Below, in pieces: positions 1 through 64,000 of a stretch of DNA of 64,000 nt (positions within the stretch are counted from its first letter, which is position 1; each line of letters starts with the position of its first letter). The stretch spans positions 1,240,001-1,304,000 of the forward strand of contig NC_021291.1 of assembly GCF_000319575.2 (NCBI RefSeq), in the 5' to 3' direction. This stretch comes from Spiribacter salinus M19-40. Its GTDB lineage: Bacteria > Pseudomonadota > Gammaproteobacteria > Nitrococcales > Nitrococcaceae. A program made the translations under genes and the position numbers. The notes under the pieces were generated by a model. It was not told the DNA's origin. It ran no database searches and saw only the letters and a program-made list of their open reading frames with translations.

Positions 1-127
1 TGATCAGAATGGCCCCGATGTTCTTCCGGTTCATCAATGAGACGGCTTCGCGGACGGTATGGTCTGGCCCGAGCACGTGCAGATTGCCTGCCCGCGGCCC
101 GAGCAGGGATTTCACCGTTCGACGCAT
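1..127 (-). CDS. CBS-domain protein, N-terminal fragment
   Basis: Only the first 42 codons lie in the window; the gene runs off the left edge. It starts with ATG at 127 behind a GGAGGAG ribosome site. The visible residues (NLHVLGPDHTVREAVSLM, then a lysine/asparagine-rich turn and GAILI) match the opening strand and first helix of a CBS domain, where 'tV.eAv.lM....iGailV' is typical. CBS pairs bind adenosine nucleotides in stand-alone proteins or regulate attached enzymes. Only 31 bases separate it from the end of rraA on the same strand, so the two are probably cotranscribed. The downstream architecture cannot be seen. Confidence 0.75.
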   Translation of the reverse strand, partial: MRRTVKSLLGPRAGNLHVLGPDHTVREAVSLMNRKNIGAILI

Positions 128-158
128 CACGCTCCTCCTCCAGGGTGATCCGCTCGCC

Positions 159-638
159 TTAGGCAAGCGGCTCCTGTGCCACCACAATACCGTCGCGATC
201 CGCGCAGAGCCATTCACCCGGTGAGACGGTCACCCCGGCAAACGTCACCACGACGCCGACCTCACCCTCACCGCCCTTGTGACTGCGACAAGGGTGTGTG
301 TTCAGTGCCTTGATCCCGATATCCAGATCCGCAAGATCCGCAGCGTCACGGACACAGCCATAGATCAGCAATCCGCTCCAGCCATTATCCCGGGCCCGGG
401 CCGCCAGCATGTCGCCCATGAGCGCACACCGAAGCGACCCCGCCCCATCGACCACCAGTACGCGGCCCTCACCCGGTGTTTCCAGCACCTCGCGGACCCG
501 GCTATTGTCTTCGAACGTCTTGACCGTCTCTATCAGTCCGGCAAATCCGTGCCGGCCACCGTAGTTACCAAACAGGGGCGCCATGACCCGCAGCCCCTCG
601 GCATGCTCATCACAAAGATCGGTGGTTTTAATCGCCAT
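159..638 (-). CDS. rraA: RraA family protein (RNase E activity regulator / HMG aldolase fold)
   Basis: The 159-residue protein is the usual length for RraA. It has the family's signature stretches: TTDLCDEH at the start, the central VVDGAGSLRCALMGDMLA block, GLLIYGCVRDAADLADLDIGIKAL, and a C-terminal region ending in GEWLCADRDGIVV. RraA trimers bind RNase E and inhibit it; relatives with the metal-binding G-x20-R-D motif are 4-hydroxy-4-methyl-2-oxoglutarate/oxaloacetate aldolases. The R-D pair is present here (CVRDAADL), so sequence alone does not separate regulator from aldolase. A strong AAGGAG site precedes ATG 638. The gene is followed by a CBS-domain gene and is divergent from the kinase at 790. 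Confidence 0.88.
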   Translation of the reverse strand: MAIKTTDLCDEHAEGLRVMAPLFGNYGGRHGFAGLIETVKTFEDNSRVREVLETPGEGRVLVVDGAGSLRCALMGDMLAARARDNGWSGLLIYGCVRDAADLADLDIGIKALNTHPCRSHKGGEGEVGVVVTFAGVTVSPGEWLCADRDGIVVAQEPLA

Positions 639-710
639 CGAAAGCTCCTTTGTTCCCTGGCAAAGCTAACCGTCTCGGCGCGATCGGGCAACCGGGTGCC
701 TGGTCCCGGT

Positions 711-738
711 TTGACAGGGGCTGGCCGACCGGGAGAAT
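711..738 (+). promoter_or_regulatory. candidate sigma-70 promoter for the kinase gene
   Basis: A perfect TTGACA hexamer at 711-716 is followed, after 16 bases, by GAGAAT (4 of 6 matches to the -10 consensus). It lies in the 151-base gap between divergent rraA and the kinase starting at 790. The call rests on the hexamers alone. Confidence 0.4.
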
Positions 739-789
739 GACCCACCGCAACCACCACCCCATTCGGGTCCTTTTAATGAGGTGCTCTAC

Positions 790-1803
790 ATGCCCCCCAC
801 GCCCGCGACGCGTGCGCAGCCCATTCCCGGTGCCGGCCAGCTCGAGCAGCGACTGCGCGAGCGTCGCCAGCCCCTGCTGATTGGCGTCGCCGGCGACAGC
901 GGCAGCGGCAAGAGCACCTATACGCGCGGCATTGAGTGGCTGCTCGGTAGAGACATCGTCAGTCAGATCAGCCTCGATGGCTATCACTGCGAGGACCGCG
1001 CGACCCGTCAGACGACCGGCCGGACCCCGCTTGACCCCGACGCGAACCACCTGGACCAGGCAGTGGAGCATCTGCGCGCATTACAGGCCGGCCAAACGGT
1101 GGACATTCCTGTCTACGACCATACGCGCGGGTGCTTCCTGCCGGCGCGTCGGCATGAGCCCACCCCAGTGATCGTTGTTGAGGGCTTGCACACGCTCTAC
1201 CGCGGCTTCCGGGAATTGCTGGATTTTGCCCTTTATGTCGACACCGACGCAGCCGTCAAACGGATCTGGAAGTTCGAACGCGACACGCGCGAGCGCGGAT
1301 ACGCCGGCGAAGCAGTGGAGGCGGAGATCAAACGGCGCTCGGACCAGTACGACCGCTGGATCGCCGGTCAGCAGGCGGACGCCGACGTCATCCTGCGGAT
1401 ACACCCGAGTGGGCTGGACGATCTGGCACTGGGGCGTCTTGAAGTGCCCGAGGGGCCGAGCTGCCATCACTTGGAGGTCATCGTTAAACCACGGCCCGGC
1501 GAACAGCCCGCGCTCTACTTCCCGGTCGATCTCAATAACATGACCCGCGAGGCGGCCATGCCCTTTTTGCTGGCGACGGTACCGAGCCGGTTTCGCGACG
1601 AAACCGTCAACGTCCTCCACGTTGATGGCTACATGCCACCCGCCGCGCTGGAGACCCTCGAGCGCGAGATCTGTGCCTTCGCGGGGGTCGACTCACCCGC
1701 GGGCGACACACCCTCGGCGGCGGACCGCACACCCACAGTGCGCTTTGCCCAGATGCTGATTGCCTGGCCCATCCTCAGCCACCTGGCGGCATTAACCCGC
1801 TAG
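790..1803 (+). CDS. phosphoribulokinase-like kinase (class II PRK / uridine kinase family)
   Basis: The 337-residue P-loop kinase has GDSGSGKST near residue 35, then a SLDGYH segment, TPLDPDANHLDQ, an IPVYDHTRG loop, VIVVEGLHTLY (Walker-B-like) and LLDFALYVD. These blocks occur in the same order in class II (cyanobacterial/plant type) phosphoribulokinase, which makes ribulose-1,5-bisphosphate. The C-terminal part (residues ~230-330) is less recognisable. An upstream GTG at 781 is possible, but GAGGTG at 778-783 fits well as the ribosome site for ATG 790. No RuBisCO or other Calvin-cycle gene is in the window, so the substrate is uncertain. Its 3' end overlaps the convergent patatin gene by four bases. 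Confidence 0.75.
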   Translation: MPPTPATRAQPIPGAGQLEQRLRERRQPLLIGVAGDSGSGKSTYTRGIEWLLGRDIVSQISLDGYHCEDRATRQTTGRTPLDPDANHLDQAVEHLRALQAGQTVDIPVYDHTRGCFLPARRHEPTPVIVVEGLHTLYRGFRELLDFALYVDTDAAVKRIWKFERDTRERGYAGEAVEAEIKRRSDQYDRWIAGQQADADVILRIHPSGLDDLALGRLEVPEGPSCHHLEVIVKPRPGEQPALYFPVDLNNMTREAAMPFLLATVPSRFRDETVNVLHVDGYMPPAALETLEREICAFAGVDSPAGDTPSAADRTPTVRFAQMLIAWPILSHLAALTR

Positions 1804-2771
1804 ACGCTGGGTCCGGCACCGCCGGCTTCACCCCGGGCAAAGGCCTCGATCGCCGGCTGCATCTGCTGGATCGTATCGTAACCCTCGGCAATGGCCTCAT
1901 CGCCGCGATGCAGCTCGAGCAAGCCGATATGAGCCAGTCGCGGGCTGATCAGAAGATCGGGCGGATCACCGGCCATCCGACTGCGGGTAATACGATCCTG
2001 CATGACGTTGACCGACGTGGCGATCACATCAAAGACGCCTGGTGTCGTCTCGCCATTGCCCCGCTGAAACTGCGCCTGCAACGCCTCCGCCCGGTCACGA
2101 AAACCATGACTGAGCCGATCCAGCCACCCGTGCGGCGCCTCGTCCGGATCGCTAGGGGCGGCGGGCGCTGCCTCGACTGGCGGCTGAATCCGACGACCCA
2201 GCAGGCCACCACTCAGGTTCACGGCAATCACCCGATCGGCACCCATGGCGTGGCATAACGACACCGGCACCGGGTTCACCAGGCCGCCGTCGACGAGCCA
2301 CTCGCCATCGACCTGCACCGGCGTAAACACGCCCGGCAACGCCATGGACGCCCGCATGGCCGTTGCCAGATCACCCGCGCGCAGCCAGCGCTCCTGACCG
2401 GCATAGAGCTCGGTCGCCACCACCCCAAGCGGTGTTTTGAGCGCGTCGAAATCAAGCGCCGAGAAGGTGTCATTGAAATGCGCAAGCAGCCGGCGCCCCT
2501 GGAGCAGACCGCCATTGCCAAACGCGAAGTCCATGAAACCAATCACATCGCGGCGCGTCAGCGAGCGGACCCACGCCTCAAAGGCATCCAGATGATCACT
2601 ACAAAGCATGGCCCCAACCAGCCCGCCGACCGACGTGCCAGCCACCACATCCGGTTTGATGCCCGCTTCCCGCAGGCCCTGAATCACCCCGAGATGCGCC
2701 CACCCACGGGCGGCACCGCCGCCGAGTGCGAGGCCGACTTTTCCGTGCGTGGGGGCAGGCTCTGAACGCAT
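1800..2771 (-). CDS. patatin-like phospholipase (RssA family)
   Basis: The 323-residue protein opens with the patatin oxyanion-hole motif LALGGGAARGWAHLGV, has the nucleophile elbow GTSVGG (Ser near residue 47) and the catalytic Asp in VDGGLVNPVPV. These give the Ser-Asp dyad of patatin acyl hydrolases. RssA/YchK-type bacterial proteins are cytoplasmic or membrane-associated lipid acyl hydrolases of uncertain substrate. A proline/alanine-rich linker (PPVEAAPAAPSDPDEAPHG) splits the middle. Its ATG shares one base with the stop of the yceI-like gene upstream (TGATG), so CDP-alcohol transferase, YceI and patatin probably form one transcript, perhaps with lipid-related roles. Confidence 0.88.
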   Translation of the reverse strand: MRSEPAPTHGKVGLALGGGAARGWAHLGVIQGLREAGIKPDVVAGTSVGGLVGAMLCSDHLDAFEAWVRSLTRRDVIGFMDFAFGNGGLLQGRRLLAHFNDTFSALDFDALKTPLGVVATELYAGQERWLRAGDLATAMRASMALPGVFTPVQVDGEWLVDGGLVNPVPVSLCHAMGADRVIAVNLSGGLLGRRIQPPVEAAPAAPSDPDEAPHGWLDRLSHGFRDRAEALQAQFQRGNGETTPGVFDVIATSVNVMQDRITRSRMAGDPPDLLISPRLAHIGLLELHRGDEAIAEGYDTIQQMQPAIEAFARGEAGGAGPSV

Positions 2772-3379
2772 CAGCCGTCCTGCTGCACCGCCTCGAACTC
2801 AATGATGAGCTCAATCCGGTCACTGACCAGATCACCCTCCAGGGCGTAGTCCATGCCGTAGTCGCTGCGCATCAGGCTGCCGCGCAGCGAGGCACCCAGG
2901 GTATCAGCGCCGCCGATGGGGTGATCATCTCGGCGGTTAATCGTGGCCTCGAGACGAATGGGCTGCGTGATACCGCGGATGGTGAGATCACCGTGTAACG
3001 TGCCGGTATTCTCGCCTTCTGCCTCGTAGCGGTTCGCCTTGAAGCGAATCGCCGAATATTCACCCGTTTCCAGGAAGTCACCACCACGGATGTGACCATC
3101 ACGCTCATCATGGCCGGTGAACACACTGTCGGCGGCAATCTCCACCTCACCGCGCTCGAGGGTCTGTGATTCGCTGTCGTACAGGAACTCACCAGACACC
3201 TCGGTGAACTGCCCAAGCACGTCGGCAAACCGGGCATGACCCACCAGAAAACCCACACTGACATGGCTTTCATCGAGCACAAATCGCTCAGGCTCTGCCG
3301 ATACCGGCGTTGCAGACAAGGCCATCGCCAATGCTGATGTGCTCAGCAGGGCGGATCGGGCATAACGGATAAAGGGCAT
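2771..3379 (-). CDS. YceI family periplasmic lipid-binding protein
   Basis: Starting at ATG 3379, the protein has 202 residues with a Sec signal peptide ending around ATPVSA. The mature part has the YceI lipocalin-like pattern: FVLDESHVSVGFLVGHARFADVLGQF, then FTGHDERDGHIRGGDFLETGEYSAIRF, then GDLTIRGITQPI. YceI proteins bind polyisoprenoids such as ubiquinone in a beta-barrel; several are alkali- or stress-induced. A longer in-frame upstream extension was not used because ATG 3379 overlaps the stop of the preceding gene (TAATG) and gives a clean signal peptide. It lies between a CDP-alcohol phosphatidyltransferase and a patatin. Confidence 0.9.
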   Translation of the reverse strand: MPFIRYARSALLSTSALAMALSATPVSAEPERFVLDESHVSVGFLVGHARFADVLGQFTEVSGEFLYDSESQTLERGEVEIAADSVFTGHDERDGHIRGGDFLETGEYSAIRFKANRYEAEGENTGTLHGDLTIRGITQPIRLEATINRRDDHPIGGADTLGASLRGSLMRSDYGMDYALEGDLVSDRIELIIEFEAVQQDG

Positions 3380-4104
3380 TATTGCTCTCCTTGATTCGGA
3401 TTTCGCCACAGCGTGACAGCGTCGATGATGAACGAATAACTCACAAGCAGCAGTAACGCGAGCGCCGTCGGCGTGGCCACCGTGACGGGCAGACCGGGTG
3501 CCGTGCACAGCGCGAGCCCGACAGCCTGAATGCCACAAATGACGCGACGGCGCTGCGACGCGGGCAACGGGCGCGCCAACGCCGGCTGAACCCATCCAGC
3601 CAGCACAAAAAGATAACGCCACAGCCCGATCAGGATGACCCAAAGGCCCGCACGATCCAGGGCGTAGACCCAGAGGGCAAGCACCGCCAGGAGGACGGCA
3701 TCCACCTCCATATCAAACCGCGCACCGGCCTGCGTCTCACAACGAAGCCGTCTGGCGACAGCCCCATCCACCCCATCCAGTAGCGCGGCAGCCAGGGCAA
3801 AGGCAAAAATCGGCGCTGGATCCACTGCCATCGCCTCAGCGCCGGGCAACAATCCGATCAGGAGCATCACCAGCGTCGCGCGACCCAGCGTCACCCGATC
3901 CGCCTGCGTGATTGCGCGGCCGGCGCGCTGGCGCCACAACAGAACGGCCAAGACGGCGTAAGCCACCAGGGAAAGGGGCAACACACCAGCCGGCAAGCCA
4001 AGCCCAATGCGCAAGCCGCCGGCCGCGCCAGCAAGCAGGATGGCACCGAGCAGCAAATCCACGAGGATCGCGGGGTGACTGGCGTGGGGTTGTCCGGGAA
4101 CCAA
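3379..4104 (-). CDS. CDP-alcohol phosphatidyltransferase family membrane protein
   Basis: The 241-residue integral membrane protein has six or so hydrophobic segments. It contains the family motif D-G-x2-A-R-x8-G-x3-D-x3-D, seen here as DGVDGAVARRLRCETQ followed by AGARFDMEVDA (around residues 110-135). Such enzymes move a phospho-alcohol from a CDP-linked donor onto an acceptor alcohol in the membrane. It differs from PgsA and Pss in length and flanks, so the acceptor is unknown. The start is TTG 4104, preceded by GGAGGG. It heads the minus-strand run with YceI and patatin and is divergent (66-base gap) from the dehydrogenase that opens the pterin-like cluster, which may share its control region. 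Confidence 0.85.
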   Translation of the reverse strand: MVPGQPHASHPAILVDLLLGAILLAGAAGGLRIGLGLPAGVLPLSLVAYAVLAVLLWRQRAGRAITQADRVTLGRATLVMLLIGLLPGAEAMAVDPAPIFAFALAAALLDGVDGAVARRLRCETQAGARFDMEVDAVLLAVLALWVYALDRAGLWVILIGLWRYLFVLAGWVQPALARPLPASQRRRVICGIQAVGLALCTAPGLPVTVATPTALALLLLVSYSFIIDAVTLWRNPNQGEQ

Positions 4105-4170
4105 TGCTACCCTCCGATCATCCGACAGCGGGAAGACGCCAGTCTAGCAGGAGCGGGACATCAGCAACTC

Positions 4171-5148
4171 ATGAGTGAGCCGACGAGCCAGGCTTTCTGG
4201 ATCACCCAACCAGGCCACGGCGAAATCCAGTCCAGCCCCTTGCCGGACCTGCCCGCCGGGTGGGTGCAGGTGAGAACGCTATTCAGCGGTATCTCCCGCG
4301 GGACCGAGGCGCTTGTATGGCAGGGACGCGTCCCCGCCAGCCAGTCAGACCGGATGCGTGCTCCACGCCAGATGGGGGAGTTTCCCGGGCCCGTCAAATA
4401 CGGCTACAGCAACGTCGGGGTCATCGAAAAGGGCCCAGGGCAATGGATTGGGCAGACGGTGTTTTGTCTGCACCCGCATGAGACCCGCTATCAGGCACCC
4501 CTTGATCAGGTCCACCTGCTGCCCCCCGGACTCGACCCGGCGCGTGCGGTCCTGGCCGCCAATGTCGAGACCGCGATTAATGGCTGCTGGGATGCCATGC
4601 CGCGCATCGGCGAGCGCATCACCGTTATCGGGGCGGGCGTGGTCGGCACCCTGACCGCGGCGCTTTGCCACGCCGTACCGGGCGTTCAGCTGGAGCTCGT
4701 CGACACCAACCCCGAGCGTGAGTCGTTAGCCCGCGCCCTGGGTCTACCTTTCGTGACGCCGGCAACCGCCACCCCAGGGGTTGACCAGGTGATCCATGCA
4801 AGCGGCTCGGAGGCCGGTCTTGATCTGGCGCTGCGCCTGGGCGGTGATGAGGCGGCTATCACCGAACTCAGCTGGTATGGCGACCAGCCGGTCTCCGTGC
4901 CACTAGGCAGCGATTTTCACCCCCGCCGTCTGACTCTGCGCTCCAGCCAGGTCGGCCAGATTGCCCCGGATATGCGCCCGCGCTGGGATACCGGGCGCCG
5001 CCTGGGGCTTGCGCTACACCTGCTGGCCACGCATTCCGAGTGGGCGGTGCTAATCGATGGCGAGAGCCCGTTCGAGGCACTGCCCCGCACTATGGACAGC
5101 GTGGCGACTGGCCACGGCCTGTGCCATCGCATTCGTTATGAGGAATGA
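4171..5148 (+). CDS. MDR-type (zinc-binding) alcohol dehydrogenase family protein
   Basis: The 325-residue medium-chain dehydrogenase/reductase has an N-terminal GroES-like domain with [14 protein letters not shown] and [15 protein letters not shown], and a Rossmann segment [16 protein letters not shown] followed by ELVDTNPER. The classical catalytic-zinc Cys/His pattern is not obvious, so it may be a non-zinc reductase despite the family name. The chosen ATG gives the best N-terminus; the ribosome site is weak, and an upstream in-frame start at 4075 would run into the divergent gene. It is the first gene of a tight plus-strand operon (dehydrogenase, PTPS-like, glycosyltransferase, methyltransferase, membrane protein). 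The substrate is unknown; a side-chain alcohol or ketone of the cluster product is a reasonable guess. Confidence 0.8.
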
Positions 5149-5150
5149 CC

Positions 5151-5555
5151 ATGTACAGCATCAATGTCCGAGACCACTTCATGATCGCCCACAGTTTTCG
5201 CGGCGAGACCTTCGGGCCAGCGCAGGCGCTACACGGCGCCACCTACGTCACCGACGCGACCTTTTACCGTGAGGCACTCGATGCGGACGGGGTTGTCATC
5301 GACATCGCACTGGCTACCGAGGTGCTGCGGGCAACGCTGGGCCGCTACAATCTGAAAAATCTGGATGAACTGCCTGAATTCGCGGGCGAGAACACGACAA
5401 CGGAATTCCTCGCCCGGCACATCGCCGATGCCCTTGCCCAGGCCATCGATCGAGGAGAACTGGGGGAGAGCGCACGCACACTCGATCGCTTGCGCATTAC
5501 CCTGCACGAGTCTCACGTCGCCTCAGCGGCCTATGAGCGATCGCTGAAAGGGTGA
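5151..5555 (+). CDS. 6-pyruvoyl-tetrahydropterin synthase / QueD-like protein with altered active site
   Basis: The 134-residue protein is a one-domain T-fold member. It keeps FMIAHSF (His14), LHGATYV (His28), the DADGVVIDI strand, [15 protein letters not shown] and the C-terminal Glu in [12 protein letters not shown] (Glu120). PTPS/QueD enzymes use three zinc histidines and a catalytic Cys just before the H-G-H motif. Here H-G-H is H-G-A (Ala30), no Cys lies in that region, and the usual HxxLN is RYNLKN. It therefore belongs to a divergent subfamily whose reaction may not be classical pyruvoyl- or carboxy-tetrahydropterin synthesis. ATG 5151 is preferred over the overlapping ATG 5145 because AGGA lies six bases upstream. 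It sits between the dehydrogenase and the glycosyltransferase. Confidence 0.82.
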
Positions 5556-6610
5556 ACCATTGCCACTTTCTGGTGCCGGGTTCGCTCGACCGCCCAACCG
5601 GTGGCAGTCGTTACGACCGCGCCATCGTCGAGGGCCTTCGGCAAGCCGGCCAGCCCGTTGTTGTCCACGAGCTGGCGGGTGAATACCCGGGCGCCGATCC
5701 TGCGGCGGAAGCAGCCGTCGCAGAAGCGCTCCGCCAGATTCCGCCTGGCACACCCATCGTGGTGGATGGCCTCGTCCTCGGTGCCCTGCCCGCGTGCTTT
5801 GCCGCCGAGTCGAAGCATCTGCCAACGATTGCCCTGATTCATCACCCGCTGGGTGAGGAGACCGGTCTGTCGCACACACAGGCCGACGCCCTGCTCCGTC
5901 AAGAGCGCGCCGCACTGGCCACGGTCAACGCCGTCCTCGCCACCAGTGAATTTACCGCGGGCCGTTTGCGTGAACTGGGGCTTTACCGGGGGGCTATTCA
6001 CATCGCGCGACCCGGCGTCCAGCGGGCTGATGTCGTCCGAATCCGCCCGAATGGCGACCTGGTACAGCTCCTCTGCATCGGGTCGATAACGCCCCGCAAG
6101 GGCCAGGATGTTCTGGTTGAGGCCCTTCACCAGCTGTCGGATTGTGACTGGCAATGCCATTTAATTGGCGATACCCGTCTGGATGCGACGTTTGCACGAC
6201 AGGTAAAGGCGCAGATTAGCCGCTATGGTCTGACCGAACGGATCACGCTGCCAGGTGCCTTGTCCGCCGACGCCCTCGAGCAGGCCTATCAGGCAGCAGA
6301 TCTCTTCGTCCTGCCCTCGCACTACGAGGGTTATGGCATGGTGATCACCGAAGCCATCGCCCACGGGTTACCCATCGTGACAACGACCGGGGGCGCCCTC
6401 GCCACCACCCTTCCGCCGACCGCCGGCCTGGCAACGCCACCGGGTGATGCCACCGCTCTGGCCACCGCCTTGCGGCAGGTCATCACCGACCCGCACCGCC
6501 ATGACCAACTGGCTCGTGGCGCCCGCATCGCGCGGGAGACACTCGCTGACTGGCAACCCGCCATTGCCACCGTCATGGCCCTGGTCCAGGAGATGAACCA
6601 AGATGCCTGA
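5552..6610 (+). CDS. glycosyltransferase family 4 (GT-B fold)
   Basis: The 352-residue GT4 enzyme has an N-terminal acceptor domain ([47 protein letters not shown]) and a C-terminal nucleotide-sugar domain with [18 protein letters not shown] and the EX7E motif in [20 protein letters not shown]. These enzymes usually transfer a sugar from a nucleotide donor with retention. The predicted GTG start overlaps the stop of the PTPS-like gene (GTGA), suggesting translational coupling. The next gene starts eight bases before this one ends. Context suggests it glycosylates the product of the pterin-like enzymes, or a carrier for it; the sequence does not show the acceptor. Confidence 0.88.
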
Positions 6611-7415
6611 GCAGTTTGCCGCTGACTGGCTCGCGCTCCGCGAACCCGCAGACCATGCCGCGCGCGCGGCCTCACTGATTGGGGCACTCCAAGCGTCGCT
6701 CCCGGGGCAGCGCCGCCTGCGTATTCTTGACCTCGGAGCGGGCTCCGGGAGCAATCTGCGCTATCTGGCACCGCGACTGGCGGGGGCTCAGCACTGGCGA
6801 CTGGTTGACCATGATCCCGACCTCCTAGCTCAGGCCAGCGCGCATTGGCCATCAGCACACACCGGCTCCGCCCCACACATTGAGACGCACTGCGAGGATC
6901 TCGACACGTTGGTCGCGCATTCGCTGCCAAGCGTTGACCTGGTCACGGCATCCGCCCTGCTGGACCTCGTCAGTCGCGAGTGGCTCGAATCACTGGCGCA
7001 TCGGTGCGCCGAGCAACAGGTCGCGGTGCTGATCGCCCTCAGCGTTGACGGGCGATCAGCGTTTGCCGACCCCCTGCCAGACGACGGTTGGATTCGCGAG
7101 GCCATCAACGCCCACCAGCGCGGCACCAAGGATATGGGTCAGGCACTGGGCCCGGACGCGCCGGCGGCGGCCGCTGAGGCCTTCCAGGCCGCCGGTTACC
7201 GCGTGTCACTCGCGTCCAGTGACTGGTGCCTTGGCCCATCGGACGCCGCGCTACAACAGGCCTTGGTGGCTGGCTGGGCGGACGCGGCACAAGCCCAGGA
7301 CCCAGCGCACCAGGCAAGCCTCAGGCGTTGGTACGAGGCGCGTTGCGCGCGGCTGCCCGACCAGGCGCTGCGCGTCGGCCATCAGGATCTGCTTGCCCTG
7401 CCATGCCCACGCTGA
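6603..7415 (+). CDS. class I SAM-dependent methyltransferase
   Basis: The 270-residue protein has motif I RILDLGAGSGSNLRYL (about residues 38-53), an acidic residue at the end of strand 2 (WRLVDHDPDLLAQA), then DLVTASALLDLVSREWL as the motif II/III region. It is a Rossmann-fold methyltransferase. It overlaps the glycosyltransferase by eight bases and the next membrane-protein gene by thirteen, so it is fully embedded in the operon. The residues after 150 (NAHQRGTKDMGQALGPDAP and beyond) are typical of this cluster-associated methyltransferase rather than of UbiE/UbiG. The likely substrate is the cluster metabolite or its sugar; that is inference. Confidence 0.82.
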   Translation: MPEQFAADWLALREPADHAARAASLIGALQASLPGQRRLRILDLGAGSGSNLRYLAPRLAGAQHWRLVDHDPDLLAQASAHWPSAHTGSAPHIETHCEDLDTLVAHSLPSVDLVTASALLDLVSREWLESLAHRCAEQQVAVLIALSVDGRSAFADPLPDDGWIREAINAHQRGTKDMGQALGPDAPAAAAEAFQAAGYRVSLASSDWCLGPSDAALQQALVAGWADAAQAQDPAHQASLRRWYEARCARLPDQALRVGHQDLLALPCPR

Positions 7416-8278
7416 TTCGCCTGGCCATCTCTATCGCCCTGCTGGCCCTGGTGGCATCACAGTTCGGCGATGGACTCCTCGAGCAGCTGCGAACCGCCGA
7501 TACGCGCTGGTTGCTCGCCGCGCTGGCACTCGGATTCGCGCAGATCACCCTGTCAGCCTGGCGGTGGCGATTCACCGCGGGTCATCTGGCCATCCCCCTC
7601 ACCAGACGGGTGGCCCTGGGTGAGTACTACCTGGCGACCCTGGTGAACCAGACATTGCCGGGTGGCGTGCTGGGAGATGCTCAACGCGCCTGGCGCCATG
7701 GCCGCCAGTTACCGCGCCATGGCCCAGCCTTTCAGGCCGTGGTGATCGAGCGCCTGTCCGGTCAGATCGCCATGGGTATTCTGGCGCTGGCGGCATGGGC
7801 CTCTAGCCCCTGGGCGTCATCTGGCGCCCGCAGCCAGAGCCTTTTGCTGTTGCTCGCCCTGATCGGCTTCGTGGCGATTATCAGCGCCGGGCTAAGCCGG
7901 GCCCGCACGGCGCCTGACTGGATGCGAGACTGGCGGGATGCGCTATCCCGCGGTCTGTTCAATCGACGGGTATTGCCCCTGCAGCTCATGGCTTCGTTTA
8001 CCGTGGCCGCGGGCTATGTGGGTGGGTTTGTCTGCTGTCTCATGGCGTTAGGCCCCGCCGGCGGCATCATGCTCTGGATCGCGCTGATCCCGCCAGTGCT
8101 TTTTGCCATGCTGATTCCCCTCAGTATTGCGGGCTGGGGCATCCGGGAGAGCGCCGCGGCCTTACTTTGGCCCATGGCGGGATTGCCCGCTGCCGAGGGC
8201 GTTGCGGCGGCTATTCTCTACGGTGCCATCTCACTGTTAGCCGGCGTTCCCGGCGTTATGGTTCTGCTTCGGCGCTAA
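7403..8278 (+). CDS. UPF0104 / lysylphosphatidylglycerol-synthase-type transmembrane protein
   Basis: With ATG 7403 the protein has 291 residues and about eight membrane segments. It resembles the flippase half of lysyl-phosphatidylglycerol synthases (LPG_synthase_TM). Family marks include LVNQTLPGGVLGDAQRAWRHG and ERLSGQIAMG, and the late IPLSIAGWGIRESAAALLWP. No tRNA-dependent aminoacyl-transferase domain is attached, so it is the stand-alone membrane type often found beside glycosyltransferases, where a lipid or lipid-linked glycan translocator role is proposed. A much earlier in-frame start inside the methyltransferase gene was rejected because it would add a hydrophilic, low-quality N-terminus. 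The 3' end overlaps the convergent reductase gene by 23 bases. Confidence 0.85.
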   Translation: MPTLIRLAISIALLALVASQFGDGLLEQLRTADTRWLLAALALGFAQITLSAWRWRFTAGHLAIPLTRRVALGEYYLATLVNQTLPGGVLGDAQRAWRHGRQLPRHGPAFQAVVIERLSGQIAMGILALAAWASSPWASSGARSQSLLLLLALIGFVAIISAGLSRARTAPDWMRDWRDALSRGLFNRRVLPLQLMASFTVAAGYVGGFVCCLMALGPAGGIMLWIALIPPVLFAMLIPLSIAGWGIRESAAALLWPMAGLPAAEGVAAAILYGAISLLAGVPGVMVLLRR

Positions 8279-9083
8279 ACCCGAGTCGATAGAGTCGATC
8301 CCGACCCAGCGGAAAGGTCTGCACCTGCGGGCGCAAGGCTTGGTCCATATGATCAATCGCTGGCAGCTGCAGGCCCATCGGTCCAGCCCCGATAATGATC
8401 GGGGCCACGGTAAGATACAGCACATCGATCAGGCCGGCGGCCAGCCAGGCGGAAACGGTTCTTGCACCGCCCTCAATCAACAGCCGCTGCAGGCCAGCCG
8501 CTGCCAGGGCATTGAGAATGGCAGGTGGATCGCCAACCGGTGGGCGGAATACACGGTCCGCCGACGGTGGCTGCCCCGCCTCGCCGGTGATAATCCAGGT
8601 CGGCGCCTCGCCACCCGTGAAGACGCGATGTGTCGGGTCCAAACCATTCCGAGGGCAGACCACGATGCGAACGGGGTGACGGCCAGGGACGCTTCGCACG
8701 GTGAGTTGTGGATCGTCGGCCACGACCGTCCCTGCGCCCACCAAGACCCCATCGGACAGGGCACGCAGCCGGTGCAAATGGACTCGGTCAGCTGGACCGG
8801 TCACGAAATGCGAATGCCCGTTGGCCGTGGCAATCCGCCCATCCAGGCTCTGACCAAGCTGCGCGACGACAAGGGGCCTCGACCCACGCCACGCCACAAG
8901 CGGCGCATAACGATCGCACAACACGCCCGCCGCCTCTGCCGGCTCGTAATCCGCCAGGTCCGCGGGCGTGGCGTCGGGGGGATCCGCATCGTGATCGCGG
9001 TCGCCCCGACAAATGGAGCGCAGCCATCGCCAGGCCGCATGCGGGTCCTGATGAAGCGGCGGGTTGAAAACCTGTTTGTCCAT
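8256..9083 (-). CDS. stand-alone RibD C-terminal (pyrimidine reductase) family protein
   Basis: The 275-residue protein has a reductase domain of the RibD_C / dihydrofolate-reductase-like fold from about residue 70: VVAQLGQSLDGRIATANG, HRLRALSDGVLVGAGTVVADDPQLTVR, LLIEGGARTVSAWLAAGLID, then LTVAPIIIGAG. These are the NADPH and ribosylamino-pyrimidine binding blocks of 5-amino-6-(5-phosphoribosylamino)uracil reductase. The N-terminal zinc deaminase domain of bifunctional RibD is absent; instead there is a ~70-residue acidic extension of no recognised fold. It is divergent, by 59 bases, from the GTP cyclohydrolase II gene. It could serve riboflavin synthesis, but its place in the cluster suggests a dedicated reductase for a GTP-derived pyrimidine. 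Confidence 0.85.
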   Translation of the reverse strand: MDKQVFNPPLHQDPHAAWRWLRSICRGDRDHDADPPDATPADLADYEPAEAAGVLCDRYAPLVAWRGSRPLVVAQLGQSLDGRIATANGHSHFVTGPADRVHLHRLRALSDGVLVGAGTVVADDPQLTVRSVPGRHPVRIVVCPRNGLDPTHRVFTGGEAPTWIITGEAGQPPSADRVFRPPVGDPPAILNALAAAGLQRLLIEGGARTVSAWLAAGLIDVLYLTVAPIIIGAGPMGLQLPAIDHMDQALRPQVQTFPLGRDRLYRLGFSAEAEP

Positions 9084-9142
9084 GGCGGAATTGTTACAGT
9101 CTCTGGTGGTCTATCGCTACACGCTTATGACAGGGAGTTCCT

Positions 9143-10255
9143 ATGCAGCGCATTCGGCGCGCACTGATTGACCTGCGACGGGGAGAGCCGGTGCTGGTAA
9201 CTGGCGAGGGCGGCTGCCGCCTCGTGATCGCTGTCGAGAACCTCAACGAAGAGCGCCTGGGTGTCATCCGTAGCCTGACCACCGAGCCCGTTGCTCTGCT
9301 GATCACCGGGCATCGCGCCCGCGCACTTGGCATGGACCGCCCGGAAGACGATGCCGTCACGCTCAGCCTCGGCCGCCTGGAGACCGGCGCACCACTGGAG
9401 GCGCTGATGGCCGCGATGAAAAACCCGACTGGGCTGGATGCCGCCGACACGGTGCTGGCCGCCGAGTACGCCGCAATCGAAATGACGCGGCATGCCGGGC
9501 TCATGCCAGCGCTCGTGGCGATCGCCGCCGACCCGGACGCCCCTCAACTGCGGGATCAAATCGACACCGGGGAGATCCTTTGCGTGGATGCACCCGATAT
9601 CGCGGCCCTGGCGCCCGGCTCTTTGAATACACCCGAGCGAATTAGTGAAGCCCACGTGCCTCTGGAGGATGCCGAATCCTCACGATTCATCGTGTACCGC
9701 GAACGCGACGGCCTGCTTGAACATGTCGCCGTGCTGATCGGCGAGCCCGAGACCTGGCCAGGCATCCCCGCCCTGCGGATGCACTCGGCCTGCCTCACCG
9801 GCGATTTATTTGGCTCCTTGCGCTGTGACTGCGGCGAGCAGTTACGCAGCGCTGCTGCCACGATTGCCGAGGAAGGCGGTGGCATATTGCTGTACCTGGC
9901 TCAGGAGGGCCGGGGCATTGGGCTGGCGAACAAGCTACGCGCCTACGGGCTGCAGGATACCGGCCTTGATACGGTCGATGCGGACCAGCTGCTCGGCTTC
10001 GGCGAGGATGAACGCCGCTACGAGGCAGCTGCGGCCATGCTGCGCGATCTCGACATCCGCCAGGTTCGGCTAATGACCAATAACCCCGCCAAAATTGCCG
10101 CGCTCGAAGCCGCCGGTATCCAGATTGCCGGGCGCGAGGCCCTGCATGGACGCCTGAACAGTCATAACGTGCGCTACCTCACGGCCAAAGCCGACCGCGC
10201 CGGTCACTGGCTGGAGGAAGTACTCGCCGACGGCCGGCCCGACGGCCGCGCCTGA
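9143..10255 (+). CDS. ribA: GTP cyclohydrolase II with degenerate N-terminal domain
   Basis: The C-terminal ~190 residues are a complete GTP cyclohydrolase II: zinc cysteines 217, 228 and 230 in HSACLTGD/SLRCDCGEQL, Tyr251 and Arg257 in LLYLAQEGRGIGLANK, then LQDTGLDTVDA and LMTNNPAKI. The enzyme opens GTP, releasing formate and pyrophosphate. The N-terminal ~180 residues sit where bifunctional RibBA carries dihydroxybutanone-phosphate synthase, but the D-D-x-x-R-E-N-E-G catalytic block is replaced by AVENLNEERLG, so this half is probably inactive. The length (370) and layout match RibBA. A GGGAG site precedes ATG 9143. The 3' end abuts the convergent creatininase-like gene. It could feed riboflavin, the local cluster, or both. 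Confidence 0.88.
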   Translation: MQRIRRALIDLRRGEPVLVTGEGGCRLVIAVENLNEERLGVIRSLTTEPVALLITGHRARALGMDRPEDDAVTLSLGRLETGAPLEALMAAMKNPTGLDAADTVLAAEYAAIEMTRHAGLMPALVAIAADPDAPQLRDQIDTGEILCVDAPDIAALAPGSLNTPERISEAHVPLEDAESSRFIVYRERDGLLEHVAVLIGEPETWPGIPALRMHSACLTGDLFGSLRCDCGEQLRSAAATIAEEGGGILLYLAQEGRGIGLANKLRAYGLQDTGLDTVDADQLLGFGEDERRYEAAAAMLRDLDIRQVRLMTNNPAKIAALEAAGIQIAGREALHGRLNSHNVRYLTAKADRAGHWLEEVLADGRPDGRA

Positions 10256-11065
10256 CTACTCGGGGTCAGACCCACGCAACGCACTGAGGGGAAATCGGGC
10301 GGCTTCGCCGATGAGCTCCGCCAGAATGCCGGCATAGTGCCCATCCAGGGCCTTGCCCATTGCCGCGGTGGCGAGTGTCGCGTTGCCGCTAACGCCCGCG
10401 GCATTGAGATCCCCTGCCATCCAGGCGAAGCGTCCAGCACCCGACTCTGCCCCCAGCCAGCGATAATCCGCCAGAGCCGTATAGTCCACGGATGGCCAGT
10501 GACTGGCCTCAGCCGTGATGACCTGCTCCGGGGCGTAGTGCAGCATCAGGGCCGTTTCCAGGGCGCCCCCGTGAAGGCCCTCGCGTTGCTCACGCTCGGG
10601 TAGGAGGTCGGTTGCGGGCGGAGGGAAATCAAAATAACAGGCCTTCACCACCAACATGGCATGCCGAGCCCGCAGCGCCAACGCCATCGTTTCCGCGTCA
10701 GCCAGATTACCGCCATGGCTTGAGAACAAGACCAGCCGTCGACAGCCCGCCCGGGCCACGGCGTCACCCAGGTCATTCAGCATGCCCTGAAAGGTCGTTG
10801 AGGAGAGCGTTAACGTGCCGGGATACGCCGTGTGCTCGAGGCTCTGACCCAACGAAAGCGTGGGCAGTCGTAGCACCGACAACCCCATCGGCAACGCCTT
10901 CAGCGCCGAATCGACCAGACCGTCCGCAATCACGGTATCCGTGCCCAGAGGCAAATGCGGGCCATGCTGCTCTGTCGCGCCCAGCGGCAGCACAGCCACC
11001 GTCTGCGCATCCACTTCGCTCGCCAGCGCTTCTGCTGTGAGATCACGCCAGTTCATCACGCTCAT
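10256..11065 (-). CDS. creatininase-family metal-dependent hydrolase (ArfB/MftE-like)
   Basis: The 269-residue protein has the creatininase metal-site motifs: LGATEQHGPHLPLGTDT (Glu32, His34, Asp43), SSHGGN (His117) and HGGALETALMLH (Glu170). The family includes creatinine amidohydrolase, the archaeal formylaminopyrimidine deformylase ArfB and the mycofactocin peptidase MftE. With a GTP cyclohydrolase and a RibD-type reductase next door, a formamido-pyrimidine or cyclic amide substrate is plausible, but bacterial GTP cyclohydrolase II already releases formate. The start (ATG 11065) overlaps the stop of the UDG-family gene (ATGA), so its own transcript is shared with that gene, not with the cyclohydrolase, which is convergent. 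Confidence 0.82.
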   Translation of the reverse strand: MSVMNWRDLTAEALASEVDAQTVAVLPLGATEQHGPHLPLGTDTVIADGLVDSALKALPMGLSVLRLPTLSLGQSLEHTAYPGTLTLSSTTFQGMLNDLGDAVARAGCRRLVLFSSHGGNLADAETMALALRARHAMLVVKACYFDFPPPATDLLPEREQREGLHGGALETALMLHYAPEQVITAEASHWPSVDYTALADYRWLGAESGAGRFAWMAGDLNAAGVSGNATLATAAMGKALDGHYAGILAELIGEAARFPLSALRGSDPE

Positions 11066-11742
11066 GACAGGCCCTCCAGGGTCTCGAGACGGGCCGCAAG
11101 CAGCCCTGGAAAGCGCTTGAACCAGGTCGCATTCAGCGGCGATGGATGCGGAAGTGGGTGCAGGGTGAGCGTTCGGACGACCCCATCCGGGCCGGCATGC
11201 GAGATGGCCGGGCTGGTCTCGAACCGCTGCGGATCAGCCCAGTGTGCCTCGAGCCGAGCCCGCACATCCGGTGTTTGGCCAATGCCAAACCAGAAAAACG
11301 CCTCACGCCCGAGCGTGATCACCTGCGAGCCGGACCAGCAGTCATGCAGTACTGTCGCCACCAACGGCTGGAATTGCCGCTTGATAGCCATTGACCACGC
11401 CTTATTGCCGAGGGGTTTATAAGGCACGGTGTTCGCCCAGAAATACGGCTCACCGGCTGCAATGGCCGCAGCGCGATCGGTGAGCTCATCGCCGTGCTGG
11501 CGCTGATGCAATACCCGTCGGACCTGTCGACCGCCCGTGCCGATGAACGGCACCCCGGCGTGCACCTCATCACGCCCAGGATCGCGCCCGAAAAAGGCAA
11601 TCGCTGCATCATCCGCGCCCAGGCCGAAAATCGGTGATCGTGGATCGCGTTGCGCCTGTTCGTAGACCGCGTGATCCAGCCCGGGGAGTTGATGGGCTGC
11701 TGCCTCAAAGCGCGCCTGAAGCTCGGCGGGCAGATCCCGCAT
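11062..11742 (-). CDS. uracil-DNA glycosylase superfamily protein
   Basis: From ATG 11742 the protein has 226 residues. Motif A is IAFFGRDPGRDEVHAGVPFIGTGGRQVRRVL, resembling the 'GEAPG...G.PF.G..G' water-activating loop of family 4/5 uracil glycosylases, and motif B is LHPLPHPSPLNATW. NTVPYKPLGNKAW lies between. The Asp of GRDPG would occupy the catalytic position. It may remove uracil or other damaged bases; the exact family is not assigned. An in-frame extension upstream to 11886 overlaps the preceding gene in an implausible way and was dropped. One base separates it from the upstream hypothetical gene, and it overlaps the creatininase gene by ATGA. Confidence 0.72.
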   Translation of the reverse strand: MRDLPAELQARFEAAAHQLPGLDHAVYEQAQRDPRSPIFGLGADDAAIAFFGRDPGRDEVHAGVPFIGTGGRQVRRVLHQRQHGDELTDRAAAIAAGEPYFWANTVPYKPLGNKAWSMAIKRQFQPLVATVLHDCWSGSQVITLGREAFFWFGIGQTPDVRARLEAHWADPQRFETSPAISHAGPDGVVRTLTLHPLPHPSPLNATWFKRFPGLLAARLETLEGLS

Positions 11743-11743
11743 G

Positions 11744-12163
11744 TCAGTGCAGCGTCGCCTGCCGCTCCCGGGTTTCCTTGAGCACGCCGACCACGTCCTC
11801 CTCCCAGCTCTTGGCCAACGGCGAGCGCGCCACCAGCGCCGAGACCTCGTCCGCGCTGACGGGGTCGCCTTCCTCGTCGCCGACACTCAGGCGGGAGCGG
11901 TACTCATCACGCAGCTCGTAAGCCCGTTCACCGCTGTCGCCATCGCCCACGCGCAGCGTAATTTCATCGGCGTCGACCACCGCACGCCAATTCACTTGGG
12001 CAGTCCACCCCCGCGCATTGGAGTAAATCGACACGCCAGCGAGCTCTTGGCCGCTGCCCTGCTCGTTATCCATCACATGGACACTGCTGGTGAGATGCTC
12101 GAAGGGAGACTCCTCGAGAATTTGCAGCAGCTGCTCTTTAGGGATCATCGAATCGATATCCAT
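11744..12163 (-). CDS. hypothetical acidic protein
   Basis: I do not recognise this 139-residue protein. It begins at ATG 12163 with GGGAGGG just upstream, rather than at an earlier in-frame start near 12214. It is strongly acidic, with alternating hydrophobic and charged residues suggesting alpha/beta structure (IYSNARGWTAQVNWRAVVDADEITLRV could be a beta-hairpin), and a helical C-terminus (SWEEDVVGVLKETRERQ). There is no signal peptide, membrane segment or cysteine motif. It is the first gene of a three-gene run with the UDG-family and creatininase-like genes, with one base between it and the UDG start, and is divergent from the ProQ-like gene. Confidence 0.65.
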   Translation of the reverse strand: MDIDSMIPKEQLLQILEESPFEHLTSSVHVMDNEQGSGQELAGVSIYSNARGWTAQVNWRAVVDADEITLRVGDGDSGERAYELRDEYRSRLSVGDEEGDPVSADEVSALVARSPLAKSWEEDVVGVLKETRERQATLH

Positions 12164-12224
12164 CGCATCCCTCCCACGCGATCGATTGCCATTGCCTACA
12201 TCATACAACTGCAAGCGCGGTCTG

Positions 12225-12251
12225 TTGACCCATGCAGGCTTGAGGTATCAT
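12225..12251 (+). promoter_or_regulatory. candidate sigma-70 promoter for the ProQ-like gene
   Basis: TTGACC at 12225-12230 and TATCAT at 12246-12251 are separated by 15 bases, about 30 bases before the ProQ-like start. The hexamers are good, but the spacer is shorter than the optimal 17. Confidence 0.4.
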
Positions 12252-12281
12252 CCGATTTCGGGTATTTCACCGCGGAGTGTC

Positions 12282-12740
12282 GTGACAGCGGCTATGTCGA
12301 ATTCGCTGAATCAGAAGCGCCGTCGTGCAGAGCGCACCCAGGCTTTTCTCAAGGATCTGCAAAAAAGATTCCCCGATTGCTTCGCGGCGCAGCGCAAAGC
12401 CGTCAAGCCATTGGCGATCGGCATCCAGCAAGCCCTACGCGAAGCGTTGGATGCTGACCCGGAAACGGCCGAAACACCCAACTGGCTCATTCGTCAAGCG
12501 CTCGCACGCTACACCGGCTCACCTGCCTATCTCGACGCCATGGTTGCGGGTGCCGAGCGCATCGACCTCACGGGCCAGCCAGTTGAACCTGTCACCGACG
12601 CGGCCATCGAAGTAGCCAAGGCCCGACGTGAAGAACAGAAGGCCCGAGCTGCTGAGCGCAAGCGCCAGCAAGCAGAAGCGGCCGCTGAGGCACGGCGCCA
12701 GGAAAAGATCCAGCGCCTGGCCGATCACTTTAATCAATAG
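12282..12740 (+). CDS. ProQ/FinO-family RNA chaperone
   Basis: The FinO/ProQ domain covers roughly residues 15-120 of 152: RTQAFLKDLQKRFPDCF, then AVKPLAIGIQQALREAL, then NWLIRQALARYTGSPAYLDAM and a short AGAERIDLTGQPVEPV strand. The C-terminal tail is a long, highly charged Ala/Arg/Glu/Lys helix. ProQ-type proteins bind structured 3' ends and small RNAs and promote pairing or protect against RNases. GTG 12282 is favoured because GGAG lies four bases before it; ATG 12294 would give 148 residues. It is divergent from the 12163 hypothetical gene and followed by a small charged gene. Confidence 0.85.
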   Translation: MTAAMSNSLNQKRRRAERTQAFLKDLQKRFPDCFAAQRKAVKPLAIGIQQALREALDADPETAETPNWLIRQALARYTGSPAYLDAMVAGAERIDLTGQPVEPVTDAAIEVAKARREEQKARAAERKRQQAEAAAEARRQEKIQRLADHFNQ

Positions 12741-12781
12741 AGGGGACAATCCCCTCACCCACAACGCACGAGAGCGAGTCA

Positions 12782-12964
12782 GTGGAGCGGGAATTCAACC
12801 TAGCCGAAATGAGTCGTGAGGCCCTGGACGCCCTGCGACAGAAAATTGATACCGAACTAGACGCCCGAGCCTTCGAGGCGAGAATGCGCCAGGAGCTCAA
12901 GTCACACATTAATCGTCAGGAATGGATCAACAGCCATCACGACGCCCAGCGCCGGCGCCGTTGA
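12782..12964 (+). CDS. small charged hypothetical protein
   Basis: The predicted 60-residue protein starts at GTG 12782 and has no close family that I recognise. It is nearly all helical and very charged (REALDALRQKIDTELDARAF, then RMRQELKSHINRQEW) and ends in four arginines. The ribosome site is weak; an internal ATG at 12809 would give a shorter form. It lies 41 bases after the ProQ-like gene. It overlaps the proposed start of the BtuF-like gene by 43 bases, unless that gene begins at the TTG that overlaps this stop codon. It may be a small nucleic-acid-binding or regulatory protein; this is uncertain. Confidence 0.5.
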   Translation: MEREFNLAEMSREALDALRQKIDTELDARAFEARMRQELKSHINRQEWINSHHDAQRRRR

Positions 12965-13863
12965 CCAGCAGATCACCGAGACGCATCGTCTCGCTCCTGC
13001 CAGGGGCCACAGAAATCGTCTGTGACCTGGGGCTGGCCGATCAGCTCGTTGGCATCTCGGGCGAATGCGATCAGCCACCGAATGTCATGGACCGGCCGCG
13101 CGTAAGCCTTGGCGTCATTGAACCGGGTGACACCGATCCTGGCCGCATTGATACCGCGGTGCGGGAAACGATCGCGGCCGGACAGCCACTTTTCCGCGCC
13201 GATGCCGAGGCACTCGCCCATCTGCAACCCGACCTCATCCTGTCGCAGTCATTGTGTGATGTTTGTGCAGCCACGCCCGGCAGCCTGACCGCCGAGGCCA
13301 TCGGGGACGCAACCGTGCTCTCCCTGGATGGTCGCGACCTCGACGGGTTGCAGGCGGATATCAAGGCCGTGGCCGACGCCGCCGGCGTGCCCGAGCGCGG
13401 AGATCAGCGAGTACTCGCCCTCCAGCAGCGACGTCACCAAGCCCGCCGCTCTCCCAGGCAGAGACCCCGTGTGCTGGCGGTGGAATGGCCCGAACCACTC
13501 TATCTGGGCGGTCATTGGGTCCCCGACATGATTCTCGAGGCAGGCGGTGAGCCGCTGAATCAACCAGGGGATCACTCGGTCACCTTCGACTGGCCGTCCA
13601 TTCTGGACTTTGCGCCCGAGGTCATCCTGCATCTGCCGTGTGGCATGGACGTGGATCAAGCCGCGCAAAACCTGTCAGCCCTGACCCGTCGCCCTGGCTG
13701 GCCAAACTTACCGGCAGTTCAGGCCGGCGAGGTATATTTACTCGACAGTAACCGCTTTTTCAGTCGCCCCGGACCCGCAGTCTTCACCGGCATCGAAATC
13801 CTGGCGCATATTCTTGAGGGTGGCGGAAATGATCCCGCACCCGGATACTGGCGCCGCGCCTAG
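12922..13863 (+). CDS. BtuF-like cobalamin/metal-complex substrate-binding protein
   Basis: The 313-residue protein belongs to the class III periplasmic-binding fold: IVSLLPGATEIVCDLGLADQLVGIS, LQPDLILSQSLCDVCA, a central helix, then PRVLAVEWPEPLYLGGHWVPDMILEAGGEPL and FAPEVILHLPCGMD. BtuF relatives bind cobalamin or siderophore-like complexes. There is no signal peptide and no ABC permease or ATPase beside it. This is the cytoplasmic-looking 'cobalamin-binding protein' subgroup, so a role in uptake is not assured. The start is uncertain: ATG 12922 overlaps the previous gene, while TTG 12961 overlaps its stop (TTGA). Cobalamin use elsewhere in the window (nrdJa) makes a B12 link reasonable. 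Confidence 0.75.
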   Translation: MDQQPSRRPAPAPLTSRSPRRIVSLLPGATEIVCDLGLADQLVGISGECDQPPNVMDRPRVSLGVIEPGDTDPGRIDTAVRETIAAGQPLFRADAEALAHLQPDLILSQSLCDVCAATPGSLTAEAIGDATVLSLDGRDLDGLQADIKAVADAAGVPERGDQRVLALQQRRHQARRSPRQRPRVLAVEWPEPLYLGGHWVPDMILEAGGEPLNQPGDHSVTFDWPSILDFAPEVILHLPCGMDVDQAAQNLSALTRRPGWPNLPAVQAGEVYLLDSNRFFSRPGPAVFTGIEILAHILEGGGNDPAPGYWRRA

Positions 13864-13883
13864 TTCCGGACAAGGAGTACCGC

Positions 13884-15677
13884 ATGGCCTGGGAAGGCTG
13901 GTTGACGCTGACGGTGGTCGGATTGGTGCTGGTGGCCCTGGCCAGCGGCAGAGCGTCGCCTGTGGGGATCCTGTTCATGGGTCTCGCGGTCTTGATGACG
14001 ACCGCCGCGATCACCGGCACCGACCGATTGGTCGCTCCCGCCGAAGCGGTGAGCGGCTTCGGCAGCACGGGATTAATGACCGTCGGCCTGCTCTTTGTGG
14101 TTGCGGCCGGGCTGACCCGTACCGGCGCGATTGCACGCATTGCCGATCCGCTCATTAATCGCTCCCACGGACTCCGCTCAGCGCAATGGCGATTGTTGAC
14201 GCCGGTCGCTGGTCTGAGCGCCTTTCTAAACAACACCCCGATCGTTGCGCTCTTCCTGCCCGTGGTGAACGATCTTGCCCGCCGATTGGGCATCCCAGCC
14301 TCGCGGTTGTATCTCCCGCTGAGTTACGCCGCCATCCTCGGGGGTACCTGTACGCTCATCGGCACCAGCACCAATCTGATCATCAATGACCTGCTCCGCA
14401 CGAGCGGGGCATCCACCGGGCTTGGATTGTTCGACCTGGCCTGGGTTGGCCTGCCCGCCACCGTGCTTGGGCTTGTCTATATTCTGCTTGCCTCTCCGTG
14501 GCTTCTACCGGACCGGCGGGACGCGCTAGCCGAGCGCCTGGACCCGCGTCGATACACCGTTGAGGTAGAAGTCGCTGCGGATGGGCCACTCGTCGGTCGC
14601 TCCATCGAGGAGGCTGGGCTTCGCCATCTGCCGGATCTCTTTCTCGCCGAGATCGAGCGCGACGGCGAGGTCCTGCCAGCGGTCGCGCCGTCCGAGACAC
14701 TGGCGGGAGGCGATCGACTGGTGTTTGCCGGCGTTCTGGAATCGGTGGTGGATCTGCACCGAATGCGCGGCCTCAAACCGGCGAGCGGAGCCGCCGACGA
14801 TTTGACCGCGCCACGTCGAGAGCGCTGCCTGGTCGAAGCGGTGGTGGCAGAGGCTTGCCCGCTGGTCGGCCGAAGTATTCGGGCTGGTCGCTTTCGGGAG
14901 CGCTATCAGGCTGCCGTCATCGCGGTGTCTCGTGGCGGACGCCAACTACCCGGCAAGATCGGTGACATCGTCCTGCGGCCTGGCGACACCTTGCTGCTCG
15001 AAACGCACGCGAGTTTCGTCGAGCGCCAGCGGGATGCCCGCGATTTTCATCTGGTGAGCGGCATTGAAGACTCTGCGCCGCCGGCGCATGACAAAGCAGG
15101 CATCGCCCTGCCCATCCTGGCCGTCATGGTTGTCCTGGCCGCCAGCCCCTGGCTCAGCATGCTCAACGCCGCACTCCTGGCTGCTGTGGCGCTCGTGCTG
15201 ACGCGGTGCGTGGATCTGTCTGAGGCCGTGCGCAACGTCAACTGGAACGTTTTGCTGGTCATTGGCGCCGCCCTGGGCATCGGCGAGGCCATGGGCAACA
15301 GCGGGGCAGCAGCCCTTATTGGCGGGCAAATCATGGCACTGGCTGCCGACCAGCCACTGCTCGCCCTCATTGGTATCTACTTGCTCACCTCCTTGACCAC
15401 GGAGGCCATCACGAACAACGCGGCCGCAGTGCTGATTTTCCCCGTCGCCATCGCGGGGGCTGAGATGATCGGGGTCTCCCCAACGCCCTTTGTCGTGGCC
15501 ATCATGGTGGCGGCCTCAGCGGCCTTTGCCACCCCGATTGGTTATCAGACCAACCTGATGGTCTATGGCCCGGGTGGCTACCGATTCCTGGACTATGTCC
15601 GTTTCGGCCTGCCCCTCAACCTGCTCGTCATGGCCCTGGCCATCGCCATCATCCCGCAGGTCTGGCCGCTGCAGTAA
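13884..15677 (+). CDS. SLC13-family permease with two TrkA-C domains
   Basis: The 597-residue inner-membrane transporter has two blocks of membrane helices (about residues 1-210 and 405-597) flanking two cytoplasmic RCK/TrkA-C domains. The first half carries GLSAFLNNTPIVALFLPVV and LGGTCTLIGTSTNLIINDLL; the second has LTTEAITNNAAAVLIFPVA. These are the paired substrate/sodium-binding SNT-type loops of the divalent anion:Na+ symporter (DASS) superfamily. Similar proteins are annotated as sulfate, dicarboxylate or sulfur-compound carriers; the substrate cannot be read here. An AAGGAG site precedes ATG 13884. It follows the BtuF-like gene by 20 bases and precedes the M20 peptidase by 47. Confidence 0.88.
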   Translation: MAWEGWLTLTVVGLVLVALASGRASPVGILFMGLAVLMTTAAITGTDRLVAPAEAVSGFGSTGLMTVGLLFVVAAGLTRTGAIARIADPLINRSHGLRSAQWRLLTPVAGLSAFLNNTPIVALFLPVVNDLARRLGIPASRLYLPLSYAAILGGTCTLIGTSTNLIINDLLRTSGASTGLGLFDLAWVGLPATVLGLVYILLASPWLLPDRRDALAERLDPRRYTVEVEVAADGPLVGRSIEEAGLRHLPDLFLAEIERDGEVLPAVAPSETLAGGDRLVFAGVLESVVDLHRMRGLKPASGAADDLTAPRRERCLVEAVVAEACPLVGRSIRAGRFRERYQAAVIAVSRGGRQLPGKIGDIVLRPGDTLLLETHASFVERQRDARDFHLVSGIEDSAPPAHDKAGIALPILAVMVVLAASPWLSMLNAALLAAVALVLTRCVDLSEAVRNVNWNVLLVIGAALGIGEAMGNSGAAALIGGQIMALAADQPLLALIGIYLLTSLTTEAITNNAAAVLIFPVAIAGAEMIGVSPTPFVVAIMVAASAAFATPIGYQTNLMVYGPGGYRFLDYVRFGLPLNLLVMALAIAIIPQVWPLQ

Positions 15678-15724
15678 TCACGCGTCACACTGGATGGCCA
15701 AGCGAGACCAGCCGTGGAGCCGTC

Positions 15725-17146
15725 ATGACGCAAACGCTCAACCTCACCGAAGCCCAAGCCGCGGTCGACGCCGCCTGGCAAGACGACATCCTGCCGGCGC
15801 TCGAGGCCTTTATCCGTATCCCGGCGAAATCACCGGCCTTCGATCCGGACTGGGCCCGCAATGGCCAACTCGACGCCGCCGTCGCCCTCGCTGAAGATTG
15901 GTGTCGCCAGACCGCGCCCCCAGGCAGCGCGATCGAGGTGATTCGCCTGCCTGGGCGAACGCCCGTGCTCTGGATCGATATCCCGGGCACAGGCCCCGGC
16001 GAGACACTGCTGTACGGCCATCTCGATAAACAACCAGAGGCTACCGGCTGGGACGCAGACAAGGGCCCGTGGACGCCCGTCATCGAGGGCGACCGGCTCT
16101 ATGGACGGGGCGCTGCAGATGACGGCTATGCCCTGTTCGCTTCCTTGCAGGCGGTCCGTCTACTCCATGATCAGGGCGTCGCGCATCCGCGCTGCATGCT
16201 GCTGATTGAAACCGCCGAGGAGAGCGGTAGCCCGGATCTGCCCGCCTATCTCGATCACCTCGCCGGACGGCTCGGCAACCCCGGCCTCGTCGTCTGTCTG
16301 GATTCCGGCTGTGCCGACTATGACCGCCTCTGGGTGACAACCTCACTGCGGGGCATGGCCGCCGGTGATCTGACCGTGAAAGTCCTCGAGCAAGGCGTGC
16401 ATTCCGGCGATGCAGGCGGTGTTGTGCCCTCCAGCTTCCGGATCGCCCGCCAGCTACTGGCGCGCATCGAGGACGGGGCAACCGGCACGATCCAGCTGCC
16501 CGCGTTGGCAGCAGACATCCCCGAGGAGCGTCGTGAGCAGGCACACCGCGCCGCCGAGGTCATCGGTGATGCCCTGGCGGCCAAGTACCCCTGGGCAGGC
16601 GAGACCCAGGCGAACGCCTCCGCTCCAAGCGAGCTGGTGCTCAACCGCACCTGGCGCCCCGCCCTGGAGGTCATCGGCGCCGACGATCTGCCCCCCAGCG
16701 CCGAAGCCGGCAATGTCCTGCGTCCACAGACCACCCTGCGCCTGTCACTACGCCTACCGCCGACGGTGGACGGCCAGACCGCGACTCAAGCCATGGCCGA
16801 TGCGCTCACGCGTGAGCCGCCGCAGCAGGCCTCGGTGAGCTTTCGTGCTGGCGGTTCGGCGAATGGCTGGAACGCCCCCCCGTTTGCCGGCTGGCTTGGC
16901 GACAGCCTCGAGACAAGCGCTCAGGCCTGGTTCGGCCAATCGGCCGTGTTCATGGGCGAAGGCGGCAGCATCCCGCTCATGAACCTGCTCGGCGCGCGGT
17001 TTCCTGAGGCCCGTTTCCTGGTCACCGGCGTACTCGGGCCCGGCTCAAACGCCCATGGACCCAACGAGTTCCTGCATTTGCCCATGGCCCGGCGACTAAC
17101 CGGCGTTGTAGCGGAGGCCCTGGCCGCCCAGGCCACCAAAACCTAG
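15725..17146 (+). CDS. M20-family metallopeptidase
   Basis: The 473-residue protein has the M20 dizinc site: LLYGHLDKQPEATGW (first His and Asp), LYGRGAADDGYALFASLQ (bridging Asp), ETAEESGSPD (catalytic Glu-Glu) and CLDSGCADYDR. A lid domain follows around residues 210-370, and the late His lies in NAHGPNEFLHLP. M20 enzymes cut dipeptides or small N-acyl amino acids. The length is typical of the CNDP-like 'M20/M25/M40' dipeptidases. There is no signal peptide, so it is probably cytosolic. It is convergent with the SDR gene and ends six bases before it. An amino-acid salvage role is the simplest reading. Confidence 0.87.
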   Translation: MTQTLNLTEAQAAVDAAWQDDILPALEAFIRIPAKSPAFDPDWARNGQLDAAVALAEDWCRQTAPPGSAIEVIRLPGRTPVLWIDIPGTGPGETLLYGHLDKQPEATGWDADKGPWTPVIEGDRLYGRGAADDGYALFASLQAVRLLHDQGVAHPRCMLLIETAEESGSPDLPAYLDHLAGRLGNPGLVVCLDSGCADYDRLWVTTSLRGMAAGDLTVKVLEQGVHSGDAGGVVPSSFRIARQLLARIEDGATGTIQLPALAADIPEERREQAHRAAEVIGDALAAKYPWAGETQANASAPSELVLNRTWRPALEVIGADDLPPSAEAGNVLRPQTTLRLSLRLPPTVDGQTATQAMADALTREPPQQASVSFRAGGSANGWNAPPFAGWLGDSLETSAQAWFGQSAVFMGEGGSIPLMNLLGARFPEARFLVTGVLGPGSNAHGPNEFLHLPMARRLTGVVAEALAAQATKT

Positions 17147-17151
17147 GGCGG

Positions 17152-17919
17152 CTACCAGGGGATCGGCGCGCCATCCCAGGCCAGGAAACAGCCCGAATCT
17201 TCGATAGTGGCCTCATCGATGCGGGTGAGCAGCTGACGGGCGGCAAAATCGGGGGTAAAGAGCTTGCCCTCGGGCACGCGTTTCTGAAATGGCTCTGAGA
17301 GCCCAGAGTCCGTCGTACCCGGGTGCAACGCCAGGCAGATGACCCGCCGTGCGCGGCGGCTGCACTCGATCGCAAGACCCCGGGTGAACATGTTCTGCGC
17401 TGCCTTACTGGCGCGATAGGCGTACCAGCCACCGAGTCGGTTGTCCGAAATGCTCCCGACACGCGCGGACAGGCTGGCAAACACTGCGCGCTCACGATGA
17501 TTCAGCAGCGGCAGGCAGGCCTGGGCGATGAGGGCTGGCGCCATGGCATTCACTCGAAAATTGGCTTCCAGCCCCTCGACAGAGAGATCCTCAAGCTTTT
17601 TCTCAGGCCAAATACCGTGCTTGTCATCGTGGAGCAGGCCAAAGGCATTAATCAGCAGATGCAGCTGAGGCGTTTCCTGGCCAACCTGCTCCGCCATGGC
17701 GGCGATGGCGCGCGCGTCGGTCAGCTCCACAGCCACTGGCCGAACGCGCGACCCATGTTGCGCCATCAAGCCCTGAATGGCCACTGCGTTCGGATCGCGA
17801 GCAGCGGCCCAGACCGTGGCGATTGGCGTATCCGTCAGCAGCCGCTCCACGAACGCCGCGCCAAGGGCACCGCTGGCACCAACCACCAGCGCATGAGATT
17901 GCTCGTTAAGGCTCTGCAT
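17152..17919 (-). CDS. SDR-family oxidoreductase (C-factor-like)
   Basis: The 255-residue short-chain dehydrogenase has the nucleotide motif GASGALGAAFVERLL, a NAFG motif in LLINAFGLLHDD (for the usual NNAG), catalytic Ser in FASLSARVGS and the Y-x3-K pair in WYAYRASKAAQNMF. The CsgA/C-factor subgroup has this spacing, and the tail LALHPGTTDSGLSEPFQKRVPEG is characteristic of it. The substrate is unknown. ATG 17919 (with GGGTGGGAAGG upstream) is preferred to GTG 17928. It is divergent from the DNA-repair operon with only 34 bases between starts, so the two promoters must be interleaved. Confidence 0.88.
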   Translation of the reverse strand: MQSLNEQSHALVVGASGALGAAFVERLLTDTPIATVWAAARDPNAVAIQGLMAQHGSRVRPVAVELTDARAIAAMAEQVGQETPQLHLLINAFGLLHDDKHGIWPEKKLEDLSVEGLEANFRVNAMAPALIAQACLPLLNHRERAVFASLSARVGSISDNRLGGWYAYRASKAAQNMFTRGLAIECSRRARRVICLALHPGTTDSGLSEPFQKRVPEGKLFTPDFAARQLLTRIDEATIEDSGCFLAWDGAPIPW

Positions 17920-17953
17920 CCTTCCCACCCTCTGCTCGCGTTACAATTTCGCC

Positions 17954-18961
17954 ATGACCCCACCGCTGATCCAACCCACTGACCGGGGCCTTTACTGCGC
18001 TGCCGGCGATTTCCATATCGACCCGTGGCGCCCAGTGGAGCGCGCGGTCATCACCCATGCGCATGCCGATCATGCGCGCAGTGGCAGCAACCACTACTGG
18101 GCCAGCCGTGACAGCCTTGGCCTGCTCAGGCGGCGACTGGGCCAACGCGCCGAAATCACTGGCCTGGACTACGGCGAGACCCGATCATTTGGCCCGGTGA
18201 AGGTCAGTCTGCATCCGGCCGGCCATGTGCTTGGCTCAGCCCAGGTTCGCGTGGCGCACGGCAACGAAGTTTGGGTGGCCTCCGGCGACTACAAGCGCGA
18301 TGCCGACCCCACCTGTGCAGCGTTCGAGCCTGTCGCCTGTGACACCTTCATTACCGAGGCCACGTTCGCGCTGCCGGTCTATCGCTGGCCGCCGGTGGCG
18401 CACGTGGCCCGCGACATTCATGCCTGGTGGCAGGATAATGCCGCCGCTGGCTGCACGACGATGCTCTTCTGCTATGCGCTTGGCAAGGCGCAGCGTTTGC
18501 TGGCAGAACTGCCAACGCCCGGTCCGGGCCCGATCTATTTACACGGCGCGGTCGCCCCGCTCACCGACGACTACCGCGCCGCCGGCGTCACGCTGCCACC
18601 GACCCGCCGGGTGAGTGAGGCACCCAGCGATGAGGACTATGGCACCAGCCTCGTCATTGCGCCTCCCAGCGCCGCTGGCTCAACCTGGATGCGCCGCTTT
18701 CGCCGGCCGCTGACCGGGTTCGCCTCGGGCTGGATGCGGATTCGGGGCAATCGGCGCCGGCGTGGCCATGATCGTGGCTTTGTTATCTCCGACCATGTGG
18801 ACTGGCCCGGTCTTTTGCAGACGATTGAAGACACCGGAGCCCGCCAGGTCCTCACCACCCACGGACGCGCGGATGAACTGGTGCGTTATCTGACCGAGCG
18901 GGGACTGCAGGCCCGGCCTCTGGCCACCCTGTATGGCGATGATCCCGAGGAAGAGGCATGA
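17954..18961 (+). CDS. ligase-associated MBL-fold DNA exonuclease
   Basis: The 335-residue metallo-beta-lactamase-fold nuclease has the metal motif HAHADHARSGSNHYWAS, LHPAGHVLGSAQV and SGDYKRDADP, with late strands VISDHVDWPGLLQ and VLTTHGRADELV. It is the exonuclease partner in the widespread four-gene cassette with an ATP-dependent ligase, an Lhr-type helicase and a PdeM phosphoesterase, thought to repair DNA damage such as mitomycin or oxidative lesions. There is no Shine-Dalgarno before ATG 17954, but TACAAT ends seven bases upstream, so a leaderless message is possible. The stop overlaps the ligase start (ATGA). Confidence 0.9.
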   Translation: MTPPLIQPTDRGLYCAAGDFHIDPWRPVERAVITHAHADHARSGSNHYWASRDSLGLLRRRLGQRAEITGLDYGETRSFGPVKVSLHPAGHVLGSAQVRVAHGNEVWVASGDYKRDADPTCAAFEPVACDTFITEATFALPVYRWPPVAHVARDIHAWWQDNAAAGCTTMLFCYALGKAQRLLAELPTPGPGPIYLHGAVAPLTDDYRAAGVTLPPTRRVSEAPSDEDYGTSLVIAPPSAAGSTWMRRFRRPLTGFASGWMRIRGNRRRRGHDRGFVISDHVDWPGLLQTIEDTGARQVLTTHGRADELVRYLTERGLQARPLATLYGDDPEEEA

Positions 18962-20550
18962 AAGGCTTTGCCGAGCTCTTCAGCCGTCTCGACCAGGAGC
19001 GCGGGACCAACGCCAAGGTCGCGGCCATGGCCGCGTATTTCCGCATCGTGGATCCGGCGGAAGGCGCCTGGGCGGTGTATTTCCTGAGTGGACGCCGCAT
19101 CAAACGCCTGATCGGCCCGGTCCAACTCCGCCAATGGCTGGCCGAAGCCAGTGAACTGCCAGACTGGCTCGTCGAGGAAACCCACCAACATGTCGGCGAT
19201 CTGGCTGAAACCATCGCCCTGCTCCTGACTGACCCCATCCACCGTGCCGAGCCGGATACCCGCACGCTCGCGGACTGGGTCGAGGAGGAGATTCTGGTAC
19301 TGCGGACGCAGGATGACGAGACCCGCCGCCAGCGGGTGACGCATGCCTGGGCCCGACTGGACGAGGACGGGCGATTCCTCTACAGCAAGCTACTCACCGG
19401 CGCACTCCGGGTCGGTGTTTCCCAAACCCTGGTGGAGCGGGCCCTCGCCCGCGCGACAGATCAGCCCCGTCCCGTGATCGCCCACCGGTTGATGGGTCAG
19501 TGGACGCCGACGGCGGCGTTTTTCCAGGGCCTGTTCGAGGCGCGCTCAAGCCACGAGGACGCGACGCGCCCCTACCCCTTTTTCCTGGCCCACCCCCTCG
19601 AGGGTGACCCTGCGGACAGCCTCGGCGAAATCGGTGATTGGCAGATCGAATGGAAATGGGATGGTATCCGGGCCCAGCTGGTGCGGCGGGCAGATGGGAT
19701 TCATTTGTGGTCGCGCGGTGAGGCCCTGATCACCGAGACATTCCCGGAGCTCACCGCCGGCGCCGCCTGGCTACCGCCAGATACGGTGCTTGATGGAGAG
19801 ATTCTGGCCTGGAATGAAGACGGCGTCATGCCCTTCGCCCAGCTCCAGCGGCGCCTTGGCCGCAAGCGCGTCACCCAGCGCTTCATGAATGAAGTACCGG
19901 TGCGCCTGCTTGCCTATGACCTGCTCGAGGCTGAGGGCGAGGATATCCGCGAACGACCGCTCGACGCCCGACGTGCCGCACTCGAGAGATTGCTCACCGA
20001 TCCCGAGCCACCGCTTGCCCTCTCGCCCCAGGTCAATGTGTCTGACTGGCCGTCTCTGTCCGCGCGACGGGATGAGTCGCGATCACGCGGTGTCGAGGGT
20101 CTGATGCTCAAACGCCGCGACGCCGCCTACGGTACCGGCCGGCCGCGCGGGCCATGGTGGAAGTGGAAGCTGAACCCCCTCACCCTCGATGCGATTCTGG
20201 TCTATGCCCAACCGGGGCATGGACGCCGTGCCAACCTGTACACGGATTACAGCTTCGCGCTGCCCGATGGTGACCGCCTAGTCCCGATCGCCAAAGCGTA
20301 TTCCGGCCTGGATGACCCGACCATTCGCCGGCTGGATCGCTGGATTCGTCACCACACCCGGGAGCGTTTCGGACCGGTGCGTGCGGTCGAGCCCATTCAA
20401 GTATTCGAACTGGCCTTTGAAGGCATCGCGCCCTCCAACCGCCACAAATCCGGCGTTGCCCTGCGCTTCCCACGCATCGCCCGCTGGCGTGAGGACATCG
20501 GCCCCGAGGATGCGGACACGCTCACGCAGGCTCGGGCCCTGCTGCCATGA
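18958..20550 (+). CDS. ligase-associated ATP-dependent DNA ligase
   Basis: The 530-residue ligase has an N-terminal helical DNA-binding domain (about 1-200), the adenylation motif I IEWKWDGIRAQ with Lys233 as the AMP-accepting lysine, motif III-like LDGEILAWNE, motif IV/V VEGLMLKRRDAAYGTGRPRG/WWKWKL, then an OB-fold ending near residue 520. It joins nicked duplex DNA using ATP, separate from the essential NAD+-dependent LigA. It is the second gene of the repair cassette and overlaps both neighbours by ATGA. Length and domain order match the cassette ligases rather than LigD, and no Ku gene is present. Confidence 0.92.
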   Translation: MKGFAELFSRLDQERGTNAKVAAMAAYFRIVDPAEGAWAVYFLSGRRIKRLIGPVQLRQWLAEASELPDWLVEETHQHVGDLAETIALLLTDPIHRAEPDTRTLADWVEEEILVLRTQDDETRRQRVTHAWARLDEDGRFLYSKLLTGALRVGVSQTLVERALARATDQPRPVIAHRLMGQWTPTAAFFQGLFEARSSHEDATRPYPFFLAHPLEGDPADSLGEIGDWQIEWKWDGIRAQLVRRADGIHLWSRGEALITETFPELTAGAAWLPPDTVLDGEILAWNEDGVMPFAQLQRRLGRKRVTQRFMNEVPVRLLAYDLLEAEGEDIRERPLDARRAALERLLTDPEPPLALSPQVNVSDWPSLSARRDESRSRGVEGLMLKRRDAAYGTGRPRGPWWKWKLNPLTLDAILVYAQPGHGRRANLYTDYSFALPDGDRLVPIAKAYSGLDDPTIRRLDRWIRHHTRERFGPVRAVEPIQVFELAFEGIAPSNRHKSGVALRFPRIARWREDIGPEDADTLTQARALLP

Positions 20551-23012
20551 GCACCACACCTCGACACGCGCTTGACGCCTGGTTTACGGCATCCGGCTGG
20601 ACGCCGGCCCCCTTTCAGATCGCAACCTGGCAGGCCTATGCCGAAGGCCAAAGCGGCCTGATCCACTCTGCCACCGGTTCTGGCAAATCGCTTGCGGCCT
20701 GGGGCGGCCCCCTCATGGCGGGACTTGCCGATCAGGCAGCCGCAGGTGGGCGCCCCGCTACCGGCCTGAAAGTGCTCTGGATTACGCCGCTGCGCGCCCT
20801 CGCAGGCGACACCCTGGAGAGCCTGCAGCAAGCCGCGGCGGGGGTAGGGCTTGACTGGCAGGTCGAGAAACGCACCGGGGATACCGGCGCGAGTGCCCGA
20901 CGACGGCAGCGACAACGCCCCCCACAGGCCTTAGTCACCACCCCGGAGAGTCTCTCCCTGCTGTTGTCCTACGCCGATGCGGACACCCGGTTTCAAGGCT
21001 TGCAGGCAGTCATCGTCGATGAATGGCACGAGCTGCTCGGCAGCAAGCGTGGGGTGCAGCTGGAGCTCTGTCTGGCCCGACTTCGCGCGATCAACCCGGC
21101 GCTTCGTACCTGGGGGCTGTCCGCCACACTGGGCAATCTCGATGAGGCCATGGGCACACTGCTCGGGCCTGAACCAATCCACGGGGGGACACTGATCGAG
21201 GGGGCGGCACCCAAGCCATTGCGCATCGAATCGCTCCTCCCGGCGGCCACTGACCGATTTCCCTGGGCCGGTCATCTCGGCACGCACCTGCTGTCGGGTG
21301 TCATCGCGCATCTTGAGGGACCAGGAAGTTGCTTGCTGTTTACCAATACCCGAGCGCAAGCCGAGCTTTGGTTTGAATCACTGCTGCGCGCCCGATCCGA
21401 CTGGCTTGAAGGCCTGGGACTACACCATGGCTCCATTGACCGTAGCCTGCGGGAGCGGATCGAAGATGGCCTGCGAGCGGGTGATTTCCGTTGTGTCGTC
21501 GCCACCTCCAGTCTGGACCTGGGGGTGGATTTCGCCCCCGTCGACCGGGTGGTCCAAATTGGCAGCCCGAAGGGCATCGGTCGACTTGCCCAGCGGGCGG
21601 GGCGATGTGGTCACCAACCCGATGGCCAGAGTGGCATTCTGTGCGTTCCAACCCATGCCCTTGAGTTGATCGAGATCGCGGCCGCACGACGCGCATGGCA
21701 AGCCGGCGAAGTCGAGGCCCGTCGGCCGCTGCGACAGAGCCTGGATGTGCTGGCTCAGCACCTGGTCACGCTGGCCGCCGGTGGCGGATTCGATGCCGAT
21801 CTCCTGCGTGAGGAAGTTCGCAGGACCCATGCGTTCGCCGAGCTCAGCGATGCGGCCTGGAACTGGACGCTCGCCTTTGTCACGCAAGGCGGCCCCGTGC
21901 TCGAGGCCTACCCGGATTTCCACCGGGTGGTGTGCGGGCAGGACGGACGCTACCGCATCGCGGATCGCCGCCAGGCCAGCCGACATCGCATGCACATTGG
22001 CACCATTACCAGCGATGCCGCCATCGCCGTTCGGTATCAGGGCGGCGGCTACATCGGCACCATCGAAGAGAGCTTTATTGCCCGGCTGCGCGCGGGGGAT
22101 GTCTTTTTGTTCGGTGGCAAGAGCCTGGAGCTGATCCGAGTCCGCGATCTCACCGCCTACGTCCGACGGGCAACCCGACGGCGCCAGGCTGTCCCGCGTT
22201 GGCAAGGCGGTCGGTTACCGCTATCCAGCGCCTTGGCCAGCCGCGTTCTCGAGCTCTTGGCCGAGGCGCGCGATGGCGATTTTTCCGAACCGGAGCTCGC
22301 CGCCATCCGGCCCCTGCTGGCGACCCAGGCGAGCTGGTCCGCACTGCCTCGCCAAGGTGAGCTACTGGTTGAGCGCACTCGCTCCCGCGAGGGTGAGCAC
22401 CTGTTCATCTTTCCGTTCGCCGGGCGACTCGCCCACGAGGGTCTCGCCACCCTGGCGGCCTGGCGCCTGGGACAGATCAGCCCCGCGACATTCAGTATCG
22501 CGGTCAATGACTATGGCTTCGAGCTACTATCCCGCGAGATTCCGCCGCTCGACACCTCGGACCTGCGCCGCGTCTTGGCCACCGAAAACCTGATCGAGGA
22601 TCTGTTTGCCAGCATGAACGCCAGCGAACTCGCTCGGCGCCAGTTTCGCGACATCGCCCGCGTGGCAGGACTGATCTTTCAGGGCTACCCGGGCCGGGGG
22701 AAAACCGCGCGTCAGCTGCAGGCCTCCAGCGGTCTGCTTTTTGACACCATCAGCCGCTACGACCCGGACAACCGATTGCTGGACCAGGCGCGTCGGGAAG
22801 TACTCGAGAACGCCCTGGAGATTCGGCGCATTCAGGAAACGCTGGAGACACTGGCCAACGCGGCGATCCAACTGAAAGAGCCCGAGCGGTTCACTCCCCT
22901 CGCCTTCCCGCTATGGGCCGAGCGCCAGCGTAGCCGGCTGACCACGCAAACCTGGCAGGACCGGGTCACCCGCATGGTGGAGCAGCTTGAACGGGCGGCT
23001 GATCGGTCATGA
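20547..23012 (+). CDS. ligase-associated DEXH-box DNA helicase (Lhr-core type)
   Basis: The 821-residue SF2 helicase has motif I SATGSGKSLAAWGGPL, Ia-like ITPLRALAGDTL, the Walker B box VDEWHELLGSKRG, motif III GLSATLGN, then FTNTRAQAELWF, ATSSLDLGVDF and QRAGRCGHQP in the second RecA lobe. The C-terminal winged-helix and Lhr-specific domain (about 400-820) follows, as in the 'Lhr-core' of mycobacteria but without the long C-terminal extension. It is a 3'-to-5' translocating DNA helicase in the DNA-repair cassette. Both ends overlap neighbours through ATGA, so the four proteins are almost certainly cotranslated. Confidence 0.92.
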   Translation: MSTTPRHALDAWFTASGWTPAPFQIATWQAYAEGQSGLIHSATGSGKSLAAWGGPLMAGLADQAAAGGRPATGLKVLWITPLRALAGDTLESLQQAAAGVGLDWQVEKRTGDTGASARRRQRQRPPQALVTTPESLSLLLSYADADTRFQGLQAVIVDEWHELLGSKRGVQLELCLARLRAINPALRTWGLSATLGNLDEAMGTLLGPEPIHGGTLIEGAAPKPLRIESLLPAATDRFPWAGHLGTHLLSGVIAHLEGPGSCLLFTNTRAQAELWFESLLRARSDWLEGLGLHHGSIDRSLRERIEDGLRAGDFRCVVATSSLDLGVDFAPVDRVVQIGSPKGIGRLAQRAGRCGHQPDGQSGILCVPTHALELIEIAAARRAWQAGEVEARRPLRQSLDVLAQHLVTLAAGGGFDADLLREEVRRTHAFAELSDAAWNWTLAFVTQGGPVLEAYPDFHRVVCGQDGRYRIADRRQASRHRMHIGTITSDAAIAVRYQGGGYIGTIEESFIARLRAGDVFLFGGKSLELIRVRDLTAYVRRATRRRQAVPRWQGGRLPLSSALASRVLELLAEARDGDFSEPELAAIRPLLATQASWSALPRQGELLVERTRSREGEHLFIFPFAGRLAHEGLATLAAWRLGQISPATFSIAVNDYGFELLSREIPPLDTSDLRRVLATENLIEDLFASMNASELARRQFRDIARVAGLIFQGYPGRGKTARQLQASSGLLFDTISRYDPDNRLLDQARREVLENALEIRRIQETLETLANAAIQLKEPERFTPLAFPLWAERQRSRLTTQTWQDRVTRMVEQLERAADRS

Positions 23013-23707
23013 CGCCCTTGTCACTGACATTGGGCGATCAGACGCTGGCATTGCTGCCGGAAGGCGCCGTTTTCTGGCCCGCGCGCCAGACCTTGCTGGT
23101 CGCTGACCTGCACCTGGGCAAAGCGGGCGTCTTTCGACGTGCCGGCGTCGCTGTGCCGGAAGGGGATACTGAGCAATCGCTGGCGCGACTGAGCGCCCTT
23201 ATCCATCGCCACGCGGTTAAACGGCTCATTTTGCTCGGCGACAGCGTGCACGCGCGGCCTGGGGACGATCCGGCGTTGATTGCAAACCTTCAGTCCTGGC
23301 GCCAGCGTCACGCCCGTTGCGTGATGACGGCCATCATCGGCAATCACGATCGCGAGCTCGCGCCACTGGCCGAGCTCTTCGAATGGCAGATCGAGGGCGA
23401 GACCGAGGGGGGGCTCTCCTTGCGTCACCACCCACCAGACCACGCCGTGGACACCCCCTGGCTGGCTGGCCATTGGCATCCGGTTGTTTATTTACATGGC
23501 GGCGGCGATCGACTCCGCTTACCCGCGTTCATCCAGGCAGGGCATGCCGGCCTGGTACTGCCTGCATTCGGTGGATTAACCGGCGGTCTCCCCATTGATC
23601 GGGCACCCGATCGCCGACGCTATGCGTGCGCAGGTGACCAGGTCATTGACTTGGATAGACAAAAAAAAGCCGACGCAGAGGTCGGCCAAGAGGAGGAGAG
23701 ACAGTAA
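23009..23707 (+). CDS. pdeM: ligase-associated DNA damage response endonuclease PdeM
   Basis: The 232-residue calcineurin-like phosphoesterase has LLVADLHLGKAGVFRRAG (Asp-x-His), LLGDSVHAR, IIGNHDREL, and GHWHPVVYLHGGGDR. These carry the binuclear metal site. It is the fourth gene of the exonuclease-ligase-helicase cassette. The last ~20 residues (QKKADAEVGQEEERQ) are unlike the family and coincide with a hairpin and A-run that form a terminator for the opposite strand, so that segment may be a by-product of the terminator rather than a functional tail. Stop TAA at 23705. Confidence 0.9.
   Translation: MTPLSLTLGDQTLALLPEGAVFWPARQTLLVADLHLGKAGVFRRAGVAVPEGDTEQSLARLSALIHRHAVKRLILLGDSVHARPGDDPALIANLQSWRQRHARCVMTAIIGNHDRELAPLAELFEWQIEGETEGGLSLRHHPPDHAVDTPWLAGHWHPVVYLHGGGDRLRLPAFIQAGHAGLVLPAFGGLTGGLPIDRAPDRRRYACAGDQVIDLDRQKKADAEVGQEEERQ
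23660..23686 (-). terminator. intrinsic terminator for the sodium channel transcript
   Basis: Read on the minus strand, GCCGAC at 23686-23681, a six-base loop and GTCGGC at 23674-23669 form a perfect six-pair stem, followed at once by eight U residues. It lies 85 bases past the channel gene's stop and inside the 3' coding end of pdeM on the other strand. Confidence 0.85.
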
Positions 23708-23770
23708 ATCCTGTGTTGCGTCGCAGTATAGCAATAATTTTCGCTTCCGAACCAAGTCTGCGAACGCCTA

Positions 23771-24607
23771 TCACCTGTTCTTTTCGCGCACAAGTTGACC
23801 TTGCTCAAGACGCGAGAGGCGTTCGTCGGTCGATCGGAGCAGCGTAAGAATTTCTTCGCGCTCCTGATGGGCCTGCGCCTCCATCTCCGCCCGTCGCGCG
23901 TCTTCGGTCTCCCAATGCGCTGACTGCATCGTATTGACAATCAGACCGATAAAAAGGTTCAGGATGGTAAACGCCGTAACCAGGATGAAGGTCACGAAAT
24001 AGACCCAGGCGAAGGCGTAGGCCTCCATTACCGGGCGAGCGATGCCCATTGACCAGCTCTCTAATGTCATGACCTGAAAAAGGGTGAACATCGAGGCACC
24101 CAACGTGCCGAACCACGCCGGGAAGCGCTCGCCGAAGAGCTCGGTCCCCATCACTCCGAAAATATAGAACACCAGCGCCAGCAAAAAGACGATCCAGCCA
24201 ATACTGGGAATCGCCGCAACCAGCGCATCAATCAGCACTCGCAAACGCCGCACCGTCGACAACAGCCGCAGAACGCGCAGGATGCGCAGCGCCCGAAGAA
24301 TGCTGAACGGCCCGGAGGCCGGCACCAGCGAAATCGCGACGATCACGAAATCAAAGACATTCCAGCCGCCACGGAAGAATCGCCCACCATGCGCAAACAG
24401 CTTGAGGGCAATCTCGGCGGCAAAGACAGCGACAACCGCGCCCTCAATACCCAGAATCCATGGGCCCGCAACCGCCATCGCCCGCTCGGAGGTCGCCAGT
24501 CCCAACAGCAGGGCGTTTAGCACGATCAACCCGACAATGGCGTTACGCGGACCGGGCGCGTCAATCCACACACCCGCCGCGGCCCGCCAGTTGGCAATCC
24601 GGCTCAT
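23771..24607 (-). CDS. bacterial voltage-gated sodium channel (NaChBac/BacNav family)
   Basis: The 278-residue protein has one six-helix channel domain. S1-S3 lie at about 20-98. S4 is at 104-123 with arginines 105, 108, 111, 114, 120 and 121 in the three-residue repeat (ILRALRILRVLRLLSTVRR). Then come S5, the pore and selectivity filter TLESWS (181-186), S6 near 197-227, and a C-terminal coiled-coil (about 235-270). TLESWS/TLESWA filters mark tetrameric Na+-selective channels such as NaChBac, NavSp1 and NavAe1, found in marine and alkaliphilic bacteria. The start is ATG 24607, and a GTG six bases upstream is possible. It follows the photolyase gene by 19 bases and ends in a clear terminator. 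Confidence 0.93.
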   Translation of the reverse strand: MSRIANWRAAAGVWIDAPGPRNAIVGLIVLNALLLGLATSERAMAVAGPWILGIEGAVVAVFAAEIALKLFAHGGRFFRGGWNVFDFVIVAISLVPASGPFSILRALRILRVLRLLSTVRRLRVLIDALVAAIPSIGWIVFLLALVFYIFGVMGTELFGERFPAWFGTLGASMFTLFQVMTLESWSMGIARPVMEAYAFAWVYFVTFILVTAFTILNLFIGLIVNTMQSAHWETEDARRAEMEAQAHQEREEILTLLRSTDERLSRLEQGQLVREKNR

Positions 24608-24626
24608 TCGCACACCAGCGGCATCA

Positions 24627-26183
24627 TCAGGCGTGCGTCGGCGTCATACGTGAGCGCAGCGCCGCTGCCTGCTCGCGAATCGCCGCGCGGTCTGCGTCGG
24701 ACTTGCGCTGCAGGTTTTTGAACTGGAACTGCAACCGCCGGTTGCCGCTGAGTTGCGCCTCGTGACGGTCCAGAAAATCCCAGTACAACGTGGTAAATGG
24801 ACACGCATGCTCTCCCGTTGCCTGACGCGGATTATAGCGACAGCTCGAGCAAGCGTTACTCATTCGGTCGATATACGCACCGCTCGCGCAGTAGGGTTTT
24901 GTCCCGACCACGCCGCCGTCGCCAAACTGACTCATGCCCAGGGCATTGGGCAGACTCACCCAATCGGCGGCATCGAGATACATGGCCATGTGCCACTCGT
25001 GAAACGCATAGGGGTGCGCGCCATAGAGCTGCGCAAACAACCCCAACACCATCAGACGCTGGATATGGTGCGCGTAACCGTGGCGCAACAGCCCCGCCAT
25101 GGCATCGGCCATGCAGGCCATATCGGTCTGTCCGTCCCAGTAAAAGTCGGGCAAGGCGGCGTCATGGCCAAGCGCATTCATCTGCGCGTATTCCGGCATG
25201 CGCAACCAGTAGACCCCCCGAATGAACTCTCGCCAGCCCAGGATCTGGCGCACGAACCCTTCGACGGCATTCAGCGGGGCGTCACCACGCTCCCAGGCCG
25301 TCACCGCTGCATTGATGCAGTCGCGGGGGTCAAGCAAATGCAGATTGAGCGCCGCGGACAGTCGCGCATGATAAAGCAGGGGATCTCCGAGCCAGATCGC
25401 ATCCTGAAACGTGCCGAATGACGGCAGCCGGTAAGCAATAAAATCATCCAGCGCCAGTCGCGCCTGTGCCGGGGTGACCGGTTGATTGAACTGGCGGGCA
25501 TCCCCCGGGTGATCGCCATGACCGTCGACGATTGCCTCGATGACCCGCTCGGTTATCCGATCCGGCGGGAAAGTGGGATGGGCAGGGAGGGCGCCCGGCC
25601 CCGCTGCGCCGAAAGCCGCCCGATTGTCCTGGTCGAAATTCCAGGCCCCACCGACGGGCTTGCCATCGGCTACCAGGATATGGTCGCGCTTGCGCATGCC
25701 GCGATAGAAATATTCCATTGTCAGCGACTTGCGGCCTTCAGCCCAACGCTGGAAGGCCCCTCGAGTGGCCAGGAAATGCGTATCCTCATGCCACTCAAGT
25801 TCGCAGCCCGCCTCGCGTACCGTCTCCAGCAGCGATTGCTCTACCGCCCAGTCACCTGCCTCCATCAGCACGACCGTATTGGGTGCCAGTTCCGCGATGT
25901 CCGCCGCGAGATAGGACGCGACCGGCTGGGCCGGCGCGTCTGCCGGGGCGTCATCCAGGGCGCGGTAATGCACCCTCATGCCACCGGCTTGCAGCTCATC
26001 GCGCAGATGCCGCATGGCCGACAACAGCAAAACGAGGCGCTGCTGATGAGCGCCAGGCCGGCGTGTTTCGGCAGGCGCCTCCACCATCCAGACGAGATCC
26101 CGGCTGGCATCCAGGTCTGCAAGAAGCGGGCTATCTCGGTCGAGCTGATCATTCAGCACAACGACCAGGCGATTAACAGACAT
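24627..26183 (-). CDS. FeS-containing bacterial cryptochrome/photolyase (FeS-BCP, PhrB/CryB-like)
   Basis: The 518-residue protein has an N-terminal antenna-type Rossmann domain and a C-terminal helical FAD domain. The four cluster cysteines are 357, 445, 448 and 461 (CMADA, CSSC and HACPF); the gaps of 88, 3 and 13 are exactly those of the [4Fe-4S] cysteines of Agrobacterium PhrB (350, 438, 441, 454). This subfamily repairs (6-4) photoproducts or acts as a cryptochrome, and carries 6,7-dimethyl-8-ribityllumazine as antenna. Three bases separate it from the M23 peptidase gene and 19 from the sodium channel. Confidence 0.92.
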   Translation of the reverse strand: MSVNRLVVVLNDQLDRDSPLLADLDASRDLVWMVEAPAETRRPGAHQQRLVLLLSAMRHLRDELQAGGMRVHYRALDDAPADAPAQPVASYLAADIAELAPNTVVLMEAGDWAVEQSLLETVREAGCELEWHEDTHFLATRGAFQRWAEGRKSLTMEYFYRGMRKRDHILVADGKPVGGAWNFDQDNRAAFGAAGPGALPAHPTFPPDRITERVIEAIVDGHGDHPGDARQFNQPVTPAQARLALDDFIAYRLPSFGTFQDAIWLGDPLLYHARLSAALNLHLLDPRDCINAAVTAWERGDAPLNAVEGFVRQILGWREFIRGVYWLRMPEYAQMNALGHDAALPDFYWDGQTDMACMADAMAGLLRHGYAHHIQRLMVLGLFAQLYGAHPYAFHEWHMAMYLDAADWVSLPNALGMSQFGDGGVVGTKPYCASGAYIDRMSNACSSCRYNPRQATGEHACPFTTLYWDFLDRHEAQLSGNRRLQFQFKNLQRKSDADRAAIREQAAALRSRMTPTHA

Positions 26184-26185
26184 CG

Positions 26186-27010
26186 TCAGGGCGTGGCCTC
26201 CGGCATCGGTGGAACAAGGAGTGAGGGGTCAATGCGCTGATCTAGCCAGTTCATGCGCCAGTCCAGGTGCGCGCCGGTGACCCGTCCGGTGGCGCCAACC
26301 TCAGCGATCACCTCGCCCTGACGCACCACGTCGCCCGGCGCAACGGCCATCTCGGCGAGATGCAGGAACGTAGAGGAGAGCCCCTGACCATGATCGACGA
26401 TGAGCGTCCCGCCAGAGAAAAACAGATCCGGCTCGGCCAGGGTGACAATACCGCTGGCAGGTGCACGCACCGGCGTACCCGTCGCCCGCGCGATGTCGAT
26501 TCCGTAATGCGGCTGTCGCGGTTCACCATTGAGGATGCGCTGACTGCCATAGATACCGGAAATAGGCCCTGTCACCGGCCAACGCCACGTCCCCTCCATT
26601 AACCGCTCAGGCCGCTGCCGGGCTCTTGCCTCCCGCACCAGAGCGGCTTCACGCCGAATACGAGCCAGGGTTTCGGTGTCGGGATTGACCTGCTCATTCG
26701 GCAGTCCATCAATCCGTTGAATGTCGTAGTCACGCTGAGCAATGTCCAGGCGATGTCGCTCACGCTCACCCTCTGGCGATGTCACAGTCAGCACAACGTC
26801 AGCTGGGGCATCCCGATCCAGTCCGAGCAGGAAACGTCCCTGGTTATCCACCGGCACCGGTTGCCCAAGGGCCTCGATACGGGTCCCGGGCGCCACGCGC
26901 CCTTCCAATAGCCCACCCTGCTGACGCGGACCGCTGATTTCCAGAGCGGCGGCCCCAGCCGTACAGAGCCATCCGACGAGCAAAAGAACCGAGCTGAACC
27001 CCCTGGTCAT
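26186..27010 (-). CDS. M23-family (LytM-type) envelope peptidase
   Basis: The 274-residue protein has an N-terminal signal peptide (ending near CTAGAAA), a beta-rich region, a helix around 115-135 and a C-terminal M23 domain: GPISGIYGSQRIL, PHYGIDIARATGTPV, VDHGQGLSSTFLHL, VGATGRVTGAHLDWRM. The first zinc pair H-x3-D is intact; the final H-x-H is H-L-D, so the third zinc ligand is an Asp. The same HLDW is common in this gammaproteobacterial subfamily as I recall it, so activity may be kept. ATG 27010 overlaps the ubiG stop (ATGA). Peptidoglycan remodelling or activation of amidases is the likely role. Confidence 0.85.
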   Translation of the reverse strand: MTRGFSSVLLLVGWLCTAGAAALEISGPRQQGGLLEGRVAPGTRIEALGQPVPVDNQGRFLLGLDRDAPADVVLTVTSPEGERERHRLDIAQRDYDIQRIDGLPNEQVNPDTETLARIRREAALVREARARQRPERLMEGTWRWPVTGPISGIYGSQRILNGEPRQPHYGIDIARATGTPVRAPASGIVTLAEPDLFFSGGTLIVDHGQGLSSTFLHLAEMAVAPGDVVRQGEVIAEVGATGRVTGAHLDWRMNWLDQRIDPSLLVPPMPEATP

Positions 27011-27759
27011 GACCCCCACTCCCGTTCAGTTTCTGGCCGCTCGGCCGTCAGCATGTAATTAACCGCCAGGCTTCGGGTGAAACGAAAGCGCCGGGTGACA
27101 GGATTAACCGCTACCCCCGTCCAGTGCACAGGCCGCAGTCCGGCCGCCTCCAGCGGGCGCTGCACCTCGGCCGGACGGCGCAACTTGCGGTACTGATGCG
27201 TGCCGCGCGGCAGCCAGCGCAGAATGACCTCCGCGGCGAACACGGCCGTGAGCCCAGCGAGCGGTGTCCGATTGATGGTGGCAACGAACATCAGGCCACC
27301 CGCCCGGACGAATCCGGCGCAGTGGGTGAGAAAATCCTCAACACCCTCCACGTGCTCGACCACTTCCATGTTGAGTACCGCATCATAAGGCCCCTCCACC
27401 GGCGAATGCGCCTCGACGGTCTCGCAGCGGTAATCGATGGTCAGCCCTTGAGCGGCCGCGTGATCCTGCGCAATCGCAATATTTCGCTCAGCAGGATCGA
27501 TGCCGACCACCGTGGCACCGAGCGCCGCCATCGACTCGCTCAAAATCCCGCCGCCACAGCCAATATCCAGCACACGCAACCCAACCAGCGGGCGGGCAGA
27601 ATCCGCCAGGCCGAAATGCGCCCGCATACGCGCTCGTAGGTACACCACCCGAAAGGCATTCAGGCCGTGCAGCGGCCAGAACGGACCCGTTGGATCCCAC
27701 CACGCCTCCGCCAGCCGGTTGTAATGGGCCATTTCCCTCGGATCGACGCTCTCACTCAT
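27007..27759 (-). CDS. ubiG: ubiquinone biosynthesis O-methyltransferase UbiG
   Basis: The 250-residue SAM methyltransferase has the UbiG-specific start EMAHYNRLAEAWWDPTGPFWPLHGLNAFRVVYL, motif I VLDIGCGGGILSESMA, GIDPAERNI, AVLNMEVVEHVEGVEDFL and the long insert FVATINRTPLAG...WLPRGTHQY. It carries out both O-methylations in ubiquinone synthesis. ATG 27759 gives the normal N-terminus; an upstream in-frame extension into zur was rejected. It overlaps the zur gene by eight bases and the M23 gene by four, placing quinone synthesis in a zinc-regulator transcript, which is probably a layout coincidence. Confidence 0.93.
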   Translation of the reverse strand: MSESVDPREMAHYNRLAEAWWDPTGPFWPLHGLNAFRVVYLRARMRAHFGLADSARPLVGLRVLDIGCGGGILSESMAALGATVVGIDPAERNIAIAQDHAAAQGLTIDYRCETVEAHSPVEGPYDAVLNMEVVEHVEGVEDFLTHCAGFVRAGGLMFVATINRTPLAGLTAVFAAEVILRWLPRGTHQYRKLRRPAEVQRPLEAAGLRPVHWTGVAVNPVTRRFRFTRSLAVNYMLTAERPETEREWGS

Positions 27760-28261
27760 CCGGACGCCGCCGACAGCGAGGGCAAAGCCCCTCAAGCTCA
27801 ATGGTCTGGTCAGTGAGCGCAAAGCCAAGTTGTGACGCCCGCTCAGTCAGCAGCTCGCTGACCGCCAGATCATCGAGCTCAGCCACCGCCTGACAGGCGC
27901 GGCAGATCAGAAACTGCCCAGCGTGCTGATGGGCGGGCTGCGCACAGCCAACGTAGGCGTTTAAAGAAGCCAAACGGTGGATCAGCCGTTCGGCCAGCAA
28001 AAAATCGAGCGCCCGATAGACCGTTGGCGGCGCCGCGGACCCGCTATCCGCCCGCAGCCGCTCCAGCAGGTCGTAAGCCTTGACCGGCTGATGGCTCTCC
28101 CAGACCAGCTCAAGAACACGACGGCGCAAGGCCGTCAGCCGACGGCCCCGCGCCAGGCACAGACGCTCGGCCTCGGCCAGCGCGTCACTGATGCAGCGAC
28201 CGTGGTCATGACCTTTGCCAGGGAATGCACTGACGACGCTGTCTATCGTCTCGGAACTCAT
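27752..28261 (-). CDS. zur: Fur-family zinc uptake regulator Zur
   Basis: The 169-residue Fur-family repressor opens with a His-rich HDHGRC, then the winged helix GRRLTALRRRVLELVWESHQPVKAYDLLERL, the recognition segment APPTVYRALDFLLAERLIHRL, and the dimerisation domain with HQHAGQFLICRACQ and CPRC. The N-terminal H-x-H-x2-C, the APPTVYRAL wording and CxxC pairs are Zur-like rather than Fur-like. It would repress zinc uptake genes when zinc is plentiful; none of those genes is in the window. It sits 43 bases after tsaB and heads zur-ubiG-M23-photolyase-channel. Confidence 0.88.
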   Translation of the reverse strand: MSSETIDSVVSAFPGKGHDHGRCISDALAEAERLCLARGRRLTALRRRVLELVWESHQPVKAYDLLERLRADSGSAAPPTVYRALDFLLAERLIHRLASLNAYVGCAQPAHQHAGQFLICRACQAVAELDDLAVSELLTERASQLGFALTDQTIELEGLCPRCRRRPDE

Positions 28262-28304
28262 GGCGTCAGCCTATGCTGAGCGCCGCCGACGCGAAACCCC
28301 CACA

Positions 28305-29000
28305 TCAGGCGCTGGGGCGCTCAGCGACTCGATGCCGGAGATACACGGGCTGCAGCGCCGCACCCGCTGTGCGCTCGCCGGCGGCAAAGCGAGCCTGCGC
28401 GACCGGCATTATGGCCCGGATCTCAGGCACACAACGCGCCTGTGCGCCGGCAGGGCCACAGCGATGCAGCATCGGGTAGGCGACCAGGCCACTCCCAGCT
28501 ACCCACCAGCCCGGGTCACACACGGGTACCGCAGCCGGATCCATGAGCGCCTCATGCCGATACACGGCGAGCTGCGGCTGCGAGCCCGACGCATCAACCC
28601 GCTCGAAAGCCGCCGTATAGACCTCGCCCATCCGCGCATCCAGCACCGCAAGGAACCCTGCGGCCGCCGGTGCCTGCACCCAGGCCGTATGGGCGAGCAC
28701 CTCAAGGGAAGACACACCGATCGTCGGCCGATCGAGACCAAGCGCCAGTCCCTGAGCCACCCCCACACTGATCCGGACCCCGGTAAATCCCCCCGGCCCG
28801 CGTGCCGCAACCACCGCATCAATCGCATTGCGCGCCAGCCCGGCCTCTGCCAGCAGCGCCGAAGCCGAGTCCAACAGCCAACCAGAGGTGGCGCGCACCC
28901 CCGCCTTCTGCCGAGCTAGCACCTGATCACCGATCGCCAGTGCGACCGAACTCGCGCCCGTACTCGCATCAACGCCAATCAGCACCGGGGGATTGCTCAC
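28305..29000 (-). CDS. tsaB: tRNA threonylcarbamoyladenosine biosynthesis protein TsaB
   Basis: The 231-residue ASKHA-fold protein has LIGVDASTGASSVAL at the N-terminus, then VVAARGPGGFTGVRISVGVAQGLAL and AVLDARMGEVYTAAF, all typical of TsaB (YeaZ). It dimerises with TsaD and, with TsaE, transfers the threonylcarbamoyl group to A37 of ANN-decoding tRNAs. Like other TsaB proteins it lacks the metal-binding HxxxH of TsaD. The start is GTG 29000, overlapping the stop of the MFS gene (GTGA). Forty-three bases separate it from zur. Confidence 0.93.
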   Translation of the reverse strand: MSNPPVLIGVDASTGASSVALAIGDQVLARQKAGVRATSGWLLDSASALLAEAGLARNAIDAVVAARGPGGFTGVRISVGVAQGLALGLDRPTIGVSSLEVLAHTAWVQAPAAAGFLAVLDARMGEVYTAAFERVDASGSQPQLAVYRHEALMDPAAVPVCDPGWWVAGSGLVAYPMLHRCGPAGAQARCVPEIRAIMPVAQARFAAGERTAGAALQPVYLRHRVAERPSA

Positions 29001-30283
29001 GGTTCCGTCTCCGGGTCAGGGGGTGATTCATCCAGATCCAGGCTCAGCTCAAGCTGCAGATCCTCGAAGCGCGGATCCAGCCCACCCGCGTACACGCTCT
29101 CTCGCGGCACCACTCGATAAGTCGAAGGCTCGCCAACGGGGATCGGTGGCCCAACACGCTGACGCAGCCAGGCAAAACCGGCCAACACCAGTCCGGCACC
29201 GGCCAGCATCCAGAACAAGCCCGAGGGGCCGATCAGCGCCATGAGCTGCGTGGCGATCAGTGGCCCAGCAATCATGCCCAGGCCATGCACCAGCAAAAGA
29301 CCGGCACTGGCCGCCAGAAACTGGCTTGGATCCAGGAAATCATTCGCAAGCGAGACCGCGATGGGATAGAGGGTAAAGGCGAGACCACCCCACAGAACCG
29401 CCATCATGACCACCGCCGTCTCGCTGCGGCCGGTCGCATACACAATGCCCAGACTGGTCAGCGCCACCGCGAGGCTCACGCCCATCATGACATCGCGCCG
29501 GTTGAACCGATCAGACAAGTGACCAATCGGCCACTGCAACAGGAACCCGCCCAGGATGCTCAACCCCATCAGCAAGGCAATGCCGGTGTCCGAAAACCCC
29601 GAATCCCGGGCATAAACCGGGGCAAGGTAAAGAAAAGAGGCCGCAATCGTTCCCGACAGGGCTGAGCCCACCAGGCCAAGCGGTGAGGCCGCCAGCAGAT
29701 CACGCAGCGGGATGCGCCCTGTCAGCGGAAGCTCCGGCGAGCTGATCCGGGTAATGGACAGGGGCACAACAGCCAGCGCAATCAACATGGCCGCCAGACT
29801 GAACAGCTCAAAGCCCCCAGGCCGGCCCACCAGCAGCAGGAACTGCCCACCGCCCAGTCCCACATAGGTAATAATGCTGTAGACACCCAGCACCTGGCCA
29901 CGCCGCTCTGTGGGTGTGCGGTCGTTCAGCCAACTCTCCGTCACCATGTACAGCCCGGCCAGGCTGAAACCGTAGAGCAGACGCATACCCGCCCACGCCC
30001 AGGGATTGATCAACAACGGATAGGCCAGGGTGCTGATCGCCGCCAGGGCCGCAAACGCGGCAAAACTGCGAATGTGACCCGAGCGGACGATGACGCCGGG
30101 GCAGACACGCGTCGCGAGCACGAACCCCACCGAATAGCACGCCGTGACCACACCGATGACCTCGGTTGCGAAGGCCTCCTCGGACATGCGCACACCCAAT
30201 AGCGTGCCCAGCAGCCCGTTACCGATCAGCAGCAGACCGATGGAGGTAAACAGCGTAATGAATGGCGAGAGAGTATGTTGCAT
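28997..30283 (-). CDS. MFS transporter with acidic C-terminal tail
   Basis: With ATG 30283 the protein has 428 residues and about twelve membrane helices. It has the loop-2 family motif area GMRLLYGFSLAGLYMVTESWLNDRTPTERRGQVLG and a second-half equivalent GHLSDRFNRRDVMMGVSL, which places it near the YcaD/'MFS_YcaD-like' carriers. The substrate is unknown. The last ~50 residues are cytoplasmic, proline-rich and very acidic (ending in DLDESPPDPETEP), as often seen in halophiles. An in-frame upstream extension of 26 residues was dropped as it has no membrane or signal character. It is divergent from ectA across a 153-base region with nested inverted repeats. Confidence 0.85.
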   Translation of the reverse strand: MQHTLSPFITLFTSIGLLLIGNGLLGTLLGVRMSEEAFATEVIGVVTACYSVGFVLATRVCPGVIVRSGHIRSFAAFAALAAISTLAYPLLINPWAWAGMRLLYGFSLAGLYMVTESWLNDRTPTERRGQVLGVYSIITYVGLGGGQFLLLVGRPGGFELFSLAAMLIALAVVPLSITRISSPELPLTGRIPLRDLLAASPLGLVGSALSGTIAASFLYLAPVYARDSGFSDTGIALLMGLSILGGFLLQWPIGHLSDRFNRRDVMMGVSLAVALTSLGIVYATGRSETAVVMMAVLWGGLAFTLYPIAVSLANDFLDPSQFLAASAGLLLVHGLGMIAGPLIATQLMALIGPSGLFWMLAGAGLVLAGFAWLRQRVGPPIPVGEPSTYRVVPRESVYAGGLDPRFEDLQLELSLDLDESPPDPETEP

Positions 30284-30332
30284 GGAGACATCCGCGCGCA
30301 GGCGAAACCGGGCGCTCCGCCAACACCCCGGA

Positions 30333-30401
30333 GGATAGTCCACTCTGTGACGCCTGACCAAGGATTTGTTGGCGGCAAGCTGTCAGGCGTTGCTACTATC
30401 C
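30333..30401. promoter_or_regulatory. nested inverted repeats in the MFS-ectA divergent promoter region
   Basis: The outer arms are GGATAGT (30333-30339) and ACTATCC (30395-30401); the inner arms are ACGCCTGAC (30350-30358) and GTCAGGCGT (30382-30390), a perfect nine-base pair. TACTAT in the right outer arm (30394-30399) would serve as an ectA -10 box, about 38 bases before the TTG start, and the left arm reads similarly towards the MFS gene. Such symmetry suggests an operator or a pair of divergent promoters. Confidence 0.45.
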
Positions 30402-30436
30402 GGCTTTGACCGCAGCTTCGCTGCCAGGAGTGGACA

Positions 30437-30970
30437 TTGATCGACGAGGAAATCCCCGACCAGGGCATTCGCCTGCGCACCCCCAGCCCCCGTGACGGCG
30501 CGGCCCTATGGGAAGTCGCTCGAGAGACCGGCACACTCGATCTCAACTCCAGCTATCTGTACCTGCTGCTCGCCCGGGATTTTGCCGACACCTGTGTCAT
30601 CGCCGAGCACGACGGCCAAGTGGTGGGGTTTGCCAGCGGCTACCGCCGACCGCGGCGTCCCGAGGTTCTGTTCCTCTGGCAGGTCGGCATTGTTCCCGCC
30701 TTTCAGGGGGCTGGCCTGGGCAAGCGCCTGGTGGGGGCGTTTCTGCGCCAACCCGGCGCCGACCGAGCCAGCCTGCTCGAAACGACCATCAGCCCTGACA
30801 ACGAGGCCTCGCGGGCCCTGTTTCGCTCAATCGCACGAGAGCTCGACACCGATTGCGAGGTCACCCCCTGCTTTGCAGCCGATGACTTCCCGGATGCAGG
30901 CCATGAGGCCGAAGAACTCTTCACCATTGGCCCGTATCGGCCATCAGCGCTCAATCACCTGGCACCCTGA
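30437..30970 (+). CDS. ectA: L-2,4-diaminobutyrate N-acetyltransferase (ectoine synthesis)
   Basis: The 177-residue GNAT protein matches Ect[40 protein letters not shown] at the start, [31 protein letters not shown] (acetyl-CoA loop) and [16 protein letters not shown]. It acetylates L-2,4-diaminobutyrate to the N-gamma-acetyl form. The TTG start at 30437 is set by AGGAG at 30426-30430. ectC follows after 44 bases. The usual middle gene, ectB, which supplies diaminobutyrate, is not here, so it must be elsewhere or be replaced. Confidence 0.93.
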
Positions 30971-31014
30971 ATCGCCAGTCACCGGAACAACCACCACACA
31001 GGAACGCTCAACCC

Positions 31015-31404
31015 ATGAAAATCGTCGATCTGAAAGACATCATCGGCTCCGAACGCGAAGTGGAAGGCCCGAGCTGGACGAGCCGCCGACTGCTGCTGAA
31101 AAGTGACGGCATGGGGTTCTCGTTTCACGAGACCATCATCCCCGCCGGCGCGGAAATGACCCTCTGGTACAAAAACCATCTGGAAGCCGTCTATTGCGTC
31201 GCCGGCAACGGCAGCATTGAAGATCTCGCGAGTGGGCAGGTCCATGCCATCCATGATGGTGTTCTGTACGCCCTCGACCAGCATGACCGCCACATCCTTC
31301 GCGGTGGCACCGAGGACATGCGCCTGATCTGTGCGTTCAACCCGCCGGTGACGGGCCGCGAGACCCACGATGCGGACGGCTCCTACGAGCTGGTTGAGGA
31401 CTGA
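31015..31404 (+). CDS. ectC: L-ectoine synthase
   Basis: The 129-residue cupin has [16 protein letters not shown], a [31 protein letters not shown] strand set and [16 protein letters not shown]. The iron-binding residues known from EctC crystal work (Glu, Tyr, His) correspond here to Glu57, Tyr85 and His93. It closes the ring of N-gamma-acetyl-diaminobutyrate to give ectoine, a compatible solute for high salt. No ectD (hydroxylase) follows. The last 22 bases overlap the convergent helicase gene. Confidence 0.95.
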
Positions 31405-33314
31405 TCCGCAAAAAAGGCCCTGACCTGAGCGGGGTCTCGAGTCAACGGCATGGGCGGCAGGCTGTGAAGAAACTGCCGCCCGTAGCCGCGCTGCACCAGC
31501 CGGACATCCCCGAGCATGAGCACGCCCCGGTCGCTGGCATCCCGAATCAGACGCCCGACCCCCTGGCGCAGGCCGATCACCGCTTCCGGGAGCTGATAGG
31601 TGGCAAAGGGATTGCGACCCTGCTCGCGCATCCATTCCATCCGCGCTTGAAGCACGGGGTCTGCCGGTGAGCCGAAGGGCAGGCGATCGATCATCACGCA
31701 GGAAAGCGCCGGCCCGCGGACATCCACGCCTTCCCAAAAGGACTGGGTGCCAAGGAGCACGGCATCGCCGGCCTCTCGAAAGCGATCCAGCAGCTGCTGC
31801 TGCGGCGCCGCACCCTGGACCAGCAGTTGATGATGCCCCCGCCGCGCCAGCCAGTCCGCCGCGGTTTGCAGCGCCCGGTGACTGGTAAACAGCAAAAAGG
31901 CCCGGCCACGACTTGCCTCGAGGACGGTTTGGGCCTCCTGCAAGTACGCCTCGGCAAAGTCAGGGTGGCTCGGTTCTGGCAATGACGCCGGCAAATACAG
32001 CAGCGCATGGTTGGGGTAATCAAACGGACTGTCGAGGGCGAGTGTGCGGGCATCATCCAGGCCGAGGCGCTCGAGAAAATGCCCGAATTGCCCGTCAACG
32101 GCCAGTGTCGCCGAGGTCAGCACCCAGGCACGGCCATGCCGGGCCCGCTGACCCGCCATTTGCTCAGAGACGTCCAAGGGGGTCAGGCGCAGGTAAAATC
32201 CCTGGCCGCGTGTCTCCACCCAGCCCACTTGCCCCCCCTCATCCGGCTCGGCGAGAAAGCGCTGGAGATCCTGATACAGCGAATTGGCCCGTCGATGACA
32301 ACTCTCCAGGCCCTTCCCCCGAGGTGCCTGAGGCGCCAAGGCTGCGATCCCTTCAGCCAGCGCATGCGCCAGCGCCTCGGCGGCCTCACCCACCGGCCGT
32401 TCGAGCGTGCGCCATGCCGTGCGCATCCCATCGCCGAGCACCAAACGCAAGTCGGCCGTCGCCCGCTCCAGGCGCGCCGCCTGCTCGGACAAGCCCGGCG
32501 CATCACCCGCCTCACGTTGCTGCTCAAGCCGGATATCGCGGGCCAGGTCAAAAAGCTGACGACTCGAGACACTTAGCCCAAAAAAACGTGCCGCGGTCTC
32601 CGGCAACTGATGGGCCTCGTCCAGAATGTAGACATCAGCCTGGGGCAGGACTTCTCCAAAGCCGCCCTCACGCAGCGCCCAATCGGCCATCAGCAAGTGG
32701 TGATTGATGACCACGACCTCGGCCTCCTGAGCCCGCCGCCGCGCCTCCATCAAAAAGCATTCACTGTAGAGCGGACACTCCTGACCCAGACAGTTGTCCG
32801 CGGTGGAGGTGATACGGGGCACCAGGGCCGGTTCGCTGGCGGCGGCTGGTGCTTCGGCAAGATCGCCACTGCGCGTGCGTCCTGACCACGCGCGTACCTG
32901 CTGAAGCCCATCCGCGAGCGCCCGATTCTCCAACCGACCCGATTCGAGGGTGCGCTCCATGCGATAAAGACACAGGTAATTACCCCGGCCCTTCAGGAGC
33001 GCGGTGCGCACCGGGCGATTCACCGCTTGCCGGGCAAGGGGTAGATCCCGATGAAAGAGCTGATCCTGCAGCGTTCGGGTACCGGTCGAGATAATCGTGC
33101 GGCGGCCAGCGAGCAGCGCGGGCAGCAAATAGGCCAGCGTTTTACCCGTCCCGGTGCCCGCCTCAACGACCAGGGTTTCCTCCTGGTTGATGACGTCAGC
33201 CACCGCCGCAGCCATTTCCTGTTGCTCAGGTCGCGGCGCATAGCCCGGGAGCAAATCCGCGAGATGGCCGTCCGCACTCAGTGCGGCGGCCACCGCCGCG
33301 TCGAGTTCGCTCAT
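31383..33314 (-). CDS. YoaA/DinG-family ATP-dependent DNA helicase
   Basis: The 643-residue XPD-like SF2 helicase has [17 protein letters not shown] (motif I), [12 protein letters not shown] (Ia), cysteines placed to hold a 4Fe-4S cluster (NYLC, then [14 protein letters not shown]), [12 protein letters not shown], the DEAH box [12 protein letters not shown], then [10 protein letters not shown] and late motifs [13 protein letters not shown] and [15 protein letters not shown]. YoaA and DinG unwind DNA 5'-to-3' at stalled forks and R-loops. The length (643) and iron-sulfur layout suit YoaA better. It overlaps dsbB upstream by ATGA and the ectC end by 22 bases. Confidence 0.9.
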
Positions 33315-33814
33315 GAGCGACCTTTCACGGCAGCCAACCCGTTAATGGCCACGGCAGCGAGGCCGAGTACCGCGAACGCCAGCAAGGTCCACAGCGGGAT
33401 ACTCACACCGAGGATTCGATCCACCTCCGCACACTCTCCTGACCCCGCCAGCACCATCGTGACCACCTCGGCAAGCGGAAACGCATCAACCAGATAGTCG
33501 AGACCCGGGCCACAGGCAGGCACCTCATCAGCGGGCAACGATTGCAGCCACAGGTGGCGCCACGCCAGTGCAATGCCCGCCAACGCCGCGCCCCCAGCCA
33601 GCAACCCGACCGTCCAGCCGGGTATGACAATACCGAGCCATAACACCACGCCCATCGCCACAAACGCCACGCGCTGGAAAATGCACAGCGGGCACGGCTC
33701 CATGCCCAGGCCAACCTCAATGGCGACAGCAATCACCACCAGCCCGAGACAGAGCCCACCCAGCGCCGCGTTCATGGGCCGCGAACGATTCAGCCACTGA
33801 TTGAAAAAATTCAT
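33311..33814 (-). CDS. dsbB: disulfide bond formation protein DsbB
   Basis: The 167-residue protein has four membrane helices, the first periplasmic CPLC pair (MEPCPLCIFQRV) and a second loop pair of cysteines (PACGPGLDYL and SGECAEV). DsbB re-oxidises DsbA by passing electrons to quinones. The Phe-Gln-Arg-Val stretch after the first pair is the usual DsbB landmark. The 3' end overlaps the helicase start by ATGA, so the two share a transcript. A DsbG-like isomerase is encoded at 39334. Confidence 0.92.
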   Translation of the reverse strand: MNFFNQWLNRSRPMNAALGGLCLGLVVIAVAIEVGLGMEPCPLCIFQRVAFVAMGVVLWLGIVIPGWTVGLLAGGAALAGIALAWRHLWLQSLPADEVPACGPGLDYLVDAFPLAEVVTMVLAGSGECAEVDRILGVSIPLWTLLAFAVLGLAAVAINGLAAVKGRS

Positions 33815-33915
33815 GCGGGAGCAGTCTGCCGGGGGTTCCCCTCGCGCGCCACCCCTGATCAGCGCAACGGGTCACAGTCTCGCGATCAGACCGACACGTC
33901 AGTTAGGCTGAAACG

Positions 33916-35415
33916 ATGACAACGATACGCAATCGCTACCTGGACTGGCTGCCGTCATCCGGCTATGCCGAGACGGCCCCTGTCCCGGTCCGGGCCCCTT
34001 CCCTGCTGTTGGTTAACGAAACATTGGGCGCAGAGCTCGGCCTGCCGCCGGATTGGCTGCAGGGCGAAAGTGCTGCTCAGCGCTGGGCGGGCAACCAGCT
34101 GCCACCGGACAGCCGCCCCATTGCCCTCGCCTACGCCGGTCATCAGTTCGGCCAGCCGGTGCCCCAGCTTGGCGATGGCCGAGCCGTCATCATCGGCCAA
34201 GCGCTCGATACCCAGGGCTCGACCTGGGACCTTCAGTTAAAAGGCGCCGGCACCACGCCTTTCTCACGCATGGGGGATGGACGGGCTGGCATCGGTCCGG
34301 TGCTCCGGGAGTACATCGTCAGCGAGGCCATGCACGCCCTCAGTATCCCGACCACGCGTTCCCTGGCCGCCGTTACCACCGGAGAGCGCATTGCCCGATC
34401 GTTTGGGCCTGAAGCGGGGGCCGTGCTCACCCGTGTGGCCTCAAGCCATTTGCGCTTTGGCAGTTTCGAGTATTTCGCCCATCGCGGTGACGTCGCTGCC
34501 CTGCGGCAATTGGCGGATACCGCAATCAGCTGGCATTTCCCGTCACTCGATGCGCATCCGACGCCTGATCGCTGGCTCGCCCTGCTCGATGCACTGGTCG
34601 ATCAAACCGCTGCCCTGATTGTGGAATGGCTGCGAGTGGGCTTTATTCACGGTGTCATGAATACCGACAACATGGCTCTCTCGGGTGAAACCCTCGATTA
34701 CGGCCCGTGCGCTTTCATGGACGCCTATGAACCAGGGCAGTTTTTCAGCTCCGTCGATCATGGCGGCCGTTATGCCTTCGATCAGCAGGCCCGCATCGGT
34801 CACTGGAATCTGGCTCGACTGGCCGAGTGTCTATTGCCACTCATCGATGAGGACAGCGACCGCGCCGTGTCTGCAGCGGAGCGGGTGCTCGACACCTACC
34901 GCCAGCGCTTTGAGGATCGCTACCAGGCCATGCTGGCCCGCAAGCTCGGGTTAAGCGACGTCCGTGACGGCGACGACGTCCTCGTCGAGCGATTGCTCGG
35001 CTTAATGGCGCGCCAGGGTGCCGACTTCACCAACACCTTCCGGCAGCTCAGCACCGCACCCCTGGATAATCAGGCGTCGGCGGACACCCTCTGCGCGCTG
35101 CTGGGCGATACCCGCGAGGCGCATGACTGGGTGGTGGCCTATCAGCAGCGACTACGCAGTGAAGATGCCCAGATGGCAGGTCAGTCCACCGCCTCTGAGC
35201 GTCAGGCGCGCATGCTGACCACAAACCCTGCCTTCATCCCCCGTAATCATCAGCTCGAGGCCGTATTGGCCGCGGCAGCATCAGGGGATATTGCGCCCGC
35301 GCAGCGGCTGCTGAGCGTGCTGATGCGACCGTATGAGACGCAACCTGATGCCGAGTCATTCGCCTCCCCGCCCCGTCCAGAGGAGCAAATTGCTGCCACC
35401 TTCTGCGGCACATGA
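33916..35415 (+). CDS. selO: protein adenylyltransferase SelO (YdiU)
   Basis: The 499-residue pseudokinase-fold protein has PDSRPIALAYAGHQFGQPVPQLGDGRAVIIG, LKGAGTTPFSRMGDGRAGIGPVLREYIVSEAMHAL, then HGVMNTDNMALSGETLDYGPCAFMDAY and VDHGGRYAFDQQ. SelO transfers AMP to Ser, Thr or Tyr of other proteins and responds to oxidative stress. The last residues, ATFCGT, keep the Cys three from the end where animal proteins have selenocysteine. No ribosome site is visible before ATG 33916. It stands alone between dsbB and the phasin-like gene. Confidence 0.93.
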   Translation: MTTIRNRYLDWLPSSGYAETAPVPVRAPSLLLVNETLGAELGLPPDWLQGESAAQRWAGNQLPPDSRPIALAYAGHQFGQPVPQLGDGRAVIIGQALDTQGSTWDLQLKGAGTTPFSRMGDGRAGIGPVLREYIVSEAMHALSIPTTRSLAAVTTGERIARSFGPEAGAVLTRVASSHLRFGSFEYFAHRGDVAALRQLADTAISWHFPSLDAHPTPDRWLALLDALVDQTAALIVEWLRVGFIHGVMNTDNMALSGETLDYGPCAFMDAYEPGQFFSSVDHGGRYAFDQQARIGHWNLARLAECLLPLIDEDSDRAVSAAERVLDTYRQRFEDRYQAMLARKLGLSDVRDGDDVLVERLLGLMARQGADFTNTFRQLSTAPLDNQASADTLCALLGDTREAHDWVVAYQQRLRSEDAQMAGQSTASERQARMLTTNPAFIPRNHQLEAVLAAAASGDIAPAQRLLSVLMRPYETQPDAESFASPPRPEEQIAATFCGT

Positions 35416-35507
35416 TCGCGGGACGAAAGGTCGCTTCGGGAACATCCCGGTCGTCACACTGCCGCAACAGGGGACGGGGAGACATCAACCGACAAGGAGA
35501 CCATGCC

Positions 35508-35879
35508 ATGGCAAAACAGCAATCGACTGACATGATGAACCTCGCCCAGGAGATGATGACCATCCAGCGTGACTACATGCTCTCCACGCTGCAGGCGATG
35601 AGTCCGGGGAAAAGCGACTCGGCAGGCTTGAACGGCATGCTTGAGCAGGAGATTGAAACCACACGCGATGCGGTGGAGAAAACGCTGAGCCTTGAGGAAA
35701 AAGCCATCGATGAGCTGCGCAAGGGAACCCGGGAAATCCCCGGCGTCAATGGCGTGGTTGACATGATGTCGGAGGTCTCACGGGGCGCTTTGCAGATGCG
35801 CGGGCAACTCTGGCGGACCTGGTTCGATCAGATGCGCTCGGCGCAGCAAAGCGCACCGACTTCCGCCTCGAAAGGCTGA
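35508..35879 (+). CDS. small helical protein, possibly phasin-like
   Basis: From ATG 35508 (GGAG eight bases upstream) the protein has 123 residues. It is Met/Gln/Glu-rich and almost entirely helical (NLAQEMMTIQRDYMLSTLQAM, then EQEIETTRDAVEKTLSLEEKAIDELRKG, then MSEVSRGALQMRGQLWRTWFDQMRSA). The amphipathic pattern and length resemble phasins, which coat polyhydroxyalkanoate granules, but no PHA synthase or depolymerase is nearby, so the name is tentative. An upstream in-frame start near 35412 was rejected because it lies in the end of selO and lacks a ribosome site. Confidence 0.5.
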   Translation: MAKQQSTDMMNLAQEMMTIQRDYMLSTLQAMSPGKSDSAGLNGMLEQEIETTRDAVEKTLSLEEKAIDELRKGTREIPGVNGVVDMMSEVSRGALQMRGQLWRTWFDQMRSAQQSAPTSASKG

Positions 35880-35896
35880 CGCATTCGCCGGTGGAT

Positions 35897-35933
35897 CCCG
35901 GCTGGCCCATTCTCTCCCCGGCGGCCAGCCGGG
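35897..35933. repeat. perfect 11-bp inverted repeat (hairpin) after the phasin-like gene
   Basis: CCCGGCTGGCC at 35897-35907 pairs exactly with GGCCAGCCGGG at 35923-35933 across a 15-base loop. There is no U-run, so it may be a factor-assisted terminator or an RNA-stability hairpin between the phasin-like gene and the sqr gene. Confidence 0.6.
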
Positions 35934-35971
35934 TCCCGCACCGCACCACTCCACCCGGCCCGACACCGATG

Positions 35972-35992
35972 ATCGGTGACTAAGTCACTGAT
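35972..35992. promoter_or_regulatory. operator-like palindrome upstream of sqr
   Basis: A 21-base dyad centred on 35982, ATCGGTGACT-A-AGTCACTGAT, has nine of ten arm pairs matching. It lies 74 bases before the sqr start, where a transcription factor dimer could bind. I do not recognise the regulator. Confidence 0.45.
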
Positions 35993-36019
35993 GCGCTTGG
36001 ACGCGGGCAGGACACTCAC

Positions 36020-36046
36020 GGGTTAGGCACCGTTTCCGTGCCACCC
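36020..36046 (+). promoter_or_regulatory. hairpin just before the sqr ribosome site
   Basis: GGGT (36020-36023) plus GGCAC (36026-36030) pair with GTGCC (36038-36042) plus ACCC (36043-36046), leaving a two-base bulge and a seven-base loop. It ends six bases before the GGGGAGGAG ribosome site of sqr, so it may influence translation or message stability. Confidence 0.4.
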
Positions 36047-36065
36047 ACGAGGGGAGGAGTACAAC

Positions 36066-37400
36066 ATGACGAAAAATCATCCTGAAAACACCAGCCGGCG
36101 CCGTTTTCTAGCCGGCTCCGCCGCGGTCGCCGGTGCGACGGCCACCGGTCTTGGTGCTAGCGGGCTCATGGCCAGCCCACCGGCGCGGGCCATCCAGACA
36201 CAGGCCCGTATTCTGATCGCCGGTGCCGGCGCTGCCGGTCTGTCCATCGCGACGCGCCTGTCACGTCAGCTTGATGGCGCTCGCATTACGCTGGTCGATA
36301 GCCGCGAGGTGCATCTGTATCAGCCCGGCCTCACCCTCGTTGCGACCGGTAACTGGACGCCCGGTCACGTAGAGGATCGGAACCAGCGCTACATTCCCGA
36401 GGGCGTCGAGTGGGTGAAGGACGATATCGTCGAGTTCATGCCCGATCAGGATCAAGTGGCTACTGCCGGTGGAGACACCCTCGACTACGACTATCTGGTC
36501 ATCACCACCGGACTTCAGCTGAACTTCGATGAGATCGAAGGCATGGACACGGATTTGATCGGTCGCAACGGCATCGGGTGTGTCTACGCATCACCGGACC
36601 ACGCCGAGCGAACCTGGCAAGCCGCAAGCACCTTCATCGAATCCGGTGGTGTCGGCTTGTTTACACGGCCACCCGGGCCCATCAAGTGTGCCGGTGCTCC
36701 GCTCAAGGTCACCATGCTCATCGAGGATGCCCTACAGGATAAGGGCAATCGCGCCAACGCCGAGCTGCATTATCTGCCCCCCGCGGAAGGTCTTTTCTCG
36801 CAGCCCGATGTCAACGCGTTTTTGAAAGACTACTTTCCCTCGAAGCGCGACATCGCCATTGACTACAACCACCCGCTGACCGCGATTGACGCGGAACGCC
36901 AGGAAGCCACGTTTACCACGCCGGATGGCCCAGTCACCCGGGACTATGACTTCATCCATGTTGTCCCGCCGATGTCGGCACCCGACATGATCCGACACGG
37001 TGAGCTCGGCTGGCAGGACGGCAGCTTCCAGGGTTGGCTTGAAGTTGACCAGTACAGCATGCAGCACCGCCGCTACCCCAATGTTTTCGGCGCGGGCGAT
37101 GTCGTGGGTACCCCCATAGGCAAGACCGCAGCCAGCGTCAAGGCGCAGGCCCCCGTTGTGGCCGACAACGTTGTGGCAGCAATCCAGGACCAGGCATTCC
37201 CGGCCGCCTGGAATGGCTACACCTCTTGCCCCCTGATTACCGAGAAAGGGCAGGCCATGCTGGTGGAGTTTGATTTCGATCTGGCCATGACCCCTTCATT
37301 CAGCTTCATCGATCCGATGGAGTCGCAGTGGGCACCGTGGTTCCTCAAGGACCGGATGCTTCACGCGGCCTACAACGCGATGCTGCGCGGCCGAGTCTGA
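36066..37400 (+). CDS. sqr: Tat-exported sulfide:quinone oxidoreductase (type II-like)
   Basis: The 444-residue flavoprotein has a twin-arginine leader (TSRRRFLAGSAAVAGA, cut near ARA), then the FAD motif ILIAGAGAAGLSIATRL, VITTGLQLNFDEIEGMD and FGAGDVVGTPIGKTA. Three cysteines match SQR catalytic or structural positions: C172 (GIGCVYA), C208 (PIKCAGAPLK) and C388 (YTSCPLITEKG). The wording PIKCAGAP and TSCPL is that of the type II SQRs that include mitochondrial SQOR. It would oxidise sulfide to polysulfide and pass electrons to quinone. A Tat leader would place it on the periplasmic face. It is followed by a small membrane protein and a SLAC1 channel. Confidence 0.88.
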   Translation: MTKNHPENTSRRRFLAGSAAVAGATATGLGASGLMASPPARAIQTQARILIAGAGAAGLSIATRLSRQLDGARITLVDSREVHLYQPGLTLVATGNWTPGHVEDRNQRYIPEGVEWVKDDIVEFMPDQDQVATAGGDTLDYDYLVITTGLQLNFDEIEGMDTDLIGRNGIGCVYASPDHAERTWQAASTFIESGGVGLFTRPPGPIKCAGAPLKVTMLIEDALQDKGNRANAELHYLPPAEGLFSQPDVNAFLKDYFPSKRDIAIDYNHPLTAIDAERQEATFTTPDGPVTRDYDFIHVVPPMSAPDMIRHGELGWQDGSFQGWLEVDQYSMQHRRYPNVFGAGDVVGTPIGKTAASVKAQAPVVADNVVAAIQDQAFPAAWNGYTSCPLITEKGQAMLVEFDFDLAMTPSFSFIDPMESQWAPWFLKDRMLHAAYNAMLRGRV

Positions 37401-37412
37401 AGGAGAGACACA

Positions 37413-37760
37413 ATGGAATTCTCAATTTTTGGCATTCTGGCAGTCGTCCTGGAGCTGTTGCGCCCCGTCCTACTGCCGCTGGCGCTGGTCATCCTCGCGG
37501 ATGCCCTGCTTTACGCCTGGGTGATTGCCCGCCACAGCCATCTACGGATCGCCCCGGCTTTGCGGATGTCGGCTGTTCTGGGGGTGGCCGGCGGAATCGG
37601 TGCCGCTCTGTATTTCCCAGTCTGGACGGGCGCCAGTATCACGCAGCTCAGCAGTCTCCTGGACTACGTCGCCGTGATCGGCGCGGGTATCGGCCTAGGC
37701 ATTGCCTTCGCTATTCTGGTCTATCCACCCGTTCAATTACTGATGAGGAAACCCGGCTAA
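37413..37760 (+). CDS. small three- or four-helix membrane protein
   Basis: I do not recognise this 115-residue protein as a known family. It has hydrophobic segments at about 5-30, 50-68 and 80-108, with a short basic loop (ARHSHLRIAPALRM) between the first and second. AGGAG precedes ATG 37413, only 13 bases after sqr, and the SLAC1 gene follows five bases after its stop, so it is part of a three-gene sulfide-related operon. It could be a membrane anchor or quinone-access partner for the exported SQR, or an accessory of the channel; the sequence does not decide. Confidence 0.7.
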   Translation: MEFSIFGILAVVLELLRPVLLPLALVILADALLYAWVIARHSHLRIAPALRMSAVLGVAGGIGAALYFPVWTGASITQLSSLLDYVAVIGAGIGLGIAFAILVYPPVQLLMRKPG

Positions 37761-37764
37761 ACCC

Positions 37765-38724
37765 ATGACAGACAGTCACCGAATAGAGCATTTTCCCATC
37801 GCCTTTTTCGCCATGATCATGGGGCTCTCGGGGCTGTCTCTCGCCTGGCAAAAAGCTGCAGAAGTACTGCACACACCCGCCGTGGTGGGCACCGCGTTGG
37901 TGCTCGCGACGGCCGGGATTTTCCTTGTGCTGGTGGGCATCTACCTGACGAAGCTTGTCCGCTTTCCTGCCGCGGTCGCAGCAGAGCTCAGGCACCCCGT
38001 GAAAATGAGTTTTTTCCCGGCGATCAGCATCAGCCTGGTCCTGCTCGGGACCGCATTGCGCGGGGTGTCACCAGATCTCGCCTACGGGCTATGGATAGTC
38101 GGTGCGTCCGCGCATCTGCTGGTCACCCTGTACATCGTGACTCAGTGGATGCACCAGGCGCACTTCGAAATCACGCATATCAACCCGACCTGGTTCATCC
38201 CAGCCGTTGGCAACATCCTCGTGCCTATTGCTGGCGTTGGCTTCGGACACGCAACGCTGTCCTGGTTTTTCTTCAGCATCGGCATTCTGTTCTGGCTGGT
38301 GCTGCTGAAGATCGTATTTTATCGAGTGTTCTTCCATGCCCCTTTGCCGGGGCGTCTACTGCCAACGCTGTTTATCATGGTCGCCCCGCCGGCGGCGGGC
38401 TTCGTGGCCTATATTCAGCTTGCAGGTAGTCTGGATGGGTTTGCCCGGATCCTGGTGAACATCGGGCTCTTTCTCACCCTGCTCCTACTGGTCCAGGCGC
38501 GCCGCTTCGCCTCGCTGCAGTTTTTCTTATCGTTCTGGGCCTACTCCTTCCCGATGGCGGCCATGACGATTGCAACGCTCATCCACCATGAACTCACCGG
38601 CAGTGGCGTCTTCCTGTGGCTGGGCGCGGTCCTGCTGGGACTGACTACCGTACTGATCAGCTGGCTCATCGGCCTCACGATCCGCGCAGCCGCTAATGGC
38701 CAGATCTGCCAACCTGAGGGATAG
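37765..38724 (+). CDS. SLAC1-family anion channel (TehA / dicarboxylate-sulfite type)
   Basis: The 319-residue protein has about ten membrane helices with the SLAC1/TDT family opening HFPIAFFAMIMGLSGLSLAWQKA, then LRHPVKMSFFPAISISLVLL and FEITHINPTWFIPAVGNILVPIAGVGFG. The family includes plant SLAC1, TehA, the yeast sulfite exporter Ssu1 and malate permeases. Next to an SQR, exporting or taking up a sulfur anion such as sulfite is a fair guess, but direct evidence is lacking. It starts five bases after the small membrane protein and ends about 140 bases before the HiPIP gene. Confidence 0.87.
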   Translation: MTDSHRIEHFPIAFFAMIMGLSGLSLAWQKAAEVLHTPAVVGTALVLATAGIFLVLVGIYLTKLVRFPAAVAAELRHPVKMSFFPAISISLVLLGTALRGVSPDLAYGLWIVGASAHLLVTLYIVTQWMHQAHFEITHINPTWFIPAVGNILVPIAGVGFGHATLSWFFFSIGILFWLVLLKIVFYRVFFHAPLPGRLLPTLFIMVAPPAAGFVAYIQLAGSLDGFARILVNIGLFLTLLLLVQARRFASLQFFLSFWAYSFPMAAMTIATLIHHELTGSGVFLWLGAVLLGLTTVLISWLIGLTIRAAANGQICQPEG

Positions 38725-38804
38725 CACAGCGCACACCCGAGAATTGCCACAGGTCAATGTGAAGGGTGACCAGGGCTTTTACTGTTTTCATGGTGTGCGT
38801 ACAG

Positions 38805-38834
38805 TTGCACTATCAAATTACAACAATTGCAATT
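38805..38834 (+). promoter_or_regulatory. AT-rich promoter-like segment upstream of HiPIP
   Basis: A run from about 38805 to 38840 is far more AT-rich than its surroundings and holds TTGCAC (38805-38810) and the perfect palindrome AATTGCAATT (38825-38834). A clear -10 box cannot be fixed, so the promoter call is weak. Confidence 0.35.
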
Positions 38835-38860
38835 AACTCTGGTAATCCGTGAGGACCATC

Positions 38861-39196
38861 ATGACTGACAAGACTTTCCAGAATGACCGCCGCCGCCTGC
38901 TGCGCGGGGCCCTGCTGGGTGCCGCGGCCGCGCCGCTCGCCTACATGGGTGTGCGCAGCTCAAACGTGCTGGCGCAGGATATGCCACGGCTTGAGGAAGA
39001 CGATCCGCAGGCGGTCGCGCTCAATTACGTGCACGATGCTACTGACAAGGACGACATGCGTGAATCGGGCGCAAACTGTGCCAACTGCCGGCTTTACCTC
39101 GGTGAGGGTGACGCCGAGTGGGGCGGCTGCACGGCGTTCCCTGGCAAGGCGGTCAACGTCAATGGCTGGTGCAGCGCCTGGGTCGCCACCTCCTGA
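38861..39196 (+). CDS. high-potential iron-sulfur protein (HiPIP)
   Basis: From ATG 38861 (GAGGA five bases upstream) the precursor has 111 residues. A twin-arginine leader (DRRRLLRGALLGAAAAPLAY) precedes a short mature protein with the HiPIP cysteine pattern C-x2-C (GANCANCRLY), GGC (WGGCTAFPG) and GWC (NGWCSAW). HiPIPs are periplasmic electron carriers, characteristic of purple sulfur bacteria and their relatives, working between the bc1 complex and oxidases or reaction centres. A GTG at 38849 would only lengthen the leader. A strong terminator follows. With sqr nearby it could serve sulfur-driven electron flow. Confidence 0.95.
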   Translation: MTDKTFQNDRRRLLRGALLGAAAAPLAYMGVRSSNVLAQDMPRLEEDDPQAVALNYVHDATDKDDMRESGANCANCRLYLGEGDAEWGGCTAFPGKAVNVNGWCSAWVATS

Positions 39197-39220
39197 CACC
39201 ACGGCGAGACCATCGCCTAC

Positions 39221-39256
39221 AACCCGCGCTCACACGCTGACGCGCGGGTTTTTTTT
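39221..39256 (+). terminator. intrinsic terminator after HiPIP
   Basis: AACCCGCG (39221-39228) pairs with CGCGGGTT (39243-39250), and the U-run continues to 39256. The stem and eight-U tail are textbook for a plus-strand Rho-independent terminator, 25 bases after the HiPIP stop. Confidence 0.92.
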
Positions 39257-39333
39257 GCCCTCGTCAGAACCCTGGGCGCTCGGTATCCTCCAATGAGGAC
39301 CGAAAGCCAATTCAGCCACTGGAAGCCGAGTGC

Positions 39334-40107
39334 ATGCGCCACCTGACCCGCGCCTTTCTCCTCGCCCTGAGCCTGGGTGCCATCAGCCAGACGGCGCTCG
39401 CCCAAGACATCCCACCGCCCATCAAGGCACTGCAGGATCGTGGCGCGAGCATTGGTGAGCGTTTCGAGGCACCCGGCGGACTGACAGGCTATACCGTGAG
39501 TTTTCAGGGCCAGACCCTTGCCGCCTACGTCACGGAAGATGGCACTCATGTCCTGGTGGGGACCCTGCTCGACGAGGCGGGCACCAACCTCTCCCAGCCA
39601 GTGATCGAGTCGGCTGAGAATGCTGCGCGGCAAGAGAGTGAATGGGACGCCCTTTCTGAGGCTCACTGGATTGCCGACGGCGAGGCCGACGCCGACCGGG
39701 TGGTCTATGCGTTCATGGACCCCAATTGCCCCTTCTGCCATCGCTTCTACGAAGACAGCCGGGACTGGGTCGAATCCGGCCAGATCCAGATCCGGCATAT
39801 CATGGTGGGCGTCCTGCGCGAAGACAGCCTCCCCAAGTCAGCCACGCTGTTGTCTGCCGACGATCCGTCAACGGCGCTGGCTCAGCATGAAGCCAATTTT
39901 GATAATGGCGGCGTCACACCCGCTGATTCACTGACCGACGAAGCGCAAACTCAGGTACAGCAGAACAACGAGCTCATGAGCCAGCTCGGGATCCGCGGCA
40001 CCCCGTCGGTCTTCTACCGTACCGAGGACGGAGAGATTGCCTTGGCGCGGGGCCTGCCACGCGATGAAACCCTCGACGCCGTCATGGGTGGCCCTCGCCC
40101 CGAATAA
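39334..40107 (+). CDS. DsbG/DsbC-like thiol:disulfide isomerase
   Basis: The 257-residue protein has a Sec signal peptide (cut near ALAQD), a small N-terminal dimerisation domain, then a thioredoxin fold with active site MDPNCPFCHRFY. The cis-Pro lies in GIRGTPSVFYRTEDG. DsbG normally carries CPYC; here it is CPFC. It would reduce or isomerise wrong disulfides or sulfenic acids in the periplasm and needs DsbD for electrons. The ribosome site is weak. It ends four bases before the convergent transaminase gene and follows the HiPIP terminator. Confidence 0.87.
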   Translation: MRHLTRAFLLALSLGAISQTALAQDIPPPIKALQDRGASIGERFEAPGGLTGYTVSFQGQTLAAYVTEDGTHVLVGTLLDEAGTNLSQPVIESAENAARQESEWDALSEAHWIADGEADADRVVYAFMDPNCPFCHRFYEDSRDWVESGQIQIRHIMVGVLREDSLPKSATLLSADDPSTALAQHEANFDNGGVTPADSLTDEAQTQVQQNNELMSQLGIRGTPSVFYRTEDGEIALARGLPRDETLDAVMGGPRPE

Positions 40108-40111
40108 CGGC

Positions 40112-40969
40112 TCAGCGCGTTAAGCGTGCCCGACTCTGATCGATGTAGAGTTCGCGCAGCCGCGCCGTTGCCTCACCCGGCTGGCCCTCGCCGATGGCCT
40201 GGCCATCGAGTTCGATCACCGGCGTCACGAAGGCCGTTGCGCTGGTGTTGAACGCCTCCTTGGCGGTGAGCGCCTCCGCCGGGGTGAACGGCCGCTCCTC
40301 CACGGTCACGCCAGACTCGCGCGCGTACTCAAGTACCGCTGCCCGCGTAATGCCGTGCAAGATGTCGTTAGACAACGGTCGGGTTATCAGGCGGCCATCC
40401 GTTGTCAGGATATGGGCGTTACTCGAGCTTGCCTCGGTCACGTAACCCCCTTCGGTCATCCAGACGTCATCCACGCCGGCCGCCACGGCTTCCGACTTCA
40501 TCAACGACGGGTAAAGCAACTGCGTGGTTTTGATATCGCGGCGATGCCAGCGCAGGTCGGGCCGGGTCACCACACGCAGGCCACGGCGCGCGTCCGCATG
40601 ATCGATCAGCGACATCGACTGGGTGAAGAGCACAAGCGATGGCGTGGCTGTCTCTGGCCGGACAAAACTGCGATCAGCGCACCCGCGGGTCAACTGAAGG
40701 TAAATCAATCCCTCATCCAGCTGGTTGCGGGCCAGGAGCTCACGATGGATCGCCCGCAGATCAACCGCTGAACCGTCGAACTCGATCCCCAGCTCGCCGA
40801 GACTGCGCTCGAGGCGACGCTGATGCGCGTCGAAATCCACCAGGGCCCCCTCTATGACCGCCGTGACTTCATACACGGCATCCGCGAATAAAAAGCCCCG
40901 ATCAAAGACCGACACCCGAGCTTCGGATTCCGGGAGGAATGCCCCGTTAACATACACAATCCGCGACAC
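40112..40969 (-). CDS. class IV aminotransferase, D-amino-acid transaminase-like
   Basis: The 285-residue fold-IV PLP enzyme has IVYVNGAFLPESEARVSVFDRGFLFADAVYEV at the start, the PLP-lysine in IKTTQLLYPSLMKSEAVAAG, VWMTEGGYVTEASSSNAHIL and LHGITRAAVLEYA. This wording fits D-alanine aminotransferases (Dat), which make D-glutamate or D-alanine for the cell wall, more than IlvE or PabC. The start is GTG 40969. It is convergent with the DsbG-like gene and downstream of the pilin genes on the same strand, with 30 bases between. Confidence 0.85.
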   Translation of the reverse strand: MSRIVYVNGAFLPESEARVSVFDRGFLFADAVYEVTAVIEGALVDFDAHQRRLERSLGELGIEFDGSAVDLRAIHRELLARNQLDEGLIYLQLTRGCADRSFVRPETATPSLVLFTQSMSLIDHADARRGLRVVTRPDLRWHRRDIKTTQLLYPSLMKSEAVAAGVDDVWMTEGGYVTEASSSNAHILTTDGRLITRPLSNDILHGITRAAVLEYARESGVTVEERPFTPAEALTAKEAFNTSATAFVTPVIELDGQAIGEGQPGEATARLRELYIDQSRARLTR

Positions 40970-40999
40970 GGCCCGCCCCTGTTTCGCAAAAACTGCAGT

Positions 41000-41455
41000 C
41001 TAGCGCAGGCGACGCCAGAGCCGTGAGGGGCTGTCGTCAACCAGGCGGACCTGGAGGATGACCTCCGCCCGCGCGCGCGGGCCTCGTGCGAACACTGTGA
41101 GTCGATGTCCTGATTGCGTGCGCTCCACCACTACCCGCGGTGGTTCGTGAAGGGCATGATCCGCCTCAAGCGACACAGGCGTCCCGTCACGCAACAGCAC
41201 CGCTCGCCATGCCGCCGAATCCATTCGGGGATCTGGCACCATCGGCGCACGGGCGAGGCGCTCTCTCTGCGCGGCACCCCTTCGCAAGGCCGATTCGGCC
41301 GCCTCAAAAGCGATCGCGCGCTCCGCTGCCAAGCCGCTAACCCGCGCGGCGAGGAGACTGCGTTGAAGGCCCTCGAAAGCCATCATGGCCGCCACCAGAA
41401 CCACGGCCAGAACGACGATTAATGCCGCACCACGCTGGCGGTGACCGCTCATCAT
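41000..41455 (-). CDS. pilX: type IV pilus minor pilin PilX-like protein
   Basis: The 151-residue protein starts at ATG 41455, overlapping the pilW stop by ATGA. It has the PilX leader HRQRGAALIVVLAVVLVAAMMAFEGLQRSLLAARV; as in other PilX proteins the residue five after the cut is not Glu. A globular C-terminal part with a short PilX_N-type region and beta strands follows. It primes pilus assembly with PilV and PilW. No pilY1 or pilE follows. Confidence 0.82.
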   Translation of the reverse strand: MMSGHRQRGAALIVVLAVVLVAAMMAFEGLQRSLLAARVSGLAAERAIAFEAAESALRRGAAQRERLARAPMVPDPRMDSAAWRAVLLRDGTPVSLEADHALHEPPRVVVERTQSGHRLTVFARGPRARAEVILQVRLVDDSPSRLWRRLR

Positions 41456-42291
41456 GGCCATCGGTTGCGAAGCGCGACCGTCAGATCGACCGGTAGACGC
41501 AAAGGCGCCGACCCAAGCGTTTCGGCGCGGCCGCTCGCCACCTCCAGCGCGAGCGACACGCCGACAGGCGCTGCCGTGACGGTCTGATCATGACTCAGCA
41601 TGCGAACGGACAGTGCCTCTACGCCCACTACCAGCTCTTCGCGGCGATAGCGCGCCGATGCCCGTCGGCGAAACATACTGCGCCGTTCCGCGTGCGTCGA
41701 CGACGGGCCAACCTCAAACATCACGCGCTCCAGGGTGAAGACGGTCACCGCACCCGTGAGCGCCTGATAGGCCGTCGCCGGCAACCGGTTACTCGCGCCG
41801 CCCCCCGGCGCGCGGCTCAACGCCTGCGGTTCCTCCCCGGTGTGGATGAACAGGGCACACGCATCACCCGATGCGGCACTCACCACCACCGGCGTGCCTG
41901 TTGCAATGCCATGCGAACGGCCCAGCGGAAGAATGGCCTCCCCGGCTGATTCATCGGGAATGTTGGCCTCAAGCACAGCCCGAAAGCCAGTGAGCGTCAG
42001 CGCACCCTCAGCGCTGACCTCCACCGCCGGCCAGGCAGGGTCATGCCCGTCAGCGATGAGGTTTCGGCGCACGCTCGGATGGCAGCCCGGATGCCCTGCG
42101 CGCTGGAGTCCTTGTCGCAGGAGGTCTGTGGCAAGCCGGGCGTTCTCATTCAGGCGCTGATAAGCCAGTTCTATCTGCTCGGACTGACGGGCTGTACCCA
42201 AGCCGGTCACAGCCATCAAGATCACGCCGACAGCCAGGCTGGAGGCGATCAACAGCTCCAGGACCGTAAACCCGGTTTGCTGATGGCTCAC
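41452..42291 (-). CDS. pilW: type IV pilus minor pilin PilW
   Basis: The 279-residue protein has a prepilin leader cut at QQTG|FTVLELLIASSLAVGVILM, with Glu at +5. A long amphipathic helix (LGTARQSEQIELAYQRLNENARLATDLLRQGLQRAG) leads to HPGCHPS, a PilW-type landmark. The rest is beta-rich. It joins PilV and PilX at the pilus tip or in the initiation complex. ATGA overlaps link it to both neighbours. Confidence 0.87.
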   Translation of the reverse strand: MSHQQTGFTVLELLIASSLAVGVILMAVTGLGTARQSEQIELAYQRLNENARLATDLLRQGLQRAGHPGCHPSVRRNLIADGHDPAWPAVEVSAEGALTLTGFRAVLEANIPDESAGEAILPLGRSHGIATGTPVVVSAASGDACALFIHTGEEPQALSRAPGGGASNRLPATAYQALTGAVTVFTLERVMFEVGPSSTHAERRSMFRRRASARYRREELVVGVEALSVRMLSHDQTVTAAPVGVSLALEVASGRAETLGSAPLRLPVDLTVALRNRWP

Positions 42292-42659
42292 GGATGAAAT
42301 GGGCGGTGTACCTGTTGATCAGACCAGCTGAGGGTGACCTGGCCCGACTCGAAACCCACCGGCAAAGACAGCGCGATCGACGGGTCCGGCAGCCGGGCCG
42401 CCACCCTCTTTCGCCAAGCCTCGCGCTGCTCTATCGGAACAGCCCCTGGCGCATAAGCCCGCGCCAACTCCGCTACCTCTTCGGTGAGTAGTGCGGCTTG
42501 AAGGTGAAAATGCGTGGCCCGGGCGCTGGTCAATGCCTGCGTCTGGCTGACCGCGAGCCCACCCAGTCCGACACCCAACACCAGCAGCGCGACGAGCACC
42601 TCGATCAAGGTGCTGCCACGCTGCTGGATGGGTAAACGATTGGGCCGGGCGCGGGTCAT
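42288..42659 (-). CDS. pilV: type IV pilus minor pilin PilV
   Basis: The 123-residue prepilin is cut after QQRG|STLIEVLVALLVLGVGLGGLA, with Glu at +5. The helix continues through LTSARATHFHLQAALLTEEVAELARAY, where PilV proteins typically have 'A..qA..la.eiadrmRa'. It starts the pilV-W-X run. FimT/FimU and PilE, which often flank this set, are absent here. Two hairpins separate it from nrdJb upstream. Confidence 0.86.
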   Translation of the reverse strand: MTRARPNRLPIQQRGSTLIEVLVALLVLGVGLGGLAVSQTQALTSARATHFHLQAALLTEEVAELARAYAPGAVPIEQREAWRKRVAARLPDPSIALSLPVGFESGQVTLSWSDQQVHRPFHP

Positions 42660-42671
42660 GCGGAGAAATTA

Positions 42672-42720
42672 GCAGGGTGATGCCCATGATCACCCTGCCA
42701 CCTGGCGGCGATTGGCCGCC
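42672..42720 (-). terminator. tandem hairpins ending the nrdJ transcript
   Basis: Read on the minus strand, a six-pair hairpin (GGCGGC/GCCGCC, 42704-42720) is followed by a perfect ten-pair hairpin (42672-42681 with 42689-42698, seven-base loop), then CTAATTTCT. The tail is only partly U-rich, so termination strength is uncertain. It fills most of the 76 bases between nrdJb and pilV. Confidence 0.6.
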
Positions 42721-42735
42721 GGCCATCGGATCAGC

Positions 42736-43452
42736 CTAGCCGCATTTGCTCTCGCCGCAGTTCAGGCAGGTCAGGCAACCGTCCATGATCACCATGGCTT
42801 TGGTATGGCACTTGCCGCAAAGCTCGGCGCCTGGCGGATAATCGCCCGTGCTGTCGTCGCAGTCTGCCTCGATCGGCTCAGCCGCTGCACGGCCCTCCGC
42901 TTCCGCACGCTTTTGCTCGATAAAGCGCCGCTGATGCTCATCAAGCGGTTCGGAATCCATCATCCCGATCGAGCGAAGATGCTGCTCGAGCACGTCGCCA
43001 ATTTCAGCGACCAGCGAGGGCATGAAACGCCCCCCTTTCTTGAAGTAACCCCCGCGTGGGTCAAACACACTGCGCAGCTCCTCGACCAGAAACGTGCAGT
43101 CCCCGCCCTTACGGAATACCGCCGAGACAATACGCGTGAGCGCCACAATCCACTGGAAGTGGTCCATGTTCTTGGAATTGATGAACACCTCGAACGGACG
43201 ACGCAGTTCGTGCTCGGTGCCCTCATTCAAAATGAGATCGTTCACGGTGACATAGAGCGCATGCTCGGAGAGGGGCGTCTTGATCTTGTAGGTCTGCCCC
43301 TCGAGGCGCTCCGGACGCTGGAGCTCCTCATGCATGTGCTCGATCGCGGCCTCTGATGCGCTCGGCGCTTCGCTTGCCGCCGCCGCATTGGCCTCTGCGT
43401 CGGCCTTGGCCACTTCGTAATCGACGATTTTGGTATCTATTTTCACAGCCAT
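42736..43452 (-). CDS. nrdJb: class II ribonucleotide reductase, C-terminal subunit (NrdJb)
   Basis: The 238-residue protein has a TSCPD-type domain (YKIKTPLSEHALYVTVNDLI, EVFINSKNMDHFQWIVALTRIVSAVFRKG) and a C-terminal zinc-ribbon-like tail with CGKC, CLTC and NCGESKCG. In most bacteria this is the C-terminal part of NrdJ; in Pseudomonas and some relatives NrdJ is split into nrdJa and nrdJb, as here. The tail cysteines are proposed to pass reducing power to the active site. It begins 11 bases after nrdJa ends. Confidence 0.88.
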   Translation of the reverse strand: MAVKIDTKIVDYEVAKADAEANAAAASEAPSASEAAIEHMHEELQRPERLEGQTYKIKTPLSEHALYVTVNDLILNEGTEHELRRPFEVFINSKNMDHFQWIVALTRIVSAVFRKGGDCTFLVEELRSVFDPRGGYFKKGGRFMPSLVAEIGDVLEQHLRSIGMMDSEPLDEHQRRFIEQKRAEAEGRAAAEPIEADCDDSTGDYPPGAELCGKCHTKAMVIMDGCLTCLNCGESKCG

Positions 43453-43463
43453 GTCAGATGTCC

Positions 43464-45620
43464 TCAGAACTTACCGTAGTACCCTTCCTTGAGGGCATCG
43501 TAGAGGTTGGCGGCGGTATGAACTTCGCCGTCGTACTCGACCTCTTCACCGCCCTTCGCTTCAACGACTCGGCCGTCATCCAGCTTGAAGCGATAGGTCG
43601 TGTTCTCGAGATCGGACTCCTTCACGAGCACGCCCTGGAATGCCTCCGGGTTGAAGCGGAACGTCGTGCATCCCTTCAGGCCGTTTTGGTAGGCGTAACG
43701 GTAGATGTCCTTGAAGTCGTCGTAGTCGTAGTTCGTCGGCACGTTCGCCGTCTTGGAGATGCTCGAGTCCACCCATTTCTGCGCAGCGGACTGAATGTCC
43801 ACGTGCTGCTTGGGTGTCACATCGTCTGCCGCAATGAAGTAATCGGGCAGATTGCGGGTCTCCGGGTCCGTGCTGGGCAGGGCCCCTTCGTCGATGAGCG
43901 TACGGTAGGCCAGCAGCTCGAAGCTGAACACATCCACCTTTTCCTTCGACTTCTTGCCCTCCCGAATGACGTTGCGGAAGTAATGGTGAGCAAAACTCGG
44001 CTCGATACCATTCGACGCGTTGTTCGCCAGAGACAGGCTGATCGTGCCAGTGGGCGCAATCGAGGTGTGATGGGTGAAGCGCGCGCCCTTTTCCACCAGG
44101 TCGCTCACGAGCTCTGGTTCGACCTCGGCAACACGCTGCATGTAGCGGCTGTACCGACCCCAAAGCACACGGCCCTTGATCTCGTCGCCAACGCTGTAAC
44201 CATCGTCAGCCAACTCGGGGCGCCAGGCCATCATCCGCTCGGTCACCGTGAAAGTCTCATCCATGATCGGGGCCGGGCCTTTTTCGTCAGCCAGACGCAA
44301 CGCTTCGCGCCAACCCTCAAGCGCCATCTCGCGCGACACGTCTTCGGTGAAGGCGAGCGACTCCGGATCACCGTATTTCATGCGCAGCATCGTGACGGTC
44401 GATCCCAGCCCGAGAAAGCCCATGCCGTGACGGCGCTTGCGCTCGATTTCGGCACGCTGCTGATCCAGCGGCAGACCGTTGATCTCCACCACGTTGTCGA
44501 GCATGCGGGTAAACAGCGCAACGACCTGACGGTACTCATCCCAGTCGAAATGCGCACGCTCCGTAAACGGCTCACGCACGAACTTGGTCAGGTTGACCGA
44601 GCCGAGCAGGCAGGCGCCGTGGGGCGGCAGGGGCTGCTCGCCACACGGGTTGGTCGCCCGGATGTCCTCGCAGAACCAGTTGTTGTTCATCTCATTGACG
44701 CGGTCAATGAGCACAAACCCGGGCTCGGCATAGTCGTAGGTGGAGGTCATGATCATGTCCCAGATCCGCTGTGCCTTCACCCAGCGATAGATCCGGCAGG
44801 CCACCAACCCGTCCTCTCGTGTCACATAGCCGCTCTTGTGATTCGGCCATTCGCGCCAAAGCACCTGCTCGGTATCGTTCAGATCGATGTTCTCGCTCTC
44901 GGCTTCATCTGCCTTGAGGGGGAAGGCCAACGGCCACTCATCGCCGTTCTCGACGGCCTGCATGAAGCCATCCGTGATCAGCAGGGACAGGTTGAACTGC
45001 CGGAGCCGGCCGTCCTCTCGCTTCGCCCGGATAAAGTCCATGACATCCGGATGGCCGACATCGAACGTCGCCATCTGGGCACCGCGGCGCCCGCCCGCAG
45101 AAGACACCGTAAAGCACATCTTGTCGTAGATATCCATAAACGACAGTGGCCCGGAGGTGTAGGCGCCGGCACCCGTCACGTACGCACCTTTCGGGCGCAG
45201 CGTGGAGAATTCGTAACCAATACCGCAGCCGGCCTTCAGCGTCAGGCCCGCCTCGTGGACCTTGTCGAGGATATCGTCCATCGAGTCGCCAACCGTCGCC
45301 GAGACGGTGCAGTTGATCGTTGAGGTGGCGGGCTTGTGCGCCAAGGCGCCTGCGTTAGATGTGATTCGCCCAGCCGGGATCGCGCCGCGCCGCAGGGCCC
45401 AAAGAAACTGCTCATACCAATGATCACGGTCGGCTTTGGCCTCGACGTCGGCCAGTGCACGCGCTACGCGCTGGTACGTCTGATCAACCGACTCGTCGAC
45501 AATCTCACCGTCTTTGGACTTGAGGCGGTACTTTTTGTCCCAGATATCTTCGGATGCGGGCTGGATCGGGATTTCGGCAACGGCCTTCGGCAGCGCACGC
45601 AATTTCGTGGCAGTCGTCAT
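43464..45620 (-). CDS. nrdJa: adenosylcobalamin-dependent ribonucleotide reductase (NrdJa)
   Basis: The 718-residue catalytic subunit has PATSTINCTVSA (active-site Cys), LKAGCGIGYEFSTLRPKGAYV, the radical-site motif TNPCGEQPLPPHGACLLGSVNL (N-x-C-x-E) and GTISLSLANNASNGIEP. It reduces ribonucleotides to deoxyribonucleotides and needs coenzyme B12 instead of oxygen or a tyrosyl radical. The partner nrdJb follows. Two NrdR-like boxes lie about 67-114 bases upstream of the start, so control by nucleotide-sensing NrdR is likely. The BtuF-like gene at 12922 may relate to its cobalamin need. Confidence 0.93.
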   Translation of the reverse strand: MTTATKLRALPKAVAEIPIQPASEDIWDKKYRLKSKDGEIVDESVDQTYQRVARALADVEAKADRDHWYEQFLWALRRGAIPAGRITSNAGALAHKPATSTINCTVSATVGDSMDDILDKVHEAGLTLKAGCGIGYEFSTLRPKGAYVTGAGAYTSGPLSFMDIYDKMCFTVSSAGGRRGAQMATFDVGHPDVMDFIRAKREDGRLRQFNLSLLITDGFMQAVENGDEWPLAFPLKADEAESENIDLNDTEQVLWREWPNHKSGYVTREDGLVACRIYRWVKAQRIWDMIMTSTYDYAEPGFVLIDRVNEMNNNWFCEDIRATNPCGEQPLPPHGACLLGSVNLTKFVREPFTERAHFDWDEYRQVVALFTRMLDNVVEINGLPLDQQRAEIERKRRHGMGFLGLGSTVTMLRMKYGDPESLAFTEDVSREMALEGWREALRLADEKGPAPIMDETFTVTERMMAWRPELADDGYSVGDEIKGRVLWGRYSRYMQRVAEVEPELVSDLVEKGARFTHHTSIAPTGTISLSLANNASNGIEPSFAHHYFRNVIREGKKSKEKVDVFSFELLAYRTLIDEGALPSTDPETRNLPDYFIAADDVTPKQHVDIQSAAQKWVDSSISKTANVPTNYDYDDFKDIYRYAYQNGLKGCTTFRFNPEAFQGVLVKESDLENTTYRFKLDDGRVVEAKGGEEVEYDGEVHTAANLYDALKEGYYGKF

Positions 45621-45686
45621 GGGCTTCTCCTTGCGCCATTCAGCGCATCACCCGGATCGCGGGCAACGCGCGGTGTAATCATTTAT

Positions 45687-45702
45687 CCACAACATATCCC
45701 CG
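45687..45702 (-). promoter_or_regulatory. NrdR-like box, proximal (weak)
   Basis: Sixteen bases with a good half site and ATAT centre (minus strand CGGGGATATGTTGTGG) match the NrdR consensus acaCwAtATaTwGtgt on one side only. It begins 32 bases from the second box, the usual three-turn spacing of tandem NrdR sites. Confidence 0.5.
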
Positions 45703-45718
45703 GGCAATTCACCCCCGG

Positions 45719-45734
45719 GCACTACATATTGTGC
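45719..45734 (-). promoter_or_regulatory. NrdR-like box, distal (strong)
   Basis: GCACAATATGTAGTGC on the minus strand matches the NrdR box consensus at most positions, with both outer half sites intact. Together with the weaker box 32 bases away, it predicts NrdR repression of nrdJa-nrdJb. Confidence 0.65.
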
Positions 45735-45775
45735 GAACGGCCCTAGATTACGCCAAGATAAGCCCAAGTCAACCG

Positions 45776-45922
45776 TCAACGTCGAACAATAATGAGCACG
45801 CCGGCGGCGATGCCCAGCAGTGCCAGAATCACGTCGTCATGACGAAAATCGAGTTCCAGCAGGTCCTGTGCGCCGTGCACAAGCAGCCAGACGCCGAGCA
45901 GCAACAGCCCCAGATCCTTCAT
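45776..45922 (-). CDS. 48-residue membrane protein
   Basis: From ATG 45922 (GGAGAG nine bases upstream) a small protein is encoded with two hydrophobic stretches, MKDLGLLLLGVWLLVHGAQDLL and DVILALLGIAAGVLIIVRR, joined by a short acidic turn. The pattern is common in unnamed inner-membrane miniproteins. An in-frame extension upstream to 46012 lacks support. It lies beyond the NrdR boxes and 38 bases after the 45961 hypothetical gene on the same strand. Confidence 0.65.
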   Translation of the reverse strand: MKDLGLLLLGVWLLVHGAQDLLELDFRHDDVILALLGIAAGVLIIVRR

Positions 45923-45960
45923 GTTGTTTTCTCTCCGATTGGCAAGGTTATTCGACCGGA

Positions 45961-46443
45961 TCAGCACTCGATGTCGTGATCCGTCACAGGGATGAAGCGA
46001 GCCCCGTCGCACTCAGGCTGCAGGACCAGGATGTCCGCCTTGCGGAAGACACCAGGCCCCAGCCCTTGGCTCTGATGGGCCATGGCCTCGACGGTGGGTG
46101 TCTCCAGGGCTTCGGCGGGGAGATCGAGCAAAAAGCCCACGATGCGATCGTCATCGAGTGCCAGCGCCCAGTGCGCCTCCGCATGGGCTCTCTGAAGCTC
46201 TCGATTAAGCGCAGGATCCGTGTCTGAGCCGGTGTCTCCAGCGGCGAGGCTGGCAAGCAGACGCTCCCCTAGCGCGGCCGAGGCCTCTGCGGAAGAATCG
46301 CCCGGCACCTGCGCCCCCCCGGCTTCGACGAAGGCACGCGCGAATACCCGAGGGTCAGCCGTGCCGGCCCGACGCACCGCCTGTCGGCCACTGGCGATGG
46401 CCTCCCGGATACGGGCCACCTGGCGGGCACGAAAGACCGCCAT
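45961..46443 (-). CDS. hypothetical protein
   Basis: The 160-residue soluble protein is of no family I recognise. It has an Arg-rich helical start (RARQVARIREAIASGRQAVRRAG), a central acidic helix and a beta-rich end containing AHWALALDDDRIVGFLLDL and ADILVLQPECDGARFIPVTDHDIEC. It has no signal or membrane segments. Its ATG overlaps the stop of the TerB-like gene (TAATG), so the two are cotranslated. Confidence 0.6.
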   Translation of the reverse strand: MAVFRARQVARIREAIASGRQAVRRAGTADPRVFARAFVEAGGAQVPGDSSAEASAALGERLLASLAAGDTGSDTDPALNRELQRAHAEAHWALALDDDRIVGFLLDLPAEALETPTVEAMAHQSQGLGPGVFRKADILVLQPECDGARFIPVTDHDIEC

Positions 46444-46940
46444 TATTCGTAGTCTTCATAGTCGCCGAGGTGGGCGTTCGCGCTGTACTGGCGCTGGACC
46501 CGAAGCTTGGCCGCAATAAAGTCGCCGTGCTCAACATGCAGCAGCTCGGCGATCTTGCGAACCAGTTGCTCCTCGTAACGATCCATTTCCGAGTCCGCCA
46601 AACAGACCCGCCACAACAGCTCGACGACCTGGCACTTGAGCGCGTAGTCATACTGCTCGTTGATCAAATTCGTGAATTCGAAATGATCCGTGGCCTCATG
46701 GGCCTCCTGATCCGCCAGCTCGATGACCTCCGCGGTCTCTTCAGGGGTCAGTTCAAAGACCTCCATGATGCCATCGTGGATCGCCTGGAATTCCATGCTG
46801 TGACGCTGGTTGTCCGCTTGCGCCATTTCGATGAGCAGCGCGGAAGTCGCGAGCTCCAGACGATGCTGGGCTGGCGCCCCCTCTGTCTCGGCGGTGGGAC
46901 TCATGTGACTTTCGTAGAAACGCTTGATGGCCTCGATCAT
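46443..46940 (-). CDS. TerB-family (tellurite-resistance-like) protein
   Basis: The 165-residue helical protein has the TerB/DjlA-N pattern: LELATSALLIEMAQADNQRHSMEFQAIHDGI, then LTPEETAEVIELADQEA, then YDYALKCQVVELLWRVCLADSEMDRYEEQLVRKIAELLHV. The repeated D-x-E/E-x2 acid clusters (ADNQ..E and ADSEMD..E) are the proposed metal-binding positions. Stand-alone TerB proteins are linked to stress and membrane-associated metal sensing; no ter operon is present. It overlaps the 45961 gene by one base. Confidence 0.82.
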   Translation of the reverse strand: MIEAIKRFYESHMSPTAETEGAPAQHRLELATSALLIEMAQADNQRHSMEFQAIHDGIMEVFELTPEETAEVIELADQEAHEATDHFEFTNLINEQYDYALKCQVVELLWRVCLADSEMDRYEEQLVRKIAELLHVEHGDFIAAKLRVQRQYSANAHLGDYEDYE

Positions 46941-46982
46941 CTTCCGGGCTCATCCCTTATTGCCTGGATGTCTGTCTCTGTA

Positions 46983-48512
46983 TCAGAGGTCCTCGCCGGT
47001 GTCGACTGCCGCAACACGCGGCGCCCCATCGATGCGCAGTTCCTGACCCACCTGTAGCCGATCCGGATTATCAAGCGCATTCAGGGCTTTCAGGTCATCG
47101 GTGGCCATGCCATGACGCTGAGCAATGGCACCGAGCGTGTCGCCCGGTCGAACCTCGTAATGGCGCCCACCAACCGGCGTGGGCATCGCGCCAGCACTGG
47201 GCAGCCGCAGCTGCTGTCCGGCCCGAATCTGGTTGGCATTCGCGATGCCGTTACTCGCCATCAACGTCTCGACGCCCACCCCATAGCGGTTGGCAATCTC
47301 GGACAAGGTCTCTCCCCGCGCGATGGCATGCTGGCGGTCAGGCCGCTGGCCCTGATAAAGCCCCGACCCCGGCAATGCCGCCACGGCACCCGCCCAGTCT
47401 TCGTCCCCGGCCGGCAACGCAAGCGGAAAGCCTTTGGGAATGAACTTGCGCTCATCCCAAACCGCGGGGCCCAGTGACGGATTGAGGGCTTCGAGTGCCT
47501 CCAGATCGACGTCCAGGCCCGCCAGTAGCGTTTTCATGGGCGTAAAATGCGGCAACTCAACACGGATCGGGCGCACCGGCGCCTCCCGCTCAATATCGCC
47601 AAAATAGCGCTCGGCATCCGCATCCACGTCAGCCGCCGCCAGCAACGACGGATAAAAGTTGCGCGAGGCGAACCCGAACCGCGACCCCGTGTATTCGCTA
47701 CGGATCCGCACATAGTCGCGATCCCCTACGGCCTTAATGGCTCGCAGCATGCCGTTGCGGCCGTGGTTATACGCCGTTACCGCGATCGGCCAGTTCTGCA
47801 GTCGCTCGTAGTTCTGCGTCAGCAACGCGGCCGCCGCCTCTGTGCTCCGCCAGGGATCGAGACGCTCGTCGACCACCCGATTAACCGTCATGTACTCCCG
47901 CCCGGTGCCCACCGTGAACTGCCAGAGACCCGCCGCACCGGCATGGGAACGGGCGACGGGATTAAAGGAGGACTCCACATGGGGCAAGGCGACCAACTCA
48001 GGCGGCAGCCCGGCATCGGCCAGGATGCCCTCAATGTGCGCGCGCCAGCGGCCCGAGCGCTCGAGGCCCTGCCGAAAACGCTCTCGCAATCCGCCCTGAA
48101 AACGCAGCCGCTCTGCGGTTGCGCGCGCCGTGTCGCCATCCGCATGCTCGGGAAGCCTTGCGAGCAAGCGGGCCTGGAGCGCGGACTCCGCCCGCATGGA
48201 TTGCTCAGCGAGCGAGGTGAACGCTTGCCGATAGTGGTCCAGCGCGGCACGCACCTGTTGCCGCCGGATGCGCCATTCACCGGGCTCGGCAATAGGTACC
48301 TCGCCATAGACGGTCATTGGATCACTGGAGTCGTGGATCAGACCGCGATCGACCGGGATCTCGGTATAGATGCGGGTCCAGAAATCGATGGCGGGCTCGA
48401 GCTCAGCCGGACGCGGGAGCGCATCGCGGGCCAGCGCAGGGCCAATCGACCCCGCCAGCATCAACCAAGCCAGAGCGAAGGCAAGCAACAGATGTCGATG
48501 GAGGGTTATCAT
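46983..48512 (-). CDS. LysM-containing lytic transglycosylase (MltD-like)
   Basis: From ATG 48512 (AGGAGG upstream) the 509-residue precursor has a signal peptide ending near GPALA, a long helical region, a GH23 domain with catalytic Glu in ALPHVESSFNPVARSHAGAAGLWQF and TAYNHGRNGMLRA, and two C-terminal LysM modules (HAIARGETLSEIANRYGVG and YEVRPGDTLGAIAQRHGM). It cleaves peptidoglycan glycan chains to 1,6-anhydro-muropeptides. It is a second MltD-type enzyme besides the one at 59001, which is a lipoprotein; here there is no lipobox, so it is probably periplasmic. It is divergent from the cardiolipin synthase gene. Confidence 0.88.
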   Translation of the reverse strand: MITLHRHLLLAFALAWLMLAGSIGPALARDALPRPAELEPAIDFWTRIYTEIPVDRGLIHDSSDPMTVYGEVPIAEPGEWRIRRQQVRAALDHYRQAFTSLAEQSMRAESALQARLLARLPEHADGDTARATAERLRFQGGLRERFRQGLERSGRWRAHIEGILADAGLPPELVALPHVESSFNPVARSHAGAAGLWQFTVGTGREYMTVNRVVDERLDPWRSTEAAAALLTQNYERLQNWPIAVTAYNHGRNGMLRAIKAVGDRDYVRIRSEYTGSRFGFASRNFYPSLLAAADVDADAERYFGDIEREAPVRPIRVELPHFTPMKTLLAGLDVDLEALEALNPSLGPAVWDERKFIPKGFPLALPAGDEDWAGAVAALPGSGLYQGQRPDRQHAIARGETLSEIANRYGVGVETLMASNGIANANQIRAGQQLRLPSAGAMPTPVGGRHYEVRPGDTLGAIAQRHGMATDDLKALNALDNPDRLQVGQELRIDGAPRVAAVDTGEDL

Positions 48513-48578
48513 GCCACCTCCTGGCACGGCGGAAGCCCTTATGGATCTGGATACTAGCCCCGGAGGCCGCCACTGACA

Positions 48579-49988
48579 ATGCAACCTGTGCAATGGCTGG
48601 GCCTTGTCGCGGTGCTGCTCATCTCAACTGGCAGTGCCTTACATGCGCTTTTGAACAAGCGCGAACCGGCCGCGGCCTTCGCCTGGATCGCCTTTTGCCT
48701 GCTCTTTCCCGTCGTCGGCCCGATCTTCTACTACCTGTTCGGGATCAACCGCGTCCGCATGCGGGCCCTGCAACTGCGTGGCGAGCTCGCCGGCGGCACA
48801 CCGACAACCCAGCAAACCTTGCCTGATCAAATTCCCGTTGCCTTCCGGACACAGGCCCAGATATCCAGCGCTGTCGCCGGTCTGCCGGTCACCCATGGCA
48901 ATGCCATTGAGAGCCTCGTCGGTGGTGAGGCCGCCTATCCAGCCATGCTCGAAGCCATTCACCAGGCCCAGCGCCACATTTTCCTGTCGACCTATATCTT
49001 CGAGAGCAACCGCAGCGGCCAGCAGTTCGTCGATGCGCTCGCAATGGCCCAGGATCGCGGGGTGGACGTCCGTGTGCTCCTTGATGGCGCGGGCGAGTGG
49101 TACAGCTGGCCCCGCGTCCGTCGAGCACTTCGGCGCCGCGGTCTTGAGGTCGCCCGATTCCTGCCACCCCGCCTCATTCCGCCGAGCCCGCTGATCAATA
49201 TGCGCAATCACCGCAAGTTATTGCTGGTCGATAGCACCATCGCCTTTACAGGCGGCATGAACATCGGTGATCGCCACCTGATCGACCGGCCCGGCTCGCG
49301 CGCCGGGATTCGGGATATCCACTTCCGCATTACTGGCCCGCTCGTGCCCCAGCTGGATGATGTCTTCCTGGATGACTGGGCGTTCGTCACCGGCGAGCGG
49401 GAGACGCCCGCGACCACCCCAGACGCCCCCGACCCAGGGGATGCGCTGTGCCGAACCCTGCTGGATGGGCCGAACGAGGACCTTCATCGACTGACCATGG
49501 TGCTCGTGGGCGCCGTGGCCGCTGCCCGAGAACACGTGGTTATCATGACGCCCTATTTCCTGCCGCCGCGCGAGCTGGTTGCCGCTTTGCAAGCGGCTGC
49601 CGTGCGCGGCACACGCGTCGATATCATCCTGCCCGGCCGCAACAACCTGCCCTTCATGCATTGGGCGACCCGCAACATGCTCTGGGAGCTGGTGAAATGG
49701 GGGGTGCGGGTCTACTACCAGCCGGGGATCTTCGACCATACAAAGCTTTTCGTGGTCGACGGGCAATATACCCAGGTGGGCTCGGCTAACCTTGACCCAA
49801 GGAGTCTTCGATTGAATTTCGAAGTGACCGTCGAGGTTTATGACACCCGATTCGGCGCCGAGATGGCGGCGCACGTCGAGGCGCGTCGGCGGGCCGCCAA
49901 ACGCGTCACGCTGGAAGAGCTGGACGCACGCCCATTACTCCCACGAATTCGCGACGCGATCGCCTGGCTGTTTACGCCCTACCTGTAA
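48579..49988 (+). CDS. cls: cardiolipin synthase
   Basis: The 469-residue phospholipase-D-superfamily enzyme has two N-terminal membrane segments (QWLGLVAVLLISTGSALHAL and FAWIAFCLLFPVVGPIFYYLFG), then two HKD motifs: NMRNHRKLLLVDSTIAFTGGMNIGDRHL and FDHTKLFVVDGQYTQVGSANLDPRSLRLNFE. It condenses two phosphatidylglycerols into cardiolipin. Length and membrane anchors match ClsA. Cardiolipin rises under high salt, which suits a halophile. The 3' end overlaps the convergent DUF3429 gene by 17 bases. Confidence 0.92.
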   Translation: MQPVQWLGLVAVLLISTGSALHALLNKREPAAAFAWIAFCLLFPVVGPIFYYLFGINRVRMRALQLRGELAGGTPTTQQTLPDQIPVAFRTQAQISSAVAGLPVTHGNAIESLVGGEAAYPAMLEAIHQAQRHIFLSTYIFESNRSGQQFVDALAMAQDRGVDVRVLLDGAGEWYSWPRVRRALRRRGLEVARFLPPRLIPPSPLINMRNHRKLLLVDSTIAFTGGMNIGDRHLIDRPGSRAGIRDIHFRITGPLVPQLDDVFLDDWAFVTGERETPATTPDAPDPGDALCRTLLDGPNEDLHRLTMVLVGAVAAAREHVVIMTPYFLPPRELVAALQAAAVRGTRVDIILPGRNNLPFMHWATRNMLWELVKWGVRVYYQPGIFDHTKLFVVDGQYTQVGSANLDPRSLRLNFEVTVEVYDTRFGAEMAAHVEARRRAAKRVTLEELDARPLLPRIRDAIAWLFTPYL

Positions 49989-50676
49989 GCGGCAACAAGG
50001 CAAACCAGCCGATAAGCAGGGCGCTAACGGCCCCAATGGTCAACACGGTCCGCAGTCGTCGGAACCATCGCGGCAAGACGTCGCCGGGCTGGCGATGCTC
50101 CCATATCCGCCAGGCGATAAACCCCGCCGCCAGAATGGGCAACCCGATAAGCCGCGGCAGCAATAGGGCAACCCACCCCACCAGCGCCGGGGTAACGGAC
50201 GCATAGAAGGCCTCGGGGGCAGCCGCTGGGCGGTGCATGGCAAGCCCCCAGTGAATCGCGCCGACGAATGAGAGGATGACGGCGCCATAGGCGGCCAACC
50301 AACCTGCAAGCCAAGCCGGCCCGAACCAGACACCCAGTGCACCGGCCAGAAACGGCAATAGCCCGAGGTAGCCCATCCAGCCCGCTGCCGATGGATACGG
50401 TCCAGTCAGCGGCAATTGGGCCTCAGCCTGACGCAACCCCCCCACGAAACGGCCGTTCACGAAGATCTGCGGCAACGTCGAGCGCCCGGTCATGGCCTTG
50501 AGTCGAGCAAACTGCTCCCGGCTCTCGCTAGACCCCATCCCCATTTCAATGGCCTGCCAGTGCCGCCCGGATTGCTCCAGGCGCTCATCAAGTCCGCCCA
50601 GGTCAGTGACGGGTGAATGGAATACCACCACATCCGCGCTCCCGGCGAGTTTGCGCAGTTCACTGTCATCCGTCAT
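49972..50676 (-). CDS. glutaredoxin-like domain fused to DUF3429 membrane domain
   Basis: The first ~85 of 234 residues have a glutaredoxin fold (DVVVFHSPVTDLGGLDERLEQSG, then TGRSTLPQIFVNGRFVGGLRQAEAQL), with the cis-Pro TLPQIFVNG and GG landmarks intact. The CPYC active site is replaced by VTDLG, so there is no redox cysteine. The C-terminal ~145 residues hold four or so membrane helices of the DUF3429 type (GAIHWGLAMHR...FYASVTPALVGWVALLLPR). It may sense or bind rather than reduce. It overlaps the cls 3' end. Confidence 0.8.
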   Translation of the reverse strand: MTDDSELRKLAGSADVVVFHSPVTDLGGLDERLEQSGRHWQAIEMGMGSSESREQFARLKAMTGRSTLPQIFVNGRFVGGLRQAEAQLPLTGPYPSAAGWMGYLGLLPFLAGALGVWFGPAWLAGWLAAYGAVILSFVGAIHWGLAMHRPAAAPEAFYASVTPALVGWVALLLPRLIGLPILAAGFIAWRIWEHRQPGDVLPRWFRRLRTVLTIGAVSALLIGWFALLPLTGRA

Positions 50677-50765
50677 CGCGCTTTCCCGTTGGTGAATTCA
50701 CACCGCATGATAGGGTCAGATGGATGACGACCCAAAGCCCTGTCATTGCACAGAAGGAGACCTGA

Positions 50766-51326
50766 ATGATCGCGGCCCGAATTCACGCGCTGGCTGTCAG
50801 CGCACTGGCCATGCTGGCCCTTGCTGCCTGTGCCGGTGTTACACCAGACGATTACGCCGACGAAGAACCGGAATTCCGGATTGAGGAGTATTTCGACGGC
50901 AAGGTCATGGCCTGGGGCATGTTCCAGTCTCGCACCGGCGAGGTGCAGCGCCGTTTCACTGTTGAAATTGATGGCACCGTCGAAGGCGATCAGATCACCC
51001 TGGACGAGCGTTTTGTCTACGACGATGGTGAGACAGACCGGCGTGTGTGGGAAATCGAGCGCATCGATGACACCACGTATACCGGCGAGGCAGGCGACAT
51101 TGTCGGTACCGCCGAGGGCGAGCGCCAGGGCAATGCGCTCAACTGGACCTACACCCTGGCGCTTGATGTTGGTGATCGCACGTGGAATCTCCAGTTCGAT
51201 GACTGGATGATCCTGGTCGATGAGGACACCCTGTTGAATACGGCTGAAGTCACGAAATTCGGGTTCCGGGTCGGGACCGTTACCCTGTTCTTCAGACGCG
51301 CCGACGCGCAAGGACTGGCGCCATGA
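50766..51326 (+). CDS. DUF3833-family lipoprotein
   Basis: The 186-residue precursor has a lipoprotein signal peptide with lipobox LAAC. The mature part fits DUF3833: EEYFDGKVMAWGMFQSRTGEVQRRFTVEIDG, then YDDGETDRRVWEIERI and LNWTYTLALDVGDRTWNLQFDDWMILVDEDTLLN. The function is unknown; the fold is probably a beta-barrel. An AAGGAG site precedes ATG 50766. It overlaps the chalcone-isomerase-like gene by ATGA, and the pair recurs in other gammaproteobacteria as far as I recall, so the two proteins may act together in the envelope. Confidence 0.85.
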   Translation: MIAARIHALAVSALAMLALAACAGVTPDDYADEEPEFRIEEYFDGKVMAWGMFQSRTGEVQRRFTVEIDGTVEGDQITLDERFVYDDGETDRRVWEIERIDDTTYTGEAGDIVGTAEGERQGNALNWTYTLALDVGDRTWNLQFDDWMILVDEDTLLNTAEVTKFGFRVGTVTLFFRRADAQGLAP

Positions 51327-51928
51327 TGCGGCGTTTGAGAACTCCCGAGCGGTGGCGCCAGGCGCTCCTCACCGCCATCGTCAGCGGGCTGCTCGCTCTG
51401 CCGGGCATCGCCCTGGCAACGGTTGAGGAAAACGGCGCCACCTTCGAGACGTCCATTGAGCTCGGCGGAGAAAACCTAGCGCTCTCCGGTACAGGCGTGG
51501 CGAAATATCGCGTGGTGTTCACCGTCTATGCCGCCGCATTCTATGTGCCGCCACAAACGGCCCGCGCTGAGGTGCTGGAGGCGGATACGCCGCGACGTCT
51601 GGAGATCGAGTATTTTCATGACATCAGCTCCGAAGACATCATCGAAGCCGCCAACACCAAGCTCGATGACCAGTTGGCAGCGGATGAACACGCCCAGCTC
51701 GAGTCACAGGTCGAGCGGTTTCATGCCCTCTTCACGGATGTAAGCCCCGGCGATCGCTACCGCATGGATTACACCCCGAGTGAAGGCATCGAATTGCGAT
51801 TTAACGGCGAGCCGGTCGGCACGGTTGAGGGAGGCGACTTCGCGCGAGCCTACTTTGCCATCTGGCTTGATGAAAAAGACCCGCTATCCAGCACGCTACG
51901 GGATAACTTGCTGGCGGGGACCGAATAA
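51323..51928 (+). CDS. chalcone-isomerase-like periplasmic protein
   Basis: The 201-residue precursor has a signal peptide (ending near IALAT). The mature domain has the bacterial chalcone-isomerase-like (CHI-like) layout: LSGTGVAKYRVVFTVYAAAFYVP, RRLEIEYFHDISSEDIIEAANTKL, DRYRMDYTPSEGIELRFNGEPVGTVEGGDFARAYFAIWL. These proteins probably bind fatty acids or other amphiphiles and are unlikely to be flavonoid enzymes. It follows the DUF3833 lipoprotein by overlap and ends eight bases before the convergent symporter gene. Confidence 0.85.
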   Translation: MMRRLRTPERWRQALLTAIVSGLLALPGIALATVEENGATFETSIELGGENLALSGTGVAKYRVVFTVYAAAFYVPPQTARAEVLEADTPRRLEIEYFHDISSEDIIEAANTKLDDQLAADEHAQLESQVERFHALFTDVSPGDRYRMDYTPSEGIELRFNGEPVGTVEGGDFARAYFAIWLDEKDPLSSTLRDNLLAGTE

Positions 51929-51936
51929 CACCCCCG

Positions 51937-53403
51937 CTAGCGGATTCGGTGCTTGATCAGGCCGGCCTCGACCGGCGCCAGAAACTCCTCGGCACGCGCC
52001 CGCGGGGCGGTCGTCAGCCAGCTGACAACAACGAACAGAATCACGGCGGTCAACCCACCCCAGATCGATGCCGGCACACCCAGGGGATCGGTGCCAGTGA
52101 CCTGCAAGACGGTAACGGCTATGCCAGCCACCACCATGCTCACGAGTGCGCCAGGTGCCGATCCACCACGCCAGAAAAACGCACCGACGATGGCCGGCAC
52201 CGTCACGAGCAGCCCCGCGGACGAGGCCACGGAAAGAATGGTAATCAAATCCAGCTGCAGCCGGGCGAACAGCACGGCGAGCACCGCCACGAGTAGCATC
52301 ACCACTTTCCCGGCCAGCATCTCTCGAGCACCGGTTGGGGCCAACGGCCGGTAGAGATCTCGTGCAGCCAAGGAGGCCAGACTGAGTAGGATTGAGTCCA
52401 CCGTTGAAACCGCCGCCGCCACAATGCCCACCACAAGGATAATACTCACCAGCGTGGGAATGGCGCCGCTGGAGAGCAGCTGTGGCGTCGCCAGGTCCGC
52501 GCGCTCAAGGGCTGGGAGCAGTTGCAGCGCAGAGAAGCCCCAGATAACCGACACCAGCGTGTAGACAAACCCCAGCACCAGAAAGCCCAGCAACATGACG
52601 CGCATGGCGCCAATGGACTCGGTGGTAAACAGGCGCTGGCTGACCTGGGGGTTGCTAATCGAGAAGAAAAACCAGGGCAGGGTCAGACCGACAAAAGTCA
52701 TAAAACCGAAAAGCCCGGGCCCGGGAACCGCAAGCCATTCCCCACGATTTTCGGCCGTCGAGGCCATGAATGCACCCGGCCCGCCGAGGGCTGCCACAAC
52801 AAAGCCGACCGCCACCAGACTGGTCACGAGCATCACCACGACCTGGAGCGCGTCCGTCCACAGCACCGAGCGCAGTCCGGCCGCGAGTGTCCAGATCAGG
52901 GCCAGCGCCGTTCCCACCAGAATGCCCGCCTCAAAGCTGATGGCCCCATCGCTGACCCCGGAGAGCAGATAACCGATGCCCATCAGCTGCACCGCGCTGT
53001 AGGGAATCAGAAACACACAGGCCGCGACCGCCATCACGCCACCCACAAGCGCATTATCGTAACGGTGGCTAAGCATTTCGGCGGGCGTAATGTAGCCAAA
53101 GCGTTGACCCGCCAGCCAGAACCGCGGACCAAAAATCGCCACCAGACCCAGCCCCGCGAGATAGACCAGCTCGAACCCCAGCGCGCCCACGCCACCCGCG
53201 TAGGTCAACCCCGCGAGCCCAACCATCATGAACGCACTGTAGGTGGTGGCCCCGTAGCTCAGGGCTGAGAGCACACCCCCCGCCCGCCGGCCAGCCAGAA
53301 AGTATTCCCCGGCGCCTGCCCCCAGCCCGCGCCGGGCCGCAAACGCCACAACCAGGCCAAGCAAGGCGTAGGCGATCAGGGCCACGCTAACGCCGAGCGT
53401 CAT
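51937..53403 (-). CDS. sodium:solute symporter (SSS) family transporter
   Basis: The 488-residue protein has about thirteen membrane helices of the SSS/PutP type: EYFLAGRRAGGVLSALSYGATTYSAFMMVGLAG, FGYITPAEMLSHRYDN, GLRSVLWTDALQVVVMLVTSL, and VVGIVAAAVSTVDSILLSLASLAARDLY (the sodium-binding helix 8). The substrate may be a carboxylate or osmolyte, but it cannot be named from sequence. ATG 53403 overlaps the stop of a 63-residue membrane partner, a common pairing for SSS carriers. It is the last gene of the long rnhA-dnaQ operon. Confidence 0.9.
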   Translation of the reverse strand: MTLGVSVALIAYALLGLVVAFAARRGLGAGAGEYFLAGRRAGGVLSALSYGATTYSAFMMVGLAGLTYAGGVGALGFELVYLAGLGLVAIFGPRFWLAGQRFGYITPAEMLSHRYDNALVGGVMAVAACVFLIPYSAVQLMGIGYLLSGVSDGAISFEAGILVGTALALIWTLAAGLRSVLWTDALQVVVMLVTSLVAVGFVVAALGGPGAFMASTAENRGEWLAVPGPGLFGFMTFVGLTLPWFFFSISNPQVSQRLFTTESIGAMRVMLLGFLVLGFVYTLVSVIWGFSALQLLPALERADLATPQLLSSGAIPTLVSIILVVGIVAAAVSTVDSILLSLASLAARDLYRPLAPTGAREMLAGKVVMLLVAVLAVLFARLQLDLITILSVASSAGLLVTVPAIVGAFFWRGGSAPGALVSMVVAGIAVTVLQVTGTDPLGVPASIWGGLTAVILFVVVSWLTTAPRARAEEFLAPVEAGLIKHRIR

Positions 53404-53591
53404 GACCGCCAGCTCCAGACGAGACGGAAGATCAGACCGATCGCCACAACGCCAAAGAGCGTCCAAAACAAAAAGGCGCCATACCAGGACTCAATATTTT
53501 GCAAAAAGCCGTAGGGAACAATGTAGGCCAGCAAAATCACCAGGCCCAGCAAGGCAAGGGTCACTGTCCCTCGGCGATGATCATCGGACAT
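53400..53591 (-). CDS. small membrane partner of the SSS symporter (DUF3311-like)
   Basis: The 63-residue protein has two membrane helices (TLALLGLVILLAYIVPYGFL and YGAFLFWTLFGVVAIGLIFRLVW) separated by a short loop with NIESWYG. Short two-helix proteins of this shape (DUF3311 and similar) often sit directly before SSS symporters. It overlaps the symporter start by ATGA and begins one base after the larger membrane protein ends, so it is translated in series with both. Confidence 0.7.
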   Translation of the reverse strand: MSDDHRRGTVTLALLGLVILLAYIVPYGFLQNIESWYGAFLFWTLFGVVAIGLIFRLVWSWRS

Positions 53592-53592
53592 A

Positions 53593-54720
53593 TCAGCGCT
53601 TCTCCAATCCTGGCGACTGGCCCGTCAGCAGCTGCGCGGCAACAACGCAGGTGATGCCAAACGGTAGATAGCCAGCGTACCCGAGGAGCGGCATTTCAAA
53701 AACATGCAGCACCTGGGCATGCGGAATATGGTAGGTCCATCGCGCCAGGCTGAAAACATTCCACAACTCCCAGCACAGGCCACAGAACAAGGCCGCCATC
53801 ACCGCCAGCCACGGCCCGCGCCAGTCACCCCGAGCCACGGTAGAGAAGACCTGCCGCTCGCCCGCGAGCGCCTGACCGGCCACCATCAGCAGCGGCGGCG
53901 CGGTCCAGAGCAATGAGTACAAGGCCGTCGGCCAGACGGCCACCGCGGCGAGCCCACTGAACCCCGCCACCCAGGCAATCAGGGCAACCCGGCGCGGCCT
54001 GACCGGGCGAATCGGGGCAAAATGATCCAGGCCGGCTGAGAGCCGGGGCCAGGTGGCAAACCAATCACGGGTGACCAGTACGGCCGGGAGCACCGTGCTG
54101 AAAGGCAGCGCTGAGCGCAGGAACCAGTTCAATGCCTCGCCGTCAGCGACGCCAGTCCCCGCGTAAATCCAGTTACCAGTGAACTGGTTCAAGTACTCGA
54201 ACAGATACCAGAACACGGCACTGGCCGGGAACAACGCCAGAAAACGCTTGGGCGCCTCCAGCAAAAGGCAGCGTCCGCCACGCGCCGCGACCCACGCGCT
54301 GATCGCGATGGTGTACCCCACCCACAGGGGCGTAAAACTCAGGCGTCGAGCCTCTTCAAGGCCGGGAATCGGCACCCAGGCGATAAGCCAGCTGACCGCC
54401 AGCAAACCCACGCCCCACCACCCCCAGCGCGGATAGCGGCGGCGCGGCGCTTGCGCTGCACCGACCTGCGGATCCGGCGACGAGCGAAGAACGCGCACAA
54501 TAAAGGGGCCAAGGACGGCCACAATCGCAAGCAGATACACCGCAAACACCGGCGGGGTGAAACTACCCGGCGCAGCCTCCAGCGGCCGGGGTGGGAAGCG
54601 CAGGAAAGCGGTTGGATCACCGCCTGTCAGCCAAAGACCCAGCGCCGGCGCCACTATCACTGCAAGGACGATAAAACCCGCCTGGCGAACCGCTGAACCG
54701 AGACTGGTGTGCTCAGTCAT
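53593..54720 (-). CDS. large hypothetical membrane protein
   Basis: The 375-residue protein has about ten hydrophobic helices and no family that I recognise. Clear stretches include GFIVLAVIVAPALGLWL, FAVYLLAIVAVLGPFIVRV, WWGVGLLAVSWLIAW, an aromatic patch SAVFWYLFEYLNQFTGNWIYAGTGV and WRGPWLAVMAALFCGLCWELWNVFSLARWTYHIP near the end. The aromatic and Trp/Glu-rich last part could be a catalytic or lipid-facing site. It overlaps cinA-like upstream by eight bases and precedes the symporter pair. Confidence 0.65.
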   Translation of the reverse strand: MTEHTSLGSAVRQAGFIVLAVIVAPALGLWLTGGDPTAFLRFPPRPLEAAPGSFTPPVFAVYLLAIVAVLGPFIVRVLRSSPDPQVGAAQAPRRRYPRWGWWGVGLLAVSWLIAWVPIPGLEEARRLSFTPLWVGYTIAISAWVAARGGRCLLLEAPKRFLALFPASAVFWYLFEYLNQFTGNWIYAGTGVADGEALNWFLRSALPFSTVLPAVLVTRDWFATWPRLSAGLDHFAPIRPVRPRRVALIAWVAGFSGLAAVAVWPTALYSLLWTAPPLLMVAGQALAGERQVFSTVARGDWRGPWLAVMAALFCGLCWELWNVFSLARWTYHIPHAQVLHVFEMPLLGYAGYLPFGITCVVAAQLLTGQSPGLEKR

Positions 54721-55501
54721 GATCAGTCGCTCGGCTCAGCGTGACCGATTCCCACGCAAATCCAAGCGCCTCCACCGCACGGCAAAGTTCTGGCATGGCC
54801 TGAGCTACCCCCGCCGGCGCGCCCCGCAGCGCCAGCTCGACCGAGAAATCCGCCGCGCGCATGCTGGGTAGGCAGGACAACCGTAATTCAGGGTAGGCGG
54901 ACTCGACGTGCTCAAGCAGCGGAATGACATCGCTCTCGCGCGCGCCGGCAACGGCAATGGCCTCCTCAGTGATGCGATTCGGGTCCTGCAGATGGGCGTA
55001 CCGCTCATCGAGCACCCAGGCCATCATCGGCCAGGCCATGCTCGGAAACCCGGGCATGAAATGATGATCCTCCAGGCTGAATCCTGGCACCTGATTCACC
55101 GGGTTCGGAATCAGCGCCACACCCTCCGGAAATTCGACAAGGCGAAGCCGCCGCTGGGGCTCCACTGGCCGGCCAAACCGTGCCTCCAGCGCAGCGACCC
55201 CCTCAGGATGAAACGCCAGGGCCCGGCCAGCGGCCTCAGCCGCACATTGCCGGGTCCGATCATCCGGCGTTGCGCCAATCCCACCACAACTGAAAACGAT
55301 ATCAGGTCCGGCCAGCGTATCCCGAAGCGTCTGGGTAATCAGCGCAGCCTCATCACTGATAAACCGGACCCAGCGCAGCTCCAGACCACGTTCGGCCAGC
55401 AGACCGGACAGGTGGGGGAAATGACGGTCTTGTCGCTTACCGGACAGGAGCTCGTCGCCGATCACGATCAGCCCGAACCCGGGTGTCTGAGCGCCCGTCA
55501 T
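54713..55501 (-). CDS. CinA-like molybdopterin-binding-fold protein
   Basis: The 262-residue protein is the N-terminal (MoCF-biosynthesis) half of CinA: FGLIVIGDELLSGKRQDRHFPHLSGLLAERGLELRWVRFISD, then VFSCGGIGATPDDRTRQCAAEA and LIPNPVNQVPGFSLEDHHFMPGFPSMAWPM. The C-terminal NMN-deamidase half of full CinA is absent, leaving a short COG1058-type protein. This fold may hydrolyse ADP-ribose or related nucleotides. It overlaps the HAD gene by ATGA and the membrane-protein gene by eight bases. Confidence 0.87.
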   Translation of the reverse strand: MTGAQTPGFGLIVIGDELLSGKRQDRHFPHLSGLLAERGLELRWVRFISDEAALITQTLRDTLAGPDIVFSCGGIGATPDDRTRQCAAEAAGRALAFHPEGVAALEARFGRPVEPQRRLRLVEFPEGVALIPNPVNQVPGFSLEDHHFMPGFPSMAWPMMAWVLDERYAHLQDPNRITEEAIAVAGARESDVIPLLEHVESAYPELRLSCLPSMRAADFSVELALRGAPAGVAQAMPELCRAVEALGFAWESVTLSRATDHD

Positions 55502-56235
55502 GCATCCGCTCCAATTAACCCGAGCAGCATCCCCTGCAGTTCGGCAAGGTCCCGTACCTCGTGATGCGCAGCAGGCGCCACATCCGCCGGCCAGCCGGCG
55601 CCATCGCGATTGAGCCAGACGGCCTGCATGCCGAATGCAGCGGCGCCAGAGACATCACTATGGACATCATCGCCCACATGAACGATTTCTCCGGCTGGGA
55701 CACCCGCCCGGTTCGCGGCCGTCTCGAATACCAAATGCGAGGGCTTCGCCGCACCCAACTCCACCGCCGACAAGGCAAAATCGAAGTACTGCCCCAGCTC
55801 GAGGCGTCGGACCTCGGCGTTGCCATTGGTCAACGCCCCGATGCGCACACGCCCCTGAAGCGCGCGTAACAGTGGCAGGGCATCGTCATACACGCGCACC
55901 GCATGGCGTGCATCAAGGAACACCTCAAAGGCCTCCTCAACGAGGGCGTCAAGCGCTGCCCCGGTGTAGCCTGCCAGGCGCCCTGCCTCGTCAAACGCGG
56001 CACGCCGCAACGCCGTGACATCATGCGCGATGTCAGGCCGTGTCTCAGCGATCTGACCACGCAGTGTGCCGAGCCCGTCCCGATCGAATCGGGCCGCCAC
56101 CGCGGGATAACGCTGCTCAAGAAAGCCCTGACAGACCGACTCCGCATGATGCAGGACCCCGGTCAGGTCCCAGAGCGTGAAATCCAGATCAAAGGTCACG
56201 GCGCGCACAGGCGCCTCAAGCGGACGCGGGATCAT
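55498..56235 (-). CDS. HAD-superfamily hydrolase
   Basis: The 245-residue protein has motif I AVTFDLDFTLWDLTGVL (DxD), a helical cap (about 20-115), motif II RIGALTNGNAEVRRL (Thr), motif III Lys in ELGAAKPSHLVFETAA and motif IV HVGDDVHSDVSGAAAFG. It is a type C1 HAD phosphatase similar to the YjjG/YigB group, likely acting on a small sugar or nucleotide phosphate. It overlaps dnaQ upstream and the CinA-like gene downstream, both by four bases. Confidence 0.9.
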   Translation of the reverse strand: MIPRPLEAPVRAVTFDLDFTLWDLTGVLHHAESVCQGFLEQRYPAVAARFDRDGLGTLRGQIAETRPDIAHDVTALRRAAFDEAGRLAGYTGAALDALVEEAFEVFLDARHAVRVYDDALPLLRALQGRVRIGALTNGNAEVRRLELGQYFDFALSAVELGAAKPSHLVFETAANRAGVPAGEIVHVGDDVHSDVSGAAAFGMQAVWLNRDGAGWPADVAPAAHHEVRDLAELQGMLLGLIGADA

Positions 56236-56960
56236 GCGCGCTCCTCGGCGGGCAGCGTGCGCCAGACACAGGCACCCCCTGCCGTCTGATCCAGGCGCTC
56301 AAGCCAGGCCTCATGCGCCTCGCGCTCGGCCTCATTCGGCTCAATCACAGGCAAGGCGGGTCGCTGCGTCGTCACCGGACGGATCGCCTCAGCGGTTAGC
56401 GCAGCGCCGGTGGTTTCCTCGGCACCCAGCCCCAGGCCAACCTGCCCGCCGGTCATCGCCAGATAGACGTCGGCCAGGATCTCGGCATCCAGCAGCGCCC
56501 CGTGCAACGCCCGACTGCTGTTATCGACGCTGTAGCGACGACATAGCGCATCCAGGCTGTTGCGCTGCCCGGGATGACGGCGACGGGCGAGCTCGAGGCT
56601 ATCCAGAATCTGGCAATGATCGGTGAGACAGCCCCACGCCTCCCCCAGACGAGCGAGCTCGTGGTCAAGGAAACCCACATCAAACGGCGCGTTGTGAATG
56701 ACGACCTCAGCCCCGCCCACAAACGCGATGAAGTCCTGGGCTACATCGGCAAATCGTGGCTTGTCTGACAGGAATGCATCGCTGATACCGTGCACGGCGG
56801 CCGCTTCCGGATCCACGGGCCGACCAGGGTTGAGGTATTCATGAAACGTCCGGCCGGTCGGCCGGCGCTGCTCCAGCTCATAGCAACCGATTTCAATGAC
56901 GCGATGGCCATCCGCAGGCTCAAGGCCGGTCGTCTCTGTATCCAGAATGATCTGTCGCAT
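56232..56960 (-). CDS. dnaQ: DNA polymerase III epsilon (proofreading) subunit
   Basis: From ATG 56960 the protein has 242 residues with the DEDDh exonuclease motifs: ILDTETTGLEP (Exo I), HNAPFDVGFLDHEL (Exo II) and HGALLDAEILADVYLAM (Exo III). It supplies 3'-5' proofreading to the replicative polymerase. The tail (about 175-242) is the linker to the alpha subunit. A longer upstream in-frame start was rejected, since 56960 overlaps the rnhA stop by one base (TGATG). The rnhA-dnaQ pair is overlapping here, not divergent as in E. coli. Confidence 0.95.
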   Translation of the reverse strand: MRQIILDTETTGLEPADGHRVIEIGCYELEQRRPTGRTFHEYLNPGRPVDPEAAAVHGISDAFLSDKPRFADVAQDFIAFVGGAEVVIHNAPFDVGFLDHELARLGEAWGCLTDHCQILDSLELARRRHPGQRNSLDALCRRYSVDNSSRALHGALLDAEILADVYLAMTGGQVGLGLGAEETTGAALTAEAIRPVTTQRPALPVIEPNEAEREAHEAWLERLDQTAGGACVWRTLPAEERA

Positions 56961-57406
56961 CAATCCGTTACCCCTTGAAGTTCGTCGATGCCCTGGTTGG
57001 CGAGGGCGTCCACCCGCTCGTTCTCGGCATGCCCGGTATGGCCTCGCACCCAGTGCCATTGAATCTCGTGCTGTGCGGTCAGGGTATCCAGACGCTCCCA
57101 AAGATCCCGATTTTTAACCGGTTTTTTTGAGGCGGTCCGCCAACCGCGACGCTTCCATGCTGCCATCCACTCCGTCACGCCTTTGCGCAGGTACTGAGAA
57201 TCCGTTGTCAGCTCGACCCGACACGGCCGGGTCAGCGTTTCGAGCGCGGCAATGGCCGCCATTAACTCCATTCGGTTATTGGTGGTCTCGTGCTCGCCAC
57301 CGTGCAGTTCGCGCTCGGCCTCACCGGTGCGCAGCAGCGCGCCCCAGCCACCCGGTCCCGGATTACCGCGACAGGCACCGTCGGTGTAAATTTCAACCTG
57401 CGTCAT
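56960..57406 (-). CDS. rnhA: ribonuclease HI
   Basis: From ATG 57406 the protein has 148 residues: [23 protein letters not shown] (first Asp), [13 protein letters not shown] (Glu), [42 protein letters not shown] (Asp and the basic protrusion) and [21 protein letters not shown] (His, Asp). These are the catalytic D-E-D-D of RNase HI, which removes RNA from RNA-DNA hybrids. An upstream ATG at 57427 would add seven residues and is less likely. Confidence 0.95.
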
Positions 57407-58145
57407 GCCATTGATCCCGTCGTGCATGTCGTGCCCCGGCCTCGGTCAGCCCGCCGGGGATAAGCTCCAGTCGCTGATGCCAGCGCGCAGCCGGTGGTGC
57501 CACACCCCCCACTCGCTTTTGACCCATCACCAAATTCACGCCAGCTAGCCAGCGCAGTCCAGCACCCAAACTTTGACCATACACGACCCGGGAGGGCGCC
57601 TGACGTCGCCGCAGCCGATCGGGGACTGGGGGGAGCAGCGCGAGGCCCTCATGCGGGCGCGGCGTCAGCCCCAGCAGCTGCATCCAGTCAGCGACCCGCC
57701 AGGGGCCAAGATAACGACCGCCCCAGGGCGGCTGCGCCCCTTTCGGCGCCATCAGGCGCCGCAACCCCCAAAGACTCAGGGGATTGAACCCCATGACCAG
57801 CATATGGCCCTCAGGCGCCAGAACGCGTGCCGCCTCTCGAATCACCTGGTGAGGCCGGTCCGTGAACTCCAGCTGATGAATGAGGACCACCACGTCCACG
57901 CTGCTCGATGCGAGTGGTAAGACCTCACTCTGGGCCTGCAGGTCGATTGGCCCGCCAGGCCAGTCATCCAGCACCCATTGACGGGCATCACCGTAGACCG
58001 TGGGGCAGCGCCCGCCCCCATAGGCACCAACCTGGAGCACGCGCCGCGCATACAGACCGGCCAGTCGGCGAGACAGAAGCCGGGACTCCCGCTCGGCCAG
58101 CTCCTGCCCGGCCCGGGTGGCAAACCATGCGCGGAGTTTGTGCAT
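57393..58145 (-). CDS. SAM-dependent methyltransferase upstream of rnhA (YafS-like)
   Basis: The 250-residue methyltransferase starts at ATG 58145, with GAGGAG eight bases upstream. It has [30 protein letters not shown] as the SAM-site region and [50 protein letters not shown] as motifs II-III. The neighbourhood gloB-methyltransferase-rnhA-dnaQ is that of E. coli gloB-yafS-rnhA-dnaQ. The substrate is unknown. The first SAM motif is slightly unusual (QVGAYGGG rather than DLGCGTG). Confidence 0.87.
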
Positions 58146-58181
58146 CAGGGCGCTCTCCTCATTTTGAACCGGTCCAGCCAT

Positions 58182-58210
58182 TTGAGGCTCAAGGGCGCAC
58201 GGGGTAGCAT
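58182..58210 (+). promoter_or_regulatory. promoter of gloB, predicted to give a leaderless message
   Basis: TTGAGG (58182-58187) and TAGCAT (58205-58210) are spaced by 17 bases. The expected transcription start falls at or one or two bases from the ATG at 58217, which has no ribosome site in front of it. Confidence 0.5.
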
Positions 58211-58216
58211 GCGCGG

Positions 58217-58984
58217 ATGCTCGAAGTCACGCCAATCCCAGTGCTCAGCGATAATTATACCTGGCTGCTGCGCGCGCCACAGGGTGACACCGCGGTGGTT
58301 GTGGATCCGGGAGAGGCGGCGCCAGTCGCGAAAGCCCTTGAGGCAATGGGCGTTAAGCTAGCGGCGATCATGATCACCCATCACCACACCGATCATATCG
58401 CTGGCATTGAGGGGCTTATCGGTAACGGGCTACCCGTCTACGGACCGGCTGACAGCCCGATCCCCTTTATCAGCGATCCGGTCAAACCGGGCGAGACCCT
58501 GACACCACCGGGCCTCGGGCCAACGTTTGATGTGCTTGGTGTACCGGGTCACACCCTCGATCATCTTGCGTTTTTCGGCGATGGACTGCTGTTTGCGGGC
58601 GATGCGTTGTTCGCGGGTGGCTGCGGGCGGATGTTTGAGGGCACACCCGCGCAGATGCAGGTGTACCTCAGCGAGCTGAGAAAACTGCCGGGTGAAACGC
58701 GGCTCTACTGCGGTCACGAGTACACCTTGGCCAACCTGACATTCGCGCTGGCCGTTGAGCCCGACAATGTTGCGCTCCAGGCGCGTCATGCGCAGATTGA
58801 GCAGCAACACGCCCGCGGTGCCATCACCCTCCCCTCCACGCTTGCCGAGGAATGCGCGACCAACCCGTTCCTGCGCTGGGATGTCGAGGCCGTGATCCAG
58901 AGTGCCGAGGCGCAAGCCGGGCACGCGCTTAGCGACCCTGTCGACGTCTTCGCCGCTTTGCGGGCATGGAAAGATCGATTCTAG
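58217..58984 (+). CDS. gloB: hydroxyacylglutathione hydrolase (glyoxalase II)
   Basis: The 255-residue MBL-fold enzyme has the THHHTDHIAG zinc motif, VLGVPGHTLDHLAFF, LLFAGDALFAGGCGRMFEGTPAQMQ and YCGHEYTLANLTFALAVEPDN, with a C-terminal helical domain for glutathione thioester binding. It splits S-lactoylglutathione to lactate and glutathione, finishing methylglyoxal detoxification. It is divergent from the methyltransferase and followed by mltD after 16 bases, matching the gammaproteobacterial order mltD-gloB-yafS-rnhA-dnaQ. Confidence 0.94.
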   Translation: MLEVTPIPVLSDNYTWLLRAPQGDTAVVVDPGEAAPVAKALEAMGVKLAAIMITHHHTDHIAGIEGLIGNGLPVYGPADSPIPFISDPVKPGETLTPPGLGPTFDVLGVPGHTLDHLAFFGDGLLFAGDALFAGGCGRMFEGTPAQMQVYLSELRKLPGETRLYCGHEYTLANLTFALAVEPDNVALQARHAQIEQQHARGAITLPSTLAEECATNPFLRWDVEAVIQSAEAQAGHALSDPVDVFAALRAWKDRF

Positions 58985-59000
58985 AAGGAGCGACCCCCTC

Positions 59001-60557
59001 GTGCAGATGACTCGAACCTGGCTGCTGCTTGTGGCTGTCTTTATCGCCGGATGCGCCACCGTCGAGCCGGATCCCCCCTCTCAAGACCACGCGAAAGCGA
59101 GGGCTGGCCTGGCCGATGCGGTGACAACAACAGACGGCGAAGCCAACGAGCCCGTCGAGGATGTCTGGCAGCGTATTCGCAATGGCTACGATATCCCCGG
59201 CCATGAGAATGCCCGGGTTACCGCCGAGCTACGGCAGTATGCGAGGCTGACAGATTACTGGGCTCGAGTCTCTGAGCGGGCAACCCCGTATCTCTTTCAT
59301 ATCGTCGAACAGGTTGAAGCGCGGGACATGCCCCTTGAGCTCGCGCTGCTGCCCATTGTGGAGAGTGGTTTTCAGCCATTTGCGTATTCACACGGCCGCG
59401 CGGCAGGCATCTGGCAATTCGTGCCCGCCACTGGCCGGCACTACGGCCTCGATCAAAACTGGTGGTACGACGGCCGACGCGATGTCCTGGCAGCCACCGA
59501 TGCCGCCTTGACCTATCTGACTTATCTCAACGAGATGTTCGATGGTGACTGGCTACTCGCACTGGCCGCCTATAACGCCGGCGAGGGCACCGTCTCCCGG
59601 GCGATTCGGCGCAACCGCAATGCCGGTAAGCCCACCGATTACTGGTCGCTCGATCTACCACGCGAAACCATGGCCTACGTCCCCCGGCTGCTGGCCATCA
59701 GCGAACTGGTTGCTGCGCCGGGCACGCACGGTATCGCCCTGACACCGATCCCCAATCGGCCCGCGGTCGAGGTGGTCGATCTCGACAAGCAGATTGATCT
59801 GGCGCTCGTCACTGAGCTCGCCGATATTGATATGGAAACCCTGTATGCCCTCAACCCCGGGTTTAACCGCTGGGCCACCGCACCGGATGGGCCGCATCGC
59901 CTGCTGTTGCCGCAGGCGCGTGCAGCGGATTTCCGAACCCGGCTCGCGGAGATCCCCTCGACGGACTGGATGCGCTGGCAACGCCATGAAATCGCCGCCG
60001 GAGAAACGCTTGGGCAGATCGCTGACCGCTACCACGTCACCGTCTCCACCCTTCAGGAGGCTAACAGCCTCGATACGCATATCATTCGCGCGGGTGGCCA
60101 CCTGATGGTGCCGATGGCCAGCCGGCCCGACAGTGCTTATTCGCGCACGGTGAGCGCACGACAAACGGCGACGCAGGACACGCAGCGCGCGGGGCGAGAG
60201 CGGACCAATCACGTGGTTCAAGCCGGAGACAGCTTCTGGTCCATTGCACAGCGCTATGGCGTGAGCGTCCGGCAGCTTGCGCGCTGGAACAACATGGCAC
60301 CCAAGGACATACTGTCCGTTGGTGAGCAGCTGGCGGTCTGGACCGATGAGTCCAAGATGCAGCGCTCCACCCCGCTGGAGCGGTTACAGGCAGTGACTTA
60401 CACGGTCCGCGAAGGCGATTCGCTGTATTTGATTGCTCAGCGTTTTGGCGTGGGTGTTGCCGATCTGCGGCAGTGGAATAACCTGCGCGAGGGCGGCTAT
60501 CTGCAGCCAGGCCAGCGCCTGGAGATGGAGGTGGATGTCACCGCTCAAGCCAACTGA
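59001..60557 (+). CDS. mltD: membrane-bound lytic transglycosylase D with three LysM domains
   Basis: With GTG 59001 the precursor has 518 residues. A lipoprotein signal ends in the lipobox IAGC. The GH23 domain has the catalytic Glu in ALLPIVESGFQPFAYSHGRAAGIWQFVPATGRHYGL and ALAAYNAGEGTVSRAIRRN. Three LysM modules follow (EIAAGETLGQIADRYHV, HVVQAGDSFWSIAQRYGV and YTVREGDSLYLIAQRFGV). It cuts peptidoglycan from the outer membrane. AAGGAG lies ten bases before the GTG; ATG 59007 is the other choice. It is convergent with minE. Confidence 0.93.
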   Translation: MQMTRTWLLLVAVFIAGCATVEPDPPSQDHAKARAGLADAVTTTDGEANEPVEDVWQRIRNGYDIPGHENARVTAELRQYARLTDYWARVSERATPYLFHIVEQVEARDMPLELALLPIVESGFQPFAYSHGRAAGIWQFVPATGRHYGLDQNWWYDGRRDVLAATDAALTYLTYLNEMFDGDWLLALAAYNAGEGTVSRAIRRNRNAGKPTDYWSLDLPRETMAYVPRLLAISELVAAPGTHGIALTPIPNRPAVEVVDLDKQIDLALVTELADIDMETLYALNPGFNRWATAPDGPHRLLLPQARAADFRTRLAEIPSTDWMRWQRHEIAAGETLGQIADRYHVTVSTLQEANSLDTHIIRAGGHLMVPMASRPDSAYSRTVSARQTATQDTQRAGRERTNHVVQAGDSFWSIAQRYGVSVRQLARWNNMAPKDILSVGEQLAVWTDESKMQRSTPLERLQAVTYTVREGDSLYLIAQRFGVGVADLRQWNNLREGGYLQPGQRLEMEVDVTAQAN

Positions 60558-60563
60558 TGTGGT

Positions 60564-60818
60564 TCAGTCATCCTCGGGCAAAGTGACATTCAGCTCGAGG
60601 ACTTCACAATCCCCCTCGCGCTCGACCTGAATGCGCACCGCATCATCCTCCACGGCAATGTAGCGCCGAATGACCGCAAGGATATCCTGCTGCAGGGCGG
60701 GCAGATAATCGGGGCCACCTCGATGCGTGCGCTCCCGGGCAACGATCACCTGCAAACGCTCCTTGGCCAGCGATGCACTTTGTTTTTTCTCGGATCGAAA
60801 GTAGTCCAGAAAACCCAT
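60564..60818 (-). CDS. minE: cell division topological specificity factor MinE
   Basis: From ATG 60818 the protein has 84 residues: MGFLDYFRSEKKQSASLAKERLQVIVARERTH (membrane-binding helix and anti-MinCD region) and YLPALQQDILAVIRRYIAVEDDAVRIQVEREGDCEVLELNVTLPE (topological domain). It stimulates MinD ATPase and drives pole-to-pole oscillation so that division occurs at midcell. An upstream in-frame extension was rejected, as 60818 falls four bases after the minD stop and gives the standard N-terminus. Confidence 0.96.
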   Translation of the reverse strand: MGFLDYFRSEKKQSASLAKERLQVIVARERTHRGGPDYLPALQQDILAVIRRYIAVEDDAVRIQVEREGDCEVLELNVTLPEDD

Positions 60819-60822
60819 TGGC

Positions 60823-61629
60823 CTAGCCCTTGAGCAGTCGGCCGAACAGGCCTTTTTTCTCACTCAGGAACCGGTGTTCCCGCGTCTCACCTAAATACCG
60901 TGCGACAACATCGTCGTACGCCTGCCCGGCATCCGTTTTGTCTTCAAGAATCACCGGAATACCGGCATTCGAAGCGTTCAGAACAGCCGGCGATTCCGGG
61001 ATCACGCCAAGGAGGTCGATGGACAGGATGTCGTGGATATCTTCCACGCTGAGCATCTCCCCCTTGCCCACCCGCGAGGGCGCGTAACGCGTCACGACCA
61101 GGTGCTCGGTGACTGCGGCCTCGCCCTGCTCCGCGCGCCGGGTCTTACTGGCCAGTAAACCAAGGACTCGGTCCGAATCCCGAACAGACGAAACCTCTGG
61201 ATTGGTCACCACCAGCGCATCATCTGCGAAATACATCGCCAGGTGCGCCCCGCGCTCAATGCCCGCCGGCGAGTCACAGACGATGTAATCATGTGTCTCC
61301 GCCAATGCCTCGAGCACCGACTGAACCCCTTCAAAGGTGAGTGCATCCTTGTCGCGGGTTTGTGAGGCCGGCAGGATCTCAAGGCCGTCGACTCGCTTGT
61401 CACGAATCAACGCCTGGTTGAGATTCGCCTCGCCATTGATGACGTTGACGAAGTCGTAAACCACCCGCCGCTCACACCCCATGATCAGGTCAAGATTGCG
61501 CAGGCCCACGTCGAAATCGATCACCACCGTGCGGTGCCCCGCTTTCGCCAGGCCTGCGGCGAATGCAGCGCTGGTCGTGGTTTTGCCAACGCCTCCCTTG
61601 CCCGATGTCACCACCACGATTCTTGCCAC
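60823..61629 (-). CDS. minD: septum site-determining ATPase MinD
   Basis: The 268-residue deviant Walker A ATPase has IVVTSGKGGVGKTTTSAAFAAGLA, VVIDFDVGLRNLDLIMGCERRVVYD, VCDSPAGIERGAHLAM and a C-terminal amphipathic helix (FLSEKKGLFGRLLKG) that binds the membrane. It recruits MinC and is cleared by MinE. Fifteen bases separate it from minC and four from minE. Confidence 0.97.
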   Translation of the reverse strand: MARIVVVTSGKGGVGKTTTSAAFAAGLAKAGHRTVVIDFDVGLRNLDLIMGCERRVVYDFVNVINGEANLNQALIRDKRVDGLEILPASQTRDKDALTFEGVQSVLEALAETHDYIVCDSPAGIERGAHLAMYFADDALVVTNPEVSSVRDSDRVLGLLASKTRRAEQGEAAVTEHLVVTRYAPSRVGKGEMLSVEDIHDILSIDLLGVIPESPAVLNASNAGIPVILEDKTDAGQAYDDVVARYLGETREHRFLSEKKGLFGRLLKG

Positions 61630-61644
61630 ATTAACCTCCTGAAC

Positions 61645-62313
61645 CTAAAGCGGTGTCACTGTCAGGGCGTCGCCCTGCAGAGAGACCATTGCCGCGCTGC
61701 CGCGCAGCGAGGGATCCATCTGATCGCTGAGCTGATACTCACCAGCGACGGCCACCAGCTCTGCCTCCAGCGCCTGACAGAAGATACGCGCATCCTGCCC
61801 TCCCTGCACGCCAGCCAGCGCGCGGCCCCGGAGACTGCCATAAATATGGATATGGCCGTCGGCCATCACCTCCGCGCCCGCACTGACGGGGGCTGCAACC
61901 ACCAGATCACCGCCTCGGGCGTAGATCTGCTGCCCTGAGCGTACCGGCTGCGTCACCACGCGGGCCGTGGCCTGACGGGGCTCAGTTGCCCGCTCACCGC
62001 CCAGATTCCTGACCACGCCGAGCCCGGCCTGAGCGGCCGAATCAGCGGGCAAATCACTCACCCCCACCGGCAGCAGATCCCGGGCGCGAAGGCCATCAGT
62101 CAATGCCTGCAGGGCGTTTCCGCTCAGGTCGAGCTCAGTCGACGCGGTGATCACCAGCGGCATACCAGTAAAGAATCCCGGCGCCTGCGCCAGCCGGGCG
62201 TCCAGCTGAGCCAGTACGTGATCCGGGTCGGCGCTTAGCACCTGCAGCACGCTGAGCGTGGCCATGCGTCCCTTGATCTCAAAGGCCGCGGATTCGCCGA
62301 GATGGACTGCCAT
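61645..62313 (-). CDS. minC: septum site-determining protein MinC
   Basis: The 222-residue protein has the MinC N-terminal domain (FEIKGRMATLSVLQVLSADPDHVLAQLDARLAQAPGFF) and C-terminal beta-helix (VTQPVRSGQQIYARGGDLVVAAPVSAGAEVMADGHIHIYGSLRGRALAGVQG). The conserved R-S-G-Q-Q-I-Y and G-D-L patterns are typical. It inhibits FtsZ assembly wherever MinD places it. It starts one base after htpG ends, in the order htpG-minC-minD-minE. Confidence 0.96.
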   Translation of the reverse strand: MAVHLGESAAFEIKGRMATLSVLQVLSADPDHVLAQLDARLAQAPGFFTGMPLVITASTELDLSGNALQALTDGLRARDLLPVGVSDLPADSAAQAGLGVVRNLGGERATEPRQATARVVTQPVRSGQQIYARGGDLVVAAPVSAGAEVMADGHIHIYGSLRGRALAGVQGGQDARIFCQALEAELVAVAGEYQLSDQMDPSLRGSAAMVSLQGDALTVTPL

Positions 62314-62314
62314 G

Positions 62315-64000
62315 TCAGTCGAGGAGTCGGTTCATGCGGCGCACGAAGCCGGCGGGGTCGTCCAGACGGCCGCCATCCATCAGCACCGCCTGTTCGTAGA
62401 GCAACGACGCCCAGTCATTCAGCGGCGCCTGTTCATCCGCTGCCAGCCGCTGGATGATCGGATGGTCCGGGTTGATCTCGAGCACCGGCTTCTGGGCAGG
62501 CAATTCATGCCCCGCTGCCTTCAGCATCCGTTGCATATTGATGCCGAAATCGTGCTCGGAGACAACAATGCATGCGGGTGAGTCCGTCAGTCGGCTGCTG
62601 GCGCGGACATCCTCCACCTGCTCGCCGAGCTCGGACTGCAGTCGCTCCAGCAGGGTTTTGACCGACGCGCTGGGTTCCACCGACTCGGGCTTTTCTGCCG
62701 TGTCTTCACCCAGATCATCCAGCTCAAGCTCACCCTTGCCGACCGCCCGCAGCGGTGTGTCCTTGTATTTGGACAAATGCGCCACCAGCCATTCATCAAC
62801 GGGCTCTGCAAGCAGCAGCACTTCCACGCCACGCTTGCGAAAAACCTCCAGGTGCGGGCTGTTGCGTACCGCTGCCAGACTCTCTCCGGTCAGGTAGTAG
62901 ATCGCCTTTTGCCCCTCTTTCATCCGCTCCAGGTAATCGGCAAGCGAGACGCGCTGCTCTTCTTCATCCTGGGTCGAATGGAACCGCAAAAGCCCGGCAA
63001 CCTTTTCTGCATTGCCGGGGTCTTCAATCGGGCCTTCCTTGAGCACGGTGCCAAAGGCGCTCCAGAACCGCTGGTAGACCGCCGCATCGTCTTTGGCCAG
63101 ACGCTCCAGTGTGTCCAGGACCCGCTTGACCGATGCCGCGCGAATCCGGTCAATCAGCCGATTGTGCTGAAGCAGCTCCCGAGAGACGTTAAGCGGCAGG
63201 TCATCCGAGTCGACCACCCCGCGCACAAAGCGCAGATAGCGCGGCAACAACCGGTGCTCGCGGTCCTCCATGATGAAGACACGCCGAACGTACAGCCGAA
63301 GCCCGTGACCCGACTCCGGCTCGAACAAGTCGAAGGGACGCTGAGCGGGAATGAACAGCAGGGTTGTGAAGGACTGATCACCCTCCACCTTGTTGTGCAT
63401 CCAGCGCAGCGGGGGTTCCGTGTCGAAGCTCAGCTGCTGATAGAACTGCTGATAGTCTTCGTCTGACAGCTCACTTTTCGGACGCATCCAAAGGGCCGAG
63501 GCCTGATTAACGGTTTCAGCCTCATCCTGGTCATCCAGCAGTCGGATCGGAATCGCAATGTGATCGGAATAGCGGCGAATGACCTGACGCAGGCGGTCGC
63601 GGCTCAAGAATTCGTCCTGGCCCTCGGCAAGATGCACGGTTACATCCGTGCCGCGGCGCGCCCGAGGGCTCGCCTCCAGAGAAAACTCGCCCTTGCCATC
63701 AGACTGCCAGCGCACGCCCGCATCGGCTGACTCTCCGGCTCGGCGCGTATGCACCGTCACCGAGTCCGCCACGATGAAGGCCGAGTAGAAGCCCACACCA
63801 AACTGACCAATCAACTGCGAGTCCTGCTTTTGATCCCCGGTGAGCGCATCGAGAAAGCGCCGGGTACCCGAGCGCGCGATCGTGCCGAGGTTATCGATGA
63901 CATCCGTGCGATTCATGCCGATGCCATTGTCCGAAATGGTAATGGTGCGCGCGGACTCATCGACTACGATCCGCACCTCAGGCTCAGGATCGTCCTCGAA
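62315..64000 (-). CDS. htpG: molecular chaperone HtpG (Hsp90), 5' end outside window
   Basis: The visible 561 codons miss only the first part of the ATPase domain. Present are VRIVVDESARTITISDNGIGMNRTDVIDNLGTIARSGT (GHKL motif I-II area), LIGQFGVGFYSAFIVADSV, and the middle domain with RRVFIMEDREHRLLPRYLRFVRGVVDSDDLPLNVSRELLQ. HtpG is an ATP-driven chaperone for client folding and stress survival. The reading frame is open to position 64000, so the start codon lies beyond the window. It ends one base before minC starts. Confidence 0.96.
   Translation of the reverse strand, partial: FEDDPEPEVRIVVDESARTITISDNGIGMNRTDVIDNLGTIARSGTRRFLDALTGDQKQDSQLIGQFGVGFYSAFIVADSVTVHTRRAGESADAGVRWQSDGKGEFSLEASPRARRGTDVTVHLAEGQDEFLSRDRLRQVIRRYSDHIAIPIRLLDDQDEAETVNQASALWMRPKSELSDEDYQQFYQQLSFDTEPPLRWMHNKVEGDQSFTTLLFIPAQRPFDLFEPESGHGLRLYVRRVFIMEDREHRLLPRYLRFVRGVVDSDDLPLNVSRELLQHNRLIDRIRAASVKRVLDTLERLAKDDAAVYQRFWSAFGTVLKEGPIEDPGNAEKVAGLLRFHSTQDEEEQRVSLADYLERMKEGQKAIYYLTGESLAAVRNSPHLEVFRKRGVEVLLLAEPVDEWLVAHLSKYKDTPLRAVGKGELELDDLGEDTAEKPESVEPSASVKTLLERLQSELGEQVEDVRASSRLTDSPACIVVSEHDFGINMQRMLKAAGHELPAQKPVLEINPDHPIIQRLAADEQAPLNDWASLLYEQAVLMDGGRLDDPAGFVRRMNRLLD

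What the first reader, a model, noticed from the sequence alone, without database searches (positions are those of the whole stretch)
3379..11065. Possible undescribed pathway: GTP-derived pyrimidine/pterin, glycosylated, methylated and membrane-linked
Seen: a tight plus-strand operon of MDR dehydrogenase, PTPS-like protein, GT4 glycosyltransferase, methyltransferase and LPG-synthase-type membrane protein. It is followed by a convergent stand-alone RibD-type reductase, a plus-strand GTP cyclohydrolase II, and a convergent creatininase-family hydrolase. A CDP-alcohol phosphatidyltransferase is divergent from the operon's first gene. Known: GTP cyclohydrolase II opens GTP, RibD reduces the ribosylamino-pyrimidine, PTPS-fold enzymes act on pterin side chains, and creatininase-family ArfB deformylates a GTP-derived pyrimidine in archaeal deazaflavin/riboflavin synthesis. 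Inference: together they make a small GTP-derived heterocycle that is glycosylated, methylated and moved across or tied to the membrane. I do not know a characterised pathway with this set.
Basis: partly seen in the sequence, partly recalled or inferred. Interest (0 to 1): 0.82.

Follow-up and report, generated by a model that had tools for sequence, protein, structure and literature searches.

The report
Undescribed GTP-derived membrane metabolite pathway
A gene set found together in many unrelated bacteria, and in a related form in salt-loving archaea, looks like an undescribed pathway that opens up GTP, turns it into a small ring compound carrying a sugar and a methyl group, and attaches or delivers it to the cell membrane; its product is unknown.

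Summary
The genes are as described, and one dedicated pathway is well supported. Of 80 named loci, 75 hold MDR, PTPS-like, GT4 and methyltransferase together. In 185 gammaproteobacterial genomes the PTPS subfamily and the MDR occur in the same 6. Two Haloarcula plasmids carry a related set with GTP cyclohydrolase III, unrelated to GCH2, which supports GTP opening as the entry step.

I add a partner, "sul", a membrane protein of the sulfatase superfamily, often beside or fused to the CDP-alcohol transferase. Here it is unlinked, about 90 kb away beside mdoH; of the 185 genomes 4 have it, all PTPS-positive.

Best model: GTP to diaminopyrimidine to a tailored pyrimidine or pterin on a phosphodiester-type membrane carrier, flipped outward and acted on by sul. 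Product, order and acceptor are inferred. SCO6650, the Streptomyces coelicolor relative, has a solved structure but is listed as uncharacterised. Ten open-access searches found no description of the pathway.

The parts
2771..3379 (-). YceI-like protein, probable partner next to CDP-OH_P_transf
   Evidence: Pfam YceI 1.5e-34; in 13 of 80 named loci, the 13 being gamma- or betaproteobacterial by record title
3379..4104 (-). CDP-alcohol phosphatidyltransferase (CDPAP)
   Evidence: Pfam PF01066 1.7e-11; DxxDGxxAR(x8)GxxxDxxxD residues in 67 of 67 aligned rows, rows below a score threshold left out; in 67 of 80 named and 24 of 27 even-drawn loci
4171..5148 (+). MDR-type dehydrogenase of a distinct subfamily
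   Evidence: 79 of 80 named loci, 27 of 27 even-drawn loci; same 6 of 185 genomes as PTPS
5145..5555 (+). PTPS/QueD-fold protein of the SCO6650 subfamily; lacks third Zn His and catalytic Cys
   Evidence: Pfam PTPS; PDB 3d7j SCO6650 E 1.1e-65; residues; only PTPS-family match in the genome
5552..6610 (+). GT4 glycosyltransferase
   Evidence: Pfam Glycos_transf_1 7.8e-31; 77 of 80 named, 27 of 27 even-drawn loci
6603..7415 (+). class I SAM methyltransferase
   Evidence: Pfam Methyltransf_25 4.3e-9; 79 of 80 named, 22 of 27 even-drawn loci
7403..8278 (+). LPG_synthase_TM / flippase-like membrane protein
   Evidence: Pfam PF03706 1.7e-35; 55 of 80 named, 24 of 27 even-drawn loci
8256..9083 (-). 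stand-alone RibD_C reductase with about 65 aa extra N-terminus, no deaminase domain
   Evidence: Pfam RibD_C 4.2e-43; fused to GCH2 in L055, L061 and L183
9143..10255 (+). GTP cyclohydrolase II fused to a degenerate DHBP-synthase domain
   Evidence: Pfam PF00925 1.3e-55 over residues 166-331 only; N-terminal DHBPS motifs missing in alignment with own RibBA
10256..11065 (-). creatininase-family amidohydrolase (candidate formamide hydrolase)
   Evidence: Pfam PF02633 1.9e-58; E32, H34, D43 in 38 of 39 rows (one gap), H117 and E170 in 39 of 39

Best explanation
This is one copy of a widespread, dedicated biosynthetic pathway with two halves. Supply half: GTP is opened by GCH2 (in some haloarchaea by GTP cyclohydrolase III), the formyl group, where it is left on, is removed by the creatininase-family enzyme, and the RibD_C reductase reduces the ribose. 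The result would be a 2,5-diamino-6-ribitylamino-pyrimidinone phosphate that keeps its 2-amino group because the cluster reductase has no deaminase. Core half: the PTPS-fold protein, which has lost QueD chemistry but keeps the ring-binding Glu, holds this pyrimidine or a pterin made from it while the MDR, the methyltransferase and GT4 tailor it. CDPAP joins it by a phosphodiester to a lipid-type carrier, the LPG_TM protein moves it across the membrane, and the 'sul' protein (sulfatase/alkaline-phosphatase superfamily, taken to face outward) transfers or trims the head group, in proteobacteria perhaps to a periplasmic glucan.

Shown: the gene set, its conservation, separate riboflavin genes in this genome, loss of DHBP-synthase and QueD residues, the GTP cyclohydrolase III swap, and the sul partner. 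Inferred: every reaction, their order, the lipid carrier, the orientation of sul and the acceptor. My estimate for one dedicated pathway is about 0.85, for a GTP-derived heterocycle about 0.75, for a membrane or phosphodiester carrier about 0.45, and for a glucan acceptor about 0.2.
For: Synteny: 75 of 80 named loci hold MDR+PTPS+GT4+MT, 63 also CDPAP, 11 all nine. In the actinomycete draw 29 of 197 genomes hold the PTPS subfamily; of the 27 loci fetched, MDR 27, GT4 27, CDPAP 24, LPG_TM 24, MT 22, GCH2 22. PTPS subfamily (E 3.1e-40 or better) and MDR (1.6e-92 or better) fall in the same 6 of 185 gammaproteobacterial genomes, the window's included. The core is kept in a 1.1 Mb genome rated 99% complete. 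Dedicated role: rib operon elsewhere, three GCH2 matches, two RibD_C matches. GCH2-RibD_C fusions. GTP cyclohydrolase III in two Haloarcula plasmids between CDPAP and MDR-PTPS-MT (profile check on L285 only). sul: in one ORF with CDPAP in 10 of 27 even-drawn loci; in 4 of 185 genomes, all PTPS-positive; beside mdoH in this genome. Dinoroseobacter shibae plasmid: CDPAP, sul, LPG_TM and GT4 of these families beside mdoH and a glucan biosynthesis gene. Precedent: BrbF, a creatininase-family protein that deformylates this intermediate (PMC9478397).
Against: No product or reaction is known. Many clusters lack GCH2, RibD_C or creatininase. Seven of 22 PTPS- or MDR-positive genomes tested (14, 8) have a single GCH2-family match (two of 14, five of 8), and one, G053 (L049), has none, so the link to GTP opening is not strict. 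The window's creatininase matches MftE, creatininase and IolN models below cut-off and no ArfB model at 1e-3. Its divergence tracks the core genes (r 0.92-0.94) more than GCH2 (0.85) or RibD_C (0.27), which fits a core role as well as deformylation. RibD_C and GCH2 track each other (0.90) but the core less (0.65-0.82). sul gave no match at 1e-10 in 6 of 17 genomes tested (G190, G194, G063, G234, G041, G042) and occurs on 8 Paracoccus plasmids, at least 7 of them without a PTPS match (chromosomes not searched), so it is neither obligatory nor shown to be exclusive. A Streptomyces anthocyanicus plasmid has the PTPS subfamily with none of the other families within 18 kb. An mdoH gene was found in only 6 of 136 sequences scanned, and mdoH is common, so its adjacency is suggestive only.
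Confidence: 0.6

Rival explanations
1. The GCH2, RibD_C and creatininase genes are only a spare or regulated riboflavin branch; their neighbours are unrelated.
For: Both enzyme families belong to flavin synthesis; bacteria can run two riboflavin branches with a creatininase-family formamidase, BrbF (PMC9478397).
Against: Rib operon with RibD, RibE, RibBA and RibH elsewhere in this genome; the cluster GCH2 has lost the DHBP-synthase motifs; the reductase has no deaminase; the neighbours recur across phyla and in haloarchaea beside GTP cyclohydrolase III.
Confidence: 0.07
2. A 7-deazapurine-type pathway, as for queuosine or huimycin: PTPS-like QueD, then methylation and glycosylation.
For: Huimycin has a QueD homologue, one methyltransferase and one glycosyltransferase (PMC7439116).
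Against: No GTP cyclohydrolase I, QueE or QueC among the window cluster genes (the rest of the genome was not searched for them); the PTPS-like protein has Ala for the catalytic Cys and for the third Zn His in 81 of 81 rows.
Confidence: 0.05
3. The system makes a glycan or lipid decoration, and the GTP-related folds act on sugars; no pterin or pyrimidine is in the product.
For: CDPAP, sul, LPG_TM and GT4 occur without the GTP half nearby, beside mdoH and a glucan gene, in Dinoroseobacter shibae; sul lies beside mdoH in this genome; GCH2, RibD_C and creatininase are optional, and one positive genome has no GCH2 match.
Against: Two unrelated GTP-opening enzymes, GCH2 and GTP cyclohydrolase III, occur in the set; RibD_C is fused to GCH2; the PTPS subfamily keeps E122 in 81 of 81 rows.
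Confidence: 0.18
4. A soluble, secreted pterin or pyrimidine glycoside; CDPAP, LPG_TM and sul serve export or lipid background only.
For: GT4 and MT are among the closest partners of PTPS (77 and 79 of 80 loci); LPG_TM is missing in 25 of 80 named loci.
Against: CDPAP is in 67 of 80 named and 24 of 27 even-drawn loci with its active-site motif intact in the rows aligned and shares one ORF with sul in 10 of 27.
Confidence: 0.2

Closest known systems
SCO6650 of Streptomyces coelicolor (PDB 3d7j)
   Same: Same PTPS subfamily: E 1.1e-65 over profile positions 2-133 of 133. Recalled from the 2008 structure paper, not read: no Zn, no catalytic triad, no PTPS activity, pterin-like pocket kept.
   Different: Listed as an uncharacterised protein; to my knowledge its cluster was not treated as a pathway (recalled; the paper is not held).
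SCO6655, GCH2-like enzyme of S. coelicolor
   Same: Recalled, not read: makes the formylated product (FAPy), linked to a Tyr-to-Met change. Streptomyces clusters carry Met at that position together with a creatininase.
   Different: The window GCH2 keeps Tyr, so its product cannot be predicted from this. The S. coelicolor locus itself was not fetched.
BrbF formamidase (SMc02977) and archaeal ArfB
   Same: Creatininase-family deformylation of the GTP-derived intermediate, in bacteria for BrbF (PMC9478397; abstract, discussion section and passages seen).
   Different: Serves riboflavin; the cluster protein was not compared with BrbF directly and does not match the ArfB model at 1e-3.
Toxoflavin pathway (recalled)
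   Same: GCH2, RibD-type enzyme and methyltransferase in one cluster.
   Different: As recalled, no PTPS-fold protein, GT4, CDPAP, flippase or sul; a soluble azapteridine.
Huimycin pathway (PMC7439116, passages seen)
   Same: PTPS-fold enzyme, methyltransferase and glycosyltransferase acting on a GTP-derived ring.
   Different: Starts with GTP cyclohydrolase I and uses QueE- and QueC-type enzymes.
Osmoregulated periplasmic glucan synthesis (MdoG/MdoH/MdoB, roles recalled)
   Same: mdoH beside sul or beside the cluster in some loci; a phosphotransferase of the same superfamily decorates the glucan (recalled).
   Different: Four sul copies match no NCBIfam model at 1e-3; GTP-derived enzymes have no part in the known system (recalled).

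Membership tests
QueD / 6-pyruvoyltetrahydropterin synthase | PTPS fold by sequence | tested here: met
   Pfam PTPS 7.9e-23
QueD / 6-pyruvoyltetrahydropterin synthase | Zn triad His-x(n)-His-x-His | tested here: not met
   Third His is Ala in 81 of 81 rows; intact in the two second-form and three haloarchaeal copies aligned
QueD / 6-pyruvoyltetrahydropterin synthase | Catalytic Cys and Asp-His pair | tested here: not met
   Cys position is Ala in 81 of 81 rows; Asp-His pair absent in alignment with QueD-like relatives; which residues are catalytic is recalled
Riboflavin RibBA | GCH2 domain with Zn Cys and catalytic residues | tested here: met
   Alignment to 2bz0: three Cys and Tyr105, Asp126, Arg128 equivalents kept (their roles recalled)
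Riboflavin RibBA | Functional DHBP-synthase domain | tested here: not met
   No Pfam DHBP_synthase match at 1e-3; acidic and GHTE motifs missing against own RibBA (motif roles recalled)
Riboflavin RibD | Deaminase plus reductase domains | tested here: not met
   Reductase only; the bifunctional RibD is in the rib operon
ArfB / BrbF formamide hydrolase | Creatininase fold with metal ligands | tested here: met
   Pfam 1.9e-58; E32, H34, D43 in 38 of 39 rows (one gap), H117 and E170 in 39 of 39 (ligand roles recalled)
ArfB / BrbF formamide hydrolase | Orthology to ArfB or BrbF, and deformylase activity | tested here: inconclusive
   No ArfB model match for the window protein at 1e-3, weak ones below cut-off for L059 and L280; BrbF not compared; activity not testable
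7-deazapurine pathway | GTP cyclohydrolase I, QueE, QueC in the set | tested here: not met
   None among the window cluster genes; rest of the genome not searched for them
CDP-alcohol phosphotransferase | DxxDGxxAR(x8)GxxxDxxxD motif | tested here: met
   67 of 67 aligned rows; the motif itself is recalled
LtaS/MdoB-type phosphotransferase (for sul) | Sulfatase-superfamily domain with metal residues | tested here: met
   Pfam Sulfatase 4.8e-9 in L044, 1.1e-5 in L187, 5.4e-5 and just below cut-off in L282; invariant ESYG, S325, H437, GDHQ in 14 rows (roles inferred)
LtaS/MdoB-type phosphotransferase (for sul) | Match to a curated family or solved structure | tested here: not met
   No NCBIfam match for four copies; no PDB sequence match at 1e-3; structure job did not finish
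Periplasmic glucan modification | Acceptor is a glucan made by MdoH | not testable with these tools
   Only gene adjacency is available

The most novel reading that the evidence does not exclude
Bacteria and haloarchaea share a pathway that builds a glycosylated, methylated, GTP-derived pyrimidine or pterin as the head group of a phospholipid-type carrier, flips it to the outer face, and has an enzyme of the alkaline-phosphatase superfamily, sometimes fused to the CDP-alcohol transferase, hand that head group to the cell envelope, in proteobacteria to periplasmic glucan. It would be a new class of envelope molecule carrying a heterocycle that could absorb light or carry electrons; a cytochrome b561-type gene recurs in 9 of 136 sequences scanned.
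Probability: 0.25. Interest if true: 0.92.

Novelty: categorically new. Interest (0 to 1): 0.8.

Why it matters
Such breadth and its retention in a 1.1 Mb genome suggest a useful role, perhaps in the envelope or in redox chemistry. It would give a pathway context to SCO6650, whose structure is deposited as an uncharacterised protein, and it predicts a concrete product search in laboratory strains. In the six plasmid records the PTPS-like gene carries a queuosine-synthesis label, which the missing residues make unlikely.

Tried and rejected
Riboflavin-only and 7-deazapurine readings were tested and disfavoured (see rivals). Riboswitch control: no Rfam match in window 1-20000, and only two TPP riboswitches, both in L074, in seven loci. 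Phage origin: no PTPS match among 50,697 phage records at 1e-5.

A rule 'creatininase present means altered GCH2' was tried. In the even actinomycete draw it is exact: 13 of 13 creatininase-positive loci with GCH2 have Met (12) or Leu (1) for Tyr105, and 9 of 9 GCH2 loci without creatininase keep Tyr; 5 of the 27 loci have no GCH2. In the 80 named loci, 28 of 34 creatininase-positive GCH2 are altered at Tyr and 16 of 16 negative ones keep Tyr; the 6 exceptions (L030, L034, L066, L069, L074, L087), like the window, keep Tyr and have Ala for Arg90. I first took Arg90-to-Ala as a second route, but Asp or Asn stand there in two alphaproteobacterial GCH2 genes without a creatininase in the locus and Asp or Thr in three named ones, so I dropped it. 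These are a few clades, not independent events; the Fisher value ignores that. Contig ends may hide a creatininase in some loci.

Extra Streptomyces genes downstream of GCH2 in L059 (amine oxidase, saccharopine dehydrogenase) were judged unrelated. Divergence correlations have no control for species phylogeny. The HMMs were built on the 80 named loci, so counts there partly follow from construction; the 80 are the best-scoring of 580. The search for further shared genes used 51 of the 80 loci.

Literature: ten searches of an open-access library found no description of the cluster; long lists were seen as listings only, and subscription papers are missing.

Full report
What is there. The window lies at 1,240,001-1,304,000 of a single 1.74 Mb contig. 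I take it for a Spiribacter-like gammaproteobacterium from size and G+C; no call names it. Nine genes at 3379-11065 match the finding. A YceI-like gene (2771-3379) lies against CDPAP; YceI occurs in 13 of 80 named loci. The flanking UDG gene recurs in 1 of 80.

Is it dedicated? The genome has three GCH2 matches, two RibD_C matches and one PTPS-family match, the cluster gene. RibD, RibE, RibBA, RibH and NusB lie together at about 478-482 kb. The cluster GCH2 has an N-terminal half that aligns with DHBP synthase but lacks its acidic and GHTE motifs, and the reductase has no deaminase. Both point away from riboflavin.

Conservation. Of 40 near relatives (window genome included) 25 match PTPS in 26 places; 20 of the 26 (L004-L023) have MDR and GT4 alongside, the other 6 are weak matches without them. 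In these 80: PTPS 80, MDR 79, MT 79, GT4 77, CDPAP 67, LPG_TM 55, GCH2 50, RibD_C 49, creatininase 38, sul 24, YceI 13. In an even draw of 197 actinomycete genomes 29 are positive at 1e-20. I fetched 27 of the 29, leaving out G310, a fragment, and G052, already in the named set as L102: MDR 27, GT4 27, CDPAP 24, LPG_TM 24, MT 22, GCH2 22, RibD_C 13, creatininase 13, sul 13.

Co-occurrence. In 185 gammaproteobacterial genomes (window genome included), 20 match the PTPS profile at 1e-3, but 6 stand apart at 3.1e-40 or better, the rest at 4.9e-14 or worse. MDR matches 9 at 1e-40; the 6 best (1.6e-92 or better) are the same 6 genomes. The other three (G063, G226, G234) lie in a second form of the cluster: G234 has a GCH2-RibD_C fusion, MDR, PTPS and GT4; G063 has CDPAP, RibD_C, MDR, PTPS and GT4; in G226 GCH2, RibD_C, MDR and a weak GT4 match but no PTPS were found on its short contig. 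In G121 the set is split over two contigs. In G194, a 1.1 Mb genome, the core is complete, no GCH2 or creatininase is in the fetched 17 kb, and its single GCH2-family match is elsewhere. The creatininase profile matches 8 of 185 at 1e-30; the four strongest are G000, G223, G207 and G159, the last without the PTPS subfamily. Of 14 genomes of named loci, 13 have a GCH2-family match and G053 (L049) has none.

The PTPS-like protein. It belongs with SCO6650, PDB 3d7j. In 81 of 81 rows the third Zn His and the catalytic Cys are Ala, while H16, H30, E122, H11 and H124 are invariant. In the two second-form and three haloarchaeal copies aligned the three His are intact but Cys is still missing. It is thus a T-fold family that has left QueD chemistry. 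Its real reaction is unknown.

GTP entry. Two Haloarcula plasmids carry a gene annotated GTP cyclohydrolase IIa between CDPAP and MDR-PTPS-MT; the one I tested (L285) is GTP cyclohydrolase III by Pfam (3.4e-81) and over the NCBIfam cut-off. Haloarcula sinaiiensis has creatininase, CDPAP, MDR, PTPS, GT4, MT and a short gene with a below-cut-off sulfatase match; Halomicrococcus has MDR, PTPS, GT4 and MT only. GCH2 and GTP cyclohydrolase III are unrelated proteins (recalled), so their exchange argues that GTP opening matters. Creatininase and GCH2 variants are coupled in actinomycetes (details under tried and rejected). With BrbF as precedent (PMC9478397: abstract, discussion section and passages seen), a deformylase role for the creatininase is plausible. 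The FAPy product of SCO6655 and its Tyr-to-Met change are recalled, not read.

The membrane half. A search for further shared genes in 51 of the 80 loci found sul, a membrane protein with a sulfatase-superfamily domain; by profile it is in 24 of 80 named and 13 of 27 even-drawn loci. It shares one open frame with CDPAP in L238, L242, L244, L245, L248, L249, L250, L253, L255 and L256, and in L031 (frames read stop to stop). It goes with RibD_C in the even draw: 12 both, 13 neither, 1 and 1 discordant; in the named set 23 both, 30 neither, 26 RibD_C only, 1 sul only. In whole genomes it was found in 11 of 17 PTPS- or MDR-positive ones that I picked and in 4 of 185 gammaproteobacteria, all PTPS-positive (chance 3.2e-7 ignoring phylogeny). 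In the window's genome it is at 1,153,364-1,154,974, outside the window, divergent from an mdoH gene scoring over cut-off. In a scan of 135 loci plus the window, mdoH homologues were found in 6: near the cluster in Xanthobacter L060, Halomonas L074, Methylosinus L281 and Neorhizobium L288, near sul in L098, and in L296. L296 is Dinoroseobacter shibae pDSHI05, where CDPAP, sul, LPG_TM and GT4 of these families sit with mdoH, a glucan biosynthesis gene and cytochrome b. Rhizobium, Peteryoungia and Agrobacterium plasmids hold sul, LPG_TM, CDPAP, GCH2, MDR, PTPS, GT4, MT, RibD_C and cytochrome b together. A Paracoccus plasmid copy of sul has none of the other families within 19 kb.

Mechanism. I read this as a supply module (GCH2 or GTP cyclohydrolase III, creatininase, RibD_C) feeding a core (PTPS, MDR, MT, GT4, CDPAP, LPG_TM) and a probably extracytoplasmic enzyme (sul). 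The divergence correlations agree: core genes 0.90-0.94 among themselves, RibD_C with GCH2 0.90, core with RibD_C or GCH2 0.65-0.82 (no phylogeny control). Creatininase follows the core (0.92-0.94), which is a point against a pure deformylase role. No reaction is demonstrated.

Against and unknown. Some clusters lack the supply genes, sul is neither universal nor exclusive, one plasmid has a lone PTPS gene, mdoH adjacency is seen in few loci, and no structure prediction was obtained. Whether the product is lipid-linked, glucan-linked or soluble is open.

Novelty. Known pieces are SCO6650 and SCO6655, BrbF, and glucan synthesis. No paper in ten open-access searches describes the set. I rate it categorically new as a pathway, with the caution that subscription literature was not searched.

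Noticed in passing
G000:C1:1153364-1156876 (outside the window), L267: sul gene divergent from an mdoH gene in the window's own genome, about 90 kb from the cluster.
   Followed up: yes
L238, L242, L244, L245, L248, L249, L250, L253, L255, L256: CDP-alcohol transferase and sul lie in one open reading frame, an apparent fusion, in ten actinomycete loci.
   Followed up: partly
L285:6178-6960, L286:6178-6960: Haloarchaeal plasmids with a GTP cyclohydrolase III (annotated IIa) gene inside a related cluster; only the L285 copy was checked by profile.
   Followed up: partly
L296:3867-15478: Dinoroseobacter shibae plasmid pDSHI05 carries the membrane half (CDPAP, sul, LPG_TM, GT4) with mdoH and a glucan biosynthesis gene but no PTPS in the 19 kb read.
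   Followed up: partly
L183:6501-10302, L184:2019-7844: Second form of the cluster with a PTPS protein that keeps all three Zn His; the L184 PTPS (tested as L168) also matches TIGR03112, a PTPS-related domain, below cut-off.
   Followed up: partly
L066, L069, L074, L098, L099, L105, L184, L268, L278, L282, L289, L294, L295: An FkbM-family methyltransferase gene recurs near the cluster or near sul.
   Followed up: partly
L066, L098, L099, L282, L283, L293, L294, L295, L296: A cytochrome b561-type gene is found in these 9 of 136 sequences scanned, hinting at electron transfer.
   Followed up: no
L291:9004-9429: Streptomyces anthocyanicus plasmid with a lone PTPS-subfamily gene beside a MEKHLA-domain gene, without the other cluster genes within 18 kb.
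   Followed up: no
G159:C1:517196-517864, L186: Cluster-type creatininase in a genome without the PTPS subfamily.
   Followed up: no
L049 (genome G053): A PTPS-cluster genome (titled Pseudonocardia sp. N23) with no GTP cyclohydrolase II match at all; an incomplete assembly cannot be excluded.
   Followed up: no
window 11062-11886: Uracil-DNA-glycosylase superfamily gene next to the creatininase, seen in only 1 of 80 loci; judged not part of the system.
   Followed up: yes
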